From NCBI RefSeq assembly GCF_000516515.1, contig NZ_KI911784.1, positions 2,078,881 to 2,142,880 of the forward strand: a stretch of 64,000 nucleotides of DNA, written 5' to 3'. The notes under the pieces are model-generated. The model did not search any database. It was not told where the DNA came from and saw only the letters and a program-made list of their open reading frames with translations. Every line of letters begins with the position of its first letter. Within the stretch, counting starts at the first letter, position 1. This stretch comes from Chloroflexus sp. Y-396-1. GTDB taxonomy: Bacteria; Chloroflexota; Chloroflexia; Chloroflexales; Chloroflexaceae. A program made the translations under genes and the position numbers. Shown here piece by piece: positions 1-64,000 of the stretch.

Positions 1-798
1 TATTGCCAGGGCATTGATGGCAAAGAATAGCGGAAAGAGTGGCCCCAGTGCATACTGGATTTGAAATATCTGCTGTGCTGAGGCGAGGTAAGCCTGAAGC
101 ATAGCTGCCACTGTTCCCGCCATCAGCGTATAACCGAGGGCGGTAGGATTGCGGATGACTTCGTGCAAGGCACGACTCATCCGCCTCACCGACAACGGCG
201 CCCTTCGCTGCGGTGCGAGGGTCTCTGGCTGCCGTATCCCAAACCAGATCAGTGATACAACGCCTATCCCTAGCAGAAAGACGAAGATGGTTCGCCACGC
301 GGCAACAAGTAGGATGGCCTGTCCCAATGCCGGGGCAATGATTGGTACTACGATGAATACGACCATCATAAATGACATCATGCGCGCCATTTCCCGTCCG
401 GTAAAGCGGTCGCGGATCAGCGCGATAGAAACACCACGTGGTCCGGCTACACCTAATCCTTGTAGGAGACGCCCGGCTAACATCATAGGGAAATTGACCG
501 CCAGAATCGTTAACAACGAACCTAGCCCAAAGACAGCATACCCCAGGTAGATCGCCGGTTTGCGTCCGGTGCTATCTGAAAGCGGGCCATATACCAGTTG
601 ACCAATCGCTAATCCTGCAAACACCATTGTGACCACCAGTTGGTTGGCGTTTGCGTGTGGCGAACCGAGGTCGGTGCCAATATCGGTTAGGGCAGGAAGC
701 ATTAAGTCGATGGATAGGGCAACCAATGATGTCATAAGCGCCATCATTGCAATGAATTCGCCAATGTGCGGCCCAGATTCTGGTTTGGGTGATGCCAT
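1..798 (-). CDS. Bcr/CflA-type drug efflux MFS transporter (3' end outside window)
   Basis: Reading frame from ATG at 798 to the window edge (266 codons, no stop), so the C-terminal third is missing. The product is an inner-membrane major facilitator of the Bcr/CflA drug:H+ antiporter family. Seen directly: a short N-terminus, six or seven hydrophobic helices, the loop 2-3 motif A around residues 70-82 (GPLSDSTGRKP), and the motif LLQGLGVAGPRGVSIALIRD near residue 120, typical of this family. An AAGGA-like ribosome site lies upstream of the ATG. A promoter with an overlapping palindrome precedes it, so the gene may be inducible. The substrate cannot be told from sequence. Confidence 0.85.
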   Translation of the reverse strand, partial: MASPKPESGPHIGEFIAMMALMTSLVALSIDLMLPALTDIGTDLGSPHANANQLVVTMVFAGLAIGQLVYGPLSDSTGRKPAIYLGYAVFGLGSLLTILAVNFPMMLAGRLLQGLGVAGPRGVSIALIRDRFTGREMARMMSFMMVVFIVVPIIAPALGQAILLVAAWRTIFVFLLGIGVVSLIWFGIRQPETLAPQRRAPLSVRRMSRALHEVIRNPTALGYTLMAGTVAAMLQAYLASAQQIFQIQYALGPLFPLFFAINALAI

Positions 799-833
799 AA
801 TCGAGAGTTCCTTTGCTTTGCTTCTTTTCGAGC

Positions 834-862
834 ATTATCACATTTGTTCGTGATTTTGACAA
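834..862 (-). promoter_or_regulatory. Sigma-70-like promoter of the Bcr/CflA gene
   Basis: On the minus strand, -35 TTGTCA (857-862) and -10 GATAAT (834-839) are separated by 17 bp. The predicted start is about 30 bp before the ATG at 798. Confidence 0.55.
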
Positions 863-867
863 GTCAA
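856..867. promoter_or_regulatory. Palindrome TTGAC-AA-GTCAA over the -35 box
   Basis: Perfect 5-bp arms with a 2-bp centre overlap the -35 hexamer of the exporter promoter, a usual position for a MarR/TetR-type operator. No regulator gene is adjacent within the window. Confidence 0.35.
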
Positions 868-980
868 TTATTGGTTTGTCATTTGTCGTCAACCAAGATG
901 AGGATAACGGGCATCACGTTGGCTTTTCGGCCATTGGCATACCTCAGCCACACTGTGTTCCAACGAAACAGAAATGACTC

Positions 981-1173
<193 letters not shown>

Positions 1174-1274
1174 CTCCCAGAAATGTTTTGGATGGACTGG
1201 AAGTCACTAGTATGGAAGGAGTTCTCTGGTACAATCTTCACAGCCGGGTTTACACGACTAGTCTCTGGAGTCTT

Positions 1275-1739
1275 ATGTCAGCAATTGAAATTGTTCGTGC
1301 GCAACCGCACGATGCCGCAACGCTCAAGCTTATTGCGGTAGCAGCAAAAAGTCACTGGGGTTATCCCGAACATCTTATTGCCGAATGGGCAGCTTCACCG
1401 ATTATCTCACCGATGGACATTGCCCATTCACCGGTCTACGTAGCTTATAGCGCTCAGCAAGCGATTGGATGGTATCGGTTGCTTACGGATCGTTCACCTG
1501 CGATCCTTGAAGACCTCTGGGTTATTTCGCCGTGGATCGGTCGCGGAATTGGACGAGCGTTGTTCGAGCACTCTATTGCGTACTGTCATGCTCACGGTGT
1601 CACCCAGATGGAACTGGATGCCGATCCGAATGCTGTGGGTTTCTATCTGCGGATGGGTGGTCGGGTTATTGGCGAACGTATCTCGGAGTGGCAGCGACCG
1701 GTACCACGAATACGCTTTGATCTAGCGCCGTTGCGATAG
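1275..1739 (+). CDS. GNAT family N-acetyltransferase
   Basis: A 154-residue single-domain acetyltransferase that should transfer an acetyl group from acetyl-CoA to an unknown amine. The pyrophosphate-binding loop is visible as IGRGIGRA after the beta-4 strand LEDLWVISP, and the C-terminal part has the usual AVGFYLRMGG segment. ATG 1275 is chosen because TGGAG lies 5-6 bases upstream and the fold begins at once (IEIVRAQPHD). The frame stays open back to 993, but that extension runs through the MITE-like repeat and is not credible as protein. The neighbours give no hint of substrate. Confidence 0.8.
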   Translation: MSAIEIVRAQPHDAATLKLIAVAAKSHWGYPEHLIAEWAASPIISPMDIAHSPVYVAYSAQQAIGWYRLLTDRSPAILEDLWVISPWIGRGIGRALFEHSIAYCHAHGVTQMELDADPNAVGFYLRMGGRVIGERISEWQRPVPRIRFDLAPLR

Positions 1740-1822
1740 CGTTCGCTCAGGTTGGGGGCGTCTTGGTCGGGATGGGCAAGTGTACTAGGAACCTTATGCG
1801 TCACGGCAAGGCAATGTTCTTC

Positions 1823-2512
1823 TCATTTCCCGAAAATCAGGTTGAGCAAGGGGCGTGTATGCGGCAATGGTTCCGGATCGGCGTACAGCCGTTCGAGATC
1901 GGCAAATGTATCAACATCGTACCACGGCGCAAGCAGGGTAGTACGCAGACCGAGTTGTTCGGCGATAACCAGCGTATCGTGCAATACCGTGGGTGTACTC
2001 ATAACAACGTTGGTGAACAGGGTCGGTATTGGTCGACGTAAGCCCACCAGATAGTAGCCGCCATCATCGGCTGGCCCTAACACCAGATCGACGCTGTTCG
2101 TGAGAGCGGCAAAGGCCTCTTCAATGTATGCCCTAGGGAGTGTCGGGCTATCACTTCCAATGATGACGATTGCCGGCGCGCCTTCGTCGAAGAGATCGGT
2201 GGTGATAGTAGCGAGCCTTGCGCTCAGATCAATACCACGTTGGGGACGGCGGGCAATGTCGGGGGCAAGTGCAGCAAAATAATCGCCAGCCGTGTCTGGG
2301 GTGTACGCAATGAGAGGGTGCACTGCCGGTATATGACGTAACAATTCGACCAGATCGTGCAAAAAGGCTGTATAAAGCATCACTGCCTGCTCTGGGGTCA
2401 GTGGTGGGCAAAGACGAGTTTTGACCCTCCCGACTTCAGGCCGGCGCGCCATCATCACAAGAACCGGCAAGTCATGGCGGCTCCCGTTAAATAGTACATG
2501 AGAAGGACTCAT
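1823..2512 (-). CDS. DUF2064 / TIGR04282-type GT-A glycosyltransferase
   Basis: A protein of 229 residues with the family signature: the nucleotide-binding start RRPEVGRVKTRLCP near residue 25, GSDSPTLP near residue 120, and GPADDGGYYLVGL near 145. The family has a GT-A nucleotide-sugar fold; some members are called arsenosugar biosynthesis glycosyltransferases, but the label is by association and the acceptor here is unknown. ATG 2512 is preferred over the GTG one codon upstream. The gene starts 15 bases after the VanW gene ends, so the two are probably co-transcribed. Confidence 0.75.
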   Translation of the reverse strand: MSPSHVLFNGSRHDLPVLVMMARRPEVGRVKTRLCPPLTPEQAVMLYTAFLHDLVELLRHIPAVHPLIAYTPDTAGDYFAALAPDIARRPQRGIDLSARLATITTDLFDEGAPAIVIIGSDSPTLPRAYIEEAFAALTNSVDLVLGPADDGGYYLVGLRRPIPTLFTNVVMSTPTVLHDTLVIAEQLGLRTTLLAPWYDVDTFADLERLYADPEPLPHTRPLLNLIFGK

Positions 2513-2527
2513 CACAGTTGCTGTTCT

Positions 2528-4435
2528 TCATCTCGTGCCACGAACAAAGATATTGGGCCAGGGTCGAAAGCGGGTGAAGAATAACTCACGGCGCTCTTGA
2601 CCATTGGTATCGGTCACGATTCGATAGATCGAAATATCACGACCACCGCGTGCGACATCGGTCTGGCGCAACGTACCGCGTGGTAACGATGGATCATCAA
2701 TGTACACCGGCTCACTTGGCGCTCGCACCTCGTTCGCAATGATTGGGCCTTCGATCCGCACCTCTCGCTGAGGACGGGTACCGTACAGTTGGACGACCAA
2801 TACCTGCGCTTGCTCGTCAATACTGGTCTGCATCAACAGCCAGTGACCGGTGTCGTTCACGAATTTGAGGTCTTGTACGCCGGTGAAGATGGCCGCATCG
2901 AGGCCTTGACCATCACCGTTAGGGCCGAGGCCAAAGCGGTCGTACCAACTGATGTAGAATGAATGCGCGTGACGTTCGGTTATCGGAAGGCCGGCCCAGA
3001 AAGCGGCCCGGAAAACCGTTGTACTTACCTGACACACTCCCCCGCCCCATTCGAGTTGGGTTCGATTGCCGATAATCGCGTAACCCTCGACAAAACCATT
3101 TTCCGCGTTCACTTCACCTAACTGGCGGTTGAAAGAAAATTCTTCACCCGGTGCAATGAGTACACCATTCATGCGGGCGGCGCCGACGCGAATGTTGGTA
3201 ATCCGATACGGTGCTGAACCGGCAAAACTGCTGCGTCCTTCAGCCACTAGTTCGACAATGCCAAGACTATCGAGCGTTTCGGCGGTAATTTGCGGTTCGA
3301 TCTGTTCAACCGGTAAGACGAGCGTGCGCGTTATCAGTGATGGTTGCATCAGGAGTTCGGCGATGGCTGTCACAGCATCGGCCTGGCGCAACCGTCGTCC
3401 TGCCTGACCTTCGGTAACAATACGCAGACCTCCATCGCTGAAACGCAGCCGTGGTTCAGCCGTTCCGGTATCGATGACTTGCGCTAATCCTTCCACTGCA
3501 CGGGTCAAGCGTTCGCTGTGTACCTGGATTGTCAACTGACCATTAACGGGAGTCACCTGGAGTAACTCAGCCAGACGTTCTGGTGTCCAGGTGATAGTCT
3601 GGTCTGCTACCTGTAGTTCGATCGGGCTACGCAGTAACTGCGTGGCAATCTGTTGGGCAATCACCAGATCAGTATCATCGATCAGAGGCGCGAGCTGACG
3701 AGTACGCACCACGACGGTCTGGGGTTGCAATTGCTGGATCGCCAGCAGCACATCATTCGCTGTGGCATCGATTAACAGTTGTGTACCAGGCCGACTGGGT
3801 TGACCAACGACTCGGGCATCGGCCAGGCTAAGGACAGCGTCGGTCGGCATCTGCTCAATGTGCGGAGCCAGACCTAGTAAATAACGCTGAGTCTGGGCGA
3901 GATCGACCGTCAGGCGGGGTGTCAGATCGATACCTTCGCGCCAGAGCAGCCAGAGTTCATACGCACGAGTAAACGGATCGCCGCTGCGTCCAAGGGTAAA
4001 AGCGTTATTCACGAGCTGTTCAATATCGAAGGCAACCCCCAAATCGGTAAGGGTCGGTCGCCAGCTACGGTCACGAAACGTAAGGGTTACCGGTTGCTGT
4101 TCAAATGTACGATAGCGTTGGCGCAGCTCGATGATTAAATCGGCGCGCGAATAACCGCCAACCGATTCACCCCGTATCGAAACCCCCGGCAAGATGATGT
4201 CAGGGTAGATGACATCAACAGCGTAGATGACACCGAAGGGAAACGCGACAGCGCAAAAACTCACGATCACGAACCATACCCGTAGTGGTGTACGTCGCCG
4301 GTGACGTACTGGTCGGCGCGTTCGCGGTCGTCGTGGCTCTTCCGAAGAACGTTCGTCGTCGGCAGGGGCGACGCCTTGCCTGACGCGGCGGCGATAGATA
4401 GGTCCGTATTCCTGATAATAGCGATCGTTCGGCAT
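2528..4435 (-). CDS. VanW family cell-envelope protein
   Basis: A 635-residue protein. The N-terminus is cytoplasmic and very Arg-rich (residues 15-50), followed by one membrane segment (about 52-75) and a large outer part. Outside are two regions resembling the PG_binding_4 module (roughly 85-200 and 250-350) and then a VanW domain (about 405-540) with the recognisable stretches APGEEFSFN, WGGGVCQVSTT and HAHSFY. VanW proteins are linked to cell-wall or envelope biology, but their biochemical role is unsettled. In a phylum whose envelope is unusual, a peptidoglycan-binding anchor is a fair guess. A good promoter lies 36-64 bases upstream. Confidence 0.8.
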   Translation of the reverse strand: MPNDRYYQEYGPIYRRRVRQGVAPADDERSSEEPRRPRTRRPVRHRRRTPLRVWFVIVSFCAVAFPFGVIYAVDVIYPDIILPGVSIRGESVGGYSRADLIIELRQRYRTFEQQPVTLTFRDRSWRPTLTDLGVAFDIEQLVNNAFTLGRSGDPFTRAYELWLLWREGIDLTPRLTVDLAQTQRYLLGLAPHIEQMPTDAVLSLADARVVGQPSRPGTQLLIDATANDVLLAIQQLQPQTVVVRTRQLAPLIDDTDLVIAQQIATQLLRSPIELQVADQTITWTPERLAELLQVTPVNGQLTIQVHSERLTRAVEGLAQVIDTGTAEPRLRFSDGGLRIVTEGQAGRRLRQADAVTAIAELLMQPSLITRTLVLPVEQIEPQITAETLDSLGIVELVAEGRSSFAGSAPYRITNIRVGAARMNGVLIAPGEEFSFNRQLGEVNAENGFVEGYAIIGNRTQLEWGGGVCQVSTTVFRAAFWAGLPITERHAHSFYISWYDRFGLGPNGDGQGLDAAIFTGVQDLKFVNDTGHWLLMQTSIDEQAQVLVVQLYGTRPQREVRIEGPIIANEVRAPSEPVYIDDPSLPRGTLRQTDVARGGRDISIYRIVTDTNGQERRELFFTRFRPWPNIFVRGTR

Positions 4436-4470
4436 AGGATTGTGTACACGGCTCGTTGTGAGACACGGCC

Positions 4471-4499
4471 ATTGTACAAAATCCTGCTCATTACGACAA
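4471..4499 (-). promoter_or_regulatory. Promoter of the VanW gene
   Basis: Minus strand -35 TTGTCG (4494-4499), 17-bp spacer, -10 TACAAT (4471-4476). It is back to back with the tRNA promoter: the two -35 boxes are only 9 bp apart. Confidence 0.55.
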
Positions 4500-4508
4500 G
4501 TGACCAGT

Positions 4509-4537
4509 TTGACAATTTGCCGAGGTTGTTGTATATT
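4509..4537 (+). promoter_or_regulatory. Promoter of tRNA-Lys
   Basis: -35 TTGACA (4509-4514), exactly 17 bp, -10 TATATT (4532-4537). The expected start point (4543-4545) coincides with the first base of the tRNA at 4544. Confidence 0.7.
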
Positions 4538-4543
4538 TTCATC

Positions 4544-4619
4544 GGGCCTCTAGCTCAATTGGCAGAGCAGTTGACTCTTAATCAATCGGTTGTGGGTTCG
4601 AGTCCCACGGGGCCCACCA
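4544..4619 (+). tRNA. tRNA-Lys (anticodon CTT)
   Basis: A complete cloverleaf can be folded: a 7-bp acceptor stem (GGGCCTC with GGGGCCC), a D arm with GCTC/GAGC, an anticodon stem with loop CTCTTAA giving anticodon CTT, a T arm GTGGG-TTCGAGT-CCCAC, discriminator A at 4616, and an encoded CCA at 4617-4619. A terminator follows. It decodes AAG. Confidence 0.96.
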
Positions 4620-4624
4620 CTATG

Positions 4625-4649
4625 ACACCGGTGCAAAACCGGTGTTTTT
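4625..4649 (+). terminator. Rho-independent terminator after tRNA-Lys
   Basis: Perfect 8-bp stem ACACCGGT / ACCGGTGT with loop GCAAA, followed by five T residues. It starts six bases after the CCA end. Confidence 0.85.
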
Positions 4650-4768
4650 GATTCAAGCAGTGACTTTGAACCGGGTTGCGCTGCGCCTGGATGCACAATA
4701 AGACGCCGATGAGCAACTGCGCCACGGCGTCTCAATCTGTACAAACCGCTGTTCGGTGAGGTTCGTTC

Positions 4769-7225
4769 CTAATCAACCAGGGTCGCAATCGTTACGCCAT
4801 CGCCACCGTCGCGACCACCGCTACTAAACGAGGCCACCAGCGGATGACTGGCAAGAAGTTCACGTACAACCTGTCGTAAGGCACCGGTACCTTTGCCGTG
4901 AATCAAACGGACTTGATGCAAACCGGCGAGATAAGCGTCGTTGAGATAGCGATCCAGGCGTGTACTTACTTCCGACGCCCGCCAGCCTCGTATGTCAAAG
5001 GTCATCGATACGTCGGTCGGCACGGGAAGCTGAACGTCTCGCTGCGATGGCGTAAAGCGTTGATCAGTTGCAGACTGTCCCTTGGCAGGTTTCAATTCGT
5101 TGCAGTTGACGGTCATGCGGAAGCCGCCTACCTGCACGGTAGCCGTGTTGTCTTCCTCGTCGATGGCAACGATCTCGCCGCTTAGCCCGATTGAAGTGAC
5201 ATGTACTACATCGCCAACGCGAAGTGGTCGTTCGGTTAGCGGTGGCGCTACTGGCGTTGCCTGCTGACGCAGGTGATCTATCGCCTTCTGCGCCTGCTCA
5301 GCCGTAGCCGCCAGCCGTTTCTCTGCCTCTTCCAGCCACTGACGTGACAGGTTTACGGTACGGAACTCTTCGCGTAACCGCCGTAATTGCTGTCGTACCT
5401 CGCGCAGTTCAGCTTCAATCTCTTGACGTACAGCAGCGAGCGCCGCTTCGCGTTCGGCAGCAAAGGCCTGTTGTTCAGCAGCCAACCGATCACGATAGCG
5501 CTCGGCGTCGATCCGTAATTCTTCGGCGCGTTGCAGTGCGGCAGCAGTAGCGGCCCGTTCACGCTGGATCCCGGCCAGCAAGTCTTCAACCTGTGCCTCT
5601 TTGCGATCAATGTATGACCGAGCCTGTTCAATGAGTACCGGGTCTAGCCCTAACCGTGCTGCAATTGCCAGCGCGTTTGAACGACCAGGGATGCCGATGT
5701 TCAATCGATAGGTGGGCGCTAGGGTTTCGACATCAAACTCAACCGAGGCGTTCTGAACGCCCGGCGTGGTATACGCAAAGGCCTTTAATTCGGCATAGTG
5801 TGTGGTCGCAATGCCCAACACACCTAATTCAAGAAGGCGACCAATGATCGCTCGCGCCAGGGCAGCACCTTCAACCGGATCGGTACCAGCGCCTAGCTCG
5901 TCGAAGAGCACCAGTGCTGCTGGTCGATGACTCTCGAACAGTTGATGATCGTCACTGATGACCGTTTCCTGTTGGGCAGCCGCCAATGTGTTCAGCACAC
6001 GAATGATATTTGCCATATGCGACGAGAAGGTACTAAGACTCTGTTCGATGCTCTGCTCGTCGCCAATGTCGGCAAAAATGTATTGAAAGACCGGCAACCG
6101 TGACGGTTGCGCCGCAGGTATCTGCATACCGGCTTGTGCCATGAGCGCCAGCAAGCCGGTTGTCTTCAGTGCCACGGTTTTCCCACCGGTATTAGGGCCG
6201 GTGATCAGCAACAATGAGAACTCACCTCCCAGCCAGAGATCGATTGGTACGACCTTCTCAGCGGGGAGCAATGGATGGCGGGCGCCAGTTAGGTACAACG
6301 GCGGCTCGGTAGATGGTGGGTTATCGGGTCGCCAGTCTACGATCTGCGGGGCAGTACTGTTCGTAGCAATCGCATAACGAGCCAATGCAAAAGCCAGATC
6401 GATCTTTGCCAGCGTATCAACTGTGCTACTAATCACACTGGCTGCTGCACCAACCTGCTCTGATAAAGTCGCCAGGATACGCTGCACCTCTTCGGCTTCA
6501 GCCGACTGCAATTCACGCCAGCGGTTATTCAATTCAACAATGGCTAGCGGCTCGATGTAGAGCGTAGCCCCCGACCCCGACTGATCGTGTACCAGGCCGC
6601 GTACTTCACGGCGATGGCTGGCTTTCACCGGAATCACATAGCGACCGTTGCGTACCGTGATAATTGGTTCCTGAAGCGCACTGGCCAGGGCACTGGAATG
6701 GATCATACTTTGCAGCCGCTCTTGCAAACGGTTAAAAGCGACGCGGACTTCCTGGCGTAACCGAGCAAGCGTAGGACTGGCGCTATCCACAACCTGACCA
6801 TCCTCGTCGATAGCGCGCTCAATCGCGTCGATCAACGATGGCAATGGCGGTAGGGTGTGAGCCAGATCGATCAGAAGGGGAAAGCGTGCATCGAGGCGAC
6901 TTAACCGTTGACGGATCAACGCTGCACTCTGCAAGGTTGTTGCCACTTCACGCAGGGTTGTTCCGTCAAGAATACCGCCACGGGCAGCGTGAAGTGCTGC
7001 CCGTCGCACATCGCGGGCACCACCGATGCTCAACTCTGACCACTCTTCTAGCAACAAACGGGCCTCAGCCGTAAGCGCCTGCCGTCGGCGGACTTCAGCC
7101 AGATCGGTGGCCGGAGTCAGACTTAAGGCCAGTTCACGCGAGGCCGAAAAAGCGGTATATTGCGCTAGACGGTTGCGTATAACGTCGAACTCAAGTGTGA
7201 TGAGCGTAGATTCCGGGATCGACAT
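4769..7225 (-). CDS. mutS2: MutS2 family DNA-binding ATPase/endonuclease
   Basis: A full-length MutS2 of 818 residues. Seen: the N-terminal core (LEFDVIRNRL), the GHD.QSGSGATLY-like clamp segment VHDQSGSGATLYIEP, Walker A GPNTGGKT (about residues 343-350), Walker B LVLFDELGAGTDP, the TTHY motif, a long charged coiled coil (about 530-650), a KOW-like beta region, and a C-terminal Smr domain (last 80 residues) with FDIRG and HGKGTG. MutS2 acts on branched DNA or collided ribosomes depending on species, not in classical mismatch repair. The family start LxTLEFD argues for ATG 7225 rather than 7291; neither has a strong ribosome site. It follows cvpA, a common pairing. Confidence 0.93.
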   Translation of the reverse strand: MSIPESTLITLEFDVIRNRLAQYTAFSASRELALSLTPATDLAEVRRRQALTAEARLLLEEWSELSIGGARDVRRAALHAARGGILDGTTLREVATTLQSAALIRQRLSRLDARFPLLIDLAHTLPPLPSLIDAIERAIDEDGQVVDSASPTLARLRQEVRVAFNRLQERLQSMIHSSALASALQEPIITVRNGRYVIPVKASHRREVRGLVHDQSGSGATLYIEPLAIVELNNRWRELQSAEAEEVQRILATLSEQVGAAASVISSTVDTLAKIDLAFALARYAIATNSTAPQIVDWRPDNPPSTEPPLYLTGARHPLLPAEKVVPIDLWLGGEFSLLLITGPNTGGKTVALKTTGLLALMAQAGMQIPAAQPSRLPVFQYIFADIGDEQSIEQSLSTFSSHMANIIRVLNTLAAAQQETVISDDHQLFESHRPAALVLFDELGAGTDPVEGAALARAIIGRLLELGVLGIATTHYAELKAFAYTTPGVQNASVEFDVETLAPTYRLNIGIPGRSNALAIAARLGLDPVLIEQARSYIDRKEAQVEDLLAGIQRERAATAAALQRAEELRIDAERYRDRLAAEQQAFAAEREAALAAVRQEIEAELREVRQQLRRLREEFRTVNLSRQWLEEAEKRLAATAEQAQKAIDHLRQQATPVAPPLTERPLRVGDVVHVTSIGLSGEIVAIDEEDNTATVQVGGFRMTVNCNELKPAKGQSATDQRFTPSQRDVQLPVPTDVSMTFDIRGWRASEVSTRLDRYLNDAYLAGLHQVRLIHGKGTGALRQVVRELLASHPLVASFSSGGRDGGDGVTIATLVD

Positions 7226-7306
7226 ACCAACACTCGTACCTGTAAGATGTTGTTCCGCTTCCAGACTAAACCGATAGCGGATGTCTGCCATCGGGCTACA
7301 GGTGGA

Positions 7307-7858
7307 TCATTGAACTTGAAAGATGATACGTGCGGCGTCGGGCAAGAAAGGATCGATGAGTTCATACAGACCGGGTAAGACAGCGTTGGCAAAGAAGCGC
7401 AACATGAGTGATGTGCCAATTTGTCCGCCTAGCCATCGTGTAATCGGGTAGTCAATATTGGCAAAACCACGCACAATAAACAGATTCCAGAGCAGTACTG
7501 CCGATAATCCCAGAATCATGCCGCCGATAATGACACCCAATGCTGTACCAACGATGCGGTCTACCATTTCGAGATGGTGTGGCGTATGTACATACCGAAA
7601 ACTATATACACCGACCCATGTCAGCACGATAAAACTGAATAGATGGATGAGGGCAAAGGCAACGTACTGACTGACGAAACGCTGTCCACCCAGTTCACGG
7701 ACGAAGATGTCGGCCAGACTTTGATAGTAGAGGCTGGCTAATACGGTACCGAGGTAGAACGCGAGAATAACAATGATTAGTCGGATCGTGCCCTGAAAGA
7801 ATCCTACGGCCAATGCGCCGAAGAAGAGCACAACAAAAAGGAGATCGATGACGTTCAT
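7307..7858 (-). CDS. CvpA family membrane protein
   Basis: A 183-residue protein with four hydrophobic helices. It begins NVIDLLFVVLFFGALAVGFF, the usual CvpA opening, and contains the loop DRIVGTALGVIIGGMILG near residues 100-118. In other bacteria CvpA is needed for colicin V production and bile-salt tolerance; its exact activity is unknown. A GGGAG ribosome site sits 9 bases before the ATG. mutS2 follows directly, so they probably form a two-gene unit. Confidence 0.85.
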   Translation of the reverse strand: MNVIDLLFVVLFFGALAVGFFQGTIRLIIVILAFYLGTVLASLYYQSLADIFVRELGGQRFVSQYVAFALIHLFSFIVLTWVGVYSFRYVHTPHHLEMVDRIVGTALGVIIGGMILGLSAVLLWNLFIVRGFANIDYPITRWLGGQIGTSLMLRFFANAVLPGLYELIDPFLPDAARIIFQVQ

Positions 7859-7917
7859 GTTAATTTCTCCCGGCGCTCATACTAGTTGCCAGTTTTTCAG
7901 TATAAACCTGCAAGCCG

Positions 7918-7923
7918 ATTATA
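7918..7923 (-). promoter_or_regulatory. Candidate -10 box of cvpA-mutS2
   Basis: A consensus TATAAT on the minus strand 60 bases before the cvpA ATG. No good -35 hexamer is seen at the proper distance, so this is tentative. Confidence 0.3.
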
Positions 7924-8023
7924 GCATATCGTTCTGACAGGGATGAGCCGTCGCATATCGTCGTTGTGCTTTCATTGCTGAATGCCTGTTGGCAGCAGCC
8001 TTTTGTGAAATGAGGTTTCATGT

Positions 8024-9385
8024 ATGACCGGCACCAATCCTACAATCGTGACAGCAACCTCTGGTGTGCAGGTTGCGCCCGCCGAGACCACACAGACTAC
8101 CGTATCACCCCAACCACTCTCACCCTCCGAAGTGCAGCGAGGTTTGCTCCTGTCGATCTGGGAAGGAGCAGTTGCGAATATCCACATCAGCATTACCGGT
8201 GCAATTGGTGGAAGCGTCTTCCTGAGTGGGTTTGCCCTTTTGTTGGGAGCCAACAATTTTCAGATCGGTCTGCTGGGTGCTTTGCCGTTTATCGGTCAAT
8301 TGATGCAGTTTCTCAGCGCATACCTCGAAGTCCGTTTTGTGAGTCGGCGGGCAATTGTGCTTTTTTCGGCACTGGCCGGCCGATCAATCTGGGCGTTGCT
8401 GCTCTGTCTGCCATTTACCGGTTGGTCGGTGGAATGGCAGCTTGCGGTGTTCTTCATCGCCTTGGGTTGTTCTTACGGGCTGAACGGCATGGCCGGGAAT
8501 GCCTGGCTAAGTTGGATGAGCGATCTGGTGCCGCCGGATCAACGAGGACGCTATTTTGGCCTGCGCAATACTGTGGCAGGAATCAGTGCGATGGCGAGCG
8601 TCTACTGCGCAGGGTTGATCCTGGATTATTTTCGTGTTCAGGGTGCCGCCGCCCAAGGGTATGCCGTGATCTTCGGGATTGCCGTATTGGCCGCCTTTGG
8701 TGCAGCGCTGCTTATTGCGCGTCAGCCTGAACCGCCGCTCACGCCGGCCTCCTGGAGTGGAATCGGCTCATTCCTGTTTGATCCACTCCGTGACACGGCG
8801 TTTCGGCGTTTTACCATCCTGGCTACTGGTTGGTCATTGGTAACCGGGATCGCGGCTCCTTTCTTTAACGCCTACGGTTTGACAACGCTTCAGCTTGATT
8901 TCTCACTGCTGGCATTGACCGGAATCGTGACCAGTGCGGTTGCGCTCGTTTTTTCACCGCTTGTCGGGTGGTTGATGGATCGCTACGGGTACCGACGGGT
9001 CGTCACTGCTTGTGTGTTGGGGACGGTGCCGCTACCGTTGGGATGGGTTCTCTCGACGCCGGATAACATTGTGCCACTCTGGTTCACTTCGGTCTTTTCC
9101 GGAGTCTTCTGGCCGGGAGTCAACCAGGGATTGAGTAATCTGCTCATGGCGCGAGCGCCGGCTGCTCAGCGGGGAATTGCTGTGGCGATCTTCAGCCTCC
9201 TCACCGGCTTGGGGACACTTATCGCCGCACTGGTTGGTGGTGTGTTGGGGCAGGCGATGACCGGTACGTTGCTCAGTGTGGGGCCACTACTGATAAAGGA
9301 CCTGGCGATCTTGTTTGTTGGCACGATGCTCGGTCGCATTGTGATGGTGGGCGCTTTCTGGAGGATTTTGGCTGACAACGAGTAG
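8024..9385 (+). CDS. MFS transporter of unknown substrate
   Basis: A 453-residue integral membrane protein with twelve predicted helices after a 40-residue Thr/Pro-rich cytoplasmic tail. The loop 2-3 region (EVRFVSRRAIVL, about residues 104-115) and the matching loop 8-9 motif GWLMDRYGYRRVV (about 311-323) identify the major facilitator superfamily. The segment SWMSDLVPPDQRGRYFGLRN after helix 5 is typical of uncharacterised MFS proteins in Chloroflexi and Actinobacteria. GAGG lies 7-10 bases before the ATG at 8024; another ATG at 8020 is in a different frame. The gene stands alone. Confidence 0.8.
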   Translation: MTGTNPTIVTATSGVQVAPAETTQTTVSPQPLSPSEVQRGLLLSIWEGAVANIHISITGAIGGSVFLSGFALLLGANNFQIGLLGALPFIGQLMQFLSAYLEVRFVSRRAIVLFSALAGRSIWALLLCLPFTGWSVEWQLAVFFIALGCSYGLNGMAGNAWLSWMSDLVPPDQRGRYFGLRNTVAGISAMASVYCAGLILDYFRVQGAAAQGYAVIFGIAVLAAFGAALLIARQPEPPLTPASWSGIGSFLFDPLRDTAFRRFTILATGWSLVTGIAAPFFNAYGLTTLQLDFSLLALTGIVTSAVALVFSPLVGWLMDRYGYRRVVTACVLGTVPLPLGWVLSTPDNIVPLWFTSVFSGVFWPGVNQGLSNLLMARAPAAQRGIAVAIFSLLTGLGTLIAALVGGVLGQAMTGTLLSVGPLLIKDLAILFVGTMLGRIVMVGAFWRILADNE

Positions 9386-9704
9386 CCGCTGAAGTTCACT
9401 TCGTACCGTCGCCGGGATTTGTGCAACGTGCTCAGCTTCGGGTTAGGTACGATGACCGAATTGCACACAAACAGAGTGAAACCGACGAACATCACACATT
9501 TGCCGGTGATGCTCTCTACCCACACTGTTGCCCCAATCGCAAGTGCCTCTGCGACTTACGGTGTATAGGGTGAACTGTTGCCTGGTGTAGCAAAACCTCT
9601 CTTTCTCTACGACACGGTAAGCAAAAGAATGTAAGGAGATACAGGCGCATGTTGCAGCACAACCACTGAAAACGGTACAAGTGAATGTTTATTCAGGTGT
9701 ACTC
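9386..9704. other. Intergenic region, no feature seen
   Basis: This is 319 bp between convergent genes. It has a short GAAGT..ACTTC hairpin just after the MFS stop and no convincing gene, RNA or repeat. Confidence 0.5.
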
Positions 9705-11243
9705 TTACGCTTCGGGTTGGGCCGGTTTCAACTTACGACCTATAAAGGGCAGGCGGGCAATCAACTTACTCAACGCCTCTTTAATGATTGTCAGATCGTC
9801 GTCAGGTAGGGCACGAAACGCCAACACCAGACCGATATACACGGCTGCACCTAACGGTACGGCCAGGAAGAAGAACGTCGACTCGCGTAGCCACCAGATG
9901 GCAAGCAACATCCCCGCTCCGGCTAGACCGGTGAGTACCCCTACGCGCCAGTTCTGGGCACCGAGCGTTCCTCTTGGCAGCACTCTAATGGCTGCGATCA
10001 AAATTCCCAATTCAGTAATCGTGTAAGCCAGGGCGCCACCTAGTGCACCATTCGCAAATGCCTGATTGGTCCAAGGTACCAGGATAGCATCGAGAGGAAG
10101 CGTTGCAACCGTGGCAGCAATCATAATGATGTTGAGCGCCGCAGTGCGATCGGCTGCAATCAACAACTGGCTTAGAACGGTGTTCAGATAGGTACAGATC
10201 AAGACGATCCCTAACACTGCCAGGACGACGCCGGTGGGGCGAAAGGCTTCACCGTACAGCAATAACGCAACCGGCTCGGCAACCGCAACTAATCCTAGCC
10301 CAATCGGCATGCTTAGCGCCAGCATAATATTAAAAATCGGCCGTGCGGCCATTGCCAGATGATCTTGACCAGCCGCAAAGCGACGGGTCAGCGTAGGGAA
10401 AATCACGGTCCCAATTGCCATCGGAAAGAACATTAATGTTCCGAAAAGATTAATGGCTGTACCATACCAGCCAACCGCTTCAGTAGAGGCGAACATCGCG
10501 ATGAATAAACGGTCAATCTGTTGATAAACCATCAGCGTTAGTGCAGTGACCAGATACTGTTTTGATACATTGAGCATCTGGCCGGCTGCTCCCAGATCAA
10601 TACTCCAGCGTGGTCGATGTTGACGGAAGAGAAAGAAGGCATCACCCACGAAGGCAACCAGCGCCGCCAGCACATTCGCCCATCCGATCCAGATCACATC
10701 GAAACCGGTAAACAGGAGAGCGAGGCTCACAACCGTCAGCACTATTTTGCTCAGAACGGTGACCAACGACACATAATGAACCTGTTCGAGTCCATTGAGG
10801 GTAGCGATGAGGCCGCCACTCAGCACCGAAAAGAGGGTCATCAATCCAATGATCCAGATTAATGCGGTTTGCGTGGGATCGGCATTGACGGCAAACAGGT
10901 CGTAGCCAAACACGGCTAGACAGCCAAGGAGCCAAAGACCGATCCGTACTACCAAACTAGTACCGACTAGTGCACCGGTGCGCTGTGGCTCACGGGCAAC
11001 TGCTTTGGTTAGGTAGGTATCCATACCGAAGGTGATCAATACACCGACAATCATCCAGATGGAGAAGGCAATCGAAAGCTGTCCGATTGCCAGTGGCCCC
11101 AGGATACGCGGTTGGAAAATTGCAACCACGAATGCCATTGCCCATGTCAACAATTGGGCAGCCATCATGGCGCCGGCATTACGCGCTATCCGTGCCCCAC
11201 TAATTGGCGAAGGCGGCGTATTGGTCGAGACCTCGCTAGTCAC
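9705..11243 (-). CDS. Wzx-like polysaccharide flippase
   Basis: A 512-residue protein with about fourteen membrane helices and the pattern of the polysaccharide-transporter (PST/MATE-fold) family: ARNAGAMMAAQLLTWAMAF at the start of helix 1, GxDTYLTKAVAR in the first cytoplasmic loop, and a repeated second half with polymerised-lipid-flipping features. It should move undecaprenyl-PP-linked repeat units across the cytoplasmic membrane. It overlaps the preceding glycosyltransferase by 4 bases, so translation is coupled. It is the last gene of the nine-gene polysaccharide/partner-switch string. The C-terminus is Lys/Pro-rich. Confidence 0.85.
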   Translation of the reverse strand: MTSEVSTNTPPSPISGARIARNAGAMMAAQLLTWAMAFVVAIFQPRILGPLAIGQLSIAFSIWMIVGVLITFGMDTYLTKAVAREPQRTGALVGTSLVVRIGLWLLGCLAVFGYDLFAVNADPTQTALIWIIGLMTLFSVLSGGLIATLNGLEQVHYVSLVTVLSKIVLTVVSLALLFTGFDVIWIGWANVLAALVAFVGDAFFLFRQHRPRWSIDLGAAGQMLNVSKQYLVTALTLMVYQQIDRLFIAMFASTEAVGWYGTAINLFGTLMFFPMAIGTVIFPTLTRRFAAGQDHLAMAARPIFNIMLALSMPIGLGLVAVAEPVALLLYGEAFRPTGVVLAVLGIVLICTYLNTVLSQLLIAADRTAALNIIMIAATVATLPLDAILVPWTNQAFANGALGGALAYTITELGILIAAIRVLPRGTLGAQNWRVGVLTGLAGAGMLLAIWWLRESTFFFLAVPLGAAVYIGLVLAFRALPDDDLTIIKEALSKLIARLPFIGRKLKPAQPEA

Positions 11244-12208
11244 GGTACAACTCCCTTGTGTGATCGATCGGTGTTACTCAGTCGGTATGGTGCGATATAA
11301 CAACACGTTTCCCGATCAAGCTGATAGTCAAGGCTTTTGCGTAAGCCAACAAACGGGTAATAAAGCTGATCAAGACCAAGCAGAACTTTATCGCGGCGAT
11401 GCCATTTGAAGATACCCGAAGCAATCTGGCGTAGTCCCTGACTAAACAACCATTCAGTTAGTATCACAATTCCACCGAGATCGCCGCAGCGCATATATTT
11501 GCCTGCGACTGCGCCAGCACCGATACCGTAAGCACGAAAGCTACGGCGAGCGCTGTGCCAGCTCTGCCAGTGGTGATGGTAAGCAATCGCGTGTGGTGTG
11601 AAGACAATCGTACCTCCGGCCTTCAAGGCGCGATACCCCAAATCACGCTCCTCCCAGGCACCGAGCGGCGCACCAGCACCGATCAGTTCATCAAAACCAC
11701 CGAGCCGCTCAAAGGCTTCACGGCGTGCACCCATATTATGACCATGACCAAATCCTAAATTGAATCGGTTGTGGTGAAATATTCGGCGAGAACCATCACA
11801 GGTGCCTAATACAATTTCATCAGGATTCGGCAAATGTGGCCCCGGCAAGACAGCGCCGAAAGCCAGCCAGATTTGCTCGTTCTGCAACTCTGTGATCAGG
11901 GCACTGATCCAGTTGGCATCAAGGATACAATCATCATTGGTAAACAGAATGTACGGTGCATTGCCCATTGCTGCACCAGCATTGCGGGTTGCCGAGATAC
12001 CGCGTACCGGACGTCGAATGTATCGAATCCGGTCGTCAGTTTCAGCATGAGTTCGTACACATTGCTCGGTCTTGTCGTCTTCACTCTGATCAAGCACCCA
12101 GAGCGTGAAGTGGGGATAAGTATTCTGACGGAGACTGGCGATGGTGGCATCTATAGCCGTACCACGTCCATACGTTGAGATGACAATATCAACTGTTGGC
12201 GTATTCAT
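11240..12208 (-). CDS. GT2 family glycosyltransferase
   Basis: About 322 residues. The GT-A domain opens PTVDIVISTYGRG, with RGISATRNAGA near residue 85 and the metal-binding motif FTNDDC near residue 100. A C-terminal region with one or two amphipathic helices follows. It is expected to add a sugar to a lipid-linked intermediate at the inner face of the membrane. ATG 12208 gives the normal family start and has GGTGG upstream; a start at 12238 is possible. The gene sits 140 bases after the response regulator and overlaps the flippase, whose substrate it probably helps to build. Confidence 0.82.
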   Translation of the reverse strand: MNTPTVDIVISTYGRGTAIDATIASLRQNTYPHFTLWVLDQSEDDKTEQCVRTHAETDDRIRYIRRPVRGISATRNAGAAMGNAPYILFTNDDCILDANWISALITELQNEQIWLAFGAVLPGPHLPNPDEIVLGTCDGSRRIFHHNRFNLGFGHGHNMGARREAFERLGGFDELIGAGAPLGAWEERDLGYRALKAGGTIVFTPHAIAYHHHWQSWHSARRSFRAYGIGAGAVAGKYMRCGDLGGIVILTEWLFSQGLRQIASGIFKWHRRDKVLLGLDQLYYPFVGLRKSLDYQLDRETCCYIAPYRLSNTDRSHKGVVP

Positions 12209-12378
12209 ACATTTGCTGCCCACCTGCTCGGTACCCATATTGACGGAGGCAGTGTACGCCTGGAAGTTAACACTTCGCTGAATGTATGGCTATCTGGAGT
12301 TAACGAGAACGTCACGTGCTGTTTTCTGTCGTTCCAGGTGATAAGTTTCCCAGTCTCACGCCACCAAATATACCGAAG

Positions 12379-12765
12379 CTACGTTCCATGCCGTGAGGAC
12401 TCCTGGTGGAGCAAGCGATCAACTTCGTTGACCAGGTCATCCGAATCGACTGGCTTAGTAAGGAAGGCATTTACCCCAACACCTGCTGCCTTCACCTCGT
12501 CTTGTTCTTTAACGCTACCGGTAATCATTATGATCGGCAAGTGGGTATAACGTTCGTCAGCCCGGATTGCTCGTACCAGCTCAATGCCATCCATACGAGG
12601 CATAGTTAGATCGGTCACAACCAGATCAACAGTATGTGTATCGAGACGGCTTAACGCTTGTTCACCGTCGATGGCGGTAATAACCGTATAGCCGTGTTGT
12701 TCAAGCACAAAACTCATGAGTCGATGCGTAGGTGCATAATCATCGACAATCATAATCGTTGTCAT
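12379..12765 (-). CDS. Single-domain response regulator
   Basis: A 128-residue stand-alone receiver (CheY-like). The acidic pair is D8-D9, the phospho-acceptor D52 is in VVTDLTMPRMDG, the Thr is in MITGS, and the Lys is in FLTKPV. There is no output domain. It starts two bases after the stop of the RsbW-like kinase gene, so it belongs to the same transcript. It could relay a two-component signal to the phosphatase/kinase pair or act on motility or surface machinery. The cognate histidine kinase is not in this gene string. Confidence 0.9.
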   Translation of the reverse strand: MTTIMIVDDYAPTHRLMSFVLEQHGYTVITAIDGEQALSRLDTHTVDLVVTDLTMPRMDGIELVRAIRADERYTHLPIIMITGSVKEQDEVKAAGVGVNAFLTKPVDSDDLVNEVDRLLHQESSRHGT

Positions 12766-12767
12766 AA

Positions 12768-13211
12768 TTATTGACTCCCGAATTTCAGATGCTTCACCAG
12801 GTGCCAGTAGTTTCCATCGGAACGCGCTGTATATGTTACGCGATCCATCAAGTGGCGAATTAAGAAGAGGCCATAGCCGTGTATCTGGGCCTCGCTTAGA
12901 TTTGGTTGTGGCACCAGTTCTGGATCAAACGGTTCACCATTATCGTGTAGCTCAATTTCCAGGCAAGGTGGTTGTGGATGGAACGTAAGGGTTACTTTAA
13001 TCCGGTCTTCATTACGCTGACGATTGCGGTAGGCATGGCTGACAATATTTGTACAGACTTCATGCGCTGCCAATTGGATGTTGTAGACCAGAGTTTCATT
13101 CGGTGCACCTGCCTGCCGTAACAATTCGGCTATCGTTTCACTCAGTAAATGCAGGTAGGCATAGCGGGCCGGCAGATCGAGCCGGATCACTTCACTGTGT
13201 TGCAGGCTCAC
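12768..13211 (-). CDS. RsbW-like serine kinase / anti-sigma-type ATPase
   Basis: A 147-residue GHKL ATPase of the HATPase_c_2 (RsbW/SpoIIAB) type. The N box has E51 and N55 (HEVCTNIVSHAY), followed by the D box D90-N91-G92 and a GYGLFLI lid near 112-118. Family members phosphorylate a serine on a STAS partner and sequester another protein when the STAS partner is phosphorylated. It overlaps the phosphatase gene by 4 bases, which fixes stoichiometry by translational coupling. The likely substrates are the STAS antagonist at 14742-15080 and perhaps the STAS domains of the glycosyltransferase at 16842-18362. Confidence 0.88.
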   Translation of the reverse strand: MSLQHSEVIRLDLPARYAYLHLLSETIAELLRQAGAPNETLVYNIQLAAHEVCTNIVSHAYRNRQRNEDRIKVTLTFHPQPPCLEIELHDNGEPFDPELVPQPNLSEAQIHGYGLFLIRHLMDRVTYTARSDGNYWHLVKHLKFGSQ

Positions 13212-14749
13212 GTTGCGGCTCCTTTGATCACGATAATGGTCTGATCATCGTCTTGTGGATGACCGGCGCTAAACTGATCAATTGCATGAAATAGCCCATC
13301 AGCGATTGTCTGTGCTGATTGTTCGGCCAGGGTGTCTACTACGTGTAATAAACGATCTATCCCAAACATCTCGTCTTCACCATTGCGCGCCTCATGGAAG
13401 CCATCAGTAGCGACGATAAGAAGATCACCTGGCTGCATTGCTAGATGACGGTTTTGAAAATTGTTGACAGGTAAAATACCTAACGCAGTGTTGTCGGCTA
13501 GCAACAAGGTTGGGCTGCCGTTGGCTGGTCGATAGATCACGGGTGCATGGCCGGCGTTGGCATAGACAATTTCACGATTCCTGTCATCGTACATACCAAC
13601 AAAGACCGTTGCAAAGACACCGATCCGTGTGAAGTCGTTGTAAAGGTCCTCGCTCGATTGACGCATCACGGATGCTGGCGTCGGTGACGGCATGAACTGC
13701 GCTTTGCTATGCAGGGCAGTGCGCGTCATCGACATCAGTAATGCTGCCGATACGCCTTTCCCGCTTAGATCACCAATCGTAAAGATAAATGGATGGTTGG
13801 GTGTCTGAATGAAATCAAAAAAATCACCACCAACCTGCAACGCCGGACGTGAGCAGGCGTAGATATCCAATCCTGGGATGACGGGCAAGGTGCGTGGTAA
13901 GAGATCAGTTTGTACCCGTCGTGCCAGATCCATTTCGCTGCGTAACCGGGTCTGCTCGATCATCTCTTGGTAGAGCAAGATGCGTTCGATCTGGGCGCTG
14001 GCATGGTCGGCAATCGCTCGACCCAGTTTCAGTTCTGGTGTACCAAATCCTTCAACCCGATCAAGGATACCCAGACAAGCCATGATCGTGCCACGGACCC
14101 GAATCGGTAACAACAAGAGATTTCTGATTCCCGGCGGCCATCGTATGTCACCCTCTTCTTTGCTAATGATCAGTGGGCGATCTTCCATTTGGAGCTGCCA
14201 GTACAAGCGCCAGATAGTCTCATGACTCAATGGACAATCAGAAGAGTGTACAACCAACGGTTCACTCCCATTTGTGGATATGTATGTAGCAAAAGCCGCC
14301 TTGCCCTTTAGCATTCGTAATGCCTCGTTCACGACTGCTTGCAGGGTCTCGCGGATGGTTACCAGATCACGCATGGCTTGGGTTAAGCGATACAGTGCCA
14401 ACTGCTGATCTTGACTGGTCACCAGATCGGCGGTCATGCATTGCAACTCATATTCGAGCTGCACAATATAGCTGATCAATGCGGCTTCTGCCTGAAGCCG
14501 TTGTCGCGCTGCTTCGTTACGCAAGCCGGTCAGGCGCAACTCGCCAACCACTTCATCGTAACGATAGATGGCAGCCGTTAAATCAGGTGTGAGGAGGCGC
14601 TGTCCTGCCGGCCAGCAGGCCAACGGCCGACCGTGCTCGTAGATGCCGAAGGTCTGCGCACCATGGGCCAGCCAGGCCTCAGCGAGTGCCTGAAAGCGAG
14701 GATATTGTGAGCTTAGCACCGAGACCAGCATAGTTTGTTTCTCAGGCAT
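13208..14749 (-). CDS. SpoIIE/RsbU-type PP2C serine phosphatase with GAF domain
   Basis: A 513-residue soluble protein. The N-terminal region (1-110) is unassigned and ends in a coiled coil. A GAF-like sensor (about 115-260) and a SpoIIE PP2C domain (about 290-510) follow. Metal-binding residues are visible: GGDFFDF (307-313), GDLSGKG (326-332), TDGFHE (448-453) and DDDQT (500-504). The enzyme should remove phosphate from a phosphoserine on a STAS protein. Its start overlaps the STAS gene by 8 bases. The GAF domain is probably the signal input; its ligand is unknown. Confidence 0.92.
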   Translation of the reverse strand: MPEKQTMLVSVLSSQYPRFQALAEAWLAHGAQTFGIYEHGRPLACWPAGQRLLTPDLTAAIYRYDEVVGELRLTGLRNEAARQRLQAEAALISYIVQLEYELQCMTADLVTSQDQQLALYRLTQAMRDLVTIRETLQAVVNEALRMLKGKAAFATYISTNGSEPLVVHSSDCPLSHETIWRLYWQLQMEDRPLIISKEEGDIRWPPGIRNLLLLPIRVRGTIMACLGILDRVEGFGTPELKLGRAIADHASAQIERILLYQEMIEQTRLRSEMDLARRVQTDLLPRTLPVIPGLDIYACSRPALQVGGDFFDFIQTPNHPFIFTIGDLSGKGVSAALLMSMTRTALHSKAQFMPSPTPASVMRQSSEDLYNDFTRIGVFATVFVGMYDDRNREIVYANAGHAPVIYRPANGSPTLLLADNTALGILPVNNFQNRHLAMQPGDLLIVATDGFHEARNGEDEMFGIDRLLHVVDTLAEQSAQTIADGLFHAIDQFSAGHPQDDDQTIIVIKGAAT

Positions 14750-15080
14750 TTAAAACAGCTAAGGCATGATCGGCGTCCACAAAGATGCTGAAGGCTTTGT
14801 CAAGCCGAGTTAATTCAAAAATCATCAAGACCGGACGGCGTAGTCCGCATAGGGCAAATGCGCCCTGGCCTTGTTGACATCGCTTCATCGCCGATACCAG
14901 CGTCGCCAGCGCTGTTGAATCAACAAAGGTGGTTTCTGAAAGATCAACCAGTACCCGTGCACCAGGTGCCGCTGTTGCCTGTTCTAGCCATTGTTGAACG
15001 GCAGGGGCAGTATTGGCGTCGAACCGTCCTTCTATTGCGAGCACAGCCACATTCCCAACTGTTCGTGGCTTCATTTCCAT
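14742..15080 (-). CDS. STAS anti-sigma-factor antagonist (RsbV-like)
   Basis: A 112-residue single STAS domain. The phosphorylatable serine is S55 in TTFVDSTALATLV, with the conserved D54 before it. An ideal ribosome site (AGGAGG, 8 bases before ATG) suggests it is made in larger amounts than its neighbours, as expected of a titratable switch component. It is followed by the phosphatase (8-base overlap) and kinase. It is the canonical shuttle of a partner switch. No sigma factor gene is near. Confidence 0.92.
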   Translation of the reverse strand: MEMKPRTVGNVAVLAIEGRFDANTAPAVQQWLEQATAAPGARVLVDLSETTFVDSTALATLVSAMKRCQQGQGAFALCGLRRPVLMIFELTRLDKAFSIFVDADHALAVLNA

Positions 15081-15133
15081 ATTAAAAACCTCCTCTAGTG
15101 CAAGCAGTGGGTGATCGCTTATGGCAGCTTTCC

Positions 15134-16837
15134 TTATCCGCCGGATGGGGGCGAAAGATCAACGCTCAACGATTGACCGACAGGTTTGTTGTTTTGCCTA
15201 ATCCGGTGTAACCAGGCTAACGGTGTACGTATCAATAGGCTGAGGTCGCTTCGCCACGATCGGGTTGCACTATAGTATACATCGGCAATGACAACGGCAT
15301 CGAGATTGCCAGAGGAATCCTGAATGTACCACAAGCCTGTGACACCGGGGGGAACCTCGTGGCGTCGTTGTTGCCATTCTTCCTGCAAGAGGGCTGCTTC
15401 GTTGGGCGTGAGTGGTTTGACCCCTACGAGTTGTAGATCACCACGCAGTACGCTGAATAACTCTGGCAAACGGTGAAATTCATACGCTTCCAGCCATCTC
15501 CCAAACCACAGGTGGCGTCCGTCAGCGTGGCGTGTGCGCCAATGCCAGAGGGTTAGTGGCCGTAATGTTGTTTGACCGTTCGATAGCAGTATACGCTCGC
15601 CAATTCGTGGTAACCCGATGAGGGGTCGCCCACCACTGGCAATGGTAGCTAGGATTCCGGTGAGTATGAGCAGGGGGCTTAGCAGGATCAACAATACCAG
15701 TGCCCCCATCCGGTTGAAGAGACTAGCAACCCTACTAACACTAGCCGTTACCGCCGATACCCGTCCGATCAAGAACGTATCGACGATGACCGTCTGTTCA
15801 GCAGTGATCGGATCAACGATGACACCAGGGTAGACGATCCGCTGATTGATGTTGACCAGTTGACCAACATACGTGTCGGCCCAGATCGTACTGGCAGTGA
15901 CCGTGGCCTCATCATCGATCATACATCCGGCGCCGATGACCGTGCCCGGTCCCAGTTCGGCATCACGCCCGATCCAGCAGTTATCGCCGATGTACAGCGG
16001 TGGGGCAATCCGAACACTAGGATGGATCGAGTCGTTACGGCCGACCCAAATACCTGGTGCAATTTTACGACCGCTAATTGAAGGGTAGCGTACTGTCTCA
16101 CGTGGGCCTGCGGTGATGGTCGAATCGATGGCGCGATAGGCACTATAGAGGAACACCTGCTGCGCCGCGTAATAATCGGCAAGTGTTGTCAGTGGATTCC
16201 AGTAGCCACTGAAGGTAAAGTTCTGTACCGGGAATTGTTGAGCGATAAGTTGAGGGATCAGGTCGGTAGCAATGCAACAGCGGCTTCGTAGCGGAATCTG
16301 GGCGAGAATTGACGGCTCAACAATGTATGCACCTGTCAATGCTACAACATCGGCTGAGGCTGGTTGCGATATTACTTCTCTAATCCGCCCATCTGTATCA
16401 ACAATCGCATATGGAGTGAGCTGATGCTCATGCGGTTCGTGGGTGATGACGGTCAGTGTTGAACCGTGACGTTGATGATGATCGAGCGCTGCCTCAATCG
16501 AGAGGTCGATGATCGCATTTCCGGGTAATACCAGACATGTTTCCTGAATCAACGGCGCTGCCCAGCGTAGTGCCCCACCATCAGCCCAGGCCTCATTCAA
16601 CGATACGTATTCAATCTCAACCCCCCAACGTTTCCCGCTGCCAAACGTTGCTGTGATGGGTGCAGTCTGTTCGTGTAACGCGACAAGAATGCGCTTAATA
16701 CCGGCACGGGCCAGAATTTCAATCGTGGTTGTCATGACCGGTCGGTCGACAATCGGCAGTAAAACATCGGGCAAGACATCGGTTAATGGTGGTAACCGGC
16801 GATCTTCAGCAGTTGCGATGAGAAAGGCAATGGTCAT
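15134..16837 (-). CDS. Nucleotidyltransferase-like / left-handed beta-helix / sugar-transferase-like fusion, probably catalytically degenerate
   Basis: A 567-residue three-part protein. Residues 1-235 have the sugar-nucleotide pyrophosphorylase fold, but the GxGTRLxPLT signature reads AEDRRLPPLT and the metal-binding GD reads GN (106-107). Residues 255-345 are hexapeptide repeats. Residues 365-540 resemble a bacterial sugar transferase with its membrane segment (about 376-400), yet the catalytic Asp-Glu of DELPQL is His-Arg (H455-R456, HRLPEL) and GPRP is GVKP. Both active sites therefore look lost. It starts 4 bases after the WecB/STAS gene. A structural or regulatory role in the glycan-initiation complex is the likeliest reading (inference). 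Confidence 0.8.
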   Translation of the reverse strand: MTIAFLIATAEDRRLPPLTDVLPDVLLPIVDRPVMTTTIEILARAGIKRILVALHEQTAPITATFGSGKRWGVEIEYVSLNEAWADGGALRWAAPLIQETCLVLPGNAIIDLSIEAALDHHQRHGSTLTVITHEPHEHQLTPYAIVDTDGRIREVISQPASADVVALTGAYIVEPSILAQIPLRSRCCIATDLIPQLIAQQFPVQNFTFSGYWNPLTTLADYYAAQQVFLYSAYRAIDSTITAGPRETVRYPSISGRKIAPGIWVGRNDSIHPSVRIAPPLYIGDNCWIGRDAELGPGTVIGAGCMIDDEATVTASTIWADTYVGQLVNINQRIVYPGVIVDPITAEQTVIVDTFLIGRVSAVTASVSRVASLFNRMGALVLLILLSPLLILTGILATIASGGRPLIGLPRIGERILLSNGQTTLRPLTLWHWRTRHADGRHLWFGRWLEAYEFHRLPELFSVLRGDLQLVGVKPLTPNEAALLQEEWQQRRHEVPPGVTGLWYIQDSSGNLDAVVIADVYYSATRSWRSDLSLLIRTPLAWLHRIRQNNKPVGQSLSVDLSPPSGG

Positions 16838-16841
16838 CGCC

Positions 16842-18362
16842 TCAGTCTCCTTCAGCAGTCACAGGGTTCTTGTGTAGTGGTGCCGTTGTTGCGGCTGTTA
16901 TATCGGGAAAGATCGATAGTACCTGATCGAGACGTACCAACTGGATCGTTCGTAGCACGTCGTGGTTGCAACCGGCAATTCGCAATGAGCTGTTGTGTTC
17001 GCGAGCCAGACGGTCGAGTTTGACCAGAGCAGCCATCCCAGCGCTGGCCATAAATGTCGTTCCGGTGCAGTCGATGACGAGCAGCTTACCCTGTTTGATC
17101 ACCTCGCTCGCCTGAGTCAAAACGGAATCTGCTGTTGCTGCATCGAACAGACGCGGGGCAGGAATGATCGTCCAGCCGTGAATTGTTGTAGACGACGTGG
17201 TGGAGACCGATGTTGACTGCTCGATACGTTGGGTGATCGCGGTGAGATCGGGGAATCGTTCAAAGAACCGATCTAGTTTCAGTAAATCAAGGAGGCGCAA
17301 AATCGGTTCTTGCACGTTGAGCAAGAAGATGTCGCCACCATTCGAGCGTGCGCGCTTGGCTAATCCTACCAGCGCACCTAGTGCTGAACTGTCGAGGAAC
17401 TGGGTCATACTCAGGTCAAGTATCACATACTGATGAGTAGCCAGTAGACGATACGCTTCTTGGGTAAATGGTTCGAGATTGCTGACATCAAGCCGATTCC
17501 CAACGGTCAACACCGGCCAGGGGAATGGAGGTGGAGGTGGTACAGGCGCGACGTCTGCCGATTCCGACGTAGACGTGATGGGAACCATGCTCAGCGCACT
17601 TCCTCGTTGCATTGCCCACCACTGGCGGAAGAAGAAATAGCCGAAATACACAAAATCATGGACGTATCGTTTCCACAAACGACGCGGTTCCTGAATCAGG
17701 CGATACACCCATTCCAAACCACTACGTTGCATCCAGAGCGGCGCCCGTTTGGTGACACCTACAATCATATCGAATGTACCGCCAACCCCAATCGCGATCG
17801 GTACACGCAACTCATGGGCGTACATCCGAATCCATTTCTCTTGTTTGGGGTTACCGAACGCTACCAGCAAAATGTCAGGTTTGGCTGCCTTAACCGTTTC
17901 TACCACCGAGCGATCCATTTCCAGTACCGAGCTAGGTGGTGGTGATAACACACCGGCAACGCGCAGACCCGGGTAACGTTCTTGTAAAATCGCCGCAGCT
18001 TTCGCCGCAACACCCTCGCGGGCGCCGAGAAAGAAGATGGAATAGCCACGCTGGGCGGCTCGTTCGGCCAGCGCCGGTACCATATCGGCGCCGGTTACGC
18101 GACCGGGCAGTGGCCCGCCCAATAGTCGTGATGCCCAGACCAACGGCATACCATCGGCAGTCGCCATATCGGCCTCTTGTAAAATACGACGTAGCTCTGG
18201 ATCATGCAGCGCGTTCACGACAAAATCGGCATTCACCGTCGCAATTTGATGGAGGCGACCGGTAGCTCGTCCTTCGGCAATAAACTCATCACACCGATCC
18301 AGCGCTTCGGCCATCGTTAGGTTGTCAATTGGTACACCTAGTATCACCAGAAGTTTGCGCAT
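16842..18362 (-). CDS. WecB/TagA/CpsF glycosyltransferase fused to two STAS domains
   Basis: A protein of 506 residues. Residues 1-250 are a complete GT26 (WecB/TagA) enzyme: TVNADF (42-47), the catalytic-aspartate region ADGMP (69-73), GNPKQEKW (170-177) and the C-terminal membrane-attachment appendage (214-248). GT26 enzymes add the second sugar (often ManNAc or a hexuronic acid) to an undecaprenyl-PP-sugar. A Pro-rich linker (about 262-283) leads to STAS-1 (about 284-382), with a full phospho-site D324-S325-S326. STAS-2 (about 396-492) keeps S440, but the flanking residues are Ala. The gene lies 12 bases after the phosphoglycosyl transferase and in the same string as a STAS kinase and phosphatase. 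Direct phospho-control of this enzyme is proposed. Confidence 0.88.
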   Translation of the reverse strand: MRKLLVILGVPIDNLTMAEALDRCDEFIAEGRATGRLHQIATVNADFVVNALHDPELRRILQEADMATADGMPLVWASRLLGGPLPGRVTGADMVPALAERAAQRGYSIFFLGAREGVAAKAAAILQERYPGLRVAGVLSPPPSSVLEMDRSVVETVKAAKPDILLVAFGNPKQEKWIRMYAHELRVPIAIGVGGTFDMIVGVTKRAPLWMQRSGLEWVYRLIQEPRRLWKRYVHDFVYFGYFFFRQWWAMQRGSALSMVPITSTSESADVAPVPPPPPFPWPVLTVGNRLDVSNLEPFTQEAYRLLATHQYVILDLSMTQFLDSSALGALVGLAKRARSNGGDIFLLNVQEPILRLLDLLKLDRFFERFPDLTAITQRIEQSTSVSTTSSTTIHGWTIIPAPRLFDAATADSVLTQASEVIKQGKLLVIDCTGTTFMASAGMAALVKLDRLAREHNSSLRIAGCNHDVLRTIQLVRLDQVLSIFPDITAATTAPLHKNPVTAEGD

Positions 18363-18374
18363 GATGGTATTCTC

Positions 18375-19118
18375 TCAGTAGGCGCCACGACCAAGGAGTA
18401 CTGCCGGAATGGTACGTAACAAAATTTCAATATCCTTCCAGATACTTTGTTCAGCGATATACTGCAAATCAAGTTCAACCCAGCGCTTAAAATCAAGATC
18501 ACTGCGCCCGGATACCTGTTGTAAGCCGGTGATACCGGGAATAGCATGGAGCCGTCCGATCTGCTCGTAAGTGTATTTTGCTACCTCGCTGGGCAAGGCC
18601 GGGCGTGGACCCACCAGGCTCATCTCACCTTTCAATACGTTAAAGAGCTGAGGGAGTTCATCGATACTAAGCTTGCGAATAACCCGGCCAACCCGTGTAA
18701 CACGGGGATCGCGTTTCATCTTAAAGACCGGTCCATCGGCTTCATTTTGAGCTTGTAGTTCACGCAGCCGTTGTTCAGCATCGACGTACATCGAGCGGAA
18801 TTTGTAGCAATAAAAATGTTCACCGTCCTTACCAACCCGTACCTGCTTAAAGATGACCGGCCCCGGCGATTCGAGTTTGATGAGGATTGCGGTGATCAGC
18901 ATAATCGGCGCAGTTAAAATGATAGCAATAATTGCCACTGTAACATCTAACACGCGCTTGAGGCTCGACATCAGCTTGGTACGTATGACCCACCACGATA
19001 AGGCTAGACGTAGGCGTTGATTGGCACGGGTACGCTGAAAGCGGCGTTCGGCAAAGATAGCAACCATGCGTTGACTTTTCACATCAGGATTCACTTGAGT
19101 CGATTTCGGAGCACTCAT
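18375..19118 (-). CDS. Polyprenyl-phosphate glycosyl-1-phosphate transferase (WcaJ/RfbP type)
   Basis: A 247-residue monotopic phosphoglycosyl transferase. It has a basic N-terminal arm, one re-entrant hydrophobic helix (about 57-80), KFRSM (106-110), the catalytic dyad D153-E154 in SIDELPQL, and SLVGPRP followed by PGITGLQQVSGR. It should transfer a sugar-1-phosphate from a UDP-sugar to undecaprenyl phosphate, the first committed step of polysaccharide synthesis. ATG 19118 has AGGTGAT just upstream; the frame open to 19160 is not needed. This is the first gene of the string that ends with the flippase. Confidence 0.92.
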   Translation of the reverse strand: MSAPKSTQVNPDVKSQRMVAIFAERRFQRTRANQRLRLALSWWVIRTKLMSSLKRVLDVTVAIIAIILTAPIMLITAILIKLESPGPVIFKQVRVGKDGEHFYCYKFRSMYVDAEQRLRELQAQNEADGPVFKMKRDPRVTRVGRVIRKLSIDELPQLFNVLKGEMSLVGPRPALPSEVAKYTYEQIGRLHAIPGITGLQQVSGRSDLDFKRWVELDLQYIAEQSIWKDIEILLRTIPAVLLGRGAY

Positions 19119-19289
19119 GGAAATCACCTCTCTGAGTCTACATTCACTAACACTATACACTATCGTGCGAACAAAATCCTTACAGTGGGCTGAAAAAGCG
19201 TGAAGAATATGTCACTCCCGAAATCGTCCTCACAGAGATAAACGCAGGTGTATCCATTATTATATGCACAGACATACGATGGGTAGTTG

Positions 19290-19394
19290 CTCACTTAGTG
19301 CTTATCCGAATCCCGCCTCATGGTTCAACGGACGGAACCCATCATTTAGATGGACGGTACAGCGCCGCTGCGCCCCGATCGATCTTCATTCTGC
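19290..19394 (+). repeat. About 105-bp direct repeat, copy A
   Basis: It shares long stretches with 19711-19815 in the same orientation, including CAACGGACGGAAC, GATGGACGG and GCGCCCCGA-like segments. By eye about three quarters of positions agree. The two copies flank the 9-bp minisatellite. Confidence 0.65.
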
Positions 19395-19498
19395 GGCAGG
19401 ATATTTTGGATAGGCCCCTAATCTATCGCTACGCGGTAATAACGATAACAGCGAAAGATGATTCCTGGCGCGGTACTCACCATGCAGGCCGGAGGCCC

Positions 19499-19630
19499 GC
19501 GCACCCAGCGCACCCGGCGTACCCAGCGTACCCGGCGCACCTAGCGCACCTAGCGCACCTGGCGTACCCAGCGCACCCGGCGCACCCGGCGTACCCGGCG
19601 CATCCGGCGTACCCAGCGCACCCAGCGCAC
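19499..19630. repeat. 9-bp minisatellite, about 14.7 copies
   Basis: Tandem units with consensus GCG(C/T)ACCC(A/G), 14 full and one partial. The period is a multiple of three, so all frames stay open. The minus strand reads as Gly-X-Y triplets (GAP, GTP, GAL) and the plus strand as Ala-His/Tyr-Pro. No credible start, ribosome site or secretion signal supports a gene. Confidence 0.85.
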
Positions 19631-19710
19631 ATAGGTAAGGTACTGACGAAGATTCTCGCCCTTGTCTTTCCGTCTGTTCGCGATACAGCAAAGACGCTGG
19701 AAACTTCTTA

Positions 19711-19815
19711 TTCAACTGAGTGCTTGTCCGCACATTGTCTCATAGTCCAACGGACGGAACACATCGATGGATGGACGGGTGCAGCGCTGCGACGCCCCGA
19801 CCAATCTTCTTCTGC
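19711..19815 (+). repeat. About 105-bp direct repeat, copy B
   Basis: Partner of 19290-19394, offset by 421 bp. The rest of 19119-20055 holds no recognisable gene. Confidence 0.65.
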
Positions 19816-20055
19816 TCATGTTGTGCTTAGGCATGGAAACTGTCATCATTTCGATGCGCTCACTTGAAAAAAACGTTATGTTCATCAATCGCACGTTGTG
19901 CCCTTTTGCCTCTTAGAACCGGTTATTACGCTGTTTACGTGATCAGCTACAGCTAACCATTCATTTTTCAGCTTGCAATGGCATCATACATTGCGCTGGT
20001 GTAGTATGCTGATTGCGATCATTCGTGTTATCGCAACAGCTTCAAGAGGTTTTCA

Positions 20056-21657
20056 ATGATGTTTTATCGTTTCTTACTGTTCATGCTGCTGATCTCTATT
20101 TTGATAGGCTGCAACGCTCCAAGCGCAGTACCGACGCCTGCTGGATCAACTCCTGCGCCCGAAACACCGACACCGGCTCCGGTGAACGTTGCTCCCACTG
20201 ATACTCCTGGACCTGATCATCTCATAGTGATAGAGCCAACGACGGTGCTGCCGTTTGACCGCCGTCTGTTAGGGACTAACGTTCCAGCCTGGCTGAATCC
20301 CTACCGACTAAGTGATGAGACTTTCATTCAGCGTACTACCGATCTAGGTCTGAGTCTGCTGCGGATGCCGGGCGGAAGCTGGAGTAATGCGTATGCCTGG
20401 GCTGATTGTGAAACTGGTGGTGATGCGTGTTACTGGCCGTGGGCAGCGAAGCCATCGGATTTTCTCCGCTTTGCCCGTGCTGTCAATGCCGAGATTATCT
20501 GGACAGTTTCAATCAATGGTTCTGCGCAGGAAGCTGCGGCGCTCGTCGCGTTCTTTAACGGTGCAGTTGATGATGAGCGATTGATAGGCATTGATGCACG
20601 GGGACGTGACTGGAAAACGGTAGGACATTGGGCACGCCTGCGTGCGGAAGCGGGCAATCCCGATCCCTTCCCGGTTCGATACTGGGAAGTCGGCAACGAG
20701 GTTTACGGAGCGAAACGCGATGTTGGCCCAAATTGTTCAGAATGGGGTTGGGAAGACGTCTGGACGTGCGACCCCGATGAGTACCTGCGCGGCGCTACTG
20801 TCAATGGTATTTCTTACGATGGTTATCTGGCTTTCTATGAGGCAATGAAGGGAGTTGATCCGACTATTCAGATCGGTGCAGTTGGGGTTGAGAACCCCGC
20901 TGAATGGAACGATTGGGGTAATCGGGTGATCGCTGGTGCTGGCGACAGGCTTGATTTCTATGTTGTCCACTATTATCCCTACTTTCAACCACCTGAAAAT
21001 CCGGCGGGGGCGCTCCAACAGCCGCAACGAGGTTGGGCAAAGATCATGGCCGAGCTGCGAGCAGCCTTTGATCGCCATTTGGGGCGGCAGGTGCCGGTGG
21101 CCGTAACCGAGTACAACATGATTTCGTTCCAGGATTTGGATAACGCCCAATTAATGCGACGTGCCGTTAACCTGCTCTTTATGGCCGATACGATTGGCCA
21201 GATGGCAGTGCATGGGGTGGCGATTGCCAATCAGTGGGATCTGGCAAATGGTCGTGCGGCCAATGATACCGACTATGGTCTTCTTCATGCCGATACCTTT
21301 GAACCACATCCTCAATACTACGCACTCATGCTTTGGAGTAGATTCGGTGATGAACTCTTGACCACTAAGACAACCCTCGATCCGGTTACGACCTTAAGTG
21401 TGTACGCCGGACGCCACGCGGATGGGAGACTGACAGTACTGGCAATTAACAAGACCGACCAACCGATCACAGGTACTGTTGGCTTACCGACGGGAAATTG
21501 GCAAGCCCAGACGATGGTTGTGAACGCCTCTGATCTTTTGGCCGAGACGGTATCGTTCGCTCGTGAAGAGACCCCGACCGCACACCGTTCTGATCGTCCT
21601 TATACCTTTTCACCGTACTCTGTAACGCTCTTAACATTTCTGCCTAAAGGGGGCTAA
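20056..21657 (+). CDS. Secreted lipoprotein, clan GH-A glycosidase (GH51/arabinofuranosidase-like)
   Basis: A 533-residue protein with a lipoprotein signal (lipobox LIGC, Cys at 19), a Pro/Thr linker (about 20-55) and a TIM-barrel hydrolase. The likely acid/base is Glu in YWEVGNEVYG (about residue 215) and the nucleophile is Glu in VAVTEYNM (about 357). LRMPGGSWSNAYAWAD resembles the RxPGGN region of GH51 enzymes. A beta-sandwich follows at the C-terminus (about 440-533). It should hydrolyse a furanoside- or pyranoside-containing polysaccharide outside the cell. AAGAGGT precedes the ATG. The next gene starts one base after its stop and is probably co-translated. Confidence 0.75.
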   Translation: MMFYRFLLFMLLISILIGCNAPSAVPTPAGSTPAPETPTPAPVNVAPTDTPGPDHLIVIEPTTVLPFDRRLLGTNVPAWLNPYRLSDETFIQRTTDLGLSLLRMPGGSWSNAYAWADCETGGDACYWPWAAKPSDFLRFARAVNAEIIWTVSINGSAQEAAALVAFFNGAVDDERLIGIDARGRDWKTVGHWARLRAEAGNPDPFPVRYWEVGNEVYGAKRDVGPNCSEWGWEDVWTCDPDEYLRGATVNGISYDGYLAFYEAMKGVDPTIQIGAVGVENPAEWNDWGNRVIAGAGDRLDFYVVHYYPYFQPPENPAGALQQPQRGWAKIMAELRAAFDRHLGRQVPVAVTEYNMISFQDLDNAQLMRRAVNLLFMADTIGQMAVHGVAIANQWDLANGRAANDTDYGLLHADTFEPHPQYYALMLWSRFGDELLTTKTTLDPVTTLSVYAGRHADGRLTVLAINKTDQPITGTVGLPTGNWQAQTMVVNASDLLAETVSFAREETPTAHRSDRPYTFSPYSVTLLTFLPKGG

Positions 21658-21658
21658 T

Positions 21659-22915
21659 ATGACCAAACGCTTCGCACTCCTAATCGTATTGCTTACTGTA
21701 TGGGGAAGTATGCTGCCATTCAAACCGGCTAATGCTGCTATCTATAACATCGGTGCCAACGGTTGTCCGGCCAACACTGTGGTCGGGGGAGACAATCTGG
21801 TACAGAATGGCGATTTTTCTCAGGGCGCAACCGGTTTTACCTCGGCGCTCACCGATCGTGGGGCAGGGGTTTATCCCGATGATAGTAATGGCGGTGGCTT
21901 CTCCATTCAGAACGGGAGTGTTGTGTATCCCACCTTTGAGACGAATCCTTACATTTTTGGGCGTCCGTTTCCAGGTGATGTGCAGCGTGATGTTCCGGCT
22001 GCCAACACCTACTTCTATTCTAATCCCAGTGCTGCTAATTACAGCGCCGGTAACGGTCGCGTTAACCTGTGGACGCAAGTCGTTGCGGTGGCTCCTAACA
22101 CGACCTACAACTTCTTTGCCTACTTTGACAATCTGCTCGATCCGGTGAAGAGTGCCAACGGCGCTGCCGATCCGGTCATCGAACTGCGGGTGAATGGTAC
22201 GTCGGTTGGTACGACCGTTGTGCCAAAAACGCCAGATCGATGGGTACCCATTCAATATGCCTTCACCACTGGTGATAATGTAACGAGCATTACGCTCCAG
22301 ATCGATAGTCTGACCAATAATACCTTCGGTGATGATTTCGCTATGACCCAGATTAATCTCAAGCAATGTGTGAGTGGTGTTGGTGCAGCTAAATATGCGT
22401 TTCCTGCCGTTGAAGAACGGCGCAATGGACAGGATGGCTATCGTTTGGAGTATCTGATTACCATCCGCAATCTGGGCGCCGATCCCGTTACTGAATTGCA
22501 GGCGACCGATGATCTGGCGACCGTTTTTGCCGGTGCGGAGGTTTGGGAACTGGTTGAGTTAAGCGTTGTCAGTGGTAGTGGCTTTACAGCATTGGCACTC
22601 AATCCCAACTTTGATGGTCGGACTGACCGGGAATTGTTGGCCGCTAATCAGAGCCTGGCCGCTGGTCAGACTGCACGTTTACGTCTAGTGATTTGGGTTC
22701 GGCCACCTGCAGGTCCAATAATCTTTTCCAATCGTGTGAATATCACGGCCCGTTCGGGGAACGTCGTTGTCACGGATATGTCAAACCCCGGCCTTGATCC
22801 CGATCCGAATAACAACGGCGATCCGAAGGAAGAAGAGGAGAGCGGTGCGACGATTACCATCTTTTCGCCGTACCGAATCTGGGTACCGGTCGTATCACGG
22901 GGCGGTACTGGATAG
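21659..22915 (+). CDS. Secreted beta-sandwich protein with DUF11-like domain
   Basis: A 418-residue protein with a Sec signal (cleavage likely after PANA, about residue 26). Residues about 45-235 look like a carbohydrate-binding jelly roll (NLVQNGDFSQGATGF at its start). Residues 245-380 resemble a DUF11/conserved repeat domain (YLITIRNLGADPVTELQATD). An acidic linker leads to a short hydrophobic end, IWVPVVSRGG. The stop of the glycosidase gene and this ATG are separated by one base, so the pair is translationally coupled and may act on the same glycan. No catalytic motif is seen. Confidence 0.6.
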   Translation: MTKRFALLIVLLTVWGSMLPFKPANAAIYNIGANGCPANTVVGGDNLVQNGDFSQGATGFTSALTDRGAGVYPDDSNGGGFSIQNGSVVYPTFETNPYIFGRPFPGDVQRDVPAANTYFYSNPSAANYSAGNGRVNLWTQVVAVAPNTTYNFFAYFDNLLDPVKSANGAADPVIELRVNGTSVGTTVVPKTPDRWVPIQYAFTTGDNVTSITLQIDSLTNNTFGDDFAMTQINLKQCVSGVGAAKYAFPAVEERRNGQDGYRLEYLITIRNLGADPVTELQATDDLATVFAGAEVWELVELSVVSGSGFTALALNPNFDGRTDRELLAANQSLAAGQTARLRLVIWVRPPAGPIIFSNRVNITARSGNVVVTDMSNPGLDPDPNNNGDPKEEEESGATITIFSPYRIWVPVVSRGGTG

Positions 22916-22940
22916 ACGCCACAAGATAGGGAACATGCTT

Positions 22941-22961
22941 ACGCGGGCCAGAGGCCCGCGT
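22941..22961. repeat. Perfect hairpin ACGCGGGCC-AGA-GGCCCGCGT
   Basis: A 9-bp stem with a 3-base loop, 25 bases after the stop at 22915 and without a following T-run. It belongs to the GCGGGCC-N3-GGCCCGC palindrome family also seen at 49468-49484 and in the 62.3-62.8 kb array. Confidence 0.75.
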
Positions 22962-23153
22962 CTTGACGTGAGTAACCCGGTCTGAGCTATTGTCTGACAA
23001 TGTTCTGCAACGCATCGTGGTGCAGTGCCTGAATGCACTGCACCTTTCCTCCACTCACTTCTCTCTCGCTCTGAAGATAAGGAAGGTGTATCGCAGGCGA
23101 TAACTTGTTCGTTCCCACGAAGAGCAATCTATAGCCGTGATGTCGGATTATTC

Positions 23154-23732
23154 CTACTCTGCCAGAGAACGGATTGGTCTGGCCGGTATACCACCAACCA
23201 TCGTATTGGCCGGTACTGGTCGTGTGACAACACTCCCAGCAGCCACCACACTCCCGGCACCAATCTGAACACCTGGCAGAATTAATACTCGTGCACCGAT
23301 CCAGGCTCCTGTTTCAATCGTGACCGGAGCAGTGGTGAGTGGGCCGGCCCGGTGATTTGCCCCGCCCATTTGGTGGGAAGCGGTAAGTATCATGACTTCG
23401 TGGCCAATCCCGACGTGATCGGCAATCGTGATCTGATCGTTTAGATCGAGAAAGCAGTCGGTATTAATGACGCAGTGCGAACCAATACGGAGTCGCGTGT
23501 GAATCGGACCGAAGCCGTGCAGGCGTAGCGGCCCCATAATGATGGTGCCGTGACCAATCTGAAAACCGGCCAGGCGGAGCAAAAGCGGGCGTACACGTGA
23601 AGCTGTGTAACGCGGCAAAAGGTGAATCAGGCCACTGATTAACCACATACGCGGTTGCACCGCAGCGAGTTCTTCGTAGAGAACCCGTAAGAGCTTAGGT
23701 GAGGTGTGTTGCTGCATCGACCCGTCCTTCAA
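23154..23732 (-). CDS. Hexapeptide-repeat acetyltransferase (WcaF/NodL-like)
   Basis: A 192-residue protein. An N-terminal amphipathic region (about 15-55) is followed by a left-handed beta-helix of hexapeptide repeats (about 60-185) with the usual C-terminal turn SVVTRPVPANTMVGGIPARPI. The catalytic-type His is in ILTASHQ. It probably O-acetylates a sugar of the polysaccharide made by the neighbouring blocks, using acetyl-CoA. The start may be ATG 23732 or 23717 (MQQHTS). It is divergent from the chain-length gene. Confidence 0.82.
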   Translation of the reverse strand: MKDGSMQQHTSPKLLRVLYEELAAVQPRMWLISGLIHLLPRYTASRVRPLLLRLAGFQIGHGTIIMGPLRLHGFGPIHTRLRIGSHCVINTDCFLDLNDQITIADHVGIGHEVMILTASHQMGGANHRAGPLTTAPVTIETGAWIGARVLILPGVQIGAGSVVAAGSVVTRPVPANTMVGGIPARPIRSLAE

Positions 23733-23915
23733 TCGATAACAACGATAACAAAGTTGGGTTCATTGTGCCAGATTGGTTCGCTGTATGCTATACGATTAGG
23801 ATCAGACTAACGAAATTGTTAACTGTCTCTCCGGTATCGTAGTCTGTGTTGGAAGGGTAATGTGCATAGAAATATACCATATTGATGCACTATACAGCCC
23901 TCACTTTCGCAAGGC

Positions 23916-23929
23916 TCCTCATATGAGGA
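23916..23929. promoter_or_regulatory. Perfect 14-bp palindrome TCCTCATATGAGGA
   Basis: Uninterrupted dyad symmetry 113 bases before the chain-length gene start. It is a candidate operator for the block 2 polysaccharide genes. Confidence 0.35.
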
Positions 23930-23952
23930 ATGAAGAATTGAACAACTTTCGT

Positions 23953-23983
23953 TCACCTCTCAAAAGGTGATTACTGGTATGAT
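23953..23983 (+). promoter_or_regulatory. Inverted repeat plus extended -10 box before the chain-length gene
   Basis: TCACCT-N6-AGGTGA (23953-23970) occupies the -35 position of an extended -10 promoter TGGTATGAT (23975-23983). The same nine bases precede the FAH gene at 47290. The layout suggests a regulated promoter. Confidence 0.4.
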
Positions 23984-24041
23984 GTAGATAGAAAAGGTAG
24001 CACGTCATGTGCTGACATTTCAGTGCAAAGAGGTTTATGGC

Positions 24042-25082
24042 ATGGTACGGTTAATCATTCTGCGGCTTCTGGAAAGTTTTTTCCGTCGGCCTCTGCTTAG
24101 TCTAGCCCCGTTTATGCTCGCTATCGCAATCGGGGTTGGGTACATTCTCTTGTCGCCGCCAGAATATCTTTCGAGCGGTAAGATTTATGTGGAGAAGGAG
24201 AGTCTGCTGGCATCACTGACTTCATCGAACAGTGATGTTTCGTGGTGGGTCACACCGGCGCAGGCGACGACCAATGAAATCCAGGAATTACTGGCCACAA
24301 ACGCCTTCGTGCGTTCGGCAATTCAGCAGACAAAGCTCGAACCACTGATGGCGGGCGGGCCGGACGTTGTATGGGAGACGTTCACCTTCTTCCGTGAGAC
24401 CATTAGCGTGAATGTAATAGGCGACAAGCTAGTTGAGATTCGGGCCACAACCGATGATCCGGAGCTGTCGTACCAGATGGTCACGGCGACGATGGACACG
24501 TATCTAAAGTGGAAGATGAACAACGATTTTCAAGAGAGTATGGCGGCGCAGAAGTTTTTTGAAGAGCTGATCGCACCATACCAGGCTGAGGTTGATGCTG
24601 CCCGTCAGGCACTGATCGATTTTCTGAGCGCAAATCCTGAACCGGTACGCGGTGATCGTCCGCCCGGCGAACAGTTCCAGCTCGATCAGTTGAAGGCGGC
24701 ATTGGCTCGCGCCGAGGAACGTCTTAGTGCTGCCCAAGAGAATGAAGAGAGTGCCCGGCTGGCATTGGTAAAGAATGAGAGTCTGATCCGCCAGACGTAC
24801 CAGATTATCGATCAGCCTGAAATTCCATTGCGGGCTGAGTTTTCGCTGACCGGCTTTATTAAGAACATGATCATCTTTGTCGCAATCGGCGTATTCTTAT
24901 CGGCTAGCCTGATCGGTGGGGGCGCGTTTCTCGATCGCAGTCTTCGCTTCCCAATTGATGTCCAGAACGGTCTTGGCGTGCCATTGCTGGCATTCATCCC
25001 AGCAAGCGCTGAGATGCCGAGTCTGACACCTGTGACTACTGCTGTCGAAGCAGATCAGCCTTCACTGCAACCGCAAGTGTAA
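24042..25082 (+). CDS. Wzz/chain-length determinant-like membrane protein
   Basis: A 346-residue protein with TM1 (about 16-38), a periplasm-side domain with a long coiled coil (about 150-250; EELIAPYQAEVDAARQAL and LDQLKAALARAEERL), TM2 (about 272-296) and a short cytoplasmic tail. This is the layout of polysaccharide co-polymerases, which set chain length and, in Gram-positives, partner a BY-kinase. The expected Pro-rich segment near TM2 is weak. ATG 24042 has AGAGGT upstream and is preferred to 24009. The BY-kinase-like gene follows after 101 bases. Confidence 0.82.
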   Translation: MVRLIILRLLESFFRRPLLSLAPFMLAIAIGVGYILLSPPEYLSSGKIYVEKESLLASLTSSNSDVSWWVTPAQATTNEIQELLATNAFVRSAIQQTKLEPLMAGGPDVVWETFTFFRETISVNVIGDKLVEIRATTDDPELSYQMVTATMDTYLKWKMNNDFQESMAAQKFFEELIAPYQAEVDAARQALIDFLSANPEPVRGDRPPGEQFQLDQLKAALARAEERLSAAQENEESARLALVKNESLIRQTYQIIDQPEIPLRAEFSLTGFIKNMIIFVAIGVFLSASLIGGGAFLDRSLRFPIDVQNGLGVPLLAFIPASAEMPSLTPVTTAVEADQPSLQPQV

Positions 25083-25183
25083 CGGTGCTGCTGTTTATCA
25101 GTATGGTCGCATGGCGTTTCACTTCATTACTGGCAAGATAATCTTTGGCTTACACGGTGCAGCCTGATATGTGAGGCGATCCT

Positions 25184-25966
25184 ATGTTTAGATTGCGGAA
25201 AAAACAGACCCATGAGATGCCAACAGAGTTGGCATTAACCATCGAGACGGCTGACGGCAATCTGCGCCGCTCCTTCGCCGGTGAGCAGATCGCCCAGATC
25301 CGGCGGATGTTAACTGACCTGATCGTCGAGCAGCGTTTGCCGAGTCGGATCGGGTTTACTGCTGCATTGCGAGGCGAAGGTGTAAGTTATATCACGTTGG
25401 CCACTGCCGTGACGCTGGCTCACGATACCGGTAAGCGGGTTTGTGTTGTGGAGCTGAACTGGCTCGCGCCGGGTATGTTGAGCGTGCTTAATCCACCGCC
25501 GGCGCAACAAAAAGGTAGCCGACGTCGTGAACCACCGCCTGCTCCGTGTCCACTCCCCACTCTTCCTGGTGTTGCTGAGGTGTTGCGTGGTCAGGCAACC
25601 CTCGCCGAAGCGTTACTAGCGACAAATTATGCCGGTCTCTTTCTATTACCGGCCGGATTGGCGTCGGCTCATCAGCGGCCATTGCTCGCTCGTGGCAATG
25701 AGCTTCGGACACTTGTTGAGACCCTGGATGAGCAGTTCGACCACGTGTTGTTCGATTTACCGACGGTGATCGAGACTAGCGATACGCTGGCGTTAGCGGC
25801 TTTGACCCAGGCCTGTACGCTGGTGGTGCGGCAGGGAGTAACACCGATAACCGAAGTTCAACGTGCCCTCAACGATATAAAGCACATACCGGTATTGGGA
25901 GTTATTCTCAATCAGGCTCAGATTGCCACTCCACGCTGGATCCTGCGCCTGATCCCTCAGGAGTAG
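25184..25966 (+). CDS. CpsD/BY-kinase-like P-loop protein lacking the Walker A lysine
   Basis: A 260-residue protein aligned with capsular tyrosine autokinases. The Walker A segment reads LRGEGVSY (62-69) where PGEGKST is expected, so the phosphate-binding Lys is Val67. The Walker A' strand reads VVELNW instead of LLIDAD. The Walker B HVLFDLPTV is intact. A Pro-rich insert (about 103-125) breaks the fold. The C-terminus has no tyrosine cluster. It is unlikely to be an active kinase; a structural partner of the chain-length protein is more plausible. It lies between that gene and a 47-residue membrane protein. Confidence 0.75.
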   Translation: MFRLRKKQTHEMPTELALTIETADGNLRRSFAGEQIAQIRRMLTDLIVEQRLPSRIGFTAALRGEGVSYITLATAVTLAHDTGKRVCVVELNWLAPGMLSVLNPPPAQQKGSRRREPPPAPCPLPTLPGVAEVLRGQATLAEALLATNYAGLFLLPAGLASAHQRPLLARGNELRTLVETLDEQFDHVLFDLPTVIETSDTLALAALTQACTLVVRQGVTPITEVQRALNDIKHIPVLGVILNQAQIATPRWILRLIPQE

Positions 25967-25968
25967 CT

Positions 25969-26112
25969 ATGAAGTTCTTCGTTGCTTTTCTGGTGTTGTG
26001 TCTGTTCATCGGTGTTCTTACCCCGCACTGGCGTCTGCGTGATCTGGTGATGATCATAATCGGCTTGAGTGCGCTGGTGGTTGCCGGCTACTACTTCTTT
26101 AACCTGATTTAA
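25969..26112 (+). CDS. 47-residue two-helix membrane protein
   Basis: A short gene with a clear ribosome site (CAGGAG) overlapping the stop of the upstream gene, beginning two bases after it. It encodes a first hydrophobic helix (MKFFVAFLVLCLFIGVL), a short polar loop (TPHWRLRD) and a second helix ending FFNLI. It lies between the chain-length/BY-kinase-like pair and the ligase, which suggests an accessory subunit of the polymerase or ligase complex. I recognise no family. Confidence 0.7.
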   Translation: MKFFVAFLVLCLFIGVLTPHWRLRDLVMIIIGLSALVVAGYYFFNLI

Positions 26113-26147
26113 CCGGTAAGCAAGTTGCGTAACCGGTGGAAACTTCT

Positions 26148-27683
26148 ATGCTTGATCTTCTTATTCCGCGTTATCCTGATGTCATAACGGTTGCCCGGCG
26201 TAATGAACGCCGCTGGTGGATCCTCTTCCTGGTGGTTTGTGTCCTGAGCGGGGTCGTACTGGTACTTCTGAGCCGCCGCATGAGTCCTGAAGCAGTGTTA
26301 TCGTTTCTCATCTTTGGCGGCGTGTTGGTTACAACAGCAATCCATCCTCGCTTTGGTGTGTATGCGATCCTCGGCCTAACCCTGTTTGGGGATCGTTCCC
26401 TCCATCCGTGGTATCCCTTCACCAAAAATCTGTCGAGTCCCGAATCGATCATGTATGTATCCGACTCGTTCTCGTTTAGTCCGCTGGAACTGGCGATTGT
26501 CTGGACACTGTTAGTCTGGATTGTACGAGCAGCTACCGAGCGGCGACTACGAATTCACTTTGGCCCTCTGTTCTGGCCGGCGGCGGTCTTTTTGGTGTTT
26601 AATGCCATTGGTCTGGTATACGGATTAGCCAATGGTGGGAATCGGGTCATTGCCTTATGGGAAGTACGAGCAATCTTCTATCTGCCGCTGATGTTGTTGC
26701 TGGCCGGGAATCTAATTGAAAATCGTGCACAACTGAATACACTCTTCTGGGTGGCGACAATTGCATTGTTTGCCAAGGGGGTCGCTGGCGTCTGGTACGT
26801 GCATGACGTTTTGAAATGGAATCTGGAAGGGGTGGAACGGATCGCAGAGCACGCGATGTCCATTCACTTCAACTTCTTTTTCGTCTTACTGGTTGCCGCC
26901 TGGCTGTATCACGACAGTGCCGTCCGACGCTTCTCGATGACACTGATGGCGCCCTTTGTCCTCTTCAGTCTGATCGCTAATTTTCGGCGGGCCGGTTTTC
27001 TTACGCTCGGTATGGCCCTTGGTCTAATCGTTCTGCTGCTCTACATCGAGAAGCGACGCCTATTCTATATCATTGCGCCAACCAGTGCGCTCGGTTTTGC
27101 AGCTTATCTGGTGGTCTTCTGGAACAACCAGGGGCCGCTGGGGGCGCTCGCACGCGCGGTTCGCTCGGTTATCGGTCAGCCTAGTGCTCGCGACGCAGCA
27201 TCAAACATTTATCGCGATCTGGAAAATATTAACATTATGTTTACTATTCGTAATGCACCGCTGACCGGGATCGGATTTGGGAACAAGTTTCATCTCCTCG
27301 TTCCCCTTCCCGACATCAGTGTATTCGAGTGGTGGGAGTATATCACGCACAACTCGATTATGTGGGTCTGGATGAAGATCGGTGTAGTTGGGTTCTATGC
27401 CCTTATCCTTTTGCTGGCATTGACGATGCTCTACGGCGCCCGCATGGTACGTTTGATGCCGCATGGTCAACTACGGGTCTTTGCGCTAACTGCTACCCTT
27501 TACATCTTTACTCACTTCGTCTACGCCTACGTTGATATGTCGTGGGAAGGTGGGAGTATGGTCTTTGTCGGCACGATGATGGGCGTGATCAACGCCTTAC
27601 CTCAAATTGCGGCTGCGCGCTCTGCGCCATCCTGGCCCTGGCGAGTTTTTCAGGCTGAGCCGGTAGTGCAGAATAGGGTTTAG
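26148..27683 (+). CDS. O-antigen ligase/polymerase family protein (Wzy/WaaL-like)
   Basis: A 511-residue integral membrane protein with about twelve helices and a large outer loop (about 330-400). The Wzy_C-type segment is seen as NAPLTGIGFGNKF followed by THNSIMWVWMKIGVVGF (about 385-425), with the conserved His in the HN motif. Such proteins polymerise repeat units or ligate polysaccharide to an anchor on the outer face of the membrane. ATG 26148 with GGTGG upstream is preferred to the GTG at 26136. It is the fourth gene of block 2. Confidence 0.85.
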   Translation: MLDLLIPRYPDVITVARRNERRWWILFLVVCVLSGVVLVLLSRRMSPEAVLSFLIFGGVLVTTAIHPRFGVYAILGLTLFGDRSLHPWYPFTKNLSSPESIMYVSDSFSFSPLELAIVWTLLVWIVRAATERRLRIHFGPLFWPAAVFLVFNAIGLVYGLANGGNRVIALWEVRAIFYLPLMLLLAGNLIENRAQLNTLFWVATIALFAKGVAGVWYVHDVLKWNLEGVERIAEHAMSIHFNFFFVLLVAAWLYHDSAVRRFSMTLMAPFVLFSLIANFRRAGFLTLGMALGLIVLLLYIEKRRLFYIIAPTSALGFAAYLVVFWNNQGPLGALARAVRSVIGQPSARDAASNIYRDLENINIMFTIRNAPLTGIGFGNKFHLLVPLPDISVFEWWEYITHNSIMWVWMKIGVVGFYALILLLALTMLYGARMVRLMPHGQLRVFALTATLYIFTHFVYAYVDMSWEGGSMVFVGTMMGVINALPQIAAARSAPSWPWRVFQAEPVVQNRV

Positions 27684-27713
27684 CCTTTTGTGCATTTTTC
27701 GTATGAGTGAGTC

Positions 27714-27905
27714 CACTGCAAAAATTCACCATGGAGCACACAGAGCACGCAGAGCGTCTAAGATTTATGAAAAAAAGGATAATTTTTGGCTATTGGATGC
27801 ATGTAAGAAAAATTTCACAACCCTATGTTCAATGAAAGATAAAATTATCTTTAGTCTCTGTGATCTCCGTGGTCTCTGTGGTGAGAAAATACCCTTTTTG
27901 CAGTG
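27714..27905 (+). mobile_element. MITE-like element, copy 2
   Basis: 192 bp with the same 11-bp terminal inverted repeats as 981-1173 but in opposite orientation. It lies 30 bases after the ligase stop and fills most of the 364-bp gap to the next gene. No flanking target duplication is clear; a short ATGAGT-like similarity outside both ends may be an extension of the terminal repeat. Confidence 0.7.
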
Positions 27906-28047
27906 AAGTCATGAGTCGTTTGGGAGCCGAACCACAGCTCAACGGTGATGGGATTGAGCGGTCGTTAGCTATCGATTACAGGGAATGTTGCATTTGTCGT
28001 TGTAATTGAGGATAAGAACGGTCTGAGATACCTGCGAGGCACTAGAA

Positions 28048-28896
28048 ATGCGATACGCACTCGTTGTAGGTTTCGTGTTGGCTGGTCTAATATTGTCGAG
28101 TTGTGTATCTGAAGTACCTCTTGGGGTGCCATTGTCAGGCGGCAGTTCTGGCCTTCCACCCACAGCAATGGGAACTAGGCATCGCGTGCTGCCGTTAAAA
28201 GTTTCCTGGCAAATTCAATACACCGGTGTGATCGATGTTGATCTGAACGTAGAGATGTTTAACCTGGATTTATTCGATACACCACCTGATATTATTGAAA
28301 CACTACATCAACGCGGTATTTTCGTAATGTGCTATTTTAGTGCAGGTTCTTATGAGGATTGGCGACCTGATGCTTCCCAATTTCCATCAGAGATCTTAGG
28401 CAAAGAAATGATGGGATGGTTAGGGGAGCGATGGCTTGATATTCGTCGTCTCGACGTTCTTGCCCCTGTAATAGAAGCACGACTCGAACTGGCGGTGCAG
28501 AAAGGTTGCGATGGCGTTGATCCGGACAATGTGAATGGTTATGTAAACGATTCGGGTTTTCCGTTGACGTATGAAGATCAGCTTGCTTACAATATCTTTC
28601 TTGCTCAGGCAGCTCATGCTCGTGGCCTTGCCATTGGCTTAAAAAATGACCTCGCGCAAATCCCTGATTTGTTACCCTACTTCGACTGGATGCTCAATGA
28701 AGAGTGCTTCACTTTTCGGGAGTGTGATCAACTTCTTCCCTTCGTTCAGTCGGGAAAGCCTGTCTTTGTGATAGAGTACCAACTTCCACCGCAAGCGTTT
28801 TGCTCGCAAGCCAATCAAATGTCTCTGAATGCCCTCCATAAGAATCTGGAATTAGACGCTTACCGAACCGATTGTCAACAGTTTCCTTCGCAATAG
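28048..28896 (+). CDS. Lipoprotein, GH114 endo-alpha-1,4-polygalactosaminidase family
   Basis: A 282-residue protein. It has a signal with lipobox LSSC (Cys 19), a short linker, then a GH114-type TIM barrel: WQIQYTG near 53, FVMCYFSAGSYEDWRPD near 94-110, CDGVDPDNVNGY near 154-165, and NEECFTF near 219. The Asp residues of the third motif are the expected catalytic residues. The family cleaves galactosamine-containing polymers such as those of Pel-type biofilms. Given the location, it may process or turn over the cell's own exopolysaccharide. GAGG precedes the ATG. Confidence 0.82.
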   Translation: MRYALVVGFVLAGLILSSCVSEVPLGVPLSGGSSGLPPTAMGTRHRVLPLKVSWQIQYTGVIDVDLNVEMFNLDLFDTPPDIIETLHQRGIFVMCYFSAGSYEDWRPDASQFPSEILGKEMMGWLGERWLDIRRLDVLAPVIEARLELAVQKGCDGVDPDNVNGYVNDSGFPLTYEDQLAYNIFLAQAAHARGLAIGLKNDLAQIPDLLPYFDWMLNEECFTFRECDQLLPFVQSGKPVFVIEYQLPPQAFCSQANQMSLNALHKNLELDAYRTDCQQFPSQ

Positions 28897-28945
28897 GCAC
28901 GTTGCAATCATCGCTAATAACTGTGATACTTAGGATAACCATCGT

Positions 28946-29746
28946 ATGCGTGTGCGGATAATCTACATTCTGTGCCTTATCTTACTCTTGACCGGCTGTG
29001 GTCGTCGTCTAAGCGTTGATATACCGACTGCCGCTGCACCGACGCCAACTATTGCCCCCTTTTTTCAAGATCGACCTACTGCCACGCCCTTCGTTCCACC
29101 ACCAACCCGTACACCGCTGCCTTCTCAACCACCAAGGACGCCAACCGCTGCGGGCAGTACTACCAATGACATCAGCAATTTGCAGGTTGTACCGGTGTAC
29201 CGCGATGCGCTCAGTACCGGTTGGAGTATTACCAACAGTGCATTGCTCACTAGTTTGACGTTGACCGAGACCAACATTGTGGCGCTGGGTCGGTACGCAA
29301 TTGCGGTGACGCCTAGTGAGAGTACTGGTGTTTTGTTCTTTACCGTTACGCCTGATAGCGGGCTTGAATTACGACGCGATCGGGTGGCAGCCTTGCGCTT
29401 ACGGCTTAGCGGTGGTGATACACCGATTGCCAATGACGCCATGACGATTTCGGTGGTAGGGAGCAATCGCGTTCCCTACTGGCTGCCCAATGACGATTCG
29501 GTGACGCTAGCAGGGCGGGTGACCAATAGCACTGAGCCATTGTTTCCAGAGACCCGGCTCTACTTTCTTGGGCTTAATCGGGCCATCGCAGCCGGGGAAT
29601 GGGCCGAAATTTATGTCTGGCTCGATGATTTAATCTACGAACCGGAATATACCTATGTGACCGGTTTTTACCTCAAAACGAGCAGCGATCTGGTACCGAA
29701 ATATTACGTCGATCAGATCGAATGGCTTGTGCGCGATCAGCCATAG
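28946..29746 (+). CDS. Lipoprotein with beta-sandwich domain, function unknown
   Basis: A 266-residue protein with a signal peptide and lipobox LTGC (Cys 18), a 50-residue Pro/Thr linker (about 25-75), and a beta-rich domain (about 85-266) resembling a galactose-binding-like fold (VALGRYAIAVTPSESTGVLFF ... YYVDQIEWLV, the usual closing strand of such domains). It follows the GH114 gene by 49 bases and may bind the same glycan. No catalytic motif is seen. Confidence 0.6.
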   Translation: MRVRIIYILCLILLLTGCGRRLSVDIPTAAAPTPTIAPFFQDRPTATPFVPPPTRTPLPSQPPRTPTAAGSTTNDISNLQVVPVYRDALSTGWSITNSALLTSLTLTETNIVALGRYAIAVTPSESTGVLFFTVTPDSGLELRRDRVAALRLRLSGGDTPIANDAMTISVVGSNRVPYWLPNDDSVTLAGRVTNSTEPLFPETRLYFLGLNRAIAAGEWAEIYVWLDDLIYEPEYTYVTGFYLKTSSDLVPKYYVDQIEWLVRDQP

Positions 29747-29768
29747 CTGATTGTGGAGACAGCCCACT

Positions 29769-29793
29769 GGGGCGCACCACGATGCGCCCCTTT
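29769..29793. terminator. Bidirectional terminator between convergent genes
   Basis: Stem GGGGCGCA / TGCGCCCC with loop CCACGA, followed by TTT on the plus strand. It lies in the 54-bp gap between the stops at 29746 and 29801. Confidence 0.7.
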
Positions 29794-29800
29794 GCGCCGC

Positions 29801-30985
29801 TCATGTCAGTGCCTGACCGCTCTCGTGATCGAACCAGCAGAGGGGAGTTTGATCAATGACAATGGTCACCGGTCGACCGGGTTGCAAGCGTCGCTCATCC
29901 ACATCACGGAAAAGTGCTGCCAGCAGCGGCTGATGGGGTAGGCGCAACCAGACCACGACTTCACCGATCAGCGGCTCAATCGTCTCGATGGTTGCGTTGA
30001 GTTGACCAGCAGGATGTGCCTCTGCCGGTAGTTGCGCATCAGCAAGGTAGATAGCCGCGGGTGGAATACCTACCTGCACCGGCATACCAGCGTAGCGAGC
30101 GAGAAATGAATGGGAGGACAGCATCAGTTCACAGCCGGGGCCAAGCTGAACTATAACATTGTTGGCCTCAACAAGCACCTTCCCAATCAGGATGTTCATT
30201 GGTGGTGAGCCGAGAAAGCCGGCAACGAAGACATTAGCCGGTCTGGTAAGTAATTCCTCCGGGGTGCCAATCTGTTGCAAACGACCGTTGTGCAGAATAG
30301 CCAACCGGTCTGCCATCGCCAGGGCTTCGTTCTGATCATGAGTGACATAAATACTCGGTTTTCCTTTCATCCGATGTAACATCTGAATATCCCGGCGGGC
30401 CTGAGCACGTAGTTTGGGGTCGAGATTCGAGATGGGTTCGTCAAACAGATACAGGTCGGCATCACGAGCCAAAACGCGAGCCAGGGCGACACGCTGCTGT
30501 TCACCACCTGACAGATCGTTGATATTACGATCGAGCAGATTACTCAGGCGCAAGCGTTCGGCCGCATCGCGTACCCGTGCGTCAATCTCAGCACGGGGGA
30601 GTTTACGCGCCTCTAATCCGTAGGCGATATTTTGGTAGACGTTCATTCCAGGATATAGGCCATAATCCTGAAACACCATCCCTAAATTGCGTTCCCGCGA
30701 CGACAGTGCCAGCAGATCACGCCCGTTCAAGGTAATACTGCCGTTGTCTGGACGTTCGATACCACTTAAGATTTTCAGTAGAGTACTTTTGCCGCTTCCT
30801 GATGGCCCCAATAGTACCAAAAATTCGCCATTACCAACGGTGAATGAAATATCATCGAGAATAGTTCGTTCACCGAATCGTTTTGTAATCCGGGAAAATG
30901 TTGGTATGTCGGAGGCCGTGTGTGGTATGTCCATACAAGCACTCATCCAGAAGCAGAGAACTATGAGCCAGATCGAACGTTTCAT
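29801..30985 (-). CDS. ABC sugar-importer ATPase (MalK/UgpC type) with an odd signal-like N-terminus
   Basis: A 394-residue protein. The ATPase domain (about 28-260) has Walker A GPSGSGKST, a Q loop (VFQDYG), signature LSGGEQQRVALARVLARD, Walker B LYLFDEP and H-loop VTHD. An OB-fold regulatory domain follows (about 265-390), as in sugar importers. Residues 1-17 (MKRSIWLIVLCFWMSAC) look like a lipoprotein signal, which makes no sense for a cytoplasmic ATPase. Its ATG overlaps the GH35 stop as ATGA. The normal ATPase start may be ATG 30934 (MDIPHTASD). No permease or binding-protein gene is adjacent, so it may be a remnant of an internal deletion. Confidence 0.82.
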   Translation of the reverse strand: MKRSIWLIVLCFWMSACMDIPHTASDIPTFSRITKRFGERTILDDISFTVGNGEFLVLLGPSGSGKSTLLKILSGIERPDNGSITLNGRDLLALSSRERNLGMVFQDYGLYPGMNVYQNIAYGLEARKLPRAEIDARVRDAAERLRLSNLLDRNINDLSGGEQQRVALARVLARDADLYLFDEPISNLDPKLRAQARRDIQMLHRMKGKPSIYVTHDQNEALAMADRLAILHNGRLQQIGTPEELLTRPANVFVAGFLGSPPMNILIGKVLVEANNVIVQLGPGCELMLSSHSFLARYAGMPVQVGIPPAAIYLADAQLPAEAHPAGQLNATIETIEPLIGEVVVWLRLPHQPLLAALFRDVDERRLQPGRPVTIVIDQTPLCWFDHESGQALT

Positions 30986-32970
30986 ATAATGTCTGCCGTT
31001 AAGGTATATTCTTGACCGCCAATGTAGGCAAGATCGCCTGGAATCGGCAGCGTAAAGGTCTGTTCATTCCACGTAAAACGCGGTGCGACAGACTGCCTGA
31101 CAAACCGGTTTGCCCCCTTTATGATCACATCCGTCACCCGGCCATGTTCAACACGAGCAATCACACCTCCGGCTGGTGCTGCCTGTACCGTCGCTGTGTA
31201 TTGAGTATGACCGAGCCGAATCTGTATTTGTACCGGTTCGGTTTGATCAACTGCTAACAATATGGTTACGAAGAGCAGCTCTCGTTGCGGGTGGGTACGC
31301 AGCCAGACATCGGCATGGCCCGTCACCGACAGCCAGGCTGCTGGTGCAACTGTTGGCATCGTTTGAGATTGCACTGTGGTTGTTGGGAAGACGGTCGGCA
31401 AGTTAGGGCCAATCCAGATCAGTTCGCCATCGTGGGCGAGATAATCTTGCAGGAGTTGCTGCGCTGCCTCACTTAGCCCGCTAGGTGCTGCAACGTAGAG
31501 TTGTCGATACGGTAAAAGATCTGCCAGTGTGGCTGCGTCAAGGTTGATCAAGCCATAATCGCGGTGGGCCTGTCTGGCAGCGCGCATAAATTGTGCGAGA
31601 TAAGCGCCGTGGCGGGGTGCAGTGTCCGGTTTCCAGACATCGAGACGCACGCTCTGTAATGAGAAACCCCACGCCAGATCACGCAACGGATGACTAGTGG
31701 TAAACTCATCGCCATAACGGTGGAAGAAATCGACCAACCAGCGCACAATCTCAGCTTTGGCTGTCCAGTGTCCTTCGTGGGTGATCAGTGGATGGTCAGG
31801 GTAAGGAATCTGCGGCAAGACGGTCAACTGAGGATCGAACGCGCCGGTTGCTACACCGGTGTAAACGTTAAAACCGAGCGCACCGGCATTCATCACTAGC
31901 AGAGTCTGGTAGAAACTGGTACTGGCATCGCTATATGCTGCGTCGTACAATTCGGCAAAGCCCCAATTTTCTTCCAGATTAACGCCGGGATAACGGCGAG
32001 CTACCAGTGCATAACGGTCGAATGCTGATGGATTGGCCGAGACATCACCGACCCAGTTGGTGAAACCGTAGGTAAGCCCTGACCAACGTTCTGGTTCAAC
32101 CCTGGTGAGCCAGGCATCGAGGCCATACGGTTCGGCCAGAGGGGGATTCTGGTTCACCAATACCGGAAGGGTGGTCTGTAATGGTGCAGCCCACATATGG
32201 AATAGTTCAGCAATATACCACGCCTGAAACTCACCCCAATCAATGAGAAGCTGATGTGGCGTTGTCTCAGTTAGTGGTAAACGTGGCGGCGTCACTGCCT
32301 GTCAATCAACGTAATTGCCCTGGTAGGCGGTGCATAATGCAGCTAGATCGCGATATTTTGCGGCCAGAAAACGGGCAAACTGAGCTAACCCACTAGGGCT
32401 GTAATCGTAAGCCCACGGGGCTGCCTGTCCATCAGAATAAAAACCCTCGTTGCCAATTTGTATGGCAATAATGAGACCAGCCGATTCGGCAAAGGGGAGC
32501 AAAATATGCTCGCGGATCGCCGTCATCCACTGCTCGACTAGCTTGCGGAACGTCGGATCGAAAGGGGCAGGCAATAGCCACAATTCTGGTGACTTGCTGG
32601 TTTCATCAAGACGAGCGCCATTCCACAATCGCGGCGTACCGCTGTGATCGCGGATCGATGTAATCGGGGCAAACAACGGGCAGACCCAGTCAGGTAATCC
32701 GCCGTAATTTAGCTCTGCATGCACAAACGGGCCGGGTTTGATGATCACCTGGAGATCAAGCTGGTGACATAGTTGTAAAAAATGATGTACGTTGCGGTTC
32801 GGTTTTGTCTGACCGTAGAAATCTGGTTTCATATGGGCTATCGGTTGATGATGTCGTCATGGAATGTAGCACGTCACTACCGACATACCCATCGCCTTGA
32901 TCTGATGGAGCCGGTCAGCCCAATTGGTTGGGTGATCGCGGTAGTAGGGATAGTCGACTGAAAGTAACAT
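30982..32970 (-). pseudogene. GH35 beta-galactosidase gene interrupted by two in-frame TGA codons
   Basis: One continuous frame from ATG 32970 (GGAG upstream) to 30982, 662 codons, broken only by TGA at 32857-32859 and 32302-32304. Seen: YPYYRDHPTNWADRLHQIK, then CYIP-TGA-RHHQP where GH35 enzymes have a conserved PW, VIIKPGPFVHAE, IQIGNEG (acid/base Glu), then NYVD-TGA-QAVTPPR, where related enzymes often have Trp before the PPR motif. Both stops thus replace likely Trp codons (TGG to TGA). There is no frameshift. It lies between the ROK regulator and the ABC ATPase, forming a former galactoside operon. Alternatives are sequencing error or UGA readthrough. Confidence 0.8.
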
Positions 32971-33021
32971 GACGAGAATTTCTCCAGGAATGTACTGACA
33001 GAATTACACCAGTATCTTCTT

Positions 33022-34245
33022 TCATTCGTTATCCAAATGACTAGATATTCCTCGTTTCTGAAAACGCTTGTGACCTTGAAAAAACCGTTCCAATACCAGG
33101 CAAGCAGCACCTGTGCAAACTGCCTCCTGGCCGAGTTGACCAAGACATATATCGAGATTGCGCAGCGATGGTGGGAGGGCATACTGGGTTAGATAAGGCC
33201 GAACAGCATTGAGAAGCGTTTCGCCGAGGAGCGAGCCAACCCAGCCGCCGAGAACGATCCGTTCGGGGTTAAACAAATTGGCGAGATTGGCTAAACCTAG
33301 ACCAAGATACTGCGCCGTTGTGTCTAATACCCGTTGTGCAGATATGTCGCCAGAGCGCCATGCCTCGTGCAGTGCATACAAACCGGCAACCTGATCATTT
33401 GTCACGGCAGCATCGGTCATTTCTACCCACGTGCGCAAGATACCGGGTGCCCCGACGTAAGCCTCGAGGCAGCCATGACTACCGCAACGACATTGCCGAC
33501 CACCTGGTAGCAGCTTGGTATGTCCCCACTCACCAGCACTGTTTGTCGCTCCTCGATACAACTCACCGTGCGTGATAATGCCTGCACCGACGTCGGTGCC
33601 AATCAGGATAACTGCTAGATGTCTGGCATTGCGTCCGGCGCCAAACCACGATTCGGCCAGGGTCATGGCCTTTGCTCCGTTGTCAATGTAGATCGGCGCC
33701 GGAAGATACGCCTGTAACAGCCGATAAAGCTGTACGCTTTCCCAATGCCAATGCGGTGCAGCAACTGCTATATCGCCATCATGTTCTACTACTCCCGGTA
33801 CGCCTATACCAATCCCTAACACCTGCTCCGAATCTATGCCAGTTGCCTGAACCAATTCTCGCCACGCACGTGCGATTAACTGCACATCAGTGTCAGGGTG
33901 GCTCTCTTTCACCGGTAAGCGCACCTGATGTAGGCAGCGTAGCGTAAAATCAAACAACTCCATCTGCAAGTGGGTCTCACCCAGATCAACCCCGACCAAC
34001 ATGCAGAATGTCGGATTTGGTGCAAGGAGGACTCGTGGCCGTCCACCTTCCGATTCAATACTGCCTTGCTCGTAGATTACACGCTCGTCGAGCAGTTCGG
34101 CCACGATGTTTGTCACTGCACCAGGACTGAGACCTGTCACCTGACTCAGTTCGAGCCGGCTGCACGGTGCGTGCAAAAATAGGTACCTCAGAATGGCCTC
34201 GCGATTGCGCTGCCGCAAGTTGGGAGAACGGTTTGGCTGTTGCAT
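33022..34245 (-). CDS. ROK family transcriptional regulator (NagC/XylR-like)
   Basis: A 407-residue protein. It has an N-terminal winged helix (about 12-65; SRLELSQVTGLSPGAVTNIVAELL) and a ROK sugar-kinase-like domain (about 80-390) with the phosphate loop GVDLGETHLQMELFD, GTDVGAGIITHGELYRGATNSAGEWGH and the zinc motif CRCGSHGC. The Asp of the kinase-type GxPG region (GIGVPGVVE) is present, but regulators usually do not phosphorylate sugar. It probably represses the GH35/ABC locus just downstream and itself, with a galactoside as inducer. A palindrome covers its -10 box. Confidence 0.9.
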   Translation of the reverse strand: MQQPNRSPNLRQRNREAILRYLFLHAPCSRLELSQVTGLSPGAVTNIVAELLDERVIYEQGSIESEGGRPRVLLAPNPTFCMLVGVDLGETHLQMELFDFTLRCLHQVRLPVKESHPDTDVQLIARAWRELVQATGIDSEQVLGIGIGVPGVVEHDGDIAVAAPHWHWESVQLYRLLQAYLPAPIYIDNGAKAMTLAESWFGAGRNARHLAVILIGTDVGAGIITHGELYRGATNSAGEWGHTKLLPGGRQCRCGSHGCLEAYVGAPGILRTWVEMTDAAVTNDQVAGLYALHEAWRSGDISAQRVLDTTAQYLGLGLANLANLFNPERIVLGGWVGSLLGETLLNAVRPYLTQYALPPSLRNLDICLGQLGQEAVCTGAACLVLERFFQGHKRFQKRGISSHLDNE

Positions 34246-34256
34246 AGTTATTTCAC

Positions 34257-34271
34257 GACTTATTTTAAGTC
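34257..34271. promoter_or_regulatory. Operator palindrome GACTTA-N3-TAAGTC on the ROK promoter
   Basis: Perfect 6-bp arms centred on the -10 hexamer, 11-26 bases before the ROK start codon. This is the position expected of an autorepression site. Confidence 0.6.
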
Positions 34272-34291
34272 ATAGAAAAAAATAATGTCAA
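34262..34291 (-). promoter_or_regulatory. Promoter of the ROK-GH35-ABC locus
   Basis: Minus strand -35 TTGACA (34286-34291), 18-bp spacer, -10 TAAAAT (34262-34267). Confidence 0.65.
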
Positions 34292-34350
34292 GAGGGAAGG
34301 TTATCCGAATCGGAACTTGCAACAGTTTCCGGTTTCTTCATACCAGAGAG

Positions 34351-34400
34351 CGCAGGTTGTCGGCCAACATCCTGCGTAGGGTGGAGGGAGCCTTACCCTA
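34351..34400. other. Two adjacent hairpins in the 34292-34620 gap
   Basis: Stem 1 is CGCAGG/CCTGCG (34351-34376) with an inner TTG/CAA. Stem 2 is TAGGGT/ACCCTA (34377-34400). They abut without a gap. The rest of the 34292-34620 gap is GC-rich with no gene. It could be a structured leader or a small RNA, but nothing matches a family I know. Confidence 0.3.
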
Positions 34401-34620
34401 GGCCCACCCACAAGCGGGGCTAGAGGGAACTTTCTTACCGGTATGGTGCGGGCATAGTCGGCGAGACGATGGTGCAGGGCCGCAGACTACTGTCGCAACG
34501 GGTCGCACTGAAACTATCCGTTCGCTGCCTTTCGTGCGCTGACTCTAGCGTATGGTGGAGTTGGATATGGGTTTCGTTGACAGGATTGGTATAGTTTCTC
34601 ACCTGTTATCCTATCCTTCT

Positions 34621-35826
34621 CTACGACCTCGGTGCGCGATTGCGGGCAGTGCGGATCCAATCACGAGGTTTGATTCCAAGCAATAGTCGCACATACAGCC
34701 AAAGTTTCCAGACGATGAAGAAAGGGGTGAAGAGTAACGAACGGTAGATCGGCCACGGCGCTCTGACCAGGAATAATCCGCTGAGGATGTAGATAATTTG
34801 TCCTACCAGGATGAAGCTGGCCAGCGCTAAGGCAGCCGGATCACGTAATATCAGTGCGATGAACAGTACCAAGACGCTGAGACCGGTTACTACCGAGAAA
34901 GGTGGAATCAGTTGCTCGATAGCGGCATCGATGAGCAAGAAACTTCGTCGGCGTAATCCTTCACGCAACAGACGTGGGACGTAATGGCGAATCATCTCCA
35001 TTCGTCCTCGTTCCCAGCGTTCGTTCTGTGTCTGTGCTGATCTCAAGCTATCAGGCATCTCAGCCCAGACGATGGCATCAGGGGCGAACATTGCTCGCTC
35101 GCCGGCCAGGATAAGCCGCATATGATATTCAATGTCTTCCGTTAACGAGGCTGTCCAGCGATGACGCCGTAGAATATCGGCAGCGAAGACCATGCCGTTA
35201 CCCTTTAGCCCGGTCGATCCACCAAGCACCATACGACCAAGCGGGCGCAGGTAGTGCAGGACGATGAGGGCAACCGCACGAATGCCGGCACTCCAGGCGC
35301 CTTCTGGTTGACGCACGGCGTAGTATGCTTGAATGACCCGTTCACCTCGCGCCAGCCGGGCATCCATCACGCGCAGAAAGTTGGTAGAGACGACCGAATC
35401 GGCATCGAGGATGACCACAGCATCGTGTGGCTCATTGCGATCCCATACCTGCTGCAATAACCATTCTAGGGCGTACCCCTTACCGCGCAGCGTTTGATCA
35501 AACCGTTCGTGTACAATGGCTCCGTGGGCTTTGGCTACTGCCGCAGTACGGTCTGTGCAATTATCTGCTACGACGTGTACGGTGTAGAGTTCACGCGGAT
35601 AGTCGAGCTGATTAAGATTCGTGAGGAGATCGGGGATCAGCCGCTCTTCGTTGTGGGCCGGGATCATAATGACAAAGCGAGTAGTAGGGTTTGCCCGCAT
35701 CGGTGTTGTACGGCGGGCGAAGAAGGCGGCACCGGTTAGCATGAGCAGATAAGCCACGATGAAGGCCAGTATGCCACCCACAAGCCAATAGCCAACAGTG
35801 ATTACCCACCAGATTAACCACATCAT
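34621..35826 (-). CDS. Membrane GT2 glycosyltransferase (processive-type signature)
   Basis: A 401-residue protein. It has two N-terminal helices (about 3-35), a GT-A domain with IPAHNEE, VVADNCTD, VVILDADS (DxD), the acceptor-site LTEDIEYHMRL and the QNERWERGR motif (Q-x-x-RW), then two or three C-terminal helices (about 300-380). The D, DxD, ED, QxxRW set is that of processive or BcsA-like enzymes, although non-processive relatives share it. ATG 35826 overlaps the TGA of the upstream gene. It is the last gene of block 3. Confidence 0.85.
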   Translation of the reverse strand: MMWLIWWVITVGYWLVGGILAFIVAYLLMLTGAAFFARRTTPMRANPTTRFVIMIPAHNEERLIPDLLTNLNQLDYPRELYTVHVVADNCTDRTAAVAKAHGAIVHERFDQTLRGKGYALEWLLQQVWDRNEPHDAVVILDADSVVSTNFLRVMDARLARGERVIQAYYAVRQPEGAWSAGIRAVALIVLHYLRPLGRMVLGGSTGLKGNGMVFAADILRRHRWTASLTEDIEYHMRLILAGERAMFAPDAIVWAEMPDSLRSAQTQNERWERGRMEMIRHYVPRLLREGLRRRSFLLIDAAIEQLIPPFSVVTGLSVLVLFIALILRDPAALALASFILVGQIIYILSGLFLVRAPWPIYRSLLFTPFFIVWKLWLYVRLLLGIKPRDWIRTARNRAPRS

Positions 35827-36935
35827 AGCTGCTCCTTGTGCTTGATCGGCTGTGGTTCGGCACCGGTTTCGGTCAATGTCTCGTACAGTATATTACTCAG
35901 ACGAACAGCGTAGTGATCGAGGTTCATGCTCTCTTCAACCAGGCGGCGTCCGGCTTTTCCCATACGTACCGCTGTTTCCGGATCGGCGAGGAGGTGCTCG
36001 ATAGCTGTGCGTAATGCTGCCGGGTCGCGTGGTGGTACGTAGAGTCCGGTCTTGCCCTCCACAACGATGTCGGTCTGACCAGGCGTAGCTGTGCAGATTA
36101 CTGCGCGTTCCATCGCCATCGCTTCAAGGATAGCAGTCACACCAGCCTGAAACTCAACTGGTTCAAGTGGCATGACCAGGAAGCGGCTATCGCTATAGAG
36201 CTGGCGCAGGTCGTACTGACTGAATTTCTGTACCCGGACATTCGGCGGGATCGGTTGATTCTGTGTTGAGTCACGTTGTTTCGACCAGGGGCTAGCTGCT
36301 GCGATAACCACATCAGCTTCGAGGCCGACTACTGCACGGAGAAGGGTTGGGTAGTCACGTCGTTCTAACCCGACTGCACAGATTTGCGGTCGTGGTGTGG
36401 GGCGTGGTGGGGCGAGGCGAGGGTGGAAAAACTGATCATCCACCATAAACGGCGTAAATGGTACACGTTGGATCGGTACACCCCAGCGTTCGGTGATAAA
36501 CCGTTGTTGCCATGTTGAGTAAACAATGAAGCGGTCAATATGGCTCTGTATACCGAAGCGGTCGAGAAAGACCATCTTTTTGGGCACCGACAGGATGTGC
36601 ACGATCATCAGATGGCGGGGGCGACGATTGGGGCTGAAAAACTTGAGGAGTGCAGCTAGGGGTAAACCAACTTGTTCACCGTCGGTAAAAATAGCTTGAT
36701 AACGGTGGCGGCGGGTAAAACACGCCCATGCTAGCAATAGGTTTGGTCCACCTAGGCGTTCAAAGAAGCGGCCAATCGGCCCAGCGGTTTGGCGGGCCAC
36801 TCGATAATCAATGATGTCGGCACCAAAGTGGCGTGCCAGTTCCAGGTAGTCGGCCCGTGGTCGTTTACCGGTAGCGATTTGTTGTTCGAGATCAGGTGGG
36901 ATAACACCAGAAACGGTTAACAGAACTTGGTTCAC
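35823..36935 (-). CDS. GT4 family glycosyltransferase
   Basis: A 370-residue GT-B enzyme. The C-terminal half carries the nucleotide-sugar site: ICAVGLERRDYPTLLRAV, LVMPLEPVEFQAGVTAILEAMAMERAVICTATPGQTDIV (E-x7-E region) and TGLYVPPRDPAAL. It lacks a signal peptide and is probably membrane-associated through a basic face. The start is a GTG in a GTGA overlap with the preceding gene's stop, and its own stop overlaps the next start, so all three genes of block 3 are coupled. The sugar donor is unknown. Confidence 0.82.
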   Translation of the reverse strand: MNQVLLTVSGVIPPDLEQQIATGKRPRADYLELARHFGADIIDYRVARQTAGPIGRFFERLGGPNLLLAWACFTRRHRYQAIFTDGEQVGLPLAALLKFFSPNRRPRHLMIVHILSVPKKMVFLDRFGIQSHIDRFIVYSTWQQRFITERWGVPIQRVPFTPFMVDDQFFHPRLAPPRPTPRPQICAVGLERRDYPTLLRAVVGLEADVVIAAASPWSKQRDSTQNQPIPPNVRVQKFSQYDLRQLYSDSRFLVMPLEPVEFQAGVTAILEAMAMERAVICTATPGQTDIVVEGKTGLYVPPRDPAALRTAIEHLLADPETAVRMGKAGRRLVEESMNLDHYAVRLSNILYETLTETGAEPQPIKHKEQL

Positions 36936-38056
36936 GCCGGAATCCCCTCTTGCATACGCGCCAGATCAACTTCACCTTTAATCAACTCAAGCAGGCGACC
37001 GGCATTGTGGCGAGCATCATACGCTCGGCTCACATGTTTGCTTGCCTGTTCGCCAAAGTGTAAACGTTCTTCGGGGCGCATAATCAAGCGTCGAAGTGCT
37101 TCTGCGAGCGCCTGTACATCACCGACCGGCGTGAGCAGCCCGGTCTCACCGTCGCGCACAATTTCAGGAATGGCAGCAACGCGCGTGGTCACTGCCGGTA
37201 ATCCGGCAGCGGCGGCTTCGGAAAGTACCATCGGCAGACAATCACCGAAGGTGGGTAACGCAAAGATGTCGGCCTGGTGGTAGAGGGCTTTCAGGGGCGC
37301 ACTATTTGGTTGCATGCCGTGATAGACGAAGACACCAGGTTCAGGCGGGACACTATCTTTTGTGACCAGATGAAGTTCTACGCCAAGGTGCCGCAGTGTG
37401 CGAAAGGCATCGAGAAGCAGAAAACCGCCTTTACGTTCGAGATTGGCACCCACGAACAGAATCTTTACCGGCCCCTCGTGGCGGTTGCGCGGTGTTGGAC
37501 GTTGCCATTCGTGCACGTTGACACCAGGGGGAATGACGGTAATCTTGTCGGCCGGTACCCCATACCCTTCGATCAAGCCCTCTTTCGCCCATTGACTCCA
37601 GGTCACCAGATGGCGGGCTAGGCTGAAGCAACGTCGGTTTAGGTGCCATTTTAGCCGTTCTAACCATGCTGGCCCAGGCTCGTGCTGATAATAAGGGCCA
37701 AGTTGATCATATTGTAAGGGTGTGGCATCGAGTGAGACAATACTCGGGTAACGACGCAACCAAGCGGCGGCCAGTACTGCCGGTACTTGGGTGTGGAAAA
37801 ACAGAGCGTCGATGGTAGTTTGCCTGACCAGTCGGCGTAACGAGCGTCGTGCTCGTAGACCGGCGCGCACGGTCCAATTGCTTTTGTAGATAGGAATGCG
37901 CGCTGCAAGGCCGTGGGTCTCGAAAGGAATCAGCGCCCAGTGTGGTCGCACATCGGGATCGCGACTGATGTTTGCCTGAAGGTTTTTGGTATGGGTCACG
38001 TGACCGAGCGCCTGTTCAAGGACAAAACCGATGTTGTACAAAGTTGAACCAGTCAT
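36932..38056 (-). CDS. GT4 family glycosyltransferase
   Basis: A 374-residue GT-B enzyme. It opens with GFVLEQALGHVTHTKNLQ, an N-terminal form seen in a group of GT4 proteins in which the His may act near the acceptor. The donor site is VKILFVGANLERKGGFLLLDAF, ADIFALPTFGDCLPMVLSEAAAAGLPAVTTRVAAIPEIV and ETGLLTPVGD. It is the first gene of block 3 and faces the NHL lipoprotein gene across a 315-bp gap that holds an imperfect 25-bp inverted repeat. Confidence 0.84.
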   Translation of the reverse strand: MTGSTLYNIGFVLEQALGHVTHTKNLQANISRDPDVRPHWALIPFETHGLAARIPIYKSNWTVRAGLRARRSLRRLVRQTTIDALFFHTQVPAVLAAAWLRRYPSIVSLDATPLQYDQLGPYYQHEPGPAWLERLKWHLNRRCFSLARHLVTWSQWAKEGLIEGYGVPADKITVIPPGVNVHEWQRPTPRNRHEGPVKILFVGANLERKGGFLLLDAFRTLRHLGVELHLVTKDSVPPEPGVFVYHGMQPNSAPLKALYHQADIFALPTFGDCLPMVLSEAAAAGLPAVTTRVAAIPEIVRDGETGLLTPVGDVQALAEALRRLIMRPEERLHFGEQASKHVSRAYDARHNAGRLLELIKGEVDLARMQEGIPA

Positions 38057-38124
38057 AACGGAGCCTGTCAGAGTTGATGTTGCACTTCACCAAACGGCAC
38101 GGCGCAGCGAGCTACGTTTAGTAT

Positions 38125-38149
38125 AACGAAAAGGTATAACCTTAGCGTT
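38125..38149. promoter_or_regulatory. 25-bp inverted repeat in the divergent intergenic region
   Basis: The arms are AACG-N2-AAGGT and ACCTT-N2-CGTT around a 3-base centre. It overlaps a TATACT -10-like box (38120-38125, minus strand) 64-69 bases before the GT4 start. It is a candidate operator for block 3. Nothing else is seen in 38057-38371. Confidence 0.35.
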
Positions 38150-38371
38150 AATGAAATAGGTATGGTGCTTGCAATGTTGTCATATCGTGAGCGCAGGAAG
38201 TAGCTCTGCCGGTGCGCTGTTTGTTTGCCAGAGGTCTTTGTCGGTGGTTTGTTGTACGGTAGGTACACGACGGTGGGTTGAAGAATCGGATAGCGTGCAT
38301 TTGCTATGATAAAGACGAAAGTCGGTTTATTCAATCAACTTCGTTTACGGTGTGATGACAGAAGGAATCGC

Positions 38372-40351
38372 ATGCGGTGCTATCTATTCGCTATTATCCT
38401 GCTGGCCGTTGTTTTCGTGTCCTGTACCGCACCTCCAGCGCCAACGCCAACCTCGCTGCCGCCCAGTCCGACGGCAACCATTCTGGAACAAGACCTGACC
38501 TTTGCTGAGCTTGGTCTGCGGCTCCGTTTACCGGCAGGCTGGCAGAGCCGGCTGGAAGGTCAGACGTTACGGATTGCTGCAACAACAGCAGCGCTTGATG
38601 CAGCCGTTATTGATGCACCGCTGTTGCTGATCGATACCATACCGGTAGCCACATTCACCGCTCAATATGGGACCGCTCATCCAGAGACGGTATTCGAGCT
38701 GGCGAGCAGTGCCATTCAGTCGGCGGGTTATACAATCTCACCGACACAATCGGTACAGATTGGCCGTGCGCAGGGTGTAGTTGCCGATCTCAGCGGCCCG
38801 AACGGCCATGGGCGTCTTATCGTACTGGTTGATGAGACACGGATTTTGCGCATTCTGGCTCAGGCGGCACTCACGCACTGGATGGTCGAGCAAGCGACGA
38901 TTGAGCAGGTCTTGGCCTCTATTGAAGTATTGCCGCTAGCAACACCAACACCAACTCCGCCAGTTATGGCTGCGCAACCGCAGATTGTTCGTTCAGGGCC
39001 ACCCGGTTTTGTGTTACGGCTTGGTGGTCGCAGTGGTCCTCCCAACAGCCGGTTCATCGCAGCGCGTGGTCTAGCTGCGGCACCCGATGGGACCATCTAC
39101 CTGGCCGAGAGTGGGCAGGGTGTTTGGGTGTTTGCGCCTGATGGTATGTTACGTACTACGTTTGGCGCCGATGAGCTGCTCGATGCCTACGATGTTGCAC
39201 TCGGCCCTGATGGTGATCTGTATGTGGCAGATTACGGGCGAAATGCAATTGTCCGGTTTACGTCAACGGGAACGCTGCTTGGGCGTTGGGGTGGTCATGG
39301 GAATGCTCCCGAGCAGTTTGGTCTCTCGGCGCCGCAACGAATTGCTGTCGCTGCCGACGGCAGTGTCTATGCACTCGATACACGCCTCGGTGCCGATGGG
39401 TTGGCTGTGAGCAGTATTGTACGTTTCACCGGTGAAGGACGTTTCATCGAACGGATAACGTTGCCGCCCGATGTGGCGCCGGCCGATCTGGTGGTTGATC
39501 CGAATGGCATGATCTATCTGGCCGAGAGCTTTGCCGGTACCATCATTAAACTTGCACCTGATGGCAGTGTACTGGCCCGGCTAGGTGATCCGGCTGATCC
39601 GACGCTCCTGGCGGGGCCGGTGATCGATCTCGATCGCGCCGGTTATCTCTACCTTGCCACGTATGCCGGTACCATCCTACGGCTATCGCCTGATGGTATC
39701 GTTGTTGCCCGTGGTGGGCAGCCAGCTACTGCCGGTAGCATTCCGAACCCCGGCGAGATCAGTCTGCCTAACGGTATCGTAGCGGCACCGGGTGGTATTG
39801 TCTGGGTCAGTGACAATAGTGGTGAATACAGTGCCATTTCGGCCTTTCGCTTGCAAACCGATGCGGCAGCGCTGGCAACGGCAATGGCACTCGTACCGAC
39901 GACCAGCATCCCAACCGGTGAGACGACGCAGCAGTGGGCCTCCACTGCTACTGCGAGTAGCTTTTACGCTCCCGATTATGATCCTGCCGGAGTCGTTGGT
40001 CCGCCTGATGTTGCAGGCTGTCAGGATAGCCCGGATGCCTGGGCACCGGCCACTCCTGGCAGTCGCGAGACACTCACGGTGAGCTTTGCGAATCCGGTAT
40101 TTGCCACCGGTCTGGTTATTTACCAGAATCATCAGCCCGGCTATGTGACGCTGGTCGAAGTGATTGACGAGCAGGGTACGGCTCAGACTGTTTATCGGGC
40201 TGAACCGACAGCAGCACCGGAATGTCCGTTTGTGCAGACGATCACCTTCGAGCAAACCTTGACTCGGGTAATCGGTGCGCAGATTACCATAGATCAACGG
40301 AACGGCAGTTGGAGCGAAATTGATGCGGTGGCCCTGATCGGAGTTCCGTGA
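38372..40351 (+). CDS. Lipoprotein with NHL-type beta-propeller and C-terminal beta-sandwich
   Basis: A 659-residue protein. It has a signal with lipobox VVFVSC (Cys about 18), a Pro/Thr linker, an alpha/beta domain (about 40-190), a second linker (about 190-205), and a six-bladed NHL propeller (about 215-510; repeated PDGTIYLAE, PDGDLYVAD, ADGSVYALD, PNGMIYLAE). The C-terminal galactose-binding-like domain (about 530-655) ends with IDAVALIGVP. Such proteins bind surface polymers or proteins. ATG 38372 with GAAGGA upstream gives the proper signal; the frame open to 38306 would add a charged leader. Confidence 0.75.
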   Translation: MRCYLFAIILLAVVFVSCTAPPAPTPTSLPPSPTATILEQDLTFAELGLRLRLPAGWQSRLEGQTLRIAATTAALDAAVIDAPLLLIDTIPVATFTAQYGTAHPETVFELASSAIQSAGYTISPTQSVQIGRAQGVVADLSGPNGHGRLIVLVDETRILRILAQAALTHWMVEQATIEQVLASIEVLPLATPTPTPPVMAAQPQIVRSGPPGFVLRLGGRSGPPNSRFIAARGLAAAPDGTIYLAESGQGVWVFAPDGMLRTTFGADELLDAYDVALGPDGDLYVADYGRNAIVRFTSTGTLLGRWGGHGNAPEQFGLSAPQRIAVAADGSVYALDTRLGADGLAVSSIVRFTGEGRFIERITLPPDVAPADLVVDPNGMIYLAESFAGTIIKLAPDGSVLARLGDPADPTLLAGPVIDLDRAGYLYLATYAGTILRLSPDGIVVARGGQPATAGSIPNPGEISLPNGIVAAPGGIVWVSDNSGEYSAISAFRLQTDAAALATAMALVPTTSIPTGETTQQWASTATASSFYAPDYDPAGVVGPPDVAGCQDSPDAWAPATPGSRETLTVSFANPVFATGLVIYQNHQPGYVTLVEVIDEQGTAQTVYRAEPTAAPECPFVQTITFEQTLTRVIGAQITIDQRNGSWSEIDAVALIGVP

Positions 40352-40359
40352 AACGTTGA

Positions 40360-41211
40360 TCACCCCTCACAATCGAGACCAATATCGAGGGCACGCACCG
40401 AATGGGTAAGCGCTCCAACTGAAATATAATCAACACCGGTCTCGGCGATTGCCCGTACCGTTTGCAGTGTGACACCACCGCTGGCTTCAGTTTTGGCACG
40501 TCCGGCAATGGCTTGCACAGCCAGACGAAGCTGGTCGAGGGGCATATTATCGAGCAAAATTAGGTCGGCGCCGGCTTCAGCGGCAGCAATTGCGGCTGCG
40601 ACATTTTCCACCTCAACCTCAATCTGTACCATTGGCCCGATGTGTTGTCGCACCTGTTTGATCGCACTAACCAGATCAATACCCTGGGCGGCCAGGATAG
40701 CCAGATGGTTATCTTTGAGCATCACCCCGTCGTACAGGCCAAACCGATGGTTGTAGCCACCACCAACCCGCACTGCATATTTTTCCAGGGCGCGCAAGCC
40801 GGGTGTTGTCTTGCGCGTATCGAGAATCTTCGCCTTGGTGTTGGCTACCGCCGCTACGTATTGAGCGGTCATGGTCGCAATCCCACTCAGGCGCTGTAAC
40901 AGATTGAGCGCGACCCGTTCCCCGCTGAGAATGCTACGTGCCGAACCGACAACCGTTGCCAGCTTTGTTCCCGCAGCGACCGTTGCACCGTCATCGACAT
41001 GCAATAGTACCTTAAGCCTGGGATCGAGCTGGCGGAAGACGGCGATCACAACCGGCAAACCGGCTACCACGCCGGCTTCACGGGTGACGATGTGCGCCGT
41101 GCTCTGGACTGCTGCCGGGATAGCCGTTTGGGTGGTGAGGTCGCCGTTGCCAATGTCTTCAGCTAGAGCATTGGCGACAACGGTTTCAATGATGTGAAGA
41201 GGAAGTTCCAT
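40360..41211 (-). CDS. nadC: Quinolinate phosphoribosyltransferase (decarboxylating)
   Basis: A 283-residue full-length NadC. It converts quinolinate and PRPP to nicotinate mononucleotide, CO2 and PPi in de novo NAD synthesis. Seen: EDIGNGDLTT at the start, SGERVALNLLQRLSGIAT, ILDTRKTTPGLRALEKYAVRVGGG (substrate Arg and His/Lys residues; GGGYNHRFGLYDGVMLKDNH), EVEVEN and the C-terminal ASGGV and ISVGALTHS. AAGGAT lies before the ATG. It stands alone on the minus strand; nadA and nadB are not in the window. Confidence 0.96.
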   Translation of the reverse strand: MELPLHIIETVVANALAEDIGNGDLTTQTAIPAAVQSTAHIVTREAGVVAGLPVVIAVFRQLDPRLKVLLHVDDGATVAAGTKLATVVGSARSILSGERVALNLLQRLSGIATMTAQYVAAVANTKAKILDTRKTTPGLRALEKYAVRVGGGYNHRFGLYDGVMLKDNHLAILAAQGIDLVSAIKQVRQHIGPMVQIEVEVENVAAAIAAAEAGADLILLDNMPLDQLRLAVQAIAGRAKTEASGGVTLQTVRAIAETGVDYISVGALTHSVRALDIGLDCEG

Positions 41212-41249
41212 ATTTCATCCTTATCGCTCGTTCGTCTCAAACACGACCT

Positions 41250-41278
41250 ATTGTATCCGAGGATGTTGATAACGTCAT
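41250..41278 (-). promoter_or_regulatory. Promoter of nadC
   Basis: Minus strand -35 ATGACG (41273-41278), 17-bp spacer, -10 TACAAT (41250-41255), about 40 bases before the nadC ATG. Confidence 0.45.
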
Positions 41279-41282
41279 GCAC

Positions 41283-41312
41283 TTGTCTGCCGATGATGCG
41301 AAACTGTATTAT
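41283..41312 (+). promoter_or_regulatory. Promoter of the hybrid sensor gene
   Basis: -35 TTGTCT (41283-41288), 18-bp spacer, -10 TATTAT (41307-41312). Transcription would begin near 41319, after the ATG at 41277 and before the ATG at 41349, which supports the later start. Confidence 0.5.
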
Positions 41313-41348
41313 CATAGAACATATCGGCACGTAGTATTCAAGAAGCCT

Positions 41349-44300
41349 ATGCAAAAAACTCGCGCAATGGTGCATCACTCGCGTCGCCCAACTATCGGTG
41401 TTATCGCCGGTTGGCAATTTTACGGTACTGCCTTGACGATGAGCTACCTGAGCCCGATCTATCTCGGTATTCGTCAGGCAGCGCACGACATGGGTTGTAA
41501 CTTGCTACTGGCCTGCGGAATGGGGCCATCGGCACAAATTGACGACCCACCACAACCGGCCTGGTTTGCGGTTAGCGATGGCACTAATTTTGTCCCGGTT
41601 GGGCCATGGAATACCCATGGGCTGATCGTTATCAACCCTCTCCAACGGCCAGAACGTTCGCAGATGGTGCAGGCGATCCGGGCGGCTGGTCATCCGGTCA
41701 TCTTTGTCGGTTCGGGGGAAGTGGGGTCAACAATTGTTGCCGATAATACTGCCGGTATTCAACAGGCTCTGCACCATCTTATTGAGCATGGTCATCGGCA
41801 GATCGCCTTTATTGCCGGTAGCCAACACGATCTGGAGGGTGACACAGGGGATCGACTCCGCGCTTTTCAGGAGGGAATGGCCCGATTTGGTATCGAAGTT
41901 GATCCACGCCTGATCGTTTTTGGGAATCATGTGTTCGCTGGTGGCTACAGTGCCGTTAAACGGTTACTTGCTACTCATATGCCGTTTACGGCTGTTCTGG
42001 CGAGTAATGATGAATCGGCGCTCGGTGCGATGGCCGCTCTCCGCGACCATGGGAGGCGGGTACCGGAGGATGTTGCCATCATCGGTTTTGATGATCGACC
42101 TGAAGCACTGTTGGCCGAGCCGGCATTGACTTCGGTACAGATACCATTGTTCAAGCTGGGCTATCGAGCGCTGGAACTTATGGTACGTCATATTCGCGAC
42201 CGCGAACCTTTGCCAGCATTGATACAGGTACCAACCCGGCTGGTCATTCGTGAGTCGTGCGGGTGTAGTCAGAATGCAGTGTTGGCCGATACCCTGGAAA
42301 TGATCACCCTCCAGGTTGATGCACCGGCGTATGCCGACGTGCAGGCGTCGGTCATTCTTTCAATGAGTGAGCTGCTCGGTCAGCGGTTGCATGGCTTTAC
42401 TCGTGAGGAGATCACGCATTTCTGTCAGCAGTTGCTCGAATCATTTCTTACAGGTGTTCAGTCTGCCGATCCTGACCAGTTTCGCTCAACGCTTGCCCGG
42501 CTGCTGAAACAGGTGGCCTTAGCCGGTGATGATGCTCACGACTGGCAGTTAGCGATTTCGTTTCTGCGCGATGTATGCCCACGGTTGCTCGATGCTTCCC
42601 TTCGTGATAGGGCGCAGAAGCTCCTCGACGAAGCCCGCATTACGATTAGTGCGGCAATGCGTTTTCAACACTGGCATTACCGTTACGGCCAACAACAAAT
42701 CAGCAACTGGGTTGGTCGTCTTACGGCTCGTTTACTGACTGCTCTGGCCGAGAGCGATATTTACGACATCCTGGCACGGCATTTGCCTGAATTACAGATA
42801 CCATTGCTGTGGATCGGCTTTTTTGAATCTGAACGCGATGATCCGGTGGCGTGGTGTCGGTTACGGGCAATCACGGTGCCCCAACAGCCGGTCATCCGTA
42901 TTCGAAGTCGTACTTTTCCTCCAGCACAATGGCTGGACTCCAAAGAGCCATTCCGCCTGATTCTGATACCACTGATTGGGGTTGATGGTGAGACTGGGTT
43001 CGTTGTGTTTGACTGTGCACAGCTTGATCTCTACGGCACTATTGTGCAGCAGATCAGTGCTGCCCTAAATGCAGCACATCTCCATCGTACAGCTACCGAA
43101 GGGCGCCGCCTGGCCGAGGAGGCGAATCGCCTCAAGAGCCGTTTTCTTTCAATGGTAAGCCATGAACTGCAAACACCCCTCAATCTGATTGTCGGGATGA
43201 GTGACCTGCTCTTACGTGAGAGTGCTGAAGGTGTTCAGCAGTTACCGATGCAAGTTCGTCACGATCTTAAGCGGATTCATGCCAACGCCCGTCATCTCAG
43301 TCGGTTGATTAGTGATGTTCTTGATCTGACCAGCAGTGATGCCGGTCAGTTACGGCTGGCTTATGAAGTTGTTGATGTCGGGGCGGTCATGCGTGCCGTG
43401 GCCGAAATTGGTCAGCAAATGGCCGCCGATAAGCATCTCGTTTGGCACGATGCGATTCCATCTGAAGGGCCATGGGTATGGGGTGATCGCACGCGCTTGC
43501 ATCAGATTGCGCTGAATCTGGTGGTCAATGCGATTAAATTCACGAGTCAGGGGAGTGTTAGTCTTTCAGTGACGACCGAAGCCGATGCCGTGACCATTAC
43601 GGTGCGTGACACAGGACTTGGTCTTTCGGCAGCGGAGCAGGCTCATATTTTTGATGAGTTTCAGCGTTCAGAGCGCAGTATTGAGCGTGGCTACAGCGGT
43701 ATCGGCTTGGGATTAGCAATCTGTAAACGACTGGTTGCGCTCCACGGTGGAACCATCGGCGTGCATTCGAGCGGTATCGAAGGTGAAGGATCAACATTTT
43801 TCTTCCGTCTTCCAACAATTGCCCGACCTACTGGGAAAATACGTCGTCAACCGTCGTCTGTCTCAACACGACCTCATGTCTTGTTGCTTTCCAGGCAGAA
43901 CGATGAGCGCCTTCAACACTACCTGGAAAAACGTGGTTTTATTGTTCGTTTCTTCTCTGTTGAAGAAAGTGCGGCTTGGTTAAGCGAACTTTCGGCACGA
44001 AATTACAGTGCTGTTGTTCTCAATGCTACCGAAGGTGATCAGGTATGGTGGCAAACGGTTCGCGTACTCAAGGCGAATCCTGCCACACGCAATCTGCCGT
44101 TGCTATGCTATGGAATGAACGAACACCATGGTGCAATCATTGAATTGGATTATCTCACCAAGCCGATTGAGTTGGCCGATTTAACGCGCGTGCTTGATCA
44201 GTACTGGCTCAATACCGATCCTGCGGCTACCACTCATACCGTGCTCGTGGTTGACGATGATCCTGATACGCGCGAACTCCATGCCCGCATCGTGCAGGCG

Positions 44301-44963
44301 CACGGGGCACTCCATCGGGTATTGTGTGCGCGTTCCGGACGTGAAGCCCTGAACATCCTTCACCAACAAGCGGTTCATCTGGTGTTGCTGGATTTGATGA
44401 TGCCGGAGATGGATGGCTTTACCTTGTTGCAGATGATGCGCGAACATCCACAGTTGCGCGAGATTCCGGTTATTGTCATTACCGGACGCACCCTCACCGA
44501 GGAAGATATGGCGCGTCTCAGTCAAGGGGTTACCACTGTGCTCAGTAAAGGTATGTTCAGCGCGAGTGAAACCCTCGCCCATTTACAGATCGCCCTCGAA
44601 CGGCGGCGTCGTCTAAGCGATCAGGCGCAAATCCTGGTCCGGAAAGCAATGGCCTATATCCATAGCTATTATGCCCATCCGATCACCCGCCAGGATATTG
44701 CGCACTACGTCGGGATGAGTGAAGACTATCTGACCCACTGTTTTCGGCAGGAACTGGGTACAACGCCGGTCGAATATCTCAACCGGTACCGGGTCCTGCA
44801 GGCACGTCGGCTGCTCGTTGAGAGTGATAAAAGTATTACCAACATCGCCCTGGAAGTAGGTTTTTCTAGCAGTAGCTATTTCAGTCGGGTGTTCCGCAAG
44901 GAGGTTGGGCTTTCACCCGAAGAGTATCGACGGCTAGGAGGCAATGGAACTGTGCAACTGTGA
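41349..44963 (+). CDS. Soluble hybrid sensor: LacI-type ligand domain, histidine kinase, two receivers, AraC output
   Basis: A 1204-residue protein without membrane helices. A periplasmic-binding-protein-like sensor of LacI type comes first (about 15-310; RPTIGVIAGWQFYG, LLASNDESALGAMAAL, IIGFDDRPEA). A helical linker is followed by a HisKA domain with SMVSHELQTPLN and a HATPase with LNLVVNAIKFT and GIGLGLAIC. Receiver 1 has its phospho-Asp replaced (VVLNATEG). Receiver 2 is canonical (VDDDPD, LLDLMMPEMDG). The C-terminal AraC helix-turn-helix pair (about 1105-1200) contains SEDYLTHCFRQELG and GFSSSSYFSRVFRKEVG. It combines sensing, phosphotransfer and DNA binding in one chain. The ligand is probably a sugar; the targets are unknown. 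Confidence 0.88.
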   Translation: MQKTRAMVHHSRRPTIGVIAGWQFYGTALTMSYLSPIYLGIRQAAHDMGCNLLLACGMGPSAQIDDPPQPAWFAVSDGTNFVPVGPWNTHGLIVINPLQRPERSQMVQAIRAAGHPVIFVGSGEVGSTIVADNTAGIQQALHHLIEHGHRQIAFIAGSQHDLEGDTGDRLRAFQEGMARFGIEVDPRLIVFGNHVFAGGYSAVKRLLATHMPFTAVLASNDESALGAMAALRDHGRRVPEDVAIIGFDDRPEALLAEPALTSVQIPLFKLGYRALELMVRHIRDREPLPALIQVPTRLVIRESCGCSQNAVLADTLEMITLQVDAPAYADVQASVILSMSELLGQRLHGFTREEITHFCQQLLESFLTGVQSADPDQFRSTLARLLKQVALAGDDAHDWQLAISFLRDVCPRLLDASLRDRAQKLLDEARITISAAMRFQHWHYRYGQQQISNWVGRLTARLLTALAESDIYDILARHLPELQIPLLWIGFFESERDDPVAWCRLRAITVPQQPVIRIRSRTFPPAQWLDSKEPFRLILIPLIGVDGETGFVVFDCAQLDLYGTIVQQISAALNAAHLHRTATEGRRLAEEANRLKSRFLSMVSHELQTPLNLIVGMSDLLLRESAEGVQQLPMQVRHDLKRIHANARHLSRLISDVLDLTSSDAGQLRLAYEVVDVGAVMRAVAEIGQQMAADKHLVWHDAIPSEGPWVWGDRTRLHQIALNLVVNAIKFTSQGSVSLSVTTEADAVTITVRDTGLGLSAAEQAHIFDEFQRSERSIERGYSGIGLGLAICKRLVALHGGTIGVHSSGIEGEGSTFFFRLPTIARPTGKIRRQPSSVSTRPHVLLLSRQNDERLQHYLEKRGFIVRFFSVEESAAWLSELSARNYSAVVLNATEGDQVWWQTVRVLKANPATRNLPLLCYGMNEHHGAIIELDYLTKPIELADLTRVLDQYWLNTDPAATTHTVLVVDDDPDTRELHARIVQAHGALHRVLCARSGREALNILHQQAVHLVLLDLMMPEMDGFTLLQMMREHPQLREIPVIVITGRTLTEEDMARLSQGVTTVLSKGMFSASETLAHLQIALERRRRLSDQAQILVRKAMAYIHSYYAHPITRQDIAHYVGMSEDYLTHCFRQELGTTPVEYLNRYRVLQARRLLVESDKSITNIALEVGFSSSSYFSRVFRKEVGLSPEEYRRLGGNGTVQL

Positions 44964-45149
44964 TGATCGGTTTCACGTCTGACGATCGTCCGAATATGAC
45001 CCTGCCGACGGTAGAGAGACGGAGCAGCACGCACGGCAGTTGGGGATGTACTGATGCAAACTGCCCATCAAAACTCGATCAGAATCGTGTAACTTTTTGC
45101 CTCCTCATACGGTTTCTATATCAAAAGCATATCCGTGTGAGGAGAGCCT

Positions 45150-45923
45150 ATGAATCGTCGAACCCCGCTGATTGTCCTGCTTACGCTAATCGTTGTCTGT
45201 CCAGCTCTGCTAGCCGCTACAACGACGCCTCCAGTTCCTCTATTGCCTCCACCACCCCTCATTCTCGGCGTTGAACAGCTCTCCTCAACCGGATGGGCAT
45301 TGCTGGTGCAGTGTCCTTATCCGCCGCAAGACCTGTATATCTGGACCAAAGATGCGTCGCTGCAACGACCACAACAGCTCACCGCGTCGGAACCTTCGCG
45401 TTGGCGAGCGCAATTCACAGGATCATTGCCCAGCATGATAACGATTTACGGCTGTGGTCAGCAGGCGGCACTGATGATAACTTCCCCGACCGGGCCGTCG
45501 TGGTTGGGATGGTTGTTTCTGGCCGGGCTGGTGGTTGCCGGCTTGCTCGGCGTGCGGCTCGTCAAACGTTGGCGAGCCAGAGCAATACCGCTATCGGCGC
45601 CGGCACCAGCACCGACCTGGTATATTCACCTGCACGATGAACAGGGTGAACGAACGGTGGCCCTGCCCATCGGCATTTTCACAATCGGGAGTGATCCTGC
45701 CTGCCACCTGACCGTCTTTGGTACCGACATTGCATTGCGTCACGCTCACCTGATCGCTAGCGAGACGAGTGCGCACATTGTTGATCTCGCCAGTCCCTCT
45801 GGCGTGTTCAGTGGTCCGGTACGGAGAAGGCTCCGTCCCCATACCCCTACGCCTATTGGTGAAGAAGATTTCTGGCTTGGCGCAACCGTGCGTCTACGGC
45901 TTGCTCGTGAGCGTGCCCTCTAA
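45150..45923 (+). CDS. Membrane-anchored FHA domain protein
   Basis: A 257-residue protein with a signal-like N-terminal helix (about 5-25), an outer beta domain (about 35-112), one membrane helix (about 116-137), and a cytoplasmic FHA domain (about 155-250) containing FTIGSDPACHLTV and RHAHL, the phosphothreonine-binding residues. FHA domains bind partners phosphorylated by Ser/Thr kinases; none is encoded nearby. GAGGAG lies 6 bases before the ATG. The gene is separated from the sensor by 186 bp and converges on the next gene with only 3 bases between stops. Confidence 0.75.
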   Translation: MNRRTPLIVLLTLIVVCPALLAATTTPPVPLLPPPPLILGVEQLSSTGWALLVQCPYPPQDLYIWTKDASLQRPQQLTASEPSRWRAQFTGSLPSMITIYGCGQQAALMITSPTGPSWLGWLFLAGLVVAGLLGVRLVKRWRARAIPLSAPAPAPTWYIHLHDEQGERTVALPIGIFTIGSDPACHLTVFGTDIALRHAHLIASETSAHIVDLASPSGVFSGPVRRRLRPHTPTPIGEEDFWLGATVRLRLARERAL

Positions 45924-45926
45924 CTG

Positions 45927-46586
45927 CTACTCGGTCACACTCTGACGGCTCGCTATCAGAAAGACCGGAGGTCGCACACGCAACATAAGGCCAAGATCAA
46001 CCAGAATATGAATAAAAATAACCGTCCAGATGTCCTGGTAAAGATAGAGGCACAGACTCCAGCCCAATACCAATGCCATCTCGGCGAGTGGTCGTAGCTT
46101 GCGAATCCGCATTGAACGCGGCGAGTCGTCGAGGTGCGGGGGAAGATATGGCAACCAGAACAATCCATGAATCACGCCACCGTATATCACAAATGCGGTA
46201 AAGCCGACCGCAAAGCCCAGCGATCCTACCAGACCCGGCCAGAACTGAGCTGCCAGCCCGTTGCCAATCCAGTCTCCTAGGCGATAGACCGTAGCAAATG
46301 CCAGTGTTTCGATGACGCCGTTGCCGATGCTGAAGATGACGGTAGGCCCTAGCAAGAATGGTCGACCATCATGGCGCGCCACCATTACGTACAGTACCTG
46401 GCTGAAAGCGAAGCTGACCAGCAAAAACACGACAAACCAGGGATTCGCTAGGGTTGCTGCTACATTCCAGCTCCTGAGCCAATCACCTAGCAGCGGTATA
46501 CCTATTAACAACGAGATGAGCCAGTAGAACAGAATGTACTGATCCAGGCGACTCAGAGTGCGTTGTTTGGTCAGTTCAAACTCCAT
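45927..46586 (-). CDS. Six-helix membrane protein of unknown function
   Basis: A 219-residue protein, almost entirely hydrophobic, with about six helices starting near residues 15, 45, 75, 110, 130 and 175. The loops are short; one is rich in Pro, Arg and Asp (LPPHLDDSPRSMRIRKLRP). It does not show the EExxxR motif of CPBP proteases. ATG 46586 has GGAG upstream and is preferred to 46625. I do not recognise the family. Confidence 0.55.
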   Translation of the reverse strand: MEFELTKQRTLSRLDQYILFYWLISLLIGIPLLGDWLRSWNVAATLANPWFVVFLLVSFAFSQVLYVMVARHDGRPFLLGPTVIFSIGNGVIETLAFATVYRLGDWIGNGLAAQFWPGLVGSLGFAVGFTAFVIYGGVIHGLFWLPYLPPHLDDSPRSMRIRKLRPLAEMALVLGWSLCLYLYQDIWTVIFIHILVDLGLMLRVRPPVFLIASRQSVTE

Positions 46587-47130
46587 AATGATAGTACTCC
46601 GTTTGCTTTTGATTGTCGTGTACAAGAGTTGTTTATATGCAATATCTTAGCATGCTTTGCACAGTTTGCCTAGATCAGAAACCTGCAAATTGTTGCGTAG
46701 ATGTGTGCATTTTTGCCCGCATGCTGCAAGGCGTTATCACGACGCTCGCCTGAGCCGGGTCAGGTTAGACAGCCGTGCGTCCTGACTATCTCTACATCCT
46801 GTGGTGCATGGGTAGGGCTTTTCAACGTTTGCAGTTTTTGGTTGTGTTCGCTGATGCGCATCTTTCCCCACGCTCACGCCGCTCTCTGGTCTGCGCTGGT
46901 GGTCTGTGTGCGCGAGTGGCTGGCCCGCGTCTTGCAGCGGCATTTCATTGACTAGCCGGTATCACTACTTCTAAAACGAGGTGTGCGGGTCGTGCGTGGG
47001 CCCGTGTCCTACATTGGCAGAACCCACGACCGTTTCAGGAACGCGCCAAAAGGGTGGGTTGGGCGCCGAACAGCATCGGTGCACCAACGTGCGTCTGGAC
47101 GCACGCACTGCGGGCAGATTTGTAACTACT
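46587..47130. other. Non-coding gap, no gene recognised
   Basis: About 540 bp upstream of the repeats at 47131. There are several short open frames but no ribosome site or protein-like composition. The base composition is more GC-rich than the flanks. Confidence 0.4.
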
Positions 47131-47172
47131 CTCTCATCCCTATTTCTCCTTACCCATCTCCTTCACCCTGGT
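47131..47172 (+). repeat. 42-bp direct repeat, copy 1
   Basis: The pyrimidine-rich segment CTCTCATCCCTATTTCTCC... recurs exactly 100 bases downstream in diverged form. Confidence 0.5.
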
Positions 47173-47230
47173 CCTCGTCCTCTCTCAACCTGGTAGGGGA
47201 AGGGGGAGACTGGGCAGCTTTGGACCCCCC

Positions 47231-47271
47231 CTCTCACTCCTATTTTCTCTTTCCCAACTCCTTTAGCTGGT
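47231..47271 (+). repeat. 42-bp direct repeat, copy 2
   Basis: Second copy, beginning CTCTCACTCCTATTTTCTC and ending at GCTGGT, just before the FAH gene promoter. Confidence 0.5.
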
Positions 47272-47289
47272 ACTCCACGCAGCACAACC

Positions 47290-47298
47290 TGGTATGAT
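47290..47298 (+). promoter_or_regulatory. Extended -10 box before the FAH-family gene
   Basis: TGGTATGAT, 40 bases before the GTG start, identical to the box before the chain-length gene. No -35 is apparent. Confidence 0.35.
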
Positions 47299-47337
47299 AT
47301 GGGATAGAGCATAGTAGTTCGATAAAGGGAGTCTGTT

Positions 47338-48336
47338 GTGCGTCTCGTCAGTTTTATTCCGCCCGATGGTGGACCTGCCCGAGCGGGCGTCCTGCTCGGC
47401 GACACAGTTATCGATCTGGCTGCTGCCGCTCCTTTGGTGAGCGAGGATGCCTCTGATGTGTCCTGGGATATGCTCACCCTGCTACGCGCTGATCACCCAG
47501 AGGTTAATCTGGCGACTGCCGCTGAGATTGTGCAGGCTGTGGTCAATCTAATGGGTAGTGAAGATACAACAACAGCCGACGATTTCGATTGGCATGGTGG
47601 GTTAACCATTGGTGATACTGCATTGATCTTGCCGGTTACCCAGGTGCGTGTCGTATCACCGTTACCTCAGGTCGTCTCCTTACGCGAATTTGATGCGCTC
47701 GTTGATGATCAGACCGCAGCATTACGTCAGGCGGCGGGGTATTGGGTCGGTGATCGCCATCAGCCTGCATTCCGTTTTGCCGGACATACGGCCATCTACG
47801 GCCCTGATGAACGGATCGAATTGCCAACGATGGCGCCACTCGACTGTGGTATGGCATTAGGGTGTGTGATTGGTCGTTCGGGCCGTGATGTTGCGCCCGA
47901 AGAGGCTGAGGCGTATATCGCCGGGTATCTGTTGGTGAATGCCTGGACTGTTCGTGATCCGCTGCTGAATGCACGTCGTCCGCGTGATTTTGCGACCTCG
48001 CTTGGGCCGTGGCTGGTAACTCCCGATGAACTCGAATATTACCGTGACGATGACGGGCGTTTGTTGTTGACACTACATCTGATGATCAATGGTCGTGATG
48101 TTAGCTATTATCATACCGGCTTGATGCGTTTTTCATTCGCTGAGCTGATAGCTTTCGCCAGCCAGGATACCTGGTTACAGCCGGGCGAGATTATCGTTAG
48201 CGGAGTGGCTGCTGGTGGGTGTCTGCTCGATATTCACGGCGATAGTGGGCCATGGTTACGTCATGGTGATGAGGTGGTGCTGGTGTGCTCTGAACTGGGG
48301 CAATTGCGCTCTCCAATCGGATGGTTGTCAGAGTAA
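47338..48336 (+). CDS. Fumarylacetoacetate hydrolase-fold protein lacking metal ligands
   Basis: A 332-residue protein. Residues 1-95 form the N-terminal domain, and the FAH fold spans about 105-330 (SPLPQVVSLREF, GPDERIELP, IAGYLLVNAWTVRD, WLQPGEIIVSG). In catalytic members the metal is held by a Glu-x-Glu pair in the strand before V-I-G; here that strand reads LDCGMALGCVIG, with G171 and A173 at those places. D207 is retained. The protein may have lost metal-dependent hydrolase activity or use another mechanism. The start is GTG with GGGAG upstream. The next gene is convergent. Confidence 0.78.
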   Translation: MRLVSFIPPDGGPARAGVLLGDTVIDLAAAAPLVSEDASDVSWDMLTLLRADHPEVNLATAAEIVQAVVNLMGSEDTTTADDFDWHGGLTIGDTALILPVTQVRVVSPLPQVVSLREFDALVDDQTAALRQAAGYWVGDRHQPAFRFAGHTAIYGPDERIELPTMAPLDCGMALGCVIGRSGRDVAPEEAEAYIAGYLLVNAWTVRDPLLNARRPRDFATSLGPWLVTPDELEYYRDDDGRLLLTLHLMINGRDVSYYHTGLMRFSFAELIAFASQDTWLQPGEIIVSGVAAGGCLLDIHGDSGPWLRHGDEVVLVCSELGQLRSPIGWLSE

Positions 48337-48420
48337 GCCTGGTGCGTTCTCGCACATTTTCTACTTGCTCACACTATTGGCGGGTTCCCAACTCTTTCTT
48401 TCGGCGAGAAGGAAGGAGTT

Positions 48421-49161
48421 TCAGACAAACCAACGGGGCAGGAGCGCCAACAAGCCACGAACCCGTTCCCGCAACTCATCACGTGCAACCACGAAGGCTG
48501 CGTATCGTTGTTCATAACTACCGGTTACCGCTGCTGGATCGGCGATACTCCAGTGGATATGGCGTACAGCCTCTGGCCACACTGGACACTCCTCGCGAGC
48601 GATGTCACATACCGTCACGATGAGGTCAGGTTGCTGATCGATAATGGCGTTGATTGATTTGGCAATCTGCTGATCAATCGGTATTCCGACCTCTTTCATA
48701 ACGGCAATTGCCAGTGGATGAACCGGTTGAGGCGACGTACCGGCACTTATCGCGTGCACCTGACCCTTGCTCAATACTCGTAACCATGCCTCGGCCATTT
48801 GCGAACGGGCACTGTTGGCCCGGCATAGAAATGCAACCTTAATCGACGGTAAACGAAGCGGTAATGTATTAGGTAGCGCTAATTCATACCCAATCTGTTC
48901 GAGCAAATCGGTAAACGATGATAAATTGAGGCTATAGTAGACGATGCGCTTATCAACATCACTGCGGTGTGTATTGATGAATCCAGCCTGACGCAGGACA
49001 TTCAGGTGGTACGAAACCAGGTTTTGCGCCAGACCGATGCCTGCTACTAATTCATTAACCGGACGGTCACTTTCACGCAGCATCGTGATCAGTTTCCAGC
49101 GTGTCTCGTCAGCCAGTAAACGCAAGCCTGTGAGTGCTGATAGCGAAGATATCGTACCCAT
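48421..49161 (-). CDS. ArsR-type regulator fused to arsenate reductase / LMW phosphatase
   Basis: A 246-residue protein. Residues 1-95 are an ArsR winged helix (GLAQNLVSYHLNVLRQAGF is the recognition region). Residues 106-246 are a low-molecular-weight phosphatase/ArsC domain with the P-loop C113-x5-R119-S120, the redox cysteines C185 and C192 (VTVCDIAREECPVWP), and the acid D208-P209. This is the thioredoxin-linked arsenate reductase pattern. The regulator half contains no cysteine, so the usual ELCVC arsenite site is missing. No arsenite exporter is nearby. A sensor-enzyme in which the catalytic half reports to the DNA-binding half is possible. Confidence 0.85.
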   Translation of the reverse strand: MGTISSLSALTGLRLLADETRWKLITMLRESDRPVNELVAGIGLAQNLVSYHLNVLRQAGFINTHRSDVDKRIVYYSLNLSSFTDLLEQIGYELALPNTLPLRLPSIKVAFLCRANSARSQMAEAWLRVLSKGQVHAISAGTSPQPVHPLAIAVMKEVGIPIDQQIAKSINAIIDQQPDLIVTVCDIAREECPVWPEAVRHIHWSIADPAAVTGSYEQRYAAFVVARDELRERVRGLLALLPRWFV

Positions 49162-49374
49162 AGCGATTCGCTTTTATCTGCAAGGTGATCCTGCTGCCTA
49201 GCATACCAGCGCCGATAAAGTTTGACAACTCGTCTATGTTGAGTGTCTACTGGGGTAGATGAAGATCTTGTACCAGCAAGCGGAACCATGGATCAGAGAG
49301 GGGGCAGCGTTCTCTGCTTCGGTTCACCGATGCACCAGCGCAGGTACACTGACGATGATCCCATCCTTACTACC

Positions 49375-49496
49375 GCTGATCGCGCCCCCCGCACGTGTCA
49401 GGGTACGCGGGCCTCTGGGCCGACGCCCTGTGGTCGCTGATCGCGCCCCCCGCGCGTGTCAGGGTACGCGGGCCTCTGGCCCGCCGGTGCAGTGGT
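49375..49496 (+). repeat. 61-bp tandem duplication containing the GGGCC palindrome
   Basis: Two units (49375-49435 and 49436-49496), nearly identical at the start (GCTGATCGCGCCCCCCGC) and diverging at the end. Each carries the GCGGGCC-TCT-GGNCCG palindrome; the second is perfect at 49468-49484. Confidence 0.8.
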
Positions 49497-49523
49497 CGGC
49501 TAGAACACATTAAGCCACCCCCT

Positions 49524-49680
49524 GCCCCCCGTAAGCGGGGGGCTTATCTTATAGGAGGCGAGTTAACTCGGGTTGTAGCCTTCCCCCTGCTTTGCAAGAT
49601 GTAAGGGCTTGTGGGGAGCTTACAGGAGGGGGCTTGCAAGGGTCTTACAGAGGGGCTTACAAGGGGATACTTGCGAGATG
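49524..49680. repeat. Strong GC hairpin followed by degenerate GGGGCTTRCAAGG repeats
   Basis: GCCCCCCG-TAAG-CGGGGGGC (49524-49543) is an 8-bp hairpin. From about 49600 to 49680 the motif GGGGCTT(A/G)CAAGG recurs in at least three degenerate copies with intervening CTTACAG. No gene is seen in 49162-50159. Confidence 0.5.
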
Positions 49681-49983
49681 AGAAAGGGGAAGCTAGCGGA
49701 ACAGGCCATCGTGCGCTTACGCAGGGTAAATGCGGGCTAAAAGCTAATGACAAAGAGCGGTAAACAGGTCATTTGGTAATCATAGGGATAAGCTACCGCC
49801 TTTACCCCCCACTGCGGTTGGTACGATTGGTACCGATAGTGATGACACAGATATTGGCGATTCCGTTACCTGCTGCAATGTAGGATTGCCAACATCATTC
49901 ATCGAAGCAATCACAGAGTTATTCTGTCAGGCCCTACCTCGGCAGTACGAAGAGATGTTATCCGGAAAACGGTATCACATTAA

Positions 49984-50011
49984 TAGGGGCAGGTTGGAAA
50001 CCCGCCCCTAC
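49984..50011. repeat. Hairpin TAGGGGC..GCCCCTA
   Basis: The arms TAGGGGC-N-GGTT and AACC-N-GCCCCTA form an imperfect hairpin, typical of short interspersed palindromes. It is the only copy noticed in the window. Confidence 0.5.
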
Positions 50012-50159
50012 CTGCCATGTTGCCCGGAGAAGATGAAGCCGACCGAGCTAATGGACGTCGTTACATCTGATACCGCTACCGCGTGCGGAAGAGCAATATC
50101 CCATTGATAACGACGACCACTTCCAAAAATCTTTTCCTTGCGCCCAATTTATCGACCGA

Positions 50160-51827
50160 TTACGGTCGTAATAACTTCCTTCCCGCCAGTATTGCTCCGG
50201 CAGCAAGTGCACCGACGCCAAGGGCCAGTGGCCCCCAGCGACGAGTGTGCGTATCGGCCAGCACGACACGAGCCGTATTGTAGCCGCTCGCGCCGAAAAC
50301 GCCACCGCCCGGATGGGTACTAGCGCCGGTCAGATAAAGCCCACGAATCGGTGTGCGATAACGGGCCAGCTCTGGCAGTGGCCGGAAAAAGAACATCTGG
50401 TCAAAGCTCATCTCGACGTGCATCACGTTGCCGTGTAGCAAACCGATCCGGCGTTCGAGGTCGAGCGGGCTTTGGATAAAACGGTCGATAATCTTACCGC
50501 GCATATTTGGCGCATAACGGTACAGAACTTCGAGAATGGAGTCGGCAACCGACTCACGAATATCATCCCAGTGTCGGCCATCACTAAGCTTGTACGGAAA
50601 GTATTGTGCCCAGAGGAAGACCGTGTGTTTACCGGGTGGGGCAACATCGGGATCAATCGCCGAAAAAGTCATGGCAATGACCGCTGGTTCCCGACTCGGT
50701 TCGCCGCGTAGATAGTCTTCGTAAGCTCGCCGTACATAATTCATGCTTGGGCTAAGCAGTTGCAGCCCGTGGTGACTTTCGTGTGGCCGACCATAGCTAC
50801 GCGCCGCAATATAATCGGGCAGTTCTTCAGCGGCACAACGCACCGTCATGCCAAAACCATTCCCAATCCGAATGTGTTTGAGGCGACGCACCAGTTCGGG
50901 GCTGAGGTGTTCACTACCTACCAGTTGTAAGAACGTTGTCAGGACATGAGCGTTTGACACAACAATCGGCGCCGAGTAGCGCTGTCCGTCAGCCGTCTCA
51001 ACTCCCTGTACACGTCCATTCTGAACCAGAATACGACGTACCGGCGCATCGAGCACCACTTCACCACCCATAGCCTGGAGCGAACGGGCCATCGCCTGGG
51101 TCAGCATACCCGAACCACCACGCGGGTGTTTCGCACCACTGTAATGGAGCATTGCATGCCAGCCAAAGAAATCGCCGGCGCCGATTTCATCTGGTGGTGG
51201 CCCACTTTGTGCAGCCAGCCAGGTCATAGCAGCCCGCATTGCCTCACTTTCAAACGTCTCTTCAATGAGTTGCGCATAGCTGGTAAAGAGCCGTCGCGTG
51301 ACTTCAAGCACTTTTCGTTCTGCTTTGGGCAAGTAGGGGATGCTGGAAGCTACTTTGCCAAACAGCCGGGTGACCGATGGTGGATTGAGAAAAACGTCGA
51401 AAACCGCTTCGTTCAGTGGTGTCCAGAAATCAAGAAAGCGCCGATAAGCCTCGGCATCGCGCGGACTAACGGTGGCGATGCTCTGGCAGGTACGCTCTAC
51501 ATCGCGGTAGAAGTAGATCGCACCACTACCATCGGGAAGCGGATAGAAGGCATACGGATCCATGTCAATGTACTCGAGACCGTAACGCTCGAGTTCGAGA
51601 TCACGCACAATCGGCGTCAGATGGATCATGATATGGGCTGATGAGCCAACATCAATCTTGTAACCGGGAATGACCTCTTCGGTGCAGACGGCCCCACCCA
51701 CAATGGGGCGTCGTTCGAGCACCAATACACGCTTGCCGGCTTTGGCCAGATACCCGGCACAGGTCAAACCATTGTGACCGCCACCAACGATAATCACATC
51801 GTAATCGCTAGCTCTGGGCATGGGCAA
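50160..51827 (-). CDS. CrtO/phytoene-desaturase-like FAD oxidoreductase
   Basis: A 555-residue protein. The N-terminal dinucleotide site reads DVIIVGGGHNGLTCAGYLAKAG, followed by VLVLERRPIVGGA, and the C-terminal FAD-contacting motif is RGLYLTGASTHPGGGVFGASGYNTA. The middle has the features of carotenoid ketolase/desaturase relatives (PLPDGSGAIYFYRDVERT, SGMLTQAMARSLQAMGGEV). A last helix (about 530-548) may anchor it to the membrane. In phototrophic Chloroflexi such enzymes act on carotenoids; the exact reaction (ketolation, desaturation or other) is not decided by the sequence. No other crt gene is in the window. Confidence 0.8.
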   Translation of the reverse strand: MPMPRASDYDVIIVGGGHNGLTCAGYLAKAGKRVLVLERRPIVGGAVCTEEVIPGYKIDVGSSAHIMIHLTPIVRDLELERYGLEYIDMDPYAFYPLPDGSGAIYFYRDVERTCQSIATVSPRDAEAYRRFLDFWTPLNEAVFDVFLNPPSVTRLFGKVASSIPYLPKAERKVLEVTRRLFTSYAQLIEETFESEAMRAAMTWLAAQSGPPPDEIGAGDFFGWHAMLHYSGAKHPRGGSGMLTQAMARSLQAMGGEVVLDAPVRRILVQNGRVQGVETADGQRYSAPIVVSNAHVLTTFLQLVGSEHLSPELVRRLKHIRIGNGFGMTVRCAAEELPDYIAARSYGRPHESHHGLQLLSPSMNYVRRAYEDYLRGEPSREPAVIAMTFSAIDPDVAPPGKHTVFLWAQYFPYKLSDGRHWDDIRESVADSILEVLYRYAPNMRGKIIDRFIQSPLDLERRIGLLHGNVMHVEMSFDQMFFFRPLPELARYRTPIRGLYLTGASTHPGGGVFGASGYNTARVVLADTHTRRWGPLALGVGALAAGAILAGRKLLRP

Positions 51828-51927
51828 CCTTTCTCGCAGTGTTCACAAATCTATCCATGATCAGTATACATCCATCTTGCTGGAGGTCTGGTCGAGATAT
51901 TGCAACTCAATCTCAAGCGCCGCCAGT

Positions 51928-54390
51928 CTACCGCGCTACCCGATAGATAACGACTTCATCTTGGGCAAATACGATATTTCCGACCTGCGCCAGGATTGCC
52001 AGACTTTCGGTTGGATATCGTTCACGCTCTAATCCGCCAACGTAAATGTAATCGATGTCGTACTGTTCGATCAACGAGCGAATTCGGTTGAGATCACCAC
52101 TTCGATAGATGGTATCAACAGCGATGCAACGCGGCCCTAGCTCGGCGAGCGCCTTGGGGTCGCCGCCACGCCATTGCATCTCGTGGCCTACCCATCCCAG
52201 TACTGTGGGGTAGCCACTTGCTGCGGCTACCCCACCAAAACCCTGCCAGTTGTACGAACCACCACAACGCGGCGCCTCACGTCCTGCTGCGACTGCTGCT
52301 TCGTTTTCCACCGCTACCGCTTCGAGGACGACACTGCCTGCCGGTGCGTGACGACGCAACCAGGCAATTGCCGCCGCTCCTGCTGCCGTTTGTTCACGAG
52401 GGGTATAACCGTTTAGCCCGATCAGTGGCCCTTGCGCTATATCGCGCACGACAAGCCATGGATAGATAAATGCACCGGTCAGTAGCAGCAGTGTACCAGC
52501 ACTGACTAGGCTAGCGACAAGGCGACGCCAACCATTCGCCTGCATCCAAACCCACCAGAGCGCGACCGGTGCCAGGATACTCCAGAGCAGCCAGACCTGA
52601 TAGTAGAACTTGAAAACGGTATTCATCCGGGCCGATAAGCCCTCAAAGACATCACGGATGTAGATGATTTCAACAGCCAATAGAATGATACTGCCGAGAG
52701 CTGTGACCAGCATACCAAAACGAAATCCGCTGTCAGATGCGGTAAGCGCACGCCACCCGGTGTACGCTGCCAGACCACTAAGTGCGAGCAGTGGAAAGCC
52801 GACCAGGAGACCACCGATCAAGAGTATCAGTGGCAACCAGCGTAACCAGCGGGGTGTTGCTGCCTCAGACTCGGTGACGTTTGCCACACCGGATGGGTAG
52901 AGGTAACTACCAGCAATAATCGGCAGGGCCATCAGGCCAAAGATAATGACGAAAGTGTGCCAGCCGCTCCGCTCACCAAGGTAAATGCCGATAATGCTGG
53001 TTAGCCGTCCAAGCAGAGGTATATCGAGCCAGGGAGTTGCACTGCCAACCGGCGCTCGAAAGGTGAGGTGAAAAGGGAGAAACATGACAGCAGCGATGAG
53101 GATGCTGATAACAACCTCGCGGAGCCATTGCCACCACCGAAATACCGCATGTGATTGCCAGTATACAAGCGCCAGACTTCCCCAGTAGAGCAGGAGGTAG
53201 GTTGGTAATTCCCAACTGTTTATCGCATACAGACTTCCCAGGATGATCCCGTGTAAGATGCGGATGAACCAGTCGGTACGCCGGTTGCCAGTGTTGGTCG
53301 GTGCATGGCCAGAACCTGCCAGCGTACTAACCGCCAGTGCCAGACCGATTGCCAGAGTTGCGAAAGGCAATGCCATCACATGTGGATGCATGTCGCCAAG
53401 CCGCAGGCTAAAGAAGGGGAACTCGGTAATCGTATAGCGGCGCTCACGCCGTGGCGGTTCACCAGCAATGGTGTAGCTATCCCACAACGAACGCGATGGC
53501 CACCACCAATTAAAGTTGTTCCATTTGTCAGATCGCCGCCAGCCCTCTACCACACCAAAATCCTGTGCGTTCGTCGGATATGGCAACACAATGACGGATT
53601 CACCCCGCAATGCCTGCCCCAATGCCGTCATCAACTGACGGTCATCAAGTACCACTGCCCGTTCGTCACCTACAATGACCTGGATTGCTCCCGATTGATT
53701 GCCGGCAACCAGGATCATGAGCGCACCCAAGATGCCGAGTGTGCTCCGGATAAAGCCGGGTGGTGGTCGTCGAAGCAGGTTCAATAGTACCTCAATGAGA
53801 CCGGCAGCACCCTGTGCTGTCATTCCGGCCAACAGTGCGAGGGCCAGGTTGTACGCTGTTGCCGATGGTAAGCCACTCACCATCGCCGGAACAGCCATCA
53901 GTAGATAACCGAAATAGTAGTAGTTAATGCTGTATCCGGCCAGCCACGGGTCTTTGGGTGGAAAAAGGCTACTTCGCTGGATGGCATTGAAAAAGGCAAA
54001 ATCCATCGGACGCTCGGTTCCCCACGGTGTGGGGTCGTGTGCCCGCAGCCAGACCATCCCGATGAGCGTGATGAGGAAGATCGTTTCACCGCTTATCACC
54101 GCATTGAGTGGCGGTAAGCAACGTTGTGTGTCTCGCCATAACCAGAACCAGCCGCTCACACCAATGATGAGCAGGCAGATCACAATCAGTGGTAACTCGA
54201 AGCGGCCCAAGCCGAGCATTGCCAGCAACCACGCGGTAAATCCGGTAAGCAGCAGGCCAAGTGGGCGGGCAAAGGCAAAGGCCATACCGGGAAGATGACC
54301 AAACAACCGAACAGCAGCCGGCCAGCCAACGATGGTAAAGAGTTGCGCCGTTAGCCACCAGACCAAAACCTCACCTGCCAACCCATTCAC
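51928..54390 (-). CDS. Chlor_Arch_YYY / DUF2298 membrane protein, single-domain form
   Basis: An 820-residue protein with about eighteen helices. The family motifs are seen: ERPMDFAFFNA and FPPKDPWLAGYSINYYYFGY (about 126-162), NEFPFFSLRLGDMHPH, RMNTVFKFYYQVWLLW and, in the outer C-terminal part, YDIDYIYVGGLERERYP. The family has two classes, and this is the one-copy class. It probably belongs to the GT-C lipid-dependent glycosyltransferase fold (inference from topology and conserved acidic residues in outer loops). Its start overlaps the stop of the giant homologue by 4 bases, so both are made together. Confidence 0.88.
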   Translation of the reverse strand: MNGLAGEVLVWWLTAQLFTIVGWPAAVRLFGHLPGMAFAFARPLGLLLTGFTAWLLAMLGLGRFELPLIVICLLIIGVSGWFWLWRDTQRCLPPLNAVISGETIFLITLIGMVWLRAHDPTPWGTERPMDFAFFNAIQRSSLFPPKDPWLAGYSINYYYFGYLLMAVPAMVSGLPSATAYNLALALLAGMTAQGAAGLIEVLLNLLRRPPPGFIRSTLGILGALMILVAGNQSGAIQVIVGDERAVVLDDRQLMTALGQALRGESVIVLPYPTNAQDFGVVEGWRRSDKWNNFNWWWPSRSLWDSYTIAGEPPRRERRYTITEFPFFSLRLGDMHPHVMALPFATLAIGLALAVSTLAGSGHAPTNTGNRRTDWFIRILHGIILGSLYAINSWELPTYLLLYWGSLALVYWQSHAVFRWWQWLREVVISILIAAVMFLPFHLTFRAPVGSATPWLDIPLLGRLTSIIGIYLGERSGWHTFVIIFGLMALPIIAGSYLYPSGVANVTESEAATPRWLRWLPLILLIGGLLVGFPLLALSGLAAYTGWRALTASDSGFRFGMLVTALGSIILLAVEIIYIRDVFEGLSARMNTVFKFYYQVWLLWSILAPVALWWVWMQANGWRRLVASLVSAGTLLLLTGAFIYPWLVVRDIAQGPLIGLNGYTPREQTAAGAAAIAWLRRHAPAGSVVLEAVAVENEAAVAAGREAPRCGGSYNWQGFGGVAAASGYPTVLGWVGHEMQWRGGDPKALAELGPRCIAVDTIYRSGDLNRIRSLIEQYDIDYIYVGGLERERYPTESLAILAQVGNIVFAQDEVVIYRVAR

Positions 54391-57300
54391 GGCTGTCCTC
54401 CGTTGAGCTGAGCCAGCATCTGTCGGGCTTCGGCAGCAAAACGTCCGTCTGGCGCCAGTTGCAGATAGCGCTGCAACGCATCTTGCGCCAGTCGCGGCTG
54501 ATTACGGGCCAGAAAGAGGCGTGCCAGTTGGAAGTAGGGGTCGGGTACGTTTGGATCAGCGCTCATTGCCTGCCCAAGTGCAATCTCCGCTTTATCTAGC
54601 CATCCCCAATCAAGCAGCGCCGTTGCCAGTTTGTTGTAATTCCCGGCTGTTGGGCTGGCCTTGATTGCCGCTAGGTAGGCTTGCTCCGCTTCTTCATACC
54701 GTCCGGCATCGGCTAAAATGTCGCCCCAAAGATGATGTAGTCCGACATCGTTTGGGTTGGCTGCCGCAGCCGTCGCCAATATCTGAGCTGCCTCTGCGAG
54801 TCGCCCCTGGCGACGATAGGCATCGGCGAGGCCAAATGCCAGTGGTGCATTGGTTGGCTGCGCAGCCACTGCCGCTTCAAGTTCAGAGAGATCAATCACC
54901 GGTTCATTTGGCGGCGGCGGTGGCGGAGGCGCAACCGGTGGTGTTTCGGCGCTTAAGAAGCGATAACTATCGGGTAACGGTGGCACAGCGTAAATCGTCA
55001 CTCCGTCGTGCTCGTACACTGGGCGCAGGTAGCGATCGCGCAACATGGCAAACTTGGCTAACCCGGTCGGATAGAAGGCGCGCTCCACACCACCAATATA
55101 GACATAATCAACATCATACCGGGCCAGAATCCGTAAAGCAACCTCTGGATTGGTGGTAGTAAAGAATGTTTCAACATCGCGCACTCGTCTGCCGGTTATT
55201 ATCGGGTCACGCTGTTCATCGGCATGCAGAGCACTGATCACCGTTGGTAAACCGGTAGCAGCCGCAACCCGAATCCCGTAGGCCCGATAGAACCAGAGAC
55301 TCGATTGCAAGACAACCGGCGTGCCGTCGATCTGCTGTTGCAGCCAGCGAATTGCGGCTGCATCACCGCGTAAATCAATCTGCACTGCGGTCGTGTTCGG
55401 TTCACACCCGCCAAAAGCGTTGCAATCGTAGGTAAACGTTGCCTGTTCCATAAAGGCCATGCCATCGAGCGTTGGTCCGGTATCAACCGCAAAACGGGTC
55501 GCAATCCGTGATGGAATAGCAACCGGTAAGTAACTCCCGGCAATCAGTGCCGGAATGGCGATAACTGCGATGCCGGCTGCCATTACGCCGGTACCGTGAC
55601 GCACCATCAGGTGACGTAAGAGTCTGGGTAAGAGACCGGCGGCCGCCAGTCCTAACAACACCCAAATATGCAGGCCGAACTTAAATACGGTGTTCATGCG
55701 GTACCATTCGCTGCCATCGAGATGATCGCGGATGTACACGGTCTCGATGCCTAGTGATACCGCCCAGGCCATCCAGGCCAGGAATAACGCATACCATGCT
55801 GGTGCTCCTGCTGCCCGTCGGACCAACAACGCTGTGGTGAGGAGGAACACGATCAGCAAGCACAAACGCAGAGCAAGTTCGGGGAACGCCGCACTCAGAA
55901 TGATGACGATCCCCAATCCGCTTACCAGCAGCATCCCCGGTTTCGCCTGTATTCGGCTATACCAGCGCTGTACTGCCGCGCCAATGATGACCGGTACTAC
56001 GATGATGAGTGGTAGGCCGTAGATGAGGAAATAGTCGAATGGTAGGGTACCGCCAGCCGTGACGAATCCAAGGCCACGTACCATCGGCCAGTAACGATCG
56101 AAAAATGGCGTAAAGAGGAGTAATGATCCGACCCCCAGACCTATCGCGTGCACAACGGCAAGGGCGAGTGGTTGCCAACGCCAACCGTGGCGACGAACAG
56201 CGCCAGCAATGAGCGCCAATCCACTGAGCAGCCCGTATGTTGGAAAGTCCCACGAGTTGGTAACCGCCAACGTTCCCAATGTTAATGCACTGAGTGCCCA
56301 AAGTGCCTTGCTAGGGCGACGTATCAACTGCCAGCCACAGGCAATCGCCAGCAGTGATAACGGTAAGGCAATCAGATGTGGATGCAGGTCGGCATAAAGA
56401 AAACTAAACAGCGGAAACTCGTTGATCGTGTTTGGAATCACCCGGCTCGGCCCAACAAACCAGTCACTTAGTAATGTTATGTCTCCGTTTAACAGCAGGC
56501 GCAGTCCGTTTACTCCCTGCGACCAACCGGCAGGAATCAGGCTGGTGAGATTGCCAACTAGCCCGATCAGGGCCAGCGCAACGATGCCGTATCGCCGACG
56601 TTCGCCGAGCCGTGTCCCTAATTCGTAAGCGCCGGCCAGCAGCATACCATACAGGGTTGCCAGCGCCAGATTGAACCCTATTGCTGAATCGAGGCCGAGC
56701 AGTTTTATCGGCAATGACATCAGATAGAGACCATAGTAGTAGTAGTTGATGTAGCCGTTGCTATAGAACGGATCGTAGGGCGGCATCGCCGGACTGCGCA
56801 AGATAGCATTCAGAAAGCCTTGCTCCATCGGTTTTTCGCCGCCCCAAATCGGATGCCATAGATCGGGGTTGAGCGACCGTATGCCAACCATCAGTGCAAA
56901 GCTGACCATGAAGATCAGTTCACCAGGGATAATCGCCCGCATGGATGTCCAATCGGGCCGTACCCCACGCCACCAGAGCACGACACTTACCAACCCAATG
57001 ATTGCCAGCCCACCTGCAACACCGACGTTGTCGTATCGCCATACGCCAAGACTGGTCGGTAGCCAAATGGCGTAACCGAGCATGATCAGCCCGATCGGAC
57101 GCGCCCATGCCAGGCCGTGATGACCCAGGGCGGCGTATGCCGGTAAGATACCCAAGCCAGCAATGATATACCAGACCCCCAGCCAGGCAATAATTGCCAG
57201 CCACTGCTGCTCGCTTAGCACGGTATTCCATCCCAAGCGACCAACTGCGGGAAGTTGTTGAACGGGTTGCATCAATTCCAGGGCTGGCGTTGTGCGCACG

Positions 57301-60300
57301 GTCGGCGGTCTGATCGGGAGATCGTTGGTGAGCATCTGAGGTTGACCAGGTGTGAGTACTCGGTACAAGACGCTCTGGCCTGCCTGAAAGACGCGCTCGA
57401 GCGCACCACGCTCTATCAGGGTATTAAACTTCGCCAATCCCTCAGCACTGTAGAGCTGCCGTTCGACACCACCAACGTAGACGTATTCGACACCATATCG
57501 GCGCAGCGCTGCCAGCGCGACATCTGGATCAGGCGTATTGTAGATGGTCGCAATGATCTGTTGGCGATAATTGATCACCGGTGTTGCATTCACCGCACTT
57601 CGCTGCTGAATCTGATGCCATTCCCAACCGAGCAGTGTAGGCAGGCCGGTGAAGGTAGCGATACGTCCTGCCCACTGGTACGACGGTTGGTGAGCTTCGA
57701 GGATTATCGGTGTGCCGTGCGCATTGCGCCGTAACCAGTCAATGACGGCGGCATCTTCATCGAGCGAATACGCAGGGCCATGTTGCACTGCGTTGATGCT
57801 GCTCAGAAACGCTGCGCCATCCAGGGTACGTGGCGCGTCCGGATTCCAGCGATCGGCAATTCTTGCCGGTGTTGCGGTCAACGGGTATACCAGACCGGCA
57901 GCCAGAACCAACCCACCGATTGCTCGTAACAGCCAGCACCAGTGTGGTGCCAAGAGCCGGGTCGCTGCCCATCCCCACGGTATTGTGGCAGCCGCAGCCA
58001 GCGCCAGCAACATCCACGAGTGGATGCCGAATTTGAAGACGGTGTTCATGCGGCCAACATCACCGCGCACGACCACCACCTCAACCATCGCCCACAAGCC
58101 GATCCCTGCTAACGTCCAGAGTACCGGTACCACAAATCTGATGGCCTGATTTCGGATGCGCCACAGGACCCAGGCAGTTACCACCAGCATAACCAGGAGC
58201 GGTAGCACTGCCACTAAATTGAGTATTAGCGCTAATACCCAGAACGCCAGTGACCCAATCACTATCAAGAGTGTTTCACGCCGACGCCACGCCCACAATC
58301 CGATTCCCAAGAGCCAGATAATTACCCAGTGACCGCCAATGGTAAACAGTTGACCGGCAGTCGTGCGTTCGGCGTTGATAATGGTCTCGAGCAGAGAGAA
58401 GCCAGGCCCTTGCCAGAATGCAATCCCGCTCGACTCGGTGACGAAGTTGGCAATGAATGGAGCAAAGAGCAGATTACCGATCAGTGCCGGTGCAATACCG
58501 ACGGCGATTGCAGCCAGACCTGTTGCAGGCCAGCCCCATCCTGCTCGTCGCCAATGCCGTCCACTTACCAGAGCCAGCATAATCCCGGCCAAGCCGACAA
58601 AGGTGGGGTAATCCCAGGTATTGGTTGCCCGAATGGCGCCTGCAACCAGTCCTAACCAGCCGATGATCCACCAGTGACGTACCGTTCCCTGCCGCATCCA
58701 CGCCAGTGCCAAACCTAATGAAGCGAGACTGAGCGGCATCACGAGCATATGGGCATGGAGATCGGCAAACAAGAAGGTGAAAAAGGGGAATTCGTTAATC
58801 GTTCCTGGCACAATTCGGGTGGCATCCCAGAACGCCCACTCGTAGCGGCCCTTACCCATCTGCTCGGCTGCGTAGCCGCTCAAAAACCAGCCAGCCTGAG
58901 CCAGGTTCCCGATCAGCAACATTAATGCTGGCGCTATTCCGCCCGCGATCAACGCTGCATAGTTCCGTCGGGATTGAGGGGTACGAGGTGCTATCAGGTT
59001 ATACACAACACCAAAGGCGCCCAACGCGGTTAGCGCGAAGATGGTCGCAACCCCCAGATTGTATCCGACCGCCGGCGCAACCCCGCTGAGGTGAATGAGC
59101 GCGCCAACCAGCACAAATCCGAAATAGTAGTAATTGATGTAGCCACCAGCATGCCACGGATCGAGTGGAGGGAAAGCTGCACTGCGTAAGACCGCATTCA
59201 GATAGGCGAAATCCATTGGTTTCTCGCCGCCACGTGCCGGATGCCAGAGATCTGGATTCAACCAGCGTAACGTGATACCGAGCAGCAAAAAGCCCAAAAA
59301 GATAATTTCTGCTGTGAACAGAACCGGCCAGCGTTCTTGCCAGATGCGGCGCAGAATCGCTCGTTCGCGCCAGCCGGATACCCCGCCGAGCGCCAGTACG
59401 ATCAGCCCAATTGACCAGAGGGTTGTTGGACTAAACGGTACCAGGCGCAAGCTACCCCCTAGCCACGCCAGATACGCTACCAGCAATAATCCCAGGATTT
59501 TTGCCAGACTGAAACCACTATCGGGAAGGTGGCGTAACCGTGGCCCAATCACCGCAAAGACGGCTAGGGCCAGTGCTTCGAGCCAGAACATCCACCATAG
59601 TGCGGTAAACGGCGCTCTTCCTAGCCATGACCACCAGTCTCCACTCTTCGTATAACGCGGCCAGATGCTCTCGGTTAGGCGCAGTGCGGTTAGATTCCGG
59701 TCGGCAATTAACAACGGCGATTTGTACACTTCCCCCCATTCCACATGCTCGGTAATCAGTCGCTCAGCCCGTTCGCGACTATACAGCGGTGTCTTACGGA
59801 AGATCAACACACGCGGATGGTCATAGACGCTAAACGCCTCTTCCGCCATCCAATCAGGGATGCGAATGCCGAGTATCGTTGGATATGAGGTAATCTCCGC
59901 GACTAACTCAAAACCGAGTTCACCGTTGAAAAGATAATGATAGTAGCGCATTAACGCCGGATAACGCATACGCAGCCGTGAGGTGCTGTCGTAGACCCGA
60001 TTGCTGGTCAGCGTAATGTAATCAGCCTGATCGAGCTGATCGAGCAGCCCAGGTTCATCCCCACGACCAAAGTATTTAACCGGTTCATCTTCGGCATACG
60101 GTGATGACTCAATACCGAAGAAGGTAACGTTCCAGGCTGCGGTTCTCGTTGCCTGCAACGGCAACGGATCATCCCAGCGCTCATACATGACCGAGCTACC
60201 GGCAGGCGCGTGCTCGGCTAGCCAGCGTGCTGCCTGTACCCGAGAATGAGGAACGGTATAGATACGCGAGAAGGCATATGCCCATAATGCCGTTGCTACC

Positions 60301-61889
60301 AATACTACAGGGAACGCATACCTGGCCGACCAGAACAGGATACGTGTCGCTATCAAGCCAATGCGCTGTAGCCGGTTGGCGATCCTGGTATGCGGCGGTG
60401 TACATAGTCGCCACCGCGCCCAGCGCGCCAACACGACCAGCACCCAGGAGGCCAGGATCGTGAGTGCACCGTAGATTGGCAACAAATACCGCATCGTGAT
60501 CGCGAACTGATTGCCTTGCCACCCGAAATAGAAAGCCACCCAACACCACAACACCCATGCCGGATGCCACGAACGTCCGATCAACGGTGCAGGATGCACT
60601 GCCCATTGCCAGCCACGCCGAACGTACCGACCGGCAAAAAGTAACCAACCGCCCCAGGCAGCCAGACCAAGGAACGGCCCCATCCCCCACAAGACCATAT
60701 TGATCCACGGGAAGAAGTATGCCGGTCGACCAACCCACTGCTGCCCAGGGGGAAAGTCGTATTCACCGGTAACCAGCGCCCGCACTGTTGTCAGATTCTC
60801 GCGAAACCTGGGATCGAGTCGAATATCAAAGAATCCGGCCCCGTGCAAGAATGATGGTCCATCAATGAGTGGTGAGTCAGGCCGTGAGCCAATGAACGCA
60901 TCAGGGGCCAGTGCCCGAAATGCCACTAACGAGATACTACCGGCCAAGATGAGCAACCAGATTTCACGTTGCAACCAGCGATTGACAAGCTCGCTCCAGC
61001 TACGTCCGCGCAAGGCTCGTTGTGCGGCAATAATGGTTGCCACAATTGCCAACCCACCAAGAGTCGCCATCGTAATGCGGTTGGCTGTAGCCGCGCCAAT
61101 GCTGAGACCGAGGGCTAGATACGAGCCGATACCGCCTCCTTGTGCAACTCGCACCGTCCAGTACAGCCCCAATAGACAAAAAAAGGTTGAGAAGGCGGGG
61201 TCAACAAAGAAATGACTTTGCTGAATGTGCATTACCGTAAGTGCAGTCAGCAGTGCCGCTAGGAGCGCAATCTTGCGGTTGAATAAACGTCGCCCAATCA
61301 GATAGACGATTAGGATGCTCCCAACATCAAACCCTGCTGCCAACGCTCGCCCAACATTGACAATCTGACCATAGCTGGTGAGGTCAACTCTGTCCGGATT
61401 CAACCACCAGATAAGAGGGATCAAACGTGGCCAGTTTCGTTCGGGATTATTCACCAGTGGCCCATAATCAGTGCGTTTTTCGGTTGGTACTGTCGGATTC
61501 GCCCCTACTCGCGGTGGCCCGGCGATGGTCGGCACTTGGGCTGGCAATACTTCAGCCGGAGTCAGCATTACTGCCACAACCCGCGTGAGCATAATGGGCA
61601 ATGGCCCATAGACATATAGCGGAAACTGCTCATAGTTACGCGGATTAAGCGGTGAGCGGCTGGAGTCGTAGAATTCACCGATGGCGCCTGGTAGACGAAC
61701 CGTTGAGGCAACGTAGGTAAAAAAACGCTCATCGGGATGTTGACCGGTTCGCGAATCCCAGTCGAAGAGGTTGAGAGTCCGAAAATAGATTCCCAGTAGT
61801 AAAATGGCCGTCAGCCCAAGGCGGACGACCCATGCCCGATAACGGGTGATAGCCTGTCGCACAGTAGTTCTCACGAAATGTCCATGCAT
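54387..61889 (-). CDS. Giant Chlor_Arch_YYY / DUF2298 protein: GT39-like domain, two YYY domains, TPR tail
   Basis: About 2500 residues. Part 1 (about 1-830) is a PMT/ArnT-like membrane region with TGQHPDERFF in the first outer loop. Part 2 (about 850-1560) and part 3 (about 1620-2290) are two YYY domains, each with GGEKPMD/E, GGYINYYYFG or GYINYYYYG, NEFPFF.. ADLHAH or ADLHPH, RMNTVFKFG and a closing YVYVGGVER-type strand. A Pro-rich linker (about 2300) leads to four TPR repeats (about 2310-2470). This is the two-copy class of the family. ATG 61889 is preferred to 61952, because a TATAAT box (on the minus strand, just after 61952) lies between them. The function is unknown; a polyprenyl-phosphate-sugar-dependent transferase is likely. 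Confidence 0.88.
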   Translation of the reverse strand: MHGHFVRTTVRQAITRYRAWVVRLGLTAILLLGIYFRTLNLFDWDSRTGQHPDERFFTYVASTVRLPGAIGEFYDSSRSPLNPRNYEQFPLYVYGPLPIMLTRVVAVMLTPAEVLPAQVPTIAGPPRVGANPTVPTEKRTDYGPLVNNPERNWPRLIPLIWWLNPDRVDLTSYGQIVNVGRALAAGFDVGSILIVYLIGRRLFNRKIALLAALLTALTVMHIQQSHFFVDPAFSTFFCLLGLYWTVRVAQGGGIGSYLALGLSIGAATANRITMATLGGLAIVATIIAAQRALRGRSWSELVNRWLQREIWLLILAGSISLVAFRALAPDAFIGSRPDSPLIDGPSFLHGAGFFDIRLDPRFRENLTTVRALVTGEYDFPPGQQWVGRPAYFFPWINMVLWGMGPFLGLAAWGGWLLFAGRYVRRGWQWAVHPAPLIGRSWHPAWVLWCWVAFYFGWQGNQFAITMRYLLPIYGALTILASWVLVVLARWARWRLCTPPHTRIANRLQRIGLIATRILFWSARYAFPVVLVATALWAYAFSRIYTVPHSRVQAARWLAEHAPAGSSVMYERWDDPLPLQATRTAAWNVTFFGIESSPYAEDEPVKYFGRGDEPGLLDQLDQADYITLTSNRVYDSTSRLRMRYPALMRYYHYLFNGELGFELVAEITSYPTILGIRIPDWMAEEAFSVYDHPRVLIFRKTPLYSRERAERLITEHVEWGEVYKSPLLIADRNLTALRLTESIWPRYTKSGDWWSWLGRAPFTALWWMFWLEALALAVFAVIGPRLRHLPDSGFSLAKILGLLLVAYLAWLGGSLRLVPFSPTTLWSIGLIVLALGGVSGWRERAILRRIWQERWPVLFTAEIIFLGFLLLGITLRWLNPDLWHPARGGEKPMDFAYLNAVLRSAAFPPLDPWHAGGYINYYYFGFVLVGALIHLSGVAPAVGYNLGVATIFALTALGAFGVVYNLIAPRTPQSRRNYAALIAGGIAPALMLLIGNLAQAGWFLSGYAAEQMGKGRYEWAFWDATRIVPGTINEFPFFTFLFADLHAHMLVMPLSLASLGLALAWMRQGTVRHWWIIGWLGLVAGAIRATNTWDYPTFVGLAGIMLALVSGRHWRRAGWGWPATGLAAIAVGIAPALIGNLLFAPFIANFVTESSGIAFWQGPGFSLLETIINAERTTAGQLFTIGGHWVIIWLLGIGLWAWRRRETLLIVIGSLAFWVLALILNLVAVLPLLVMLVVTAWVLWRIRNQAIRFVVPVLWTLAGIGLWAMVEVVVVRGDVGRMNTVFKFGIHSWMLLALAAAATIPWGWAATRLLAPHWCWLLRAIGGLVLAAGLVYPLTATPARIADRWNPDAPRTLDGAAFLSSINAVQHGPAYSLDEDAAVIDWLRRNAHGTPIILEAHQPSYQWAGRIATFTGLPTLLGWEWHQIQQRSAVNATPVINYRQQIIATIYNTPDPDVALAALRRYGVEYVYVGGVERQLYSAEGLAKFNTLIERGALERVFQAGQSVLYRVLTPGQPQMLTNDLPIRPPTVRTTPALELMQPVQQLPAVGRLGWNTVLSEQQWLAIIAWLGVWYIIAGLGILPAYAALGHHGLAWARPIGLIMLGYAIWLPTSLGVWRYDNVGVAGGLAIIGLVSVVLWWRGVRPDWTSMRAIIPGELIFMVSFALMVGIRSLNPDLWHPIWGGEKPMEQGFLNAILRSPAMPPYDPFYSNGYINYYYYGLYLMSLPIKLLGLDSAIGFNLALATLYGMLLAGAYELGTRLGERRRYGIVALALIGLVGNLTSLIPAGWSQGVNGLRLLLNGDITLLSDWFVGPSRVIPNTINEFPLFSFLYADLHPHLIALPLSLLAIACGWQLIRRPSKALWALSALTLGTLAVTNSWDFPTYGLLSGLALIAGAVRRHGWRWQPLALAVVHAIGLGVGSLLLFTPFFDRYWPMVRGLGFVTAGGTLPFDYFLIYGLPLIIVVPVIIGAAVQRWYSRIQAKPGMLLVSGLGIVIILSAAFPELALRLCLLIVFLLTTALLVRRAAGAPAWYALFLAWMAWAVSLGIETVYIRDHLDGSEWYRMNTVFKFGLHIWVLLGLAAAGLLPRLLRHLMVRHGTGVMAAGIAVIAIPALIAGSYLPVAIPSRIATRFAVDTGPTLDGMAFMEQATFTYDCNAFGGCEPNTTAVQIDLRGDAAAIRWLQQQIDGTPVVLQSSLWFYRAYGIRVAAATGLPTVISALHADEQRDPIITGRRVRDVETFFTTTNPEVALRILARYDVDYVYIGGVERAFYPTGLAKFAMLRDRYLRPVYEHDGVTIYAVPPLPDSYRFLSAETPPVAPPPPPPPNEPVIDLSELEAAVAAQPTNAPLAFGLADAYRRQGRLAEAAQILATAAAANPNDVGLHHLWGDILADAGRYEEAEQAYLAAIKASPTAGNYNKLATALLDWGWLDKAEIALGQAMSADPNVPDPYFQLARLFLARNQPRLAQDALQRYLQLAPDGRFAAEARQMLAQLNGGQP

Positions 61890-61938
61890 CTTGTCTGATA
61901 TATGGATCGCATAGATAACAATAGCGTACACGCTGGCA

Positions 61939-62190
61939 TTATACACCGCCATCGATAAGCTGTGCTACAAGTGACCCTATTGCCTGCAATGCGACTCCGT
62001 GCATCCGCCGTCCGCCCGGATAGATGAGCAGATTCGGTCCTAGCGCACAGCGATCCTGACAGCCGCCTGCGATACACTCGATCCGTTCCAACAAATTAGC
62101 CTGGCGGAGTTCTTGTTCGAGCGTTGACAGGATGTCGGCTGATCCCCGACGACGGCAATGGGGGCCAAGACAGATGTAAATACGAATCAT
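61939..62190 (-). CDS. Thioredoxin-like [2Fe-2S] ferredoxin
   Basis: An 83-residue protein. The cluster ligands are C8 and C13 (CLGPHC) with C41 or C46 and C50 (CIAGGCQDRC), followed by ALGPNLLIYPGGRR, the typical end of thioredoxin-fold ferredoxins (NuoE-like C-terminal domain, (2Fe-2S) ferredoxin). ATG 62190 starts the fold directly. The frame is open to 62355, but that part runs into the tandem-repeat region and is not protein-like. It may serve as a small electron carrier; the YYY genes follow. Confidence 0.8.
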   Translation of the reverse strand: MIRIYICLGPHCRRRGSADILSTLEQELRQANLLERIECIAGGCQDRCALGPNLLIYPGGRRMHGVALQAIGSLVAQLIDGGV

Positions 62191-62270
62191 TGTTAAGTAC
62201 TCAGCAGGAAAATCGAACATCAGTGTACAGAATTGTATCAAGAATTCGCTTAAGTATAACCTGAACCATC

Positions 62271-62817
62271 TACCTGGGAGCGCGGGCCTCCGGCCCGAAT
62301 CTTGCGGTGTGTAGCCAGAACACAGCGTGAGGTGGGGCAGCTTGCCTGGGAGCATAGGCCTCCGGCCCGTCTCTTGCCAGCTTGCCTAGGGCGCGGGCCT
62401 CCGACCCGCCTCTTGCCAGCTTGCCTGGGAGCACAGGCCTCCGGCCCGTCTCTTGCCAGCTTGCCTGGGAGGGCGGGCCTCCGGCCCGCCTCTTGCCAGC
62501 TTGCCTGGGGCACGGGCCTCCGGCCCGCCTCTTGCCAGCTTGCCTGGGGCACGGGCCTCTGGTCGGCATCTTGCCAGCGTGCCTGGGAGCACAGGCCTCC
62601 GGCCCGTCTCTTGCCAGCTTGTCTGGGAGCGCGGGCCTCCGGCCCGCCTCTTGCCAGCTTGCCTGGGAGGGTGGGCCTCCGACCCACCTCTTGGCAGCTT
62701 GCCTGGGGCACGGGCCTCTGGTCGGCATCTTGCCAGCGTGCCTGGGAGCACAGGCCTCCGACCCGTCTCTTGCCAGCGTGCCCGGGAGCGCGGGCCTCCG
62801 GCCCGCCTCTTGCTGGT
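62271..62817. repeat. Array of twelve 39-40 bp tandem repeats with palindromic cores
   Basis: A lone unit (62271-62309), a 31-base interruption, then twelve units from 62341 to 62817. The unit runs CTTGCCTGGGAGCRCRGGCC, TCC, GGCCCGYCTCTTGCCAG. Each core is a GGGCC-N3-GGCCC palindrome. A four-unit block (159 bp) is duplicated inside the array: the odd core CTCTGGTCGGCATC occurs at 62557 and again at 62716. All frames are open through the array, giving spurious ORFs on both strands. There are no spacers, so it is not a CRISPR. Confidence 0.9.
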
Positions 62818-62967
62818 CGGAAACTCTTGTGTGGCGCCTCATCACGCTAGCGGATGCAGGTTCCAAATCTGCACCCCTGCTTACACCTTTTTCTCTCCGA
62901 ACTCACAACAAAATGGGAGGGCAGGTTTCCCTCCCTCCTAGGCAATGAAACAAACAGAGTTAGACGG

Positions 62968-63816
62968 CTACACCCGGAAGCGTTCCAGATAAGCCTGGGT
63001 ATTAAACGGCTTTGGAGTTGGACGAGGCAGTGGCTCAAGCGGTGGCCGACGATAAAAAATACCAAGCGGTAGTCGTTCACGCTCAACCGCATAGTGCATC
63101 GCTGCATCAATATCTGATGGATCGTGATCTTCAGGCAGATTGTACACCAGCTCCTTATACAATTTATACGTATCGTAAAAAGTTACGCATGGGCTTAACA
63201 CATGGATAAAGGAAAAACCGCGATGCTCAAGCCCGGCTTTAATCAGTTCTGCCAACTGCTTCGGCTGACTCGAAAAACCACGGGCAACAAACGAAGCCCC
63301 GCTCGACAATACAATCGCTAGTGGGTGAAGAGGCTGGGCTGATTGACCGTAAGGCGTGCTCTTGGTCACATGTCCGCGTGGTGAGGTCGGAGACGTCTGC
63401 CCTTTCGTCAGGCCATAAATTGCGTTATCCATCACCACAACGGTAATATCTAGATCACGCCGTGCAGCGTGTGGTAAATGCCCCAGCCCGATACTGAAGA
63501 AATCGCCATCACCACCCACTGCCATCACGGTCAAATCGGGGCGGGCAATTTTCAGCCCGATTGCTGCCGGTAATGCACGACCGTGTACCGTATGCAATCC
63601 GTATGCCTGCAAAAAGCCGGGTAGTCGTGAACTACAACCGATACCGGAGACCACAGCCAGATCCTTCGGATTAATTTGCGTCGCGGCCAACGCCTGCTGA
63701 ATGGCGGCCAAAACGCCGAAATCACCACAACCTGGACACCAGATCGGTTTCAGATCGCTGCGGTAATCGGACGGTTTGTAAACAACGGGCGGCGTGGTAA
63801 TTGGTACAGCAGTCAT
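62968..63816 (-). CDS. korB: 2-oxoacid:ferredoxin oxidoreductase, beta subunit
   Basis: A 282-residue protein. It binds thiamine diphosphate and reduces ferredoxin with electrons from 2-oxoacid oxidation, or runs the reverse carboxylation. Seen: PIWCPGCGDFG, SGIGCSSRLPGF, HTVHGRALPAAIGLK, the TPP/Mg site GGDGDFFSIGLGH..NAIYGLTKGQTSPTS, and HVLSPCVTF near residue 205. The length is typical of the two-subunit KorAB type. ATG 63816 follows GGAG by 7 bases; the ATG at 63828 overlaps that site. It follows korA by 42 bases. The exact substrate (2-oxoglutarate or pyruvate) is not decided. Confidence 0.92.
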   Translation of the reverse strand: MTAVPITTPPVVYKPSDYRSDLKPIWCPGCGDFGVLAAIQQALAATQINPKDLAVVSGIGCSSRLPGFLQAYGLHTVHGRALPAAIGLKIARPDLTVMAVGGDGDFFSIGLGHLPHAARRDLDITVVVMDNAIYGLTKGQTSPTSPRGHVTKSTPYGQSAQPLHPLAIVLSSGASFVARGFSSQPKQLAELIKAGLEHRGFSFIHVLSPCVTFYDTYKLYKELVYNLPEDHDPSDIDAAMHYAVERERLPLGIFYRRPPLEPLPRPTPKPFNTQAYLERFRV

Positions 63817-63858
63817 GATTGTCTCCATATCCTAAGCTACGTGTAAAGCATATCGTCA

Positions 63859-64000
63859 TCAAGACAAGACCGGTTCAGCAAGACCGTTCAGAGCGTGAAT
63901 CTGACGTAGAATCTCCAATCGCGAGAACGGCATGCCGGTATACTTGGTCATTGACAGCACTTTAATCCCTAGTTCAGCTTGGAGTAATCTGGCGAATTGC
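63859..64000 (-). CDS. korA: 2-oxoacid:ferredoxin oxidoreductase, alpha subunit (C-terminal end only)
   Basis: The last 46 residues are in the window, ending in two consecutive TGA codons. The sequence (FARLLQAELGIKVLSMTKY, GMPFSRLEILRQI) is the characteristic alpha-subunit C-terminus, where the enzyme ends in a G-x-PF..EI helix. It is the upstream partner of korB in the same transcript. The rest lies beyond the window. Confidence 0.85.
   Translation of the reverse strand, partial: QFARLLQAELGIKVLSMTKYTGMPFSRLEILRQIHALNGLAEPVLS

Follow-up and report, generated by a model that had tools for sequence, protein, structure and literature searches.

When the genes which start a polysaccharide chain share a string with the genes of a partner switch, the question arises which protein the switch controls. 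RsbW/SpoIIAB-type kinases classically hold sigma factors. A stretch of 64,000 nucleotides from Chloroflexus sp. Y-396-1, called the window here, contains such a string, and one of its glycosyltransferases carries two STAS domains of its own. The presence of this STAS-fused enzyme in one string with a kinase and a phosphatase suggests a direct phosphorylation switch of sugar-chain building. Sequence comparison makes it rather likely that the string encodes the first steps of an exopolysaccharide pathway, and that its partner-switching module has the glycosyltransferase as target by way of the first fused STAS domain (STAS-A).

The gene string and its products

The string occupies window positions 12379-19160(-) according to the open reading frame list and Pfam, with all genes on the same strand (Table 1). 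From the phosphoglycosyl transferase (PGT) to the flippase the intergenic distances are 12, 4, 53, -8, -4, 2, 140 (before the GT2 gene), and -4 bases. The gene string and domain order proposed in an earlier note on this DNA were borne out by reading frames, gaps, and Pfam domains. For the PGT gene an alternative in-frame GTG is found at 19160. Promoter- and terminator-like motifs were no commoner between 9500 and 20200 than in shuffled sequence, so that co-transcription is suggested by the spacing only.

Table 1. Features of the gene string and of the fused enzyme (positions in the window)
Feature	Position	Strand	Evidence
PGT, small monotopic type, PF02397	18375..19118	-	Pfam 2.8e-69; ATG start
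WecG/TagA-family glycosyltransferase with two C-terminal STAS domains, 506 aa	16842..18362	-	Pfam; TagA 7mpk 2e-46; model
WecG/TagA catalytic part, residues 1-250	17613..18362	-	Alignment to 7mpk; conservation
Linker, residues 254-279	17526..17603	-	pLDDT <50 in model
STAS-A, residues 284-376	17235..17513	-	SpoIIAA and RsbV relatives
STAS-A Ser325, candidate phosphorylation site, after Asp324	17388..17390	-	Aligned with SpoIIAA DS motif
STAS-B, residues 396-490, Ala439-Ser440 replacing Asp-Ser	16893..17177	-	Sequence comparison
NTP_transferase-LbH-Bac_transf fusion (pseudoenzyme)	15134..16837	-	Pfam; motif survey
Free STAS protein, RsbV/SpoIIAA type	14742..15080	-	Pfam; PDB relatives
GAF-SpoIIE phosphatase, RsbU type	13208..14749	-	Pfam 8.4e-43
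HATPase_c_2, RsbW/SpoIIAB-like ATPase	12768..13211	-	Pfam; B. subtilis RsbW 6m36 2.2e-7
Single-domain response-regulator receiver	12379..12765	-	Pfam 2.3e-29
GT2 glycosyltransferase	11240..12238	-	Pfam
Wzx-type flippase	9705..11243	-	Pfam

The catalytic Asp-Glu dyad of the PGT is present in 62 of 62 rows and the enzyme is presumed to initiate the lipid-linked unit; the GT2 enzyme probably adds a later sugar. The third gene product is laid out as a nucleotidyltransferase-like part, a left-handed beta-helix, and a PGT-like part, with His455-Arg456 where the PGT dyad is expected. As none of 59 rows of its family (47 distinct loci, 12 having been fetched twice) contains the catalytic Asp-Glu, it falls outside the PGTs and is regarded as a pseudoenzyme. 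Its earlier description as a degenerate transferase was confirmed by the motif survey for both the nucleotidyltransferase and the PGT part. A heterodimer of pseudoenzyme and PGT was also considered, and is weakened by a report that small monoPGTs work as monomers (PMC12802240; this and the other papers are cited from excerpts).

Comparison of the fused enzyme with TagA was based on the active-site and appendage residues described for the latter (PMC6493773). In the 7mpk alignment Thr42, Asn44, Asp70, Arg88, Gln174, Glu175, Arg221, Arg228, and Arg232 of the fusion correspond to Thr37, Asn39, Asp65, Arg83, Gln167, Glu168, Arg214, Arg221, and Arg224 of TagA. The fold and the checked active-site residues (TagA Thr37, Asp65, Arg221, and others) place the enzyme in the WecG/TagA/CpsF family (GT26), and it probably adds the second sugar to the lipid-linked unit. 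The active-site residues and the C-terminal appendage with its arginines are common to TagA and the fusion, whereas TagA is devoid of STAS domains and the window enzyme has two. In TagA this appendage is needed for activity and for membrane binding. The equivalents of Gln167 and Glu168 are replaced in all three Burkholderiales fusions. The linker region varies in length among the fusions (23 to 87 amino acids in 48 rows, counted from residue 250 to residue 284), and the predicted structure of the fusion (pTM 0.49) does not fix the relative placement of the domains.

The predicted fold of STAS-A yielded matches to RsbV and SpoIIAA, and Ser325 aligns with their phosphorylation site. The Asp-Ser pair found in these proteins is kept in STAS-A of all 48 rows, which come from three phyla. 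In STAS-B the aspartate is absent from 42 of 42 Chloroflexota rows, which leaves STAS-A as the one domain resembling a usual kinase substrate; the serine is kept in 41 of these 42 despite the missing aspartate, which suggests that a conserved serine at a STAS site can be structural. The proposal that the fused STAS domains are kinase substrates is thus plausible for STAS-A with its invariant Asp-Ser and less so for STAS-B, the two domains being unequal. Both serines singled out beforehand are well placed, Ser325 at the SpoIIAA/RsbV site and Ser55 of the free STAS protein in the same Asp-Ser motif. The uniform loss in STAS-B speaks for another explanation, in which the fused STAS domains are no kinase substrate and act as a scaffold gathering the initiation enzymes by binding the free STAS protein, the pseudoenzyme, or each other, with the free STAS as diffusible output, as proposed for SypA, accounting for the neighbouring switch genes. 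The full Asp-Ser of STAS-A across three phyla, next to a STAS-B which loses its aspartate in the same Chloroflexota proteins, argues against such a scaffold, which is considered unlikely.

The remaining genes have the features of an RsbUVW set. The free STAS protein contains Asp54-Ser55, and this motif occurs in 45 of 45 rows scoring above 110 bits. The metal-binding motifs of the SpoIIE phosphatase are found in the window protein and in nearly all of 44 rows. The RsbW-like ATPase, presumed to be a serine kinase, has the N, G1, and G2 boxes, with the N-box glutamate and asparagine in 42 of 42 rows. In the SiaABCD system SiaA is the phosphatase and SiaB the kinase; the window phosphatase matches SiaA distantly, below the cut-off. 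No linked sigma-factor target was found, the nearest sigma-70 region 2 match in the window's genome being more than 470 kb away, and the locus is therefore filed as a partner-switching module and not as a sigma-factor Rsb system. The classical role of such kinases would fit an ordinary sigma-factor switch which is merely co-transcribed, with RsbW holding a sigma factor encoded elsewhere and with the fused STAS as a second kinase sink at most; 13 sigma-70 region 2 matches in the genome and 32 STAS matches, such genes being abundant in these genomes, would allow for it. The distance of the nearest sigma-70 match in this genome and the conserved linkage to the glycosyltransferase in two classes make it quite improbable.

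Occurrence and linkage of the fusion

The fusion was found in 26 of 41 genomes of the family, including one split over two contigs (G003) and one with a broken frame (G020), and, among 396 genomes of the class Anaerolineae, in 15, some counts of the wider survey including genomes which supplied queries. A single fused enzyme in a single strain is ruled out by this survey. The fusion is carried by green filamentous bacteria and by some of their distant relatives. In two Chloroflexota classes the genes keep the order PGT, fusion, pseudoenzyme, STAS, SpoIIE, and RsbW, often with the receiver, which rules out a chance neighbourhood. The earlier note had left it to a genome survey whether the fusion is linked to Rsb genes elsewhere. 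This proved to be the case, with exceptions: of the 32 Chloroflexota loci where 5 kb or more of sequence follows the fusion, 27 have STAS, SpoIIE, and RsbW genes there. The count draws on 40 of 42 regions (L093 and L235, which hold pieces of the fusion only, were dropped) and leaves aside the window itself and L129 (the same as G625), which has the full gene order. Within the family a SpoIIE match reaching at least 1e-90 is present in all 26 genomes with the fusion, versus 10 of 15 without it (Fisher p 0.004, which overstates the significance since the rows are related). In G039 and G040, which belong to one genus, the kinase gene stands beside the fusion and STAS, SpoIIE, and receiver lie elsewhere; this company of the kinase alone is a further point against a mere scaffold.

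Beyond the Chloroflexota, two of three Verrucomicrobiota fusions (L133, L244) and one of three Burkholderiales fusions (L242) are found near the same kinds of genes (STAS, HATPase-SpoIIE, and receiver) in other arrangements. The third Verrucomicrobiota fusion (L245) is at a contig edge, L142 shows a free STAS alone on a short contig, and the stretch examined of L243 contains no Rsb gene. A single fusion origin was not rejected by the AU test (p 0.135 for all fusions; p 0.075 for Chloroflexota and Verrucomicrobiota), nor are independent origins established. A plasmid search with the whole fusion as query matched 282 records, none of which covered more than 80% of the query.

Four genomes (G012, G024, G026, and G027) keep STAS, SpoIIE, RsbW, and receiver but lack the fusion and any full-length match to the pseudoenzyme, which shows that the module has, or at least can have, a different output. 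This survival of the kinase module is in line with the scaffold explanation, as is a paralogous module (L109-L116) with two free STAS genes and, in the stretches examined, no match to the window's glycosyltransferases. The fusion occurs apart from the switch genes in three Chloroploca-type genomes (L088, L089, and L091) and one metagenome-assembled genome (L230). Plain WecG paralogs from 20 hand-picked stretches plus L119 and L125 served as a control: STAS, SpoIIE, and RsbW occurred all together in none of the 22 loci, as judged by profiles built from the window's relatives which distant SpoIIE proteins could escape. STAS and HATPase genes were present within about 5 kb in 12 of the 22, and at L119 there is a match to SpoIIE at a distance of 6 kb. 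At the control locus L258, in the window's own genome, a carboxylase-like gene lies in between, so that there is not one operon there.

A single-domain receiver closes the string in most full-string loci. Were it the main control, acting on the PGT as EpsW of Myxococcus does in activating the PGT EpsZ (PMC12802240), the STAS genes would be secondary. This is very improbable, as no same-strand receiver is found in the examined stretches of L080 (ending about 1 kb further on), L083, L224, L228, and L236, all of which have STAS, SpoIIE, and RsbW, and as the STAS fusion would be left unexplained. The EpsZ mechanism may also not carry over, because small monoPGTs act as monomers according to that paper. 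For STAS-A, the claimed partnership with the kinase encoded nearby finds comparative support in the conserved operon, the occurrence in other phyla, the Asp-Ser motif, the lack of a nearby sigma-70 match, and the kinase of G039 and G040, with the exceptions listed.

Possible working of the switch and related systems

From these features we infer a kinase-STAS contact, a phosphorylation and its sign, and an effect on activity, as follows. As the families suggest, the PGT would start the lipid-linked unit, which would receive its second sugar from the WecG/TagA enzyme. The RsbW-like kinase would bind, and probably phosphorylate, Ser325 of STAS-A. The free STAS would compete with the fused one for this kinase, and on GAF input the serines would be reset by the SpoIIE phosphatase. 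In our opinion the part most likely to be affected physically is the C-terminal appendage of the TagA-type fold, next to the STAS: with the kinase docked the enzyme would be inactive and soluble, and upon loss of docking it would be free to reach the membrane. A guess from SypA is that unphosphorylated STAS would favour polysaccharide synthesis. For STAS-B, which lacks the aspartate, a constant role as surface for docking or dimerisation is probable, and for the pseudoenzyme that of a scaffold.

An Asp-Ser STAS protein, a SpoIIE-type phosphatase, and an RsbW-type kinase are common to the window and to the Bacillus switches RsbU-RsbV-RsbW and SpoIIE-SpoIIAA-SpoIIAB, but the window has no nearby sigma-70 factor and carries an extra STAS pair on a glycosyltransferase in the same string. 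As in the syp locus of Vibrio fischeri, a STAS protein is located within a polysaccharide locus; SypA acts below transcription, on a target still called unknown in 2023 (PMC10120452). SypE combines kinase and phosphatase in one chain (PMC8256260), whereas the window has separate genes and thus works like SypA/SypE without being a member; the excerpts describe no enzyme-fused STAS for the syp system, unlike the window. In Nostoc punctiforme HmpU/HmpV/HmpW belong to a locus for motility and polysaccharide and form a partner switch (PMC8256260). The STAS there is free with a suggested unknown target (PMC10120452), and the excerpts mention no fusion; in the window two further STAS domains are fused to an enzyme. 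In Anabaena all4160, which is described in general terms, a single protein likewise contains a STAS domain and a glycosyltransferase, and the context is again that of polysaccharide (PMC8256260); its STAS is N-terminal and not C-terminal as in the window pair. SiaC of Pseudomonas aeruginosa, a small switch protein, directly activates an enzyme of the biofilm pathway (PMC8457831); it is separate from its target, a diguanylate cyclase, while the window has a STAS pair fused to a glycosyltransferase. The earlier view that no such fusion had been described has therefore to be narrowed by all4160, and holds for a WecG/TagA-STAS-STAS fusion in an Rsb operon, of which no description was found in the literature searched.

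STAS proteins occur in several polysaccharide loci. With a STAS naturally joined to the second glycosyltransferase, and with genes for a likely kinase and phosphatase conserved next to it, a class of targets can be named and tested directly. The lipid carrier of polysaccharide assembly also serves cell-wall synthesis. A widespread, so far undescribed control principle, comprising a partner switch with a glycosyltransferase and no sigma factor as output, binding and phosphorylation by the kinase of the STAS tethered to the second-sugar enzyme, soluble/membrane-active switching, an initiation complex organised by the pseudoenzyme, and the same contact as the SypA-type target, is conceivable and can be put forward only tentatively. 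If true, partner switching would extend from transcription to early polysaccharide assembly, and for free STAS proteins of other polysaccharide loci, SypA among them, a contact of this kind would supply the target that is still missing.

The gene string and its surroundings

The gene order claimed by the earlier note was borne out by an ORF listing and Pfam on the minus strand of the window, and fusions near switch genes occur, in other arrangements, in other phyla too. The string from the PGT to the receiver is followed, 140 bases beyond it, by GT2 and then Wzx genes, and the adjoining plus-strand genes at 24009, 25184 and 26136 are further polysaccharide genes. The genome has 4.89 Mb in one contig. 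The table also lists a tandem array, a large composite regulator and a short frame whose match covers no more than about 40 positions of glycosyl hydrolase family 35.

Features of the window, with strand and basis of assignment
Feature	Position	Strand	Basis or detail
Gene string, in order: PGT; WecG/TagA-STAS-STAS; nucleotidyltransferase-hexapeptide-PGT-like fusion; free STAS; GAF-SpoIIE; RsbW-like ATPase; receiver	12379-19160	-	ORFs, Pfam
Phosphoglycosyl transferase (PGT)	18375-19118	-	
WecG/TagA-STAS-STAS fusion	16842-18362	-	506 aa
Nucleotidyltransferase-hexapeptide-PGT-like protein (pseudoenzyme)	15134-16837	-	
Tandem array upstream of the PGT gene	19499-19634		9-base unit GCGCACCCA, 14.7 copies
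Weak relative of chain-length and tyrosine-kinase proteins	24009	+	match below cut-off
Weak relative of chain-length and tyrosine-kinase proteins	25184	+	match below cut-off
Wzy_C protein	26136	+	polysaccharide gene adjoining the string
Perhaps a glycosyl hydrolase family 35 remnant	32302-32832		176-aa frame
LacI-type sugar-binding domain, histidine kinase, receiver and AraC-type DNA-binding domain	41277-44963		one 1228-aa protein

Distribution of the fusion and its linkage to switch genes

The fusion was read in 26 of the 41 genomes of the window's family, including one in which it runs over two contigs (G003), one with a broken frame (G020) and one with two copies (G004). Beyond the family the whole tandem STAS part was matched, among 400 genomes of the phylum at E < 1e-40, only in G324, in a 506-aa frame. 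With an Anaerolineae query the fusion was found in 15 of 396 genomes of that class; three of the 15 are the Anaerolineae MAGs of L129, L130 and L131, which also stand among the matches listed by a separate scan. Tandem-STAS fusions occur in 3 of 288 Verrucomicrobiota genomes. Of 200 genomes from the family to which a Comamonadaceae MAG belongs, 2 carry a single-STAS fusion, as does one further Burkholderiales genome (L135/L242); these counts, like that for Anaerolineae, take in the query genomes.

For gene order the window proteins, and then profiles from their relatives, were run against the fetched stretches. A PGT gene lies upstream of the fusion in 32 of 40 Chloroflexota loci and the pseudoenzyme gene downstream in 35 of 40. 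The linkage to SpoIIE genes which the earlier note proposed to survey across genomes was found in 27 of the 32 Chloroflexota loci that have 5 kb or more of sequence downstream, where genes for STAS, SpoIIE and RsbW share the strand of the fusion; the exceptions are L092, with RsbW only, and L088, L089, L091 and L230, with none. RsbW only is also found in L090, which has less downstream sequence and comes from the same genus as L092 (G039, G040); in that genus STAS, SpoIIE and receiver genes stand elsewhere (L105, L106) with no RsbW between them. In Chloroploca-type genomes the fusion is placed elsewhere and the remaining string stays together (L102, L103; L104 in part). Among Verrucomicrobiota, L133 reads STAS, HATPase-SpoIIE, receiver, fusion, L244 has these four kinds of gene in a different order, and L245 stops at a contig edge. 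In the Burkholderiales locus L242 some 14 kb contain genes for a PGT, a pseudo-PGT protein, receiver-SpoIIE-HATPase, the fusion and a free STAS; a free STAS adjoins the fusion on the short contig L142, and the profile search of the stretch L243 found no switch gene near the fusion.

As a control, 22 loci of plain WecG paralogs were read. None has STAS, SpoIIE and RsbW together, although STAS and one or two HATPase genes lie 2-5 kb from WecG in 12 of them; switch genes are thus common in these genomes, and it is the ordered string that goes with the fusion (Fisher p 2e-10 for fusion against plain WecG loci, relatedness of loci being ignored). The window's own genome has 32 STAS matches, and at its plain WecG locus (L258) a carboxylase-like gene separates WecG from the STAS and HATPase genes, which do not form one operon with it. 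All 26 fusion-bearing family genomes, versus 10 of the 15 lacking the fusion, matched SpoIIE with an E-value of 1e-90 or lower; the match in G002 is a member of a paralogous module (L114).

Conserved residues and predicted structure

STAS-A carries Asp-Ser in all 48 fusion rows, and in alignment the phosphorylation site of SpoIIAA, Ser58, pairs with its Ser325. STAS-B reads Ala-Ser (26), Ser-Ser (9), Thr-Ser (6) or Ser-Gln (1) in 42 Chloroflexota rows and Asp-Ser in the three Verrucomicrobiota rows, and is absent from the three Burkholderiales rows. Over 41 Chloroflexota rows, the broken frame of L094 being left out, F322, D324, S325, G329, G343 and F367 are invariant in STAS-A and D407 and D431 in STAS-B. 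Asp-Ser is likewise kept in all 45 free STAS rows scoring above 110 bits, and the N-box Glu and Asn in all 42 rows of the RsbW-like kinase. The active-site and appendage residues of TagA, taken from excerpts of PMC6493773, each have their counterpart in the window fusion and are nearly invariant across rows, the Gln-Glu pair being lost in the three Burkholderiales rows.

The Asp-Glu dyad of PGTs is present in all 62 rows of the true PGT and absent from all 59 rows (47 distinct loci) of the nucleotidyltransferase-hexapeptide-PGT-like protein, which also lack the usual nucleotidyltransferase signature loop, GGxGTR (L108 is cut before this position). Judged by its residues, this protein is a conserved pseudoenzyme. 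Loci of Verrucomicrobiota and beta-proteobacteria (L165, L199, L192, L193, L142) also have dyad-less relatives in the neighbourhood of STAS genes.

In a model of the fusion predicted from 11 sequences (mean pLDDT 76, pTM 0.49, relative domain placement unreliable), the TagA domain is joined through a low-confidence linker (254-279) to two STAS domains, in which helices begin at Ser325 and Ser440. The best Foldseek matches of this model were TagA/TarA, followed by RsbV and SpoIIAA.

Switch modules without the fusion and the putative target

The converse of the linkage fails, as STAS, SpoIIE, RsbW and receiver genes are kept in G012, G024, G026 and G027 without the fusion or a full-length pseudoenzyme match; in G005 the pseudoenzyme and the module are present and the contig stops short of the expected place of a fusion. 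By eye, the flanks of the module in G012 (L099) resemble those of the window, with an MFS transporter gene, one resembling the gene at 7307 and then MutS2, which in the window was assigned by Pfam. The module of G012, a genome of the window's genus, apparently stands at the same place, and the window's polysaccharide genes were not found around it. A paralogous module (L109-L116, L121-L123) consists of STAS, SpoIIE, RsbW, a second free STAS and often a receiver, its STAS pairs reading Asp-Ser except for one Asp-Thr (L116); within the stretches read it had no match to the window's glycosyltransferases. In Proteobacterial and Myxococcota loci (L143, L146, L149, L151, L154, L204, L137) a free STAS has matches to PGT and WecG, and weak ones to hexapeptide or pseudo-PGT proteins, in its vicinity, L204 having a PAS-SpoIIE-HATPase protein too.

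According to excerpts of the respective papers, SypA acts below transcription on a target called unknown (PMC10120452), EpsW activates a PGT (PMC12802240), SiaC activates a diguanylate cyclase (PMC8457831), and all4160 is named in a review as a protein that has both STAS and glycosyltransferase parts (PMC8256260). The WecG-STAS fusion was not named in the titles and abstract beginnings of the open-licence literature searched, among the matches listed, and no open-licence literature joining WecG and a STAS domain was found.

The STAS pair comes after the C-terminal appendage of the TagA fold, which TagA needs for activity and membrane binding. RsbW-type kinases are dimers, so a docked kinase could keep two enzyme molecules away from the membrane; we infer this and the sign of the switching alike. 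A partner switch which has the glycosyltransferase itself as its target is the likeliest reading of these loci, and on balance a probable one.
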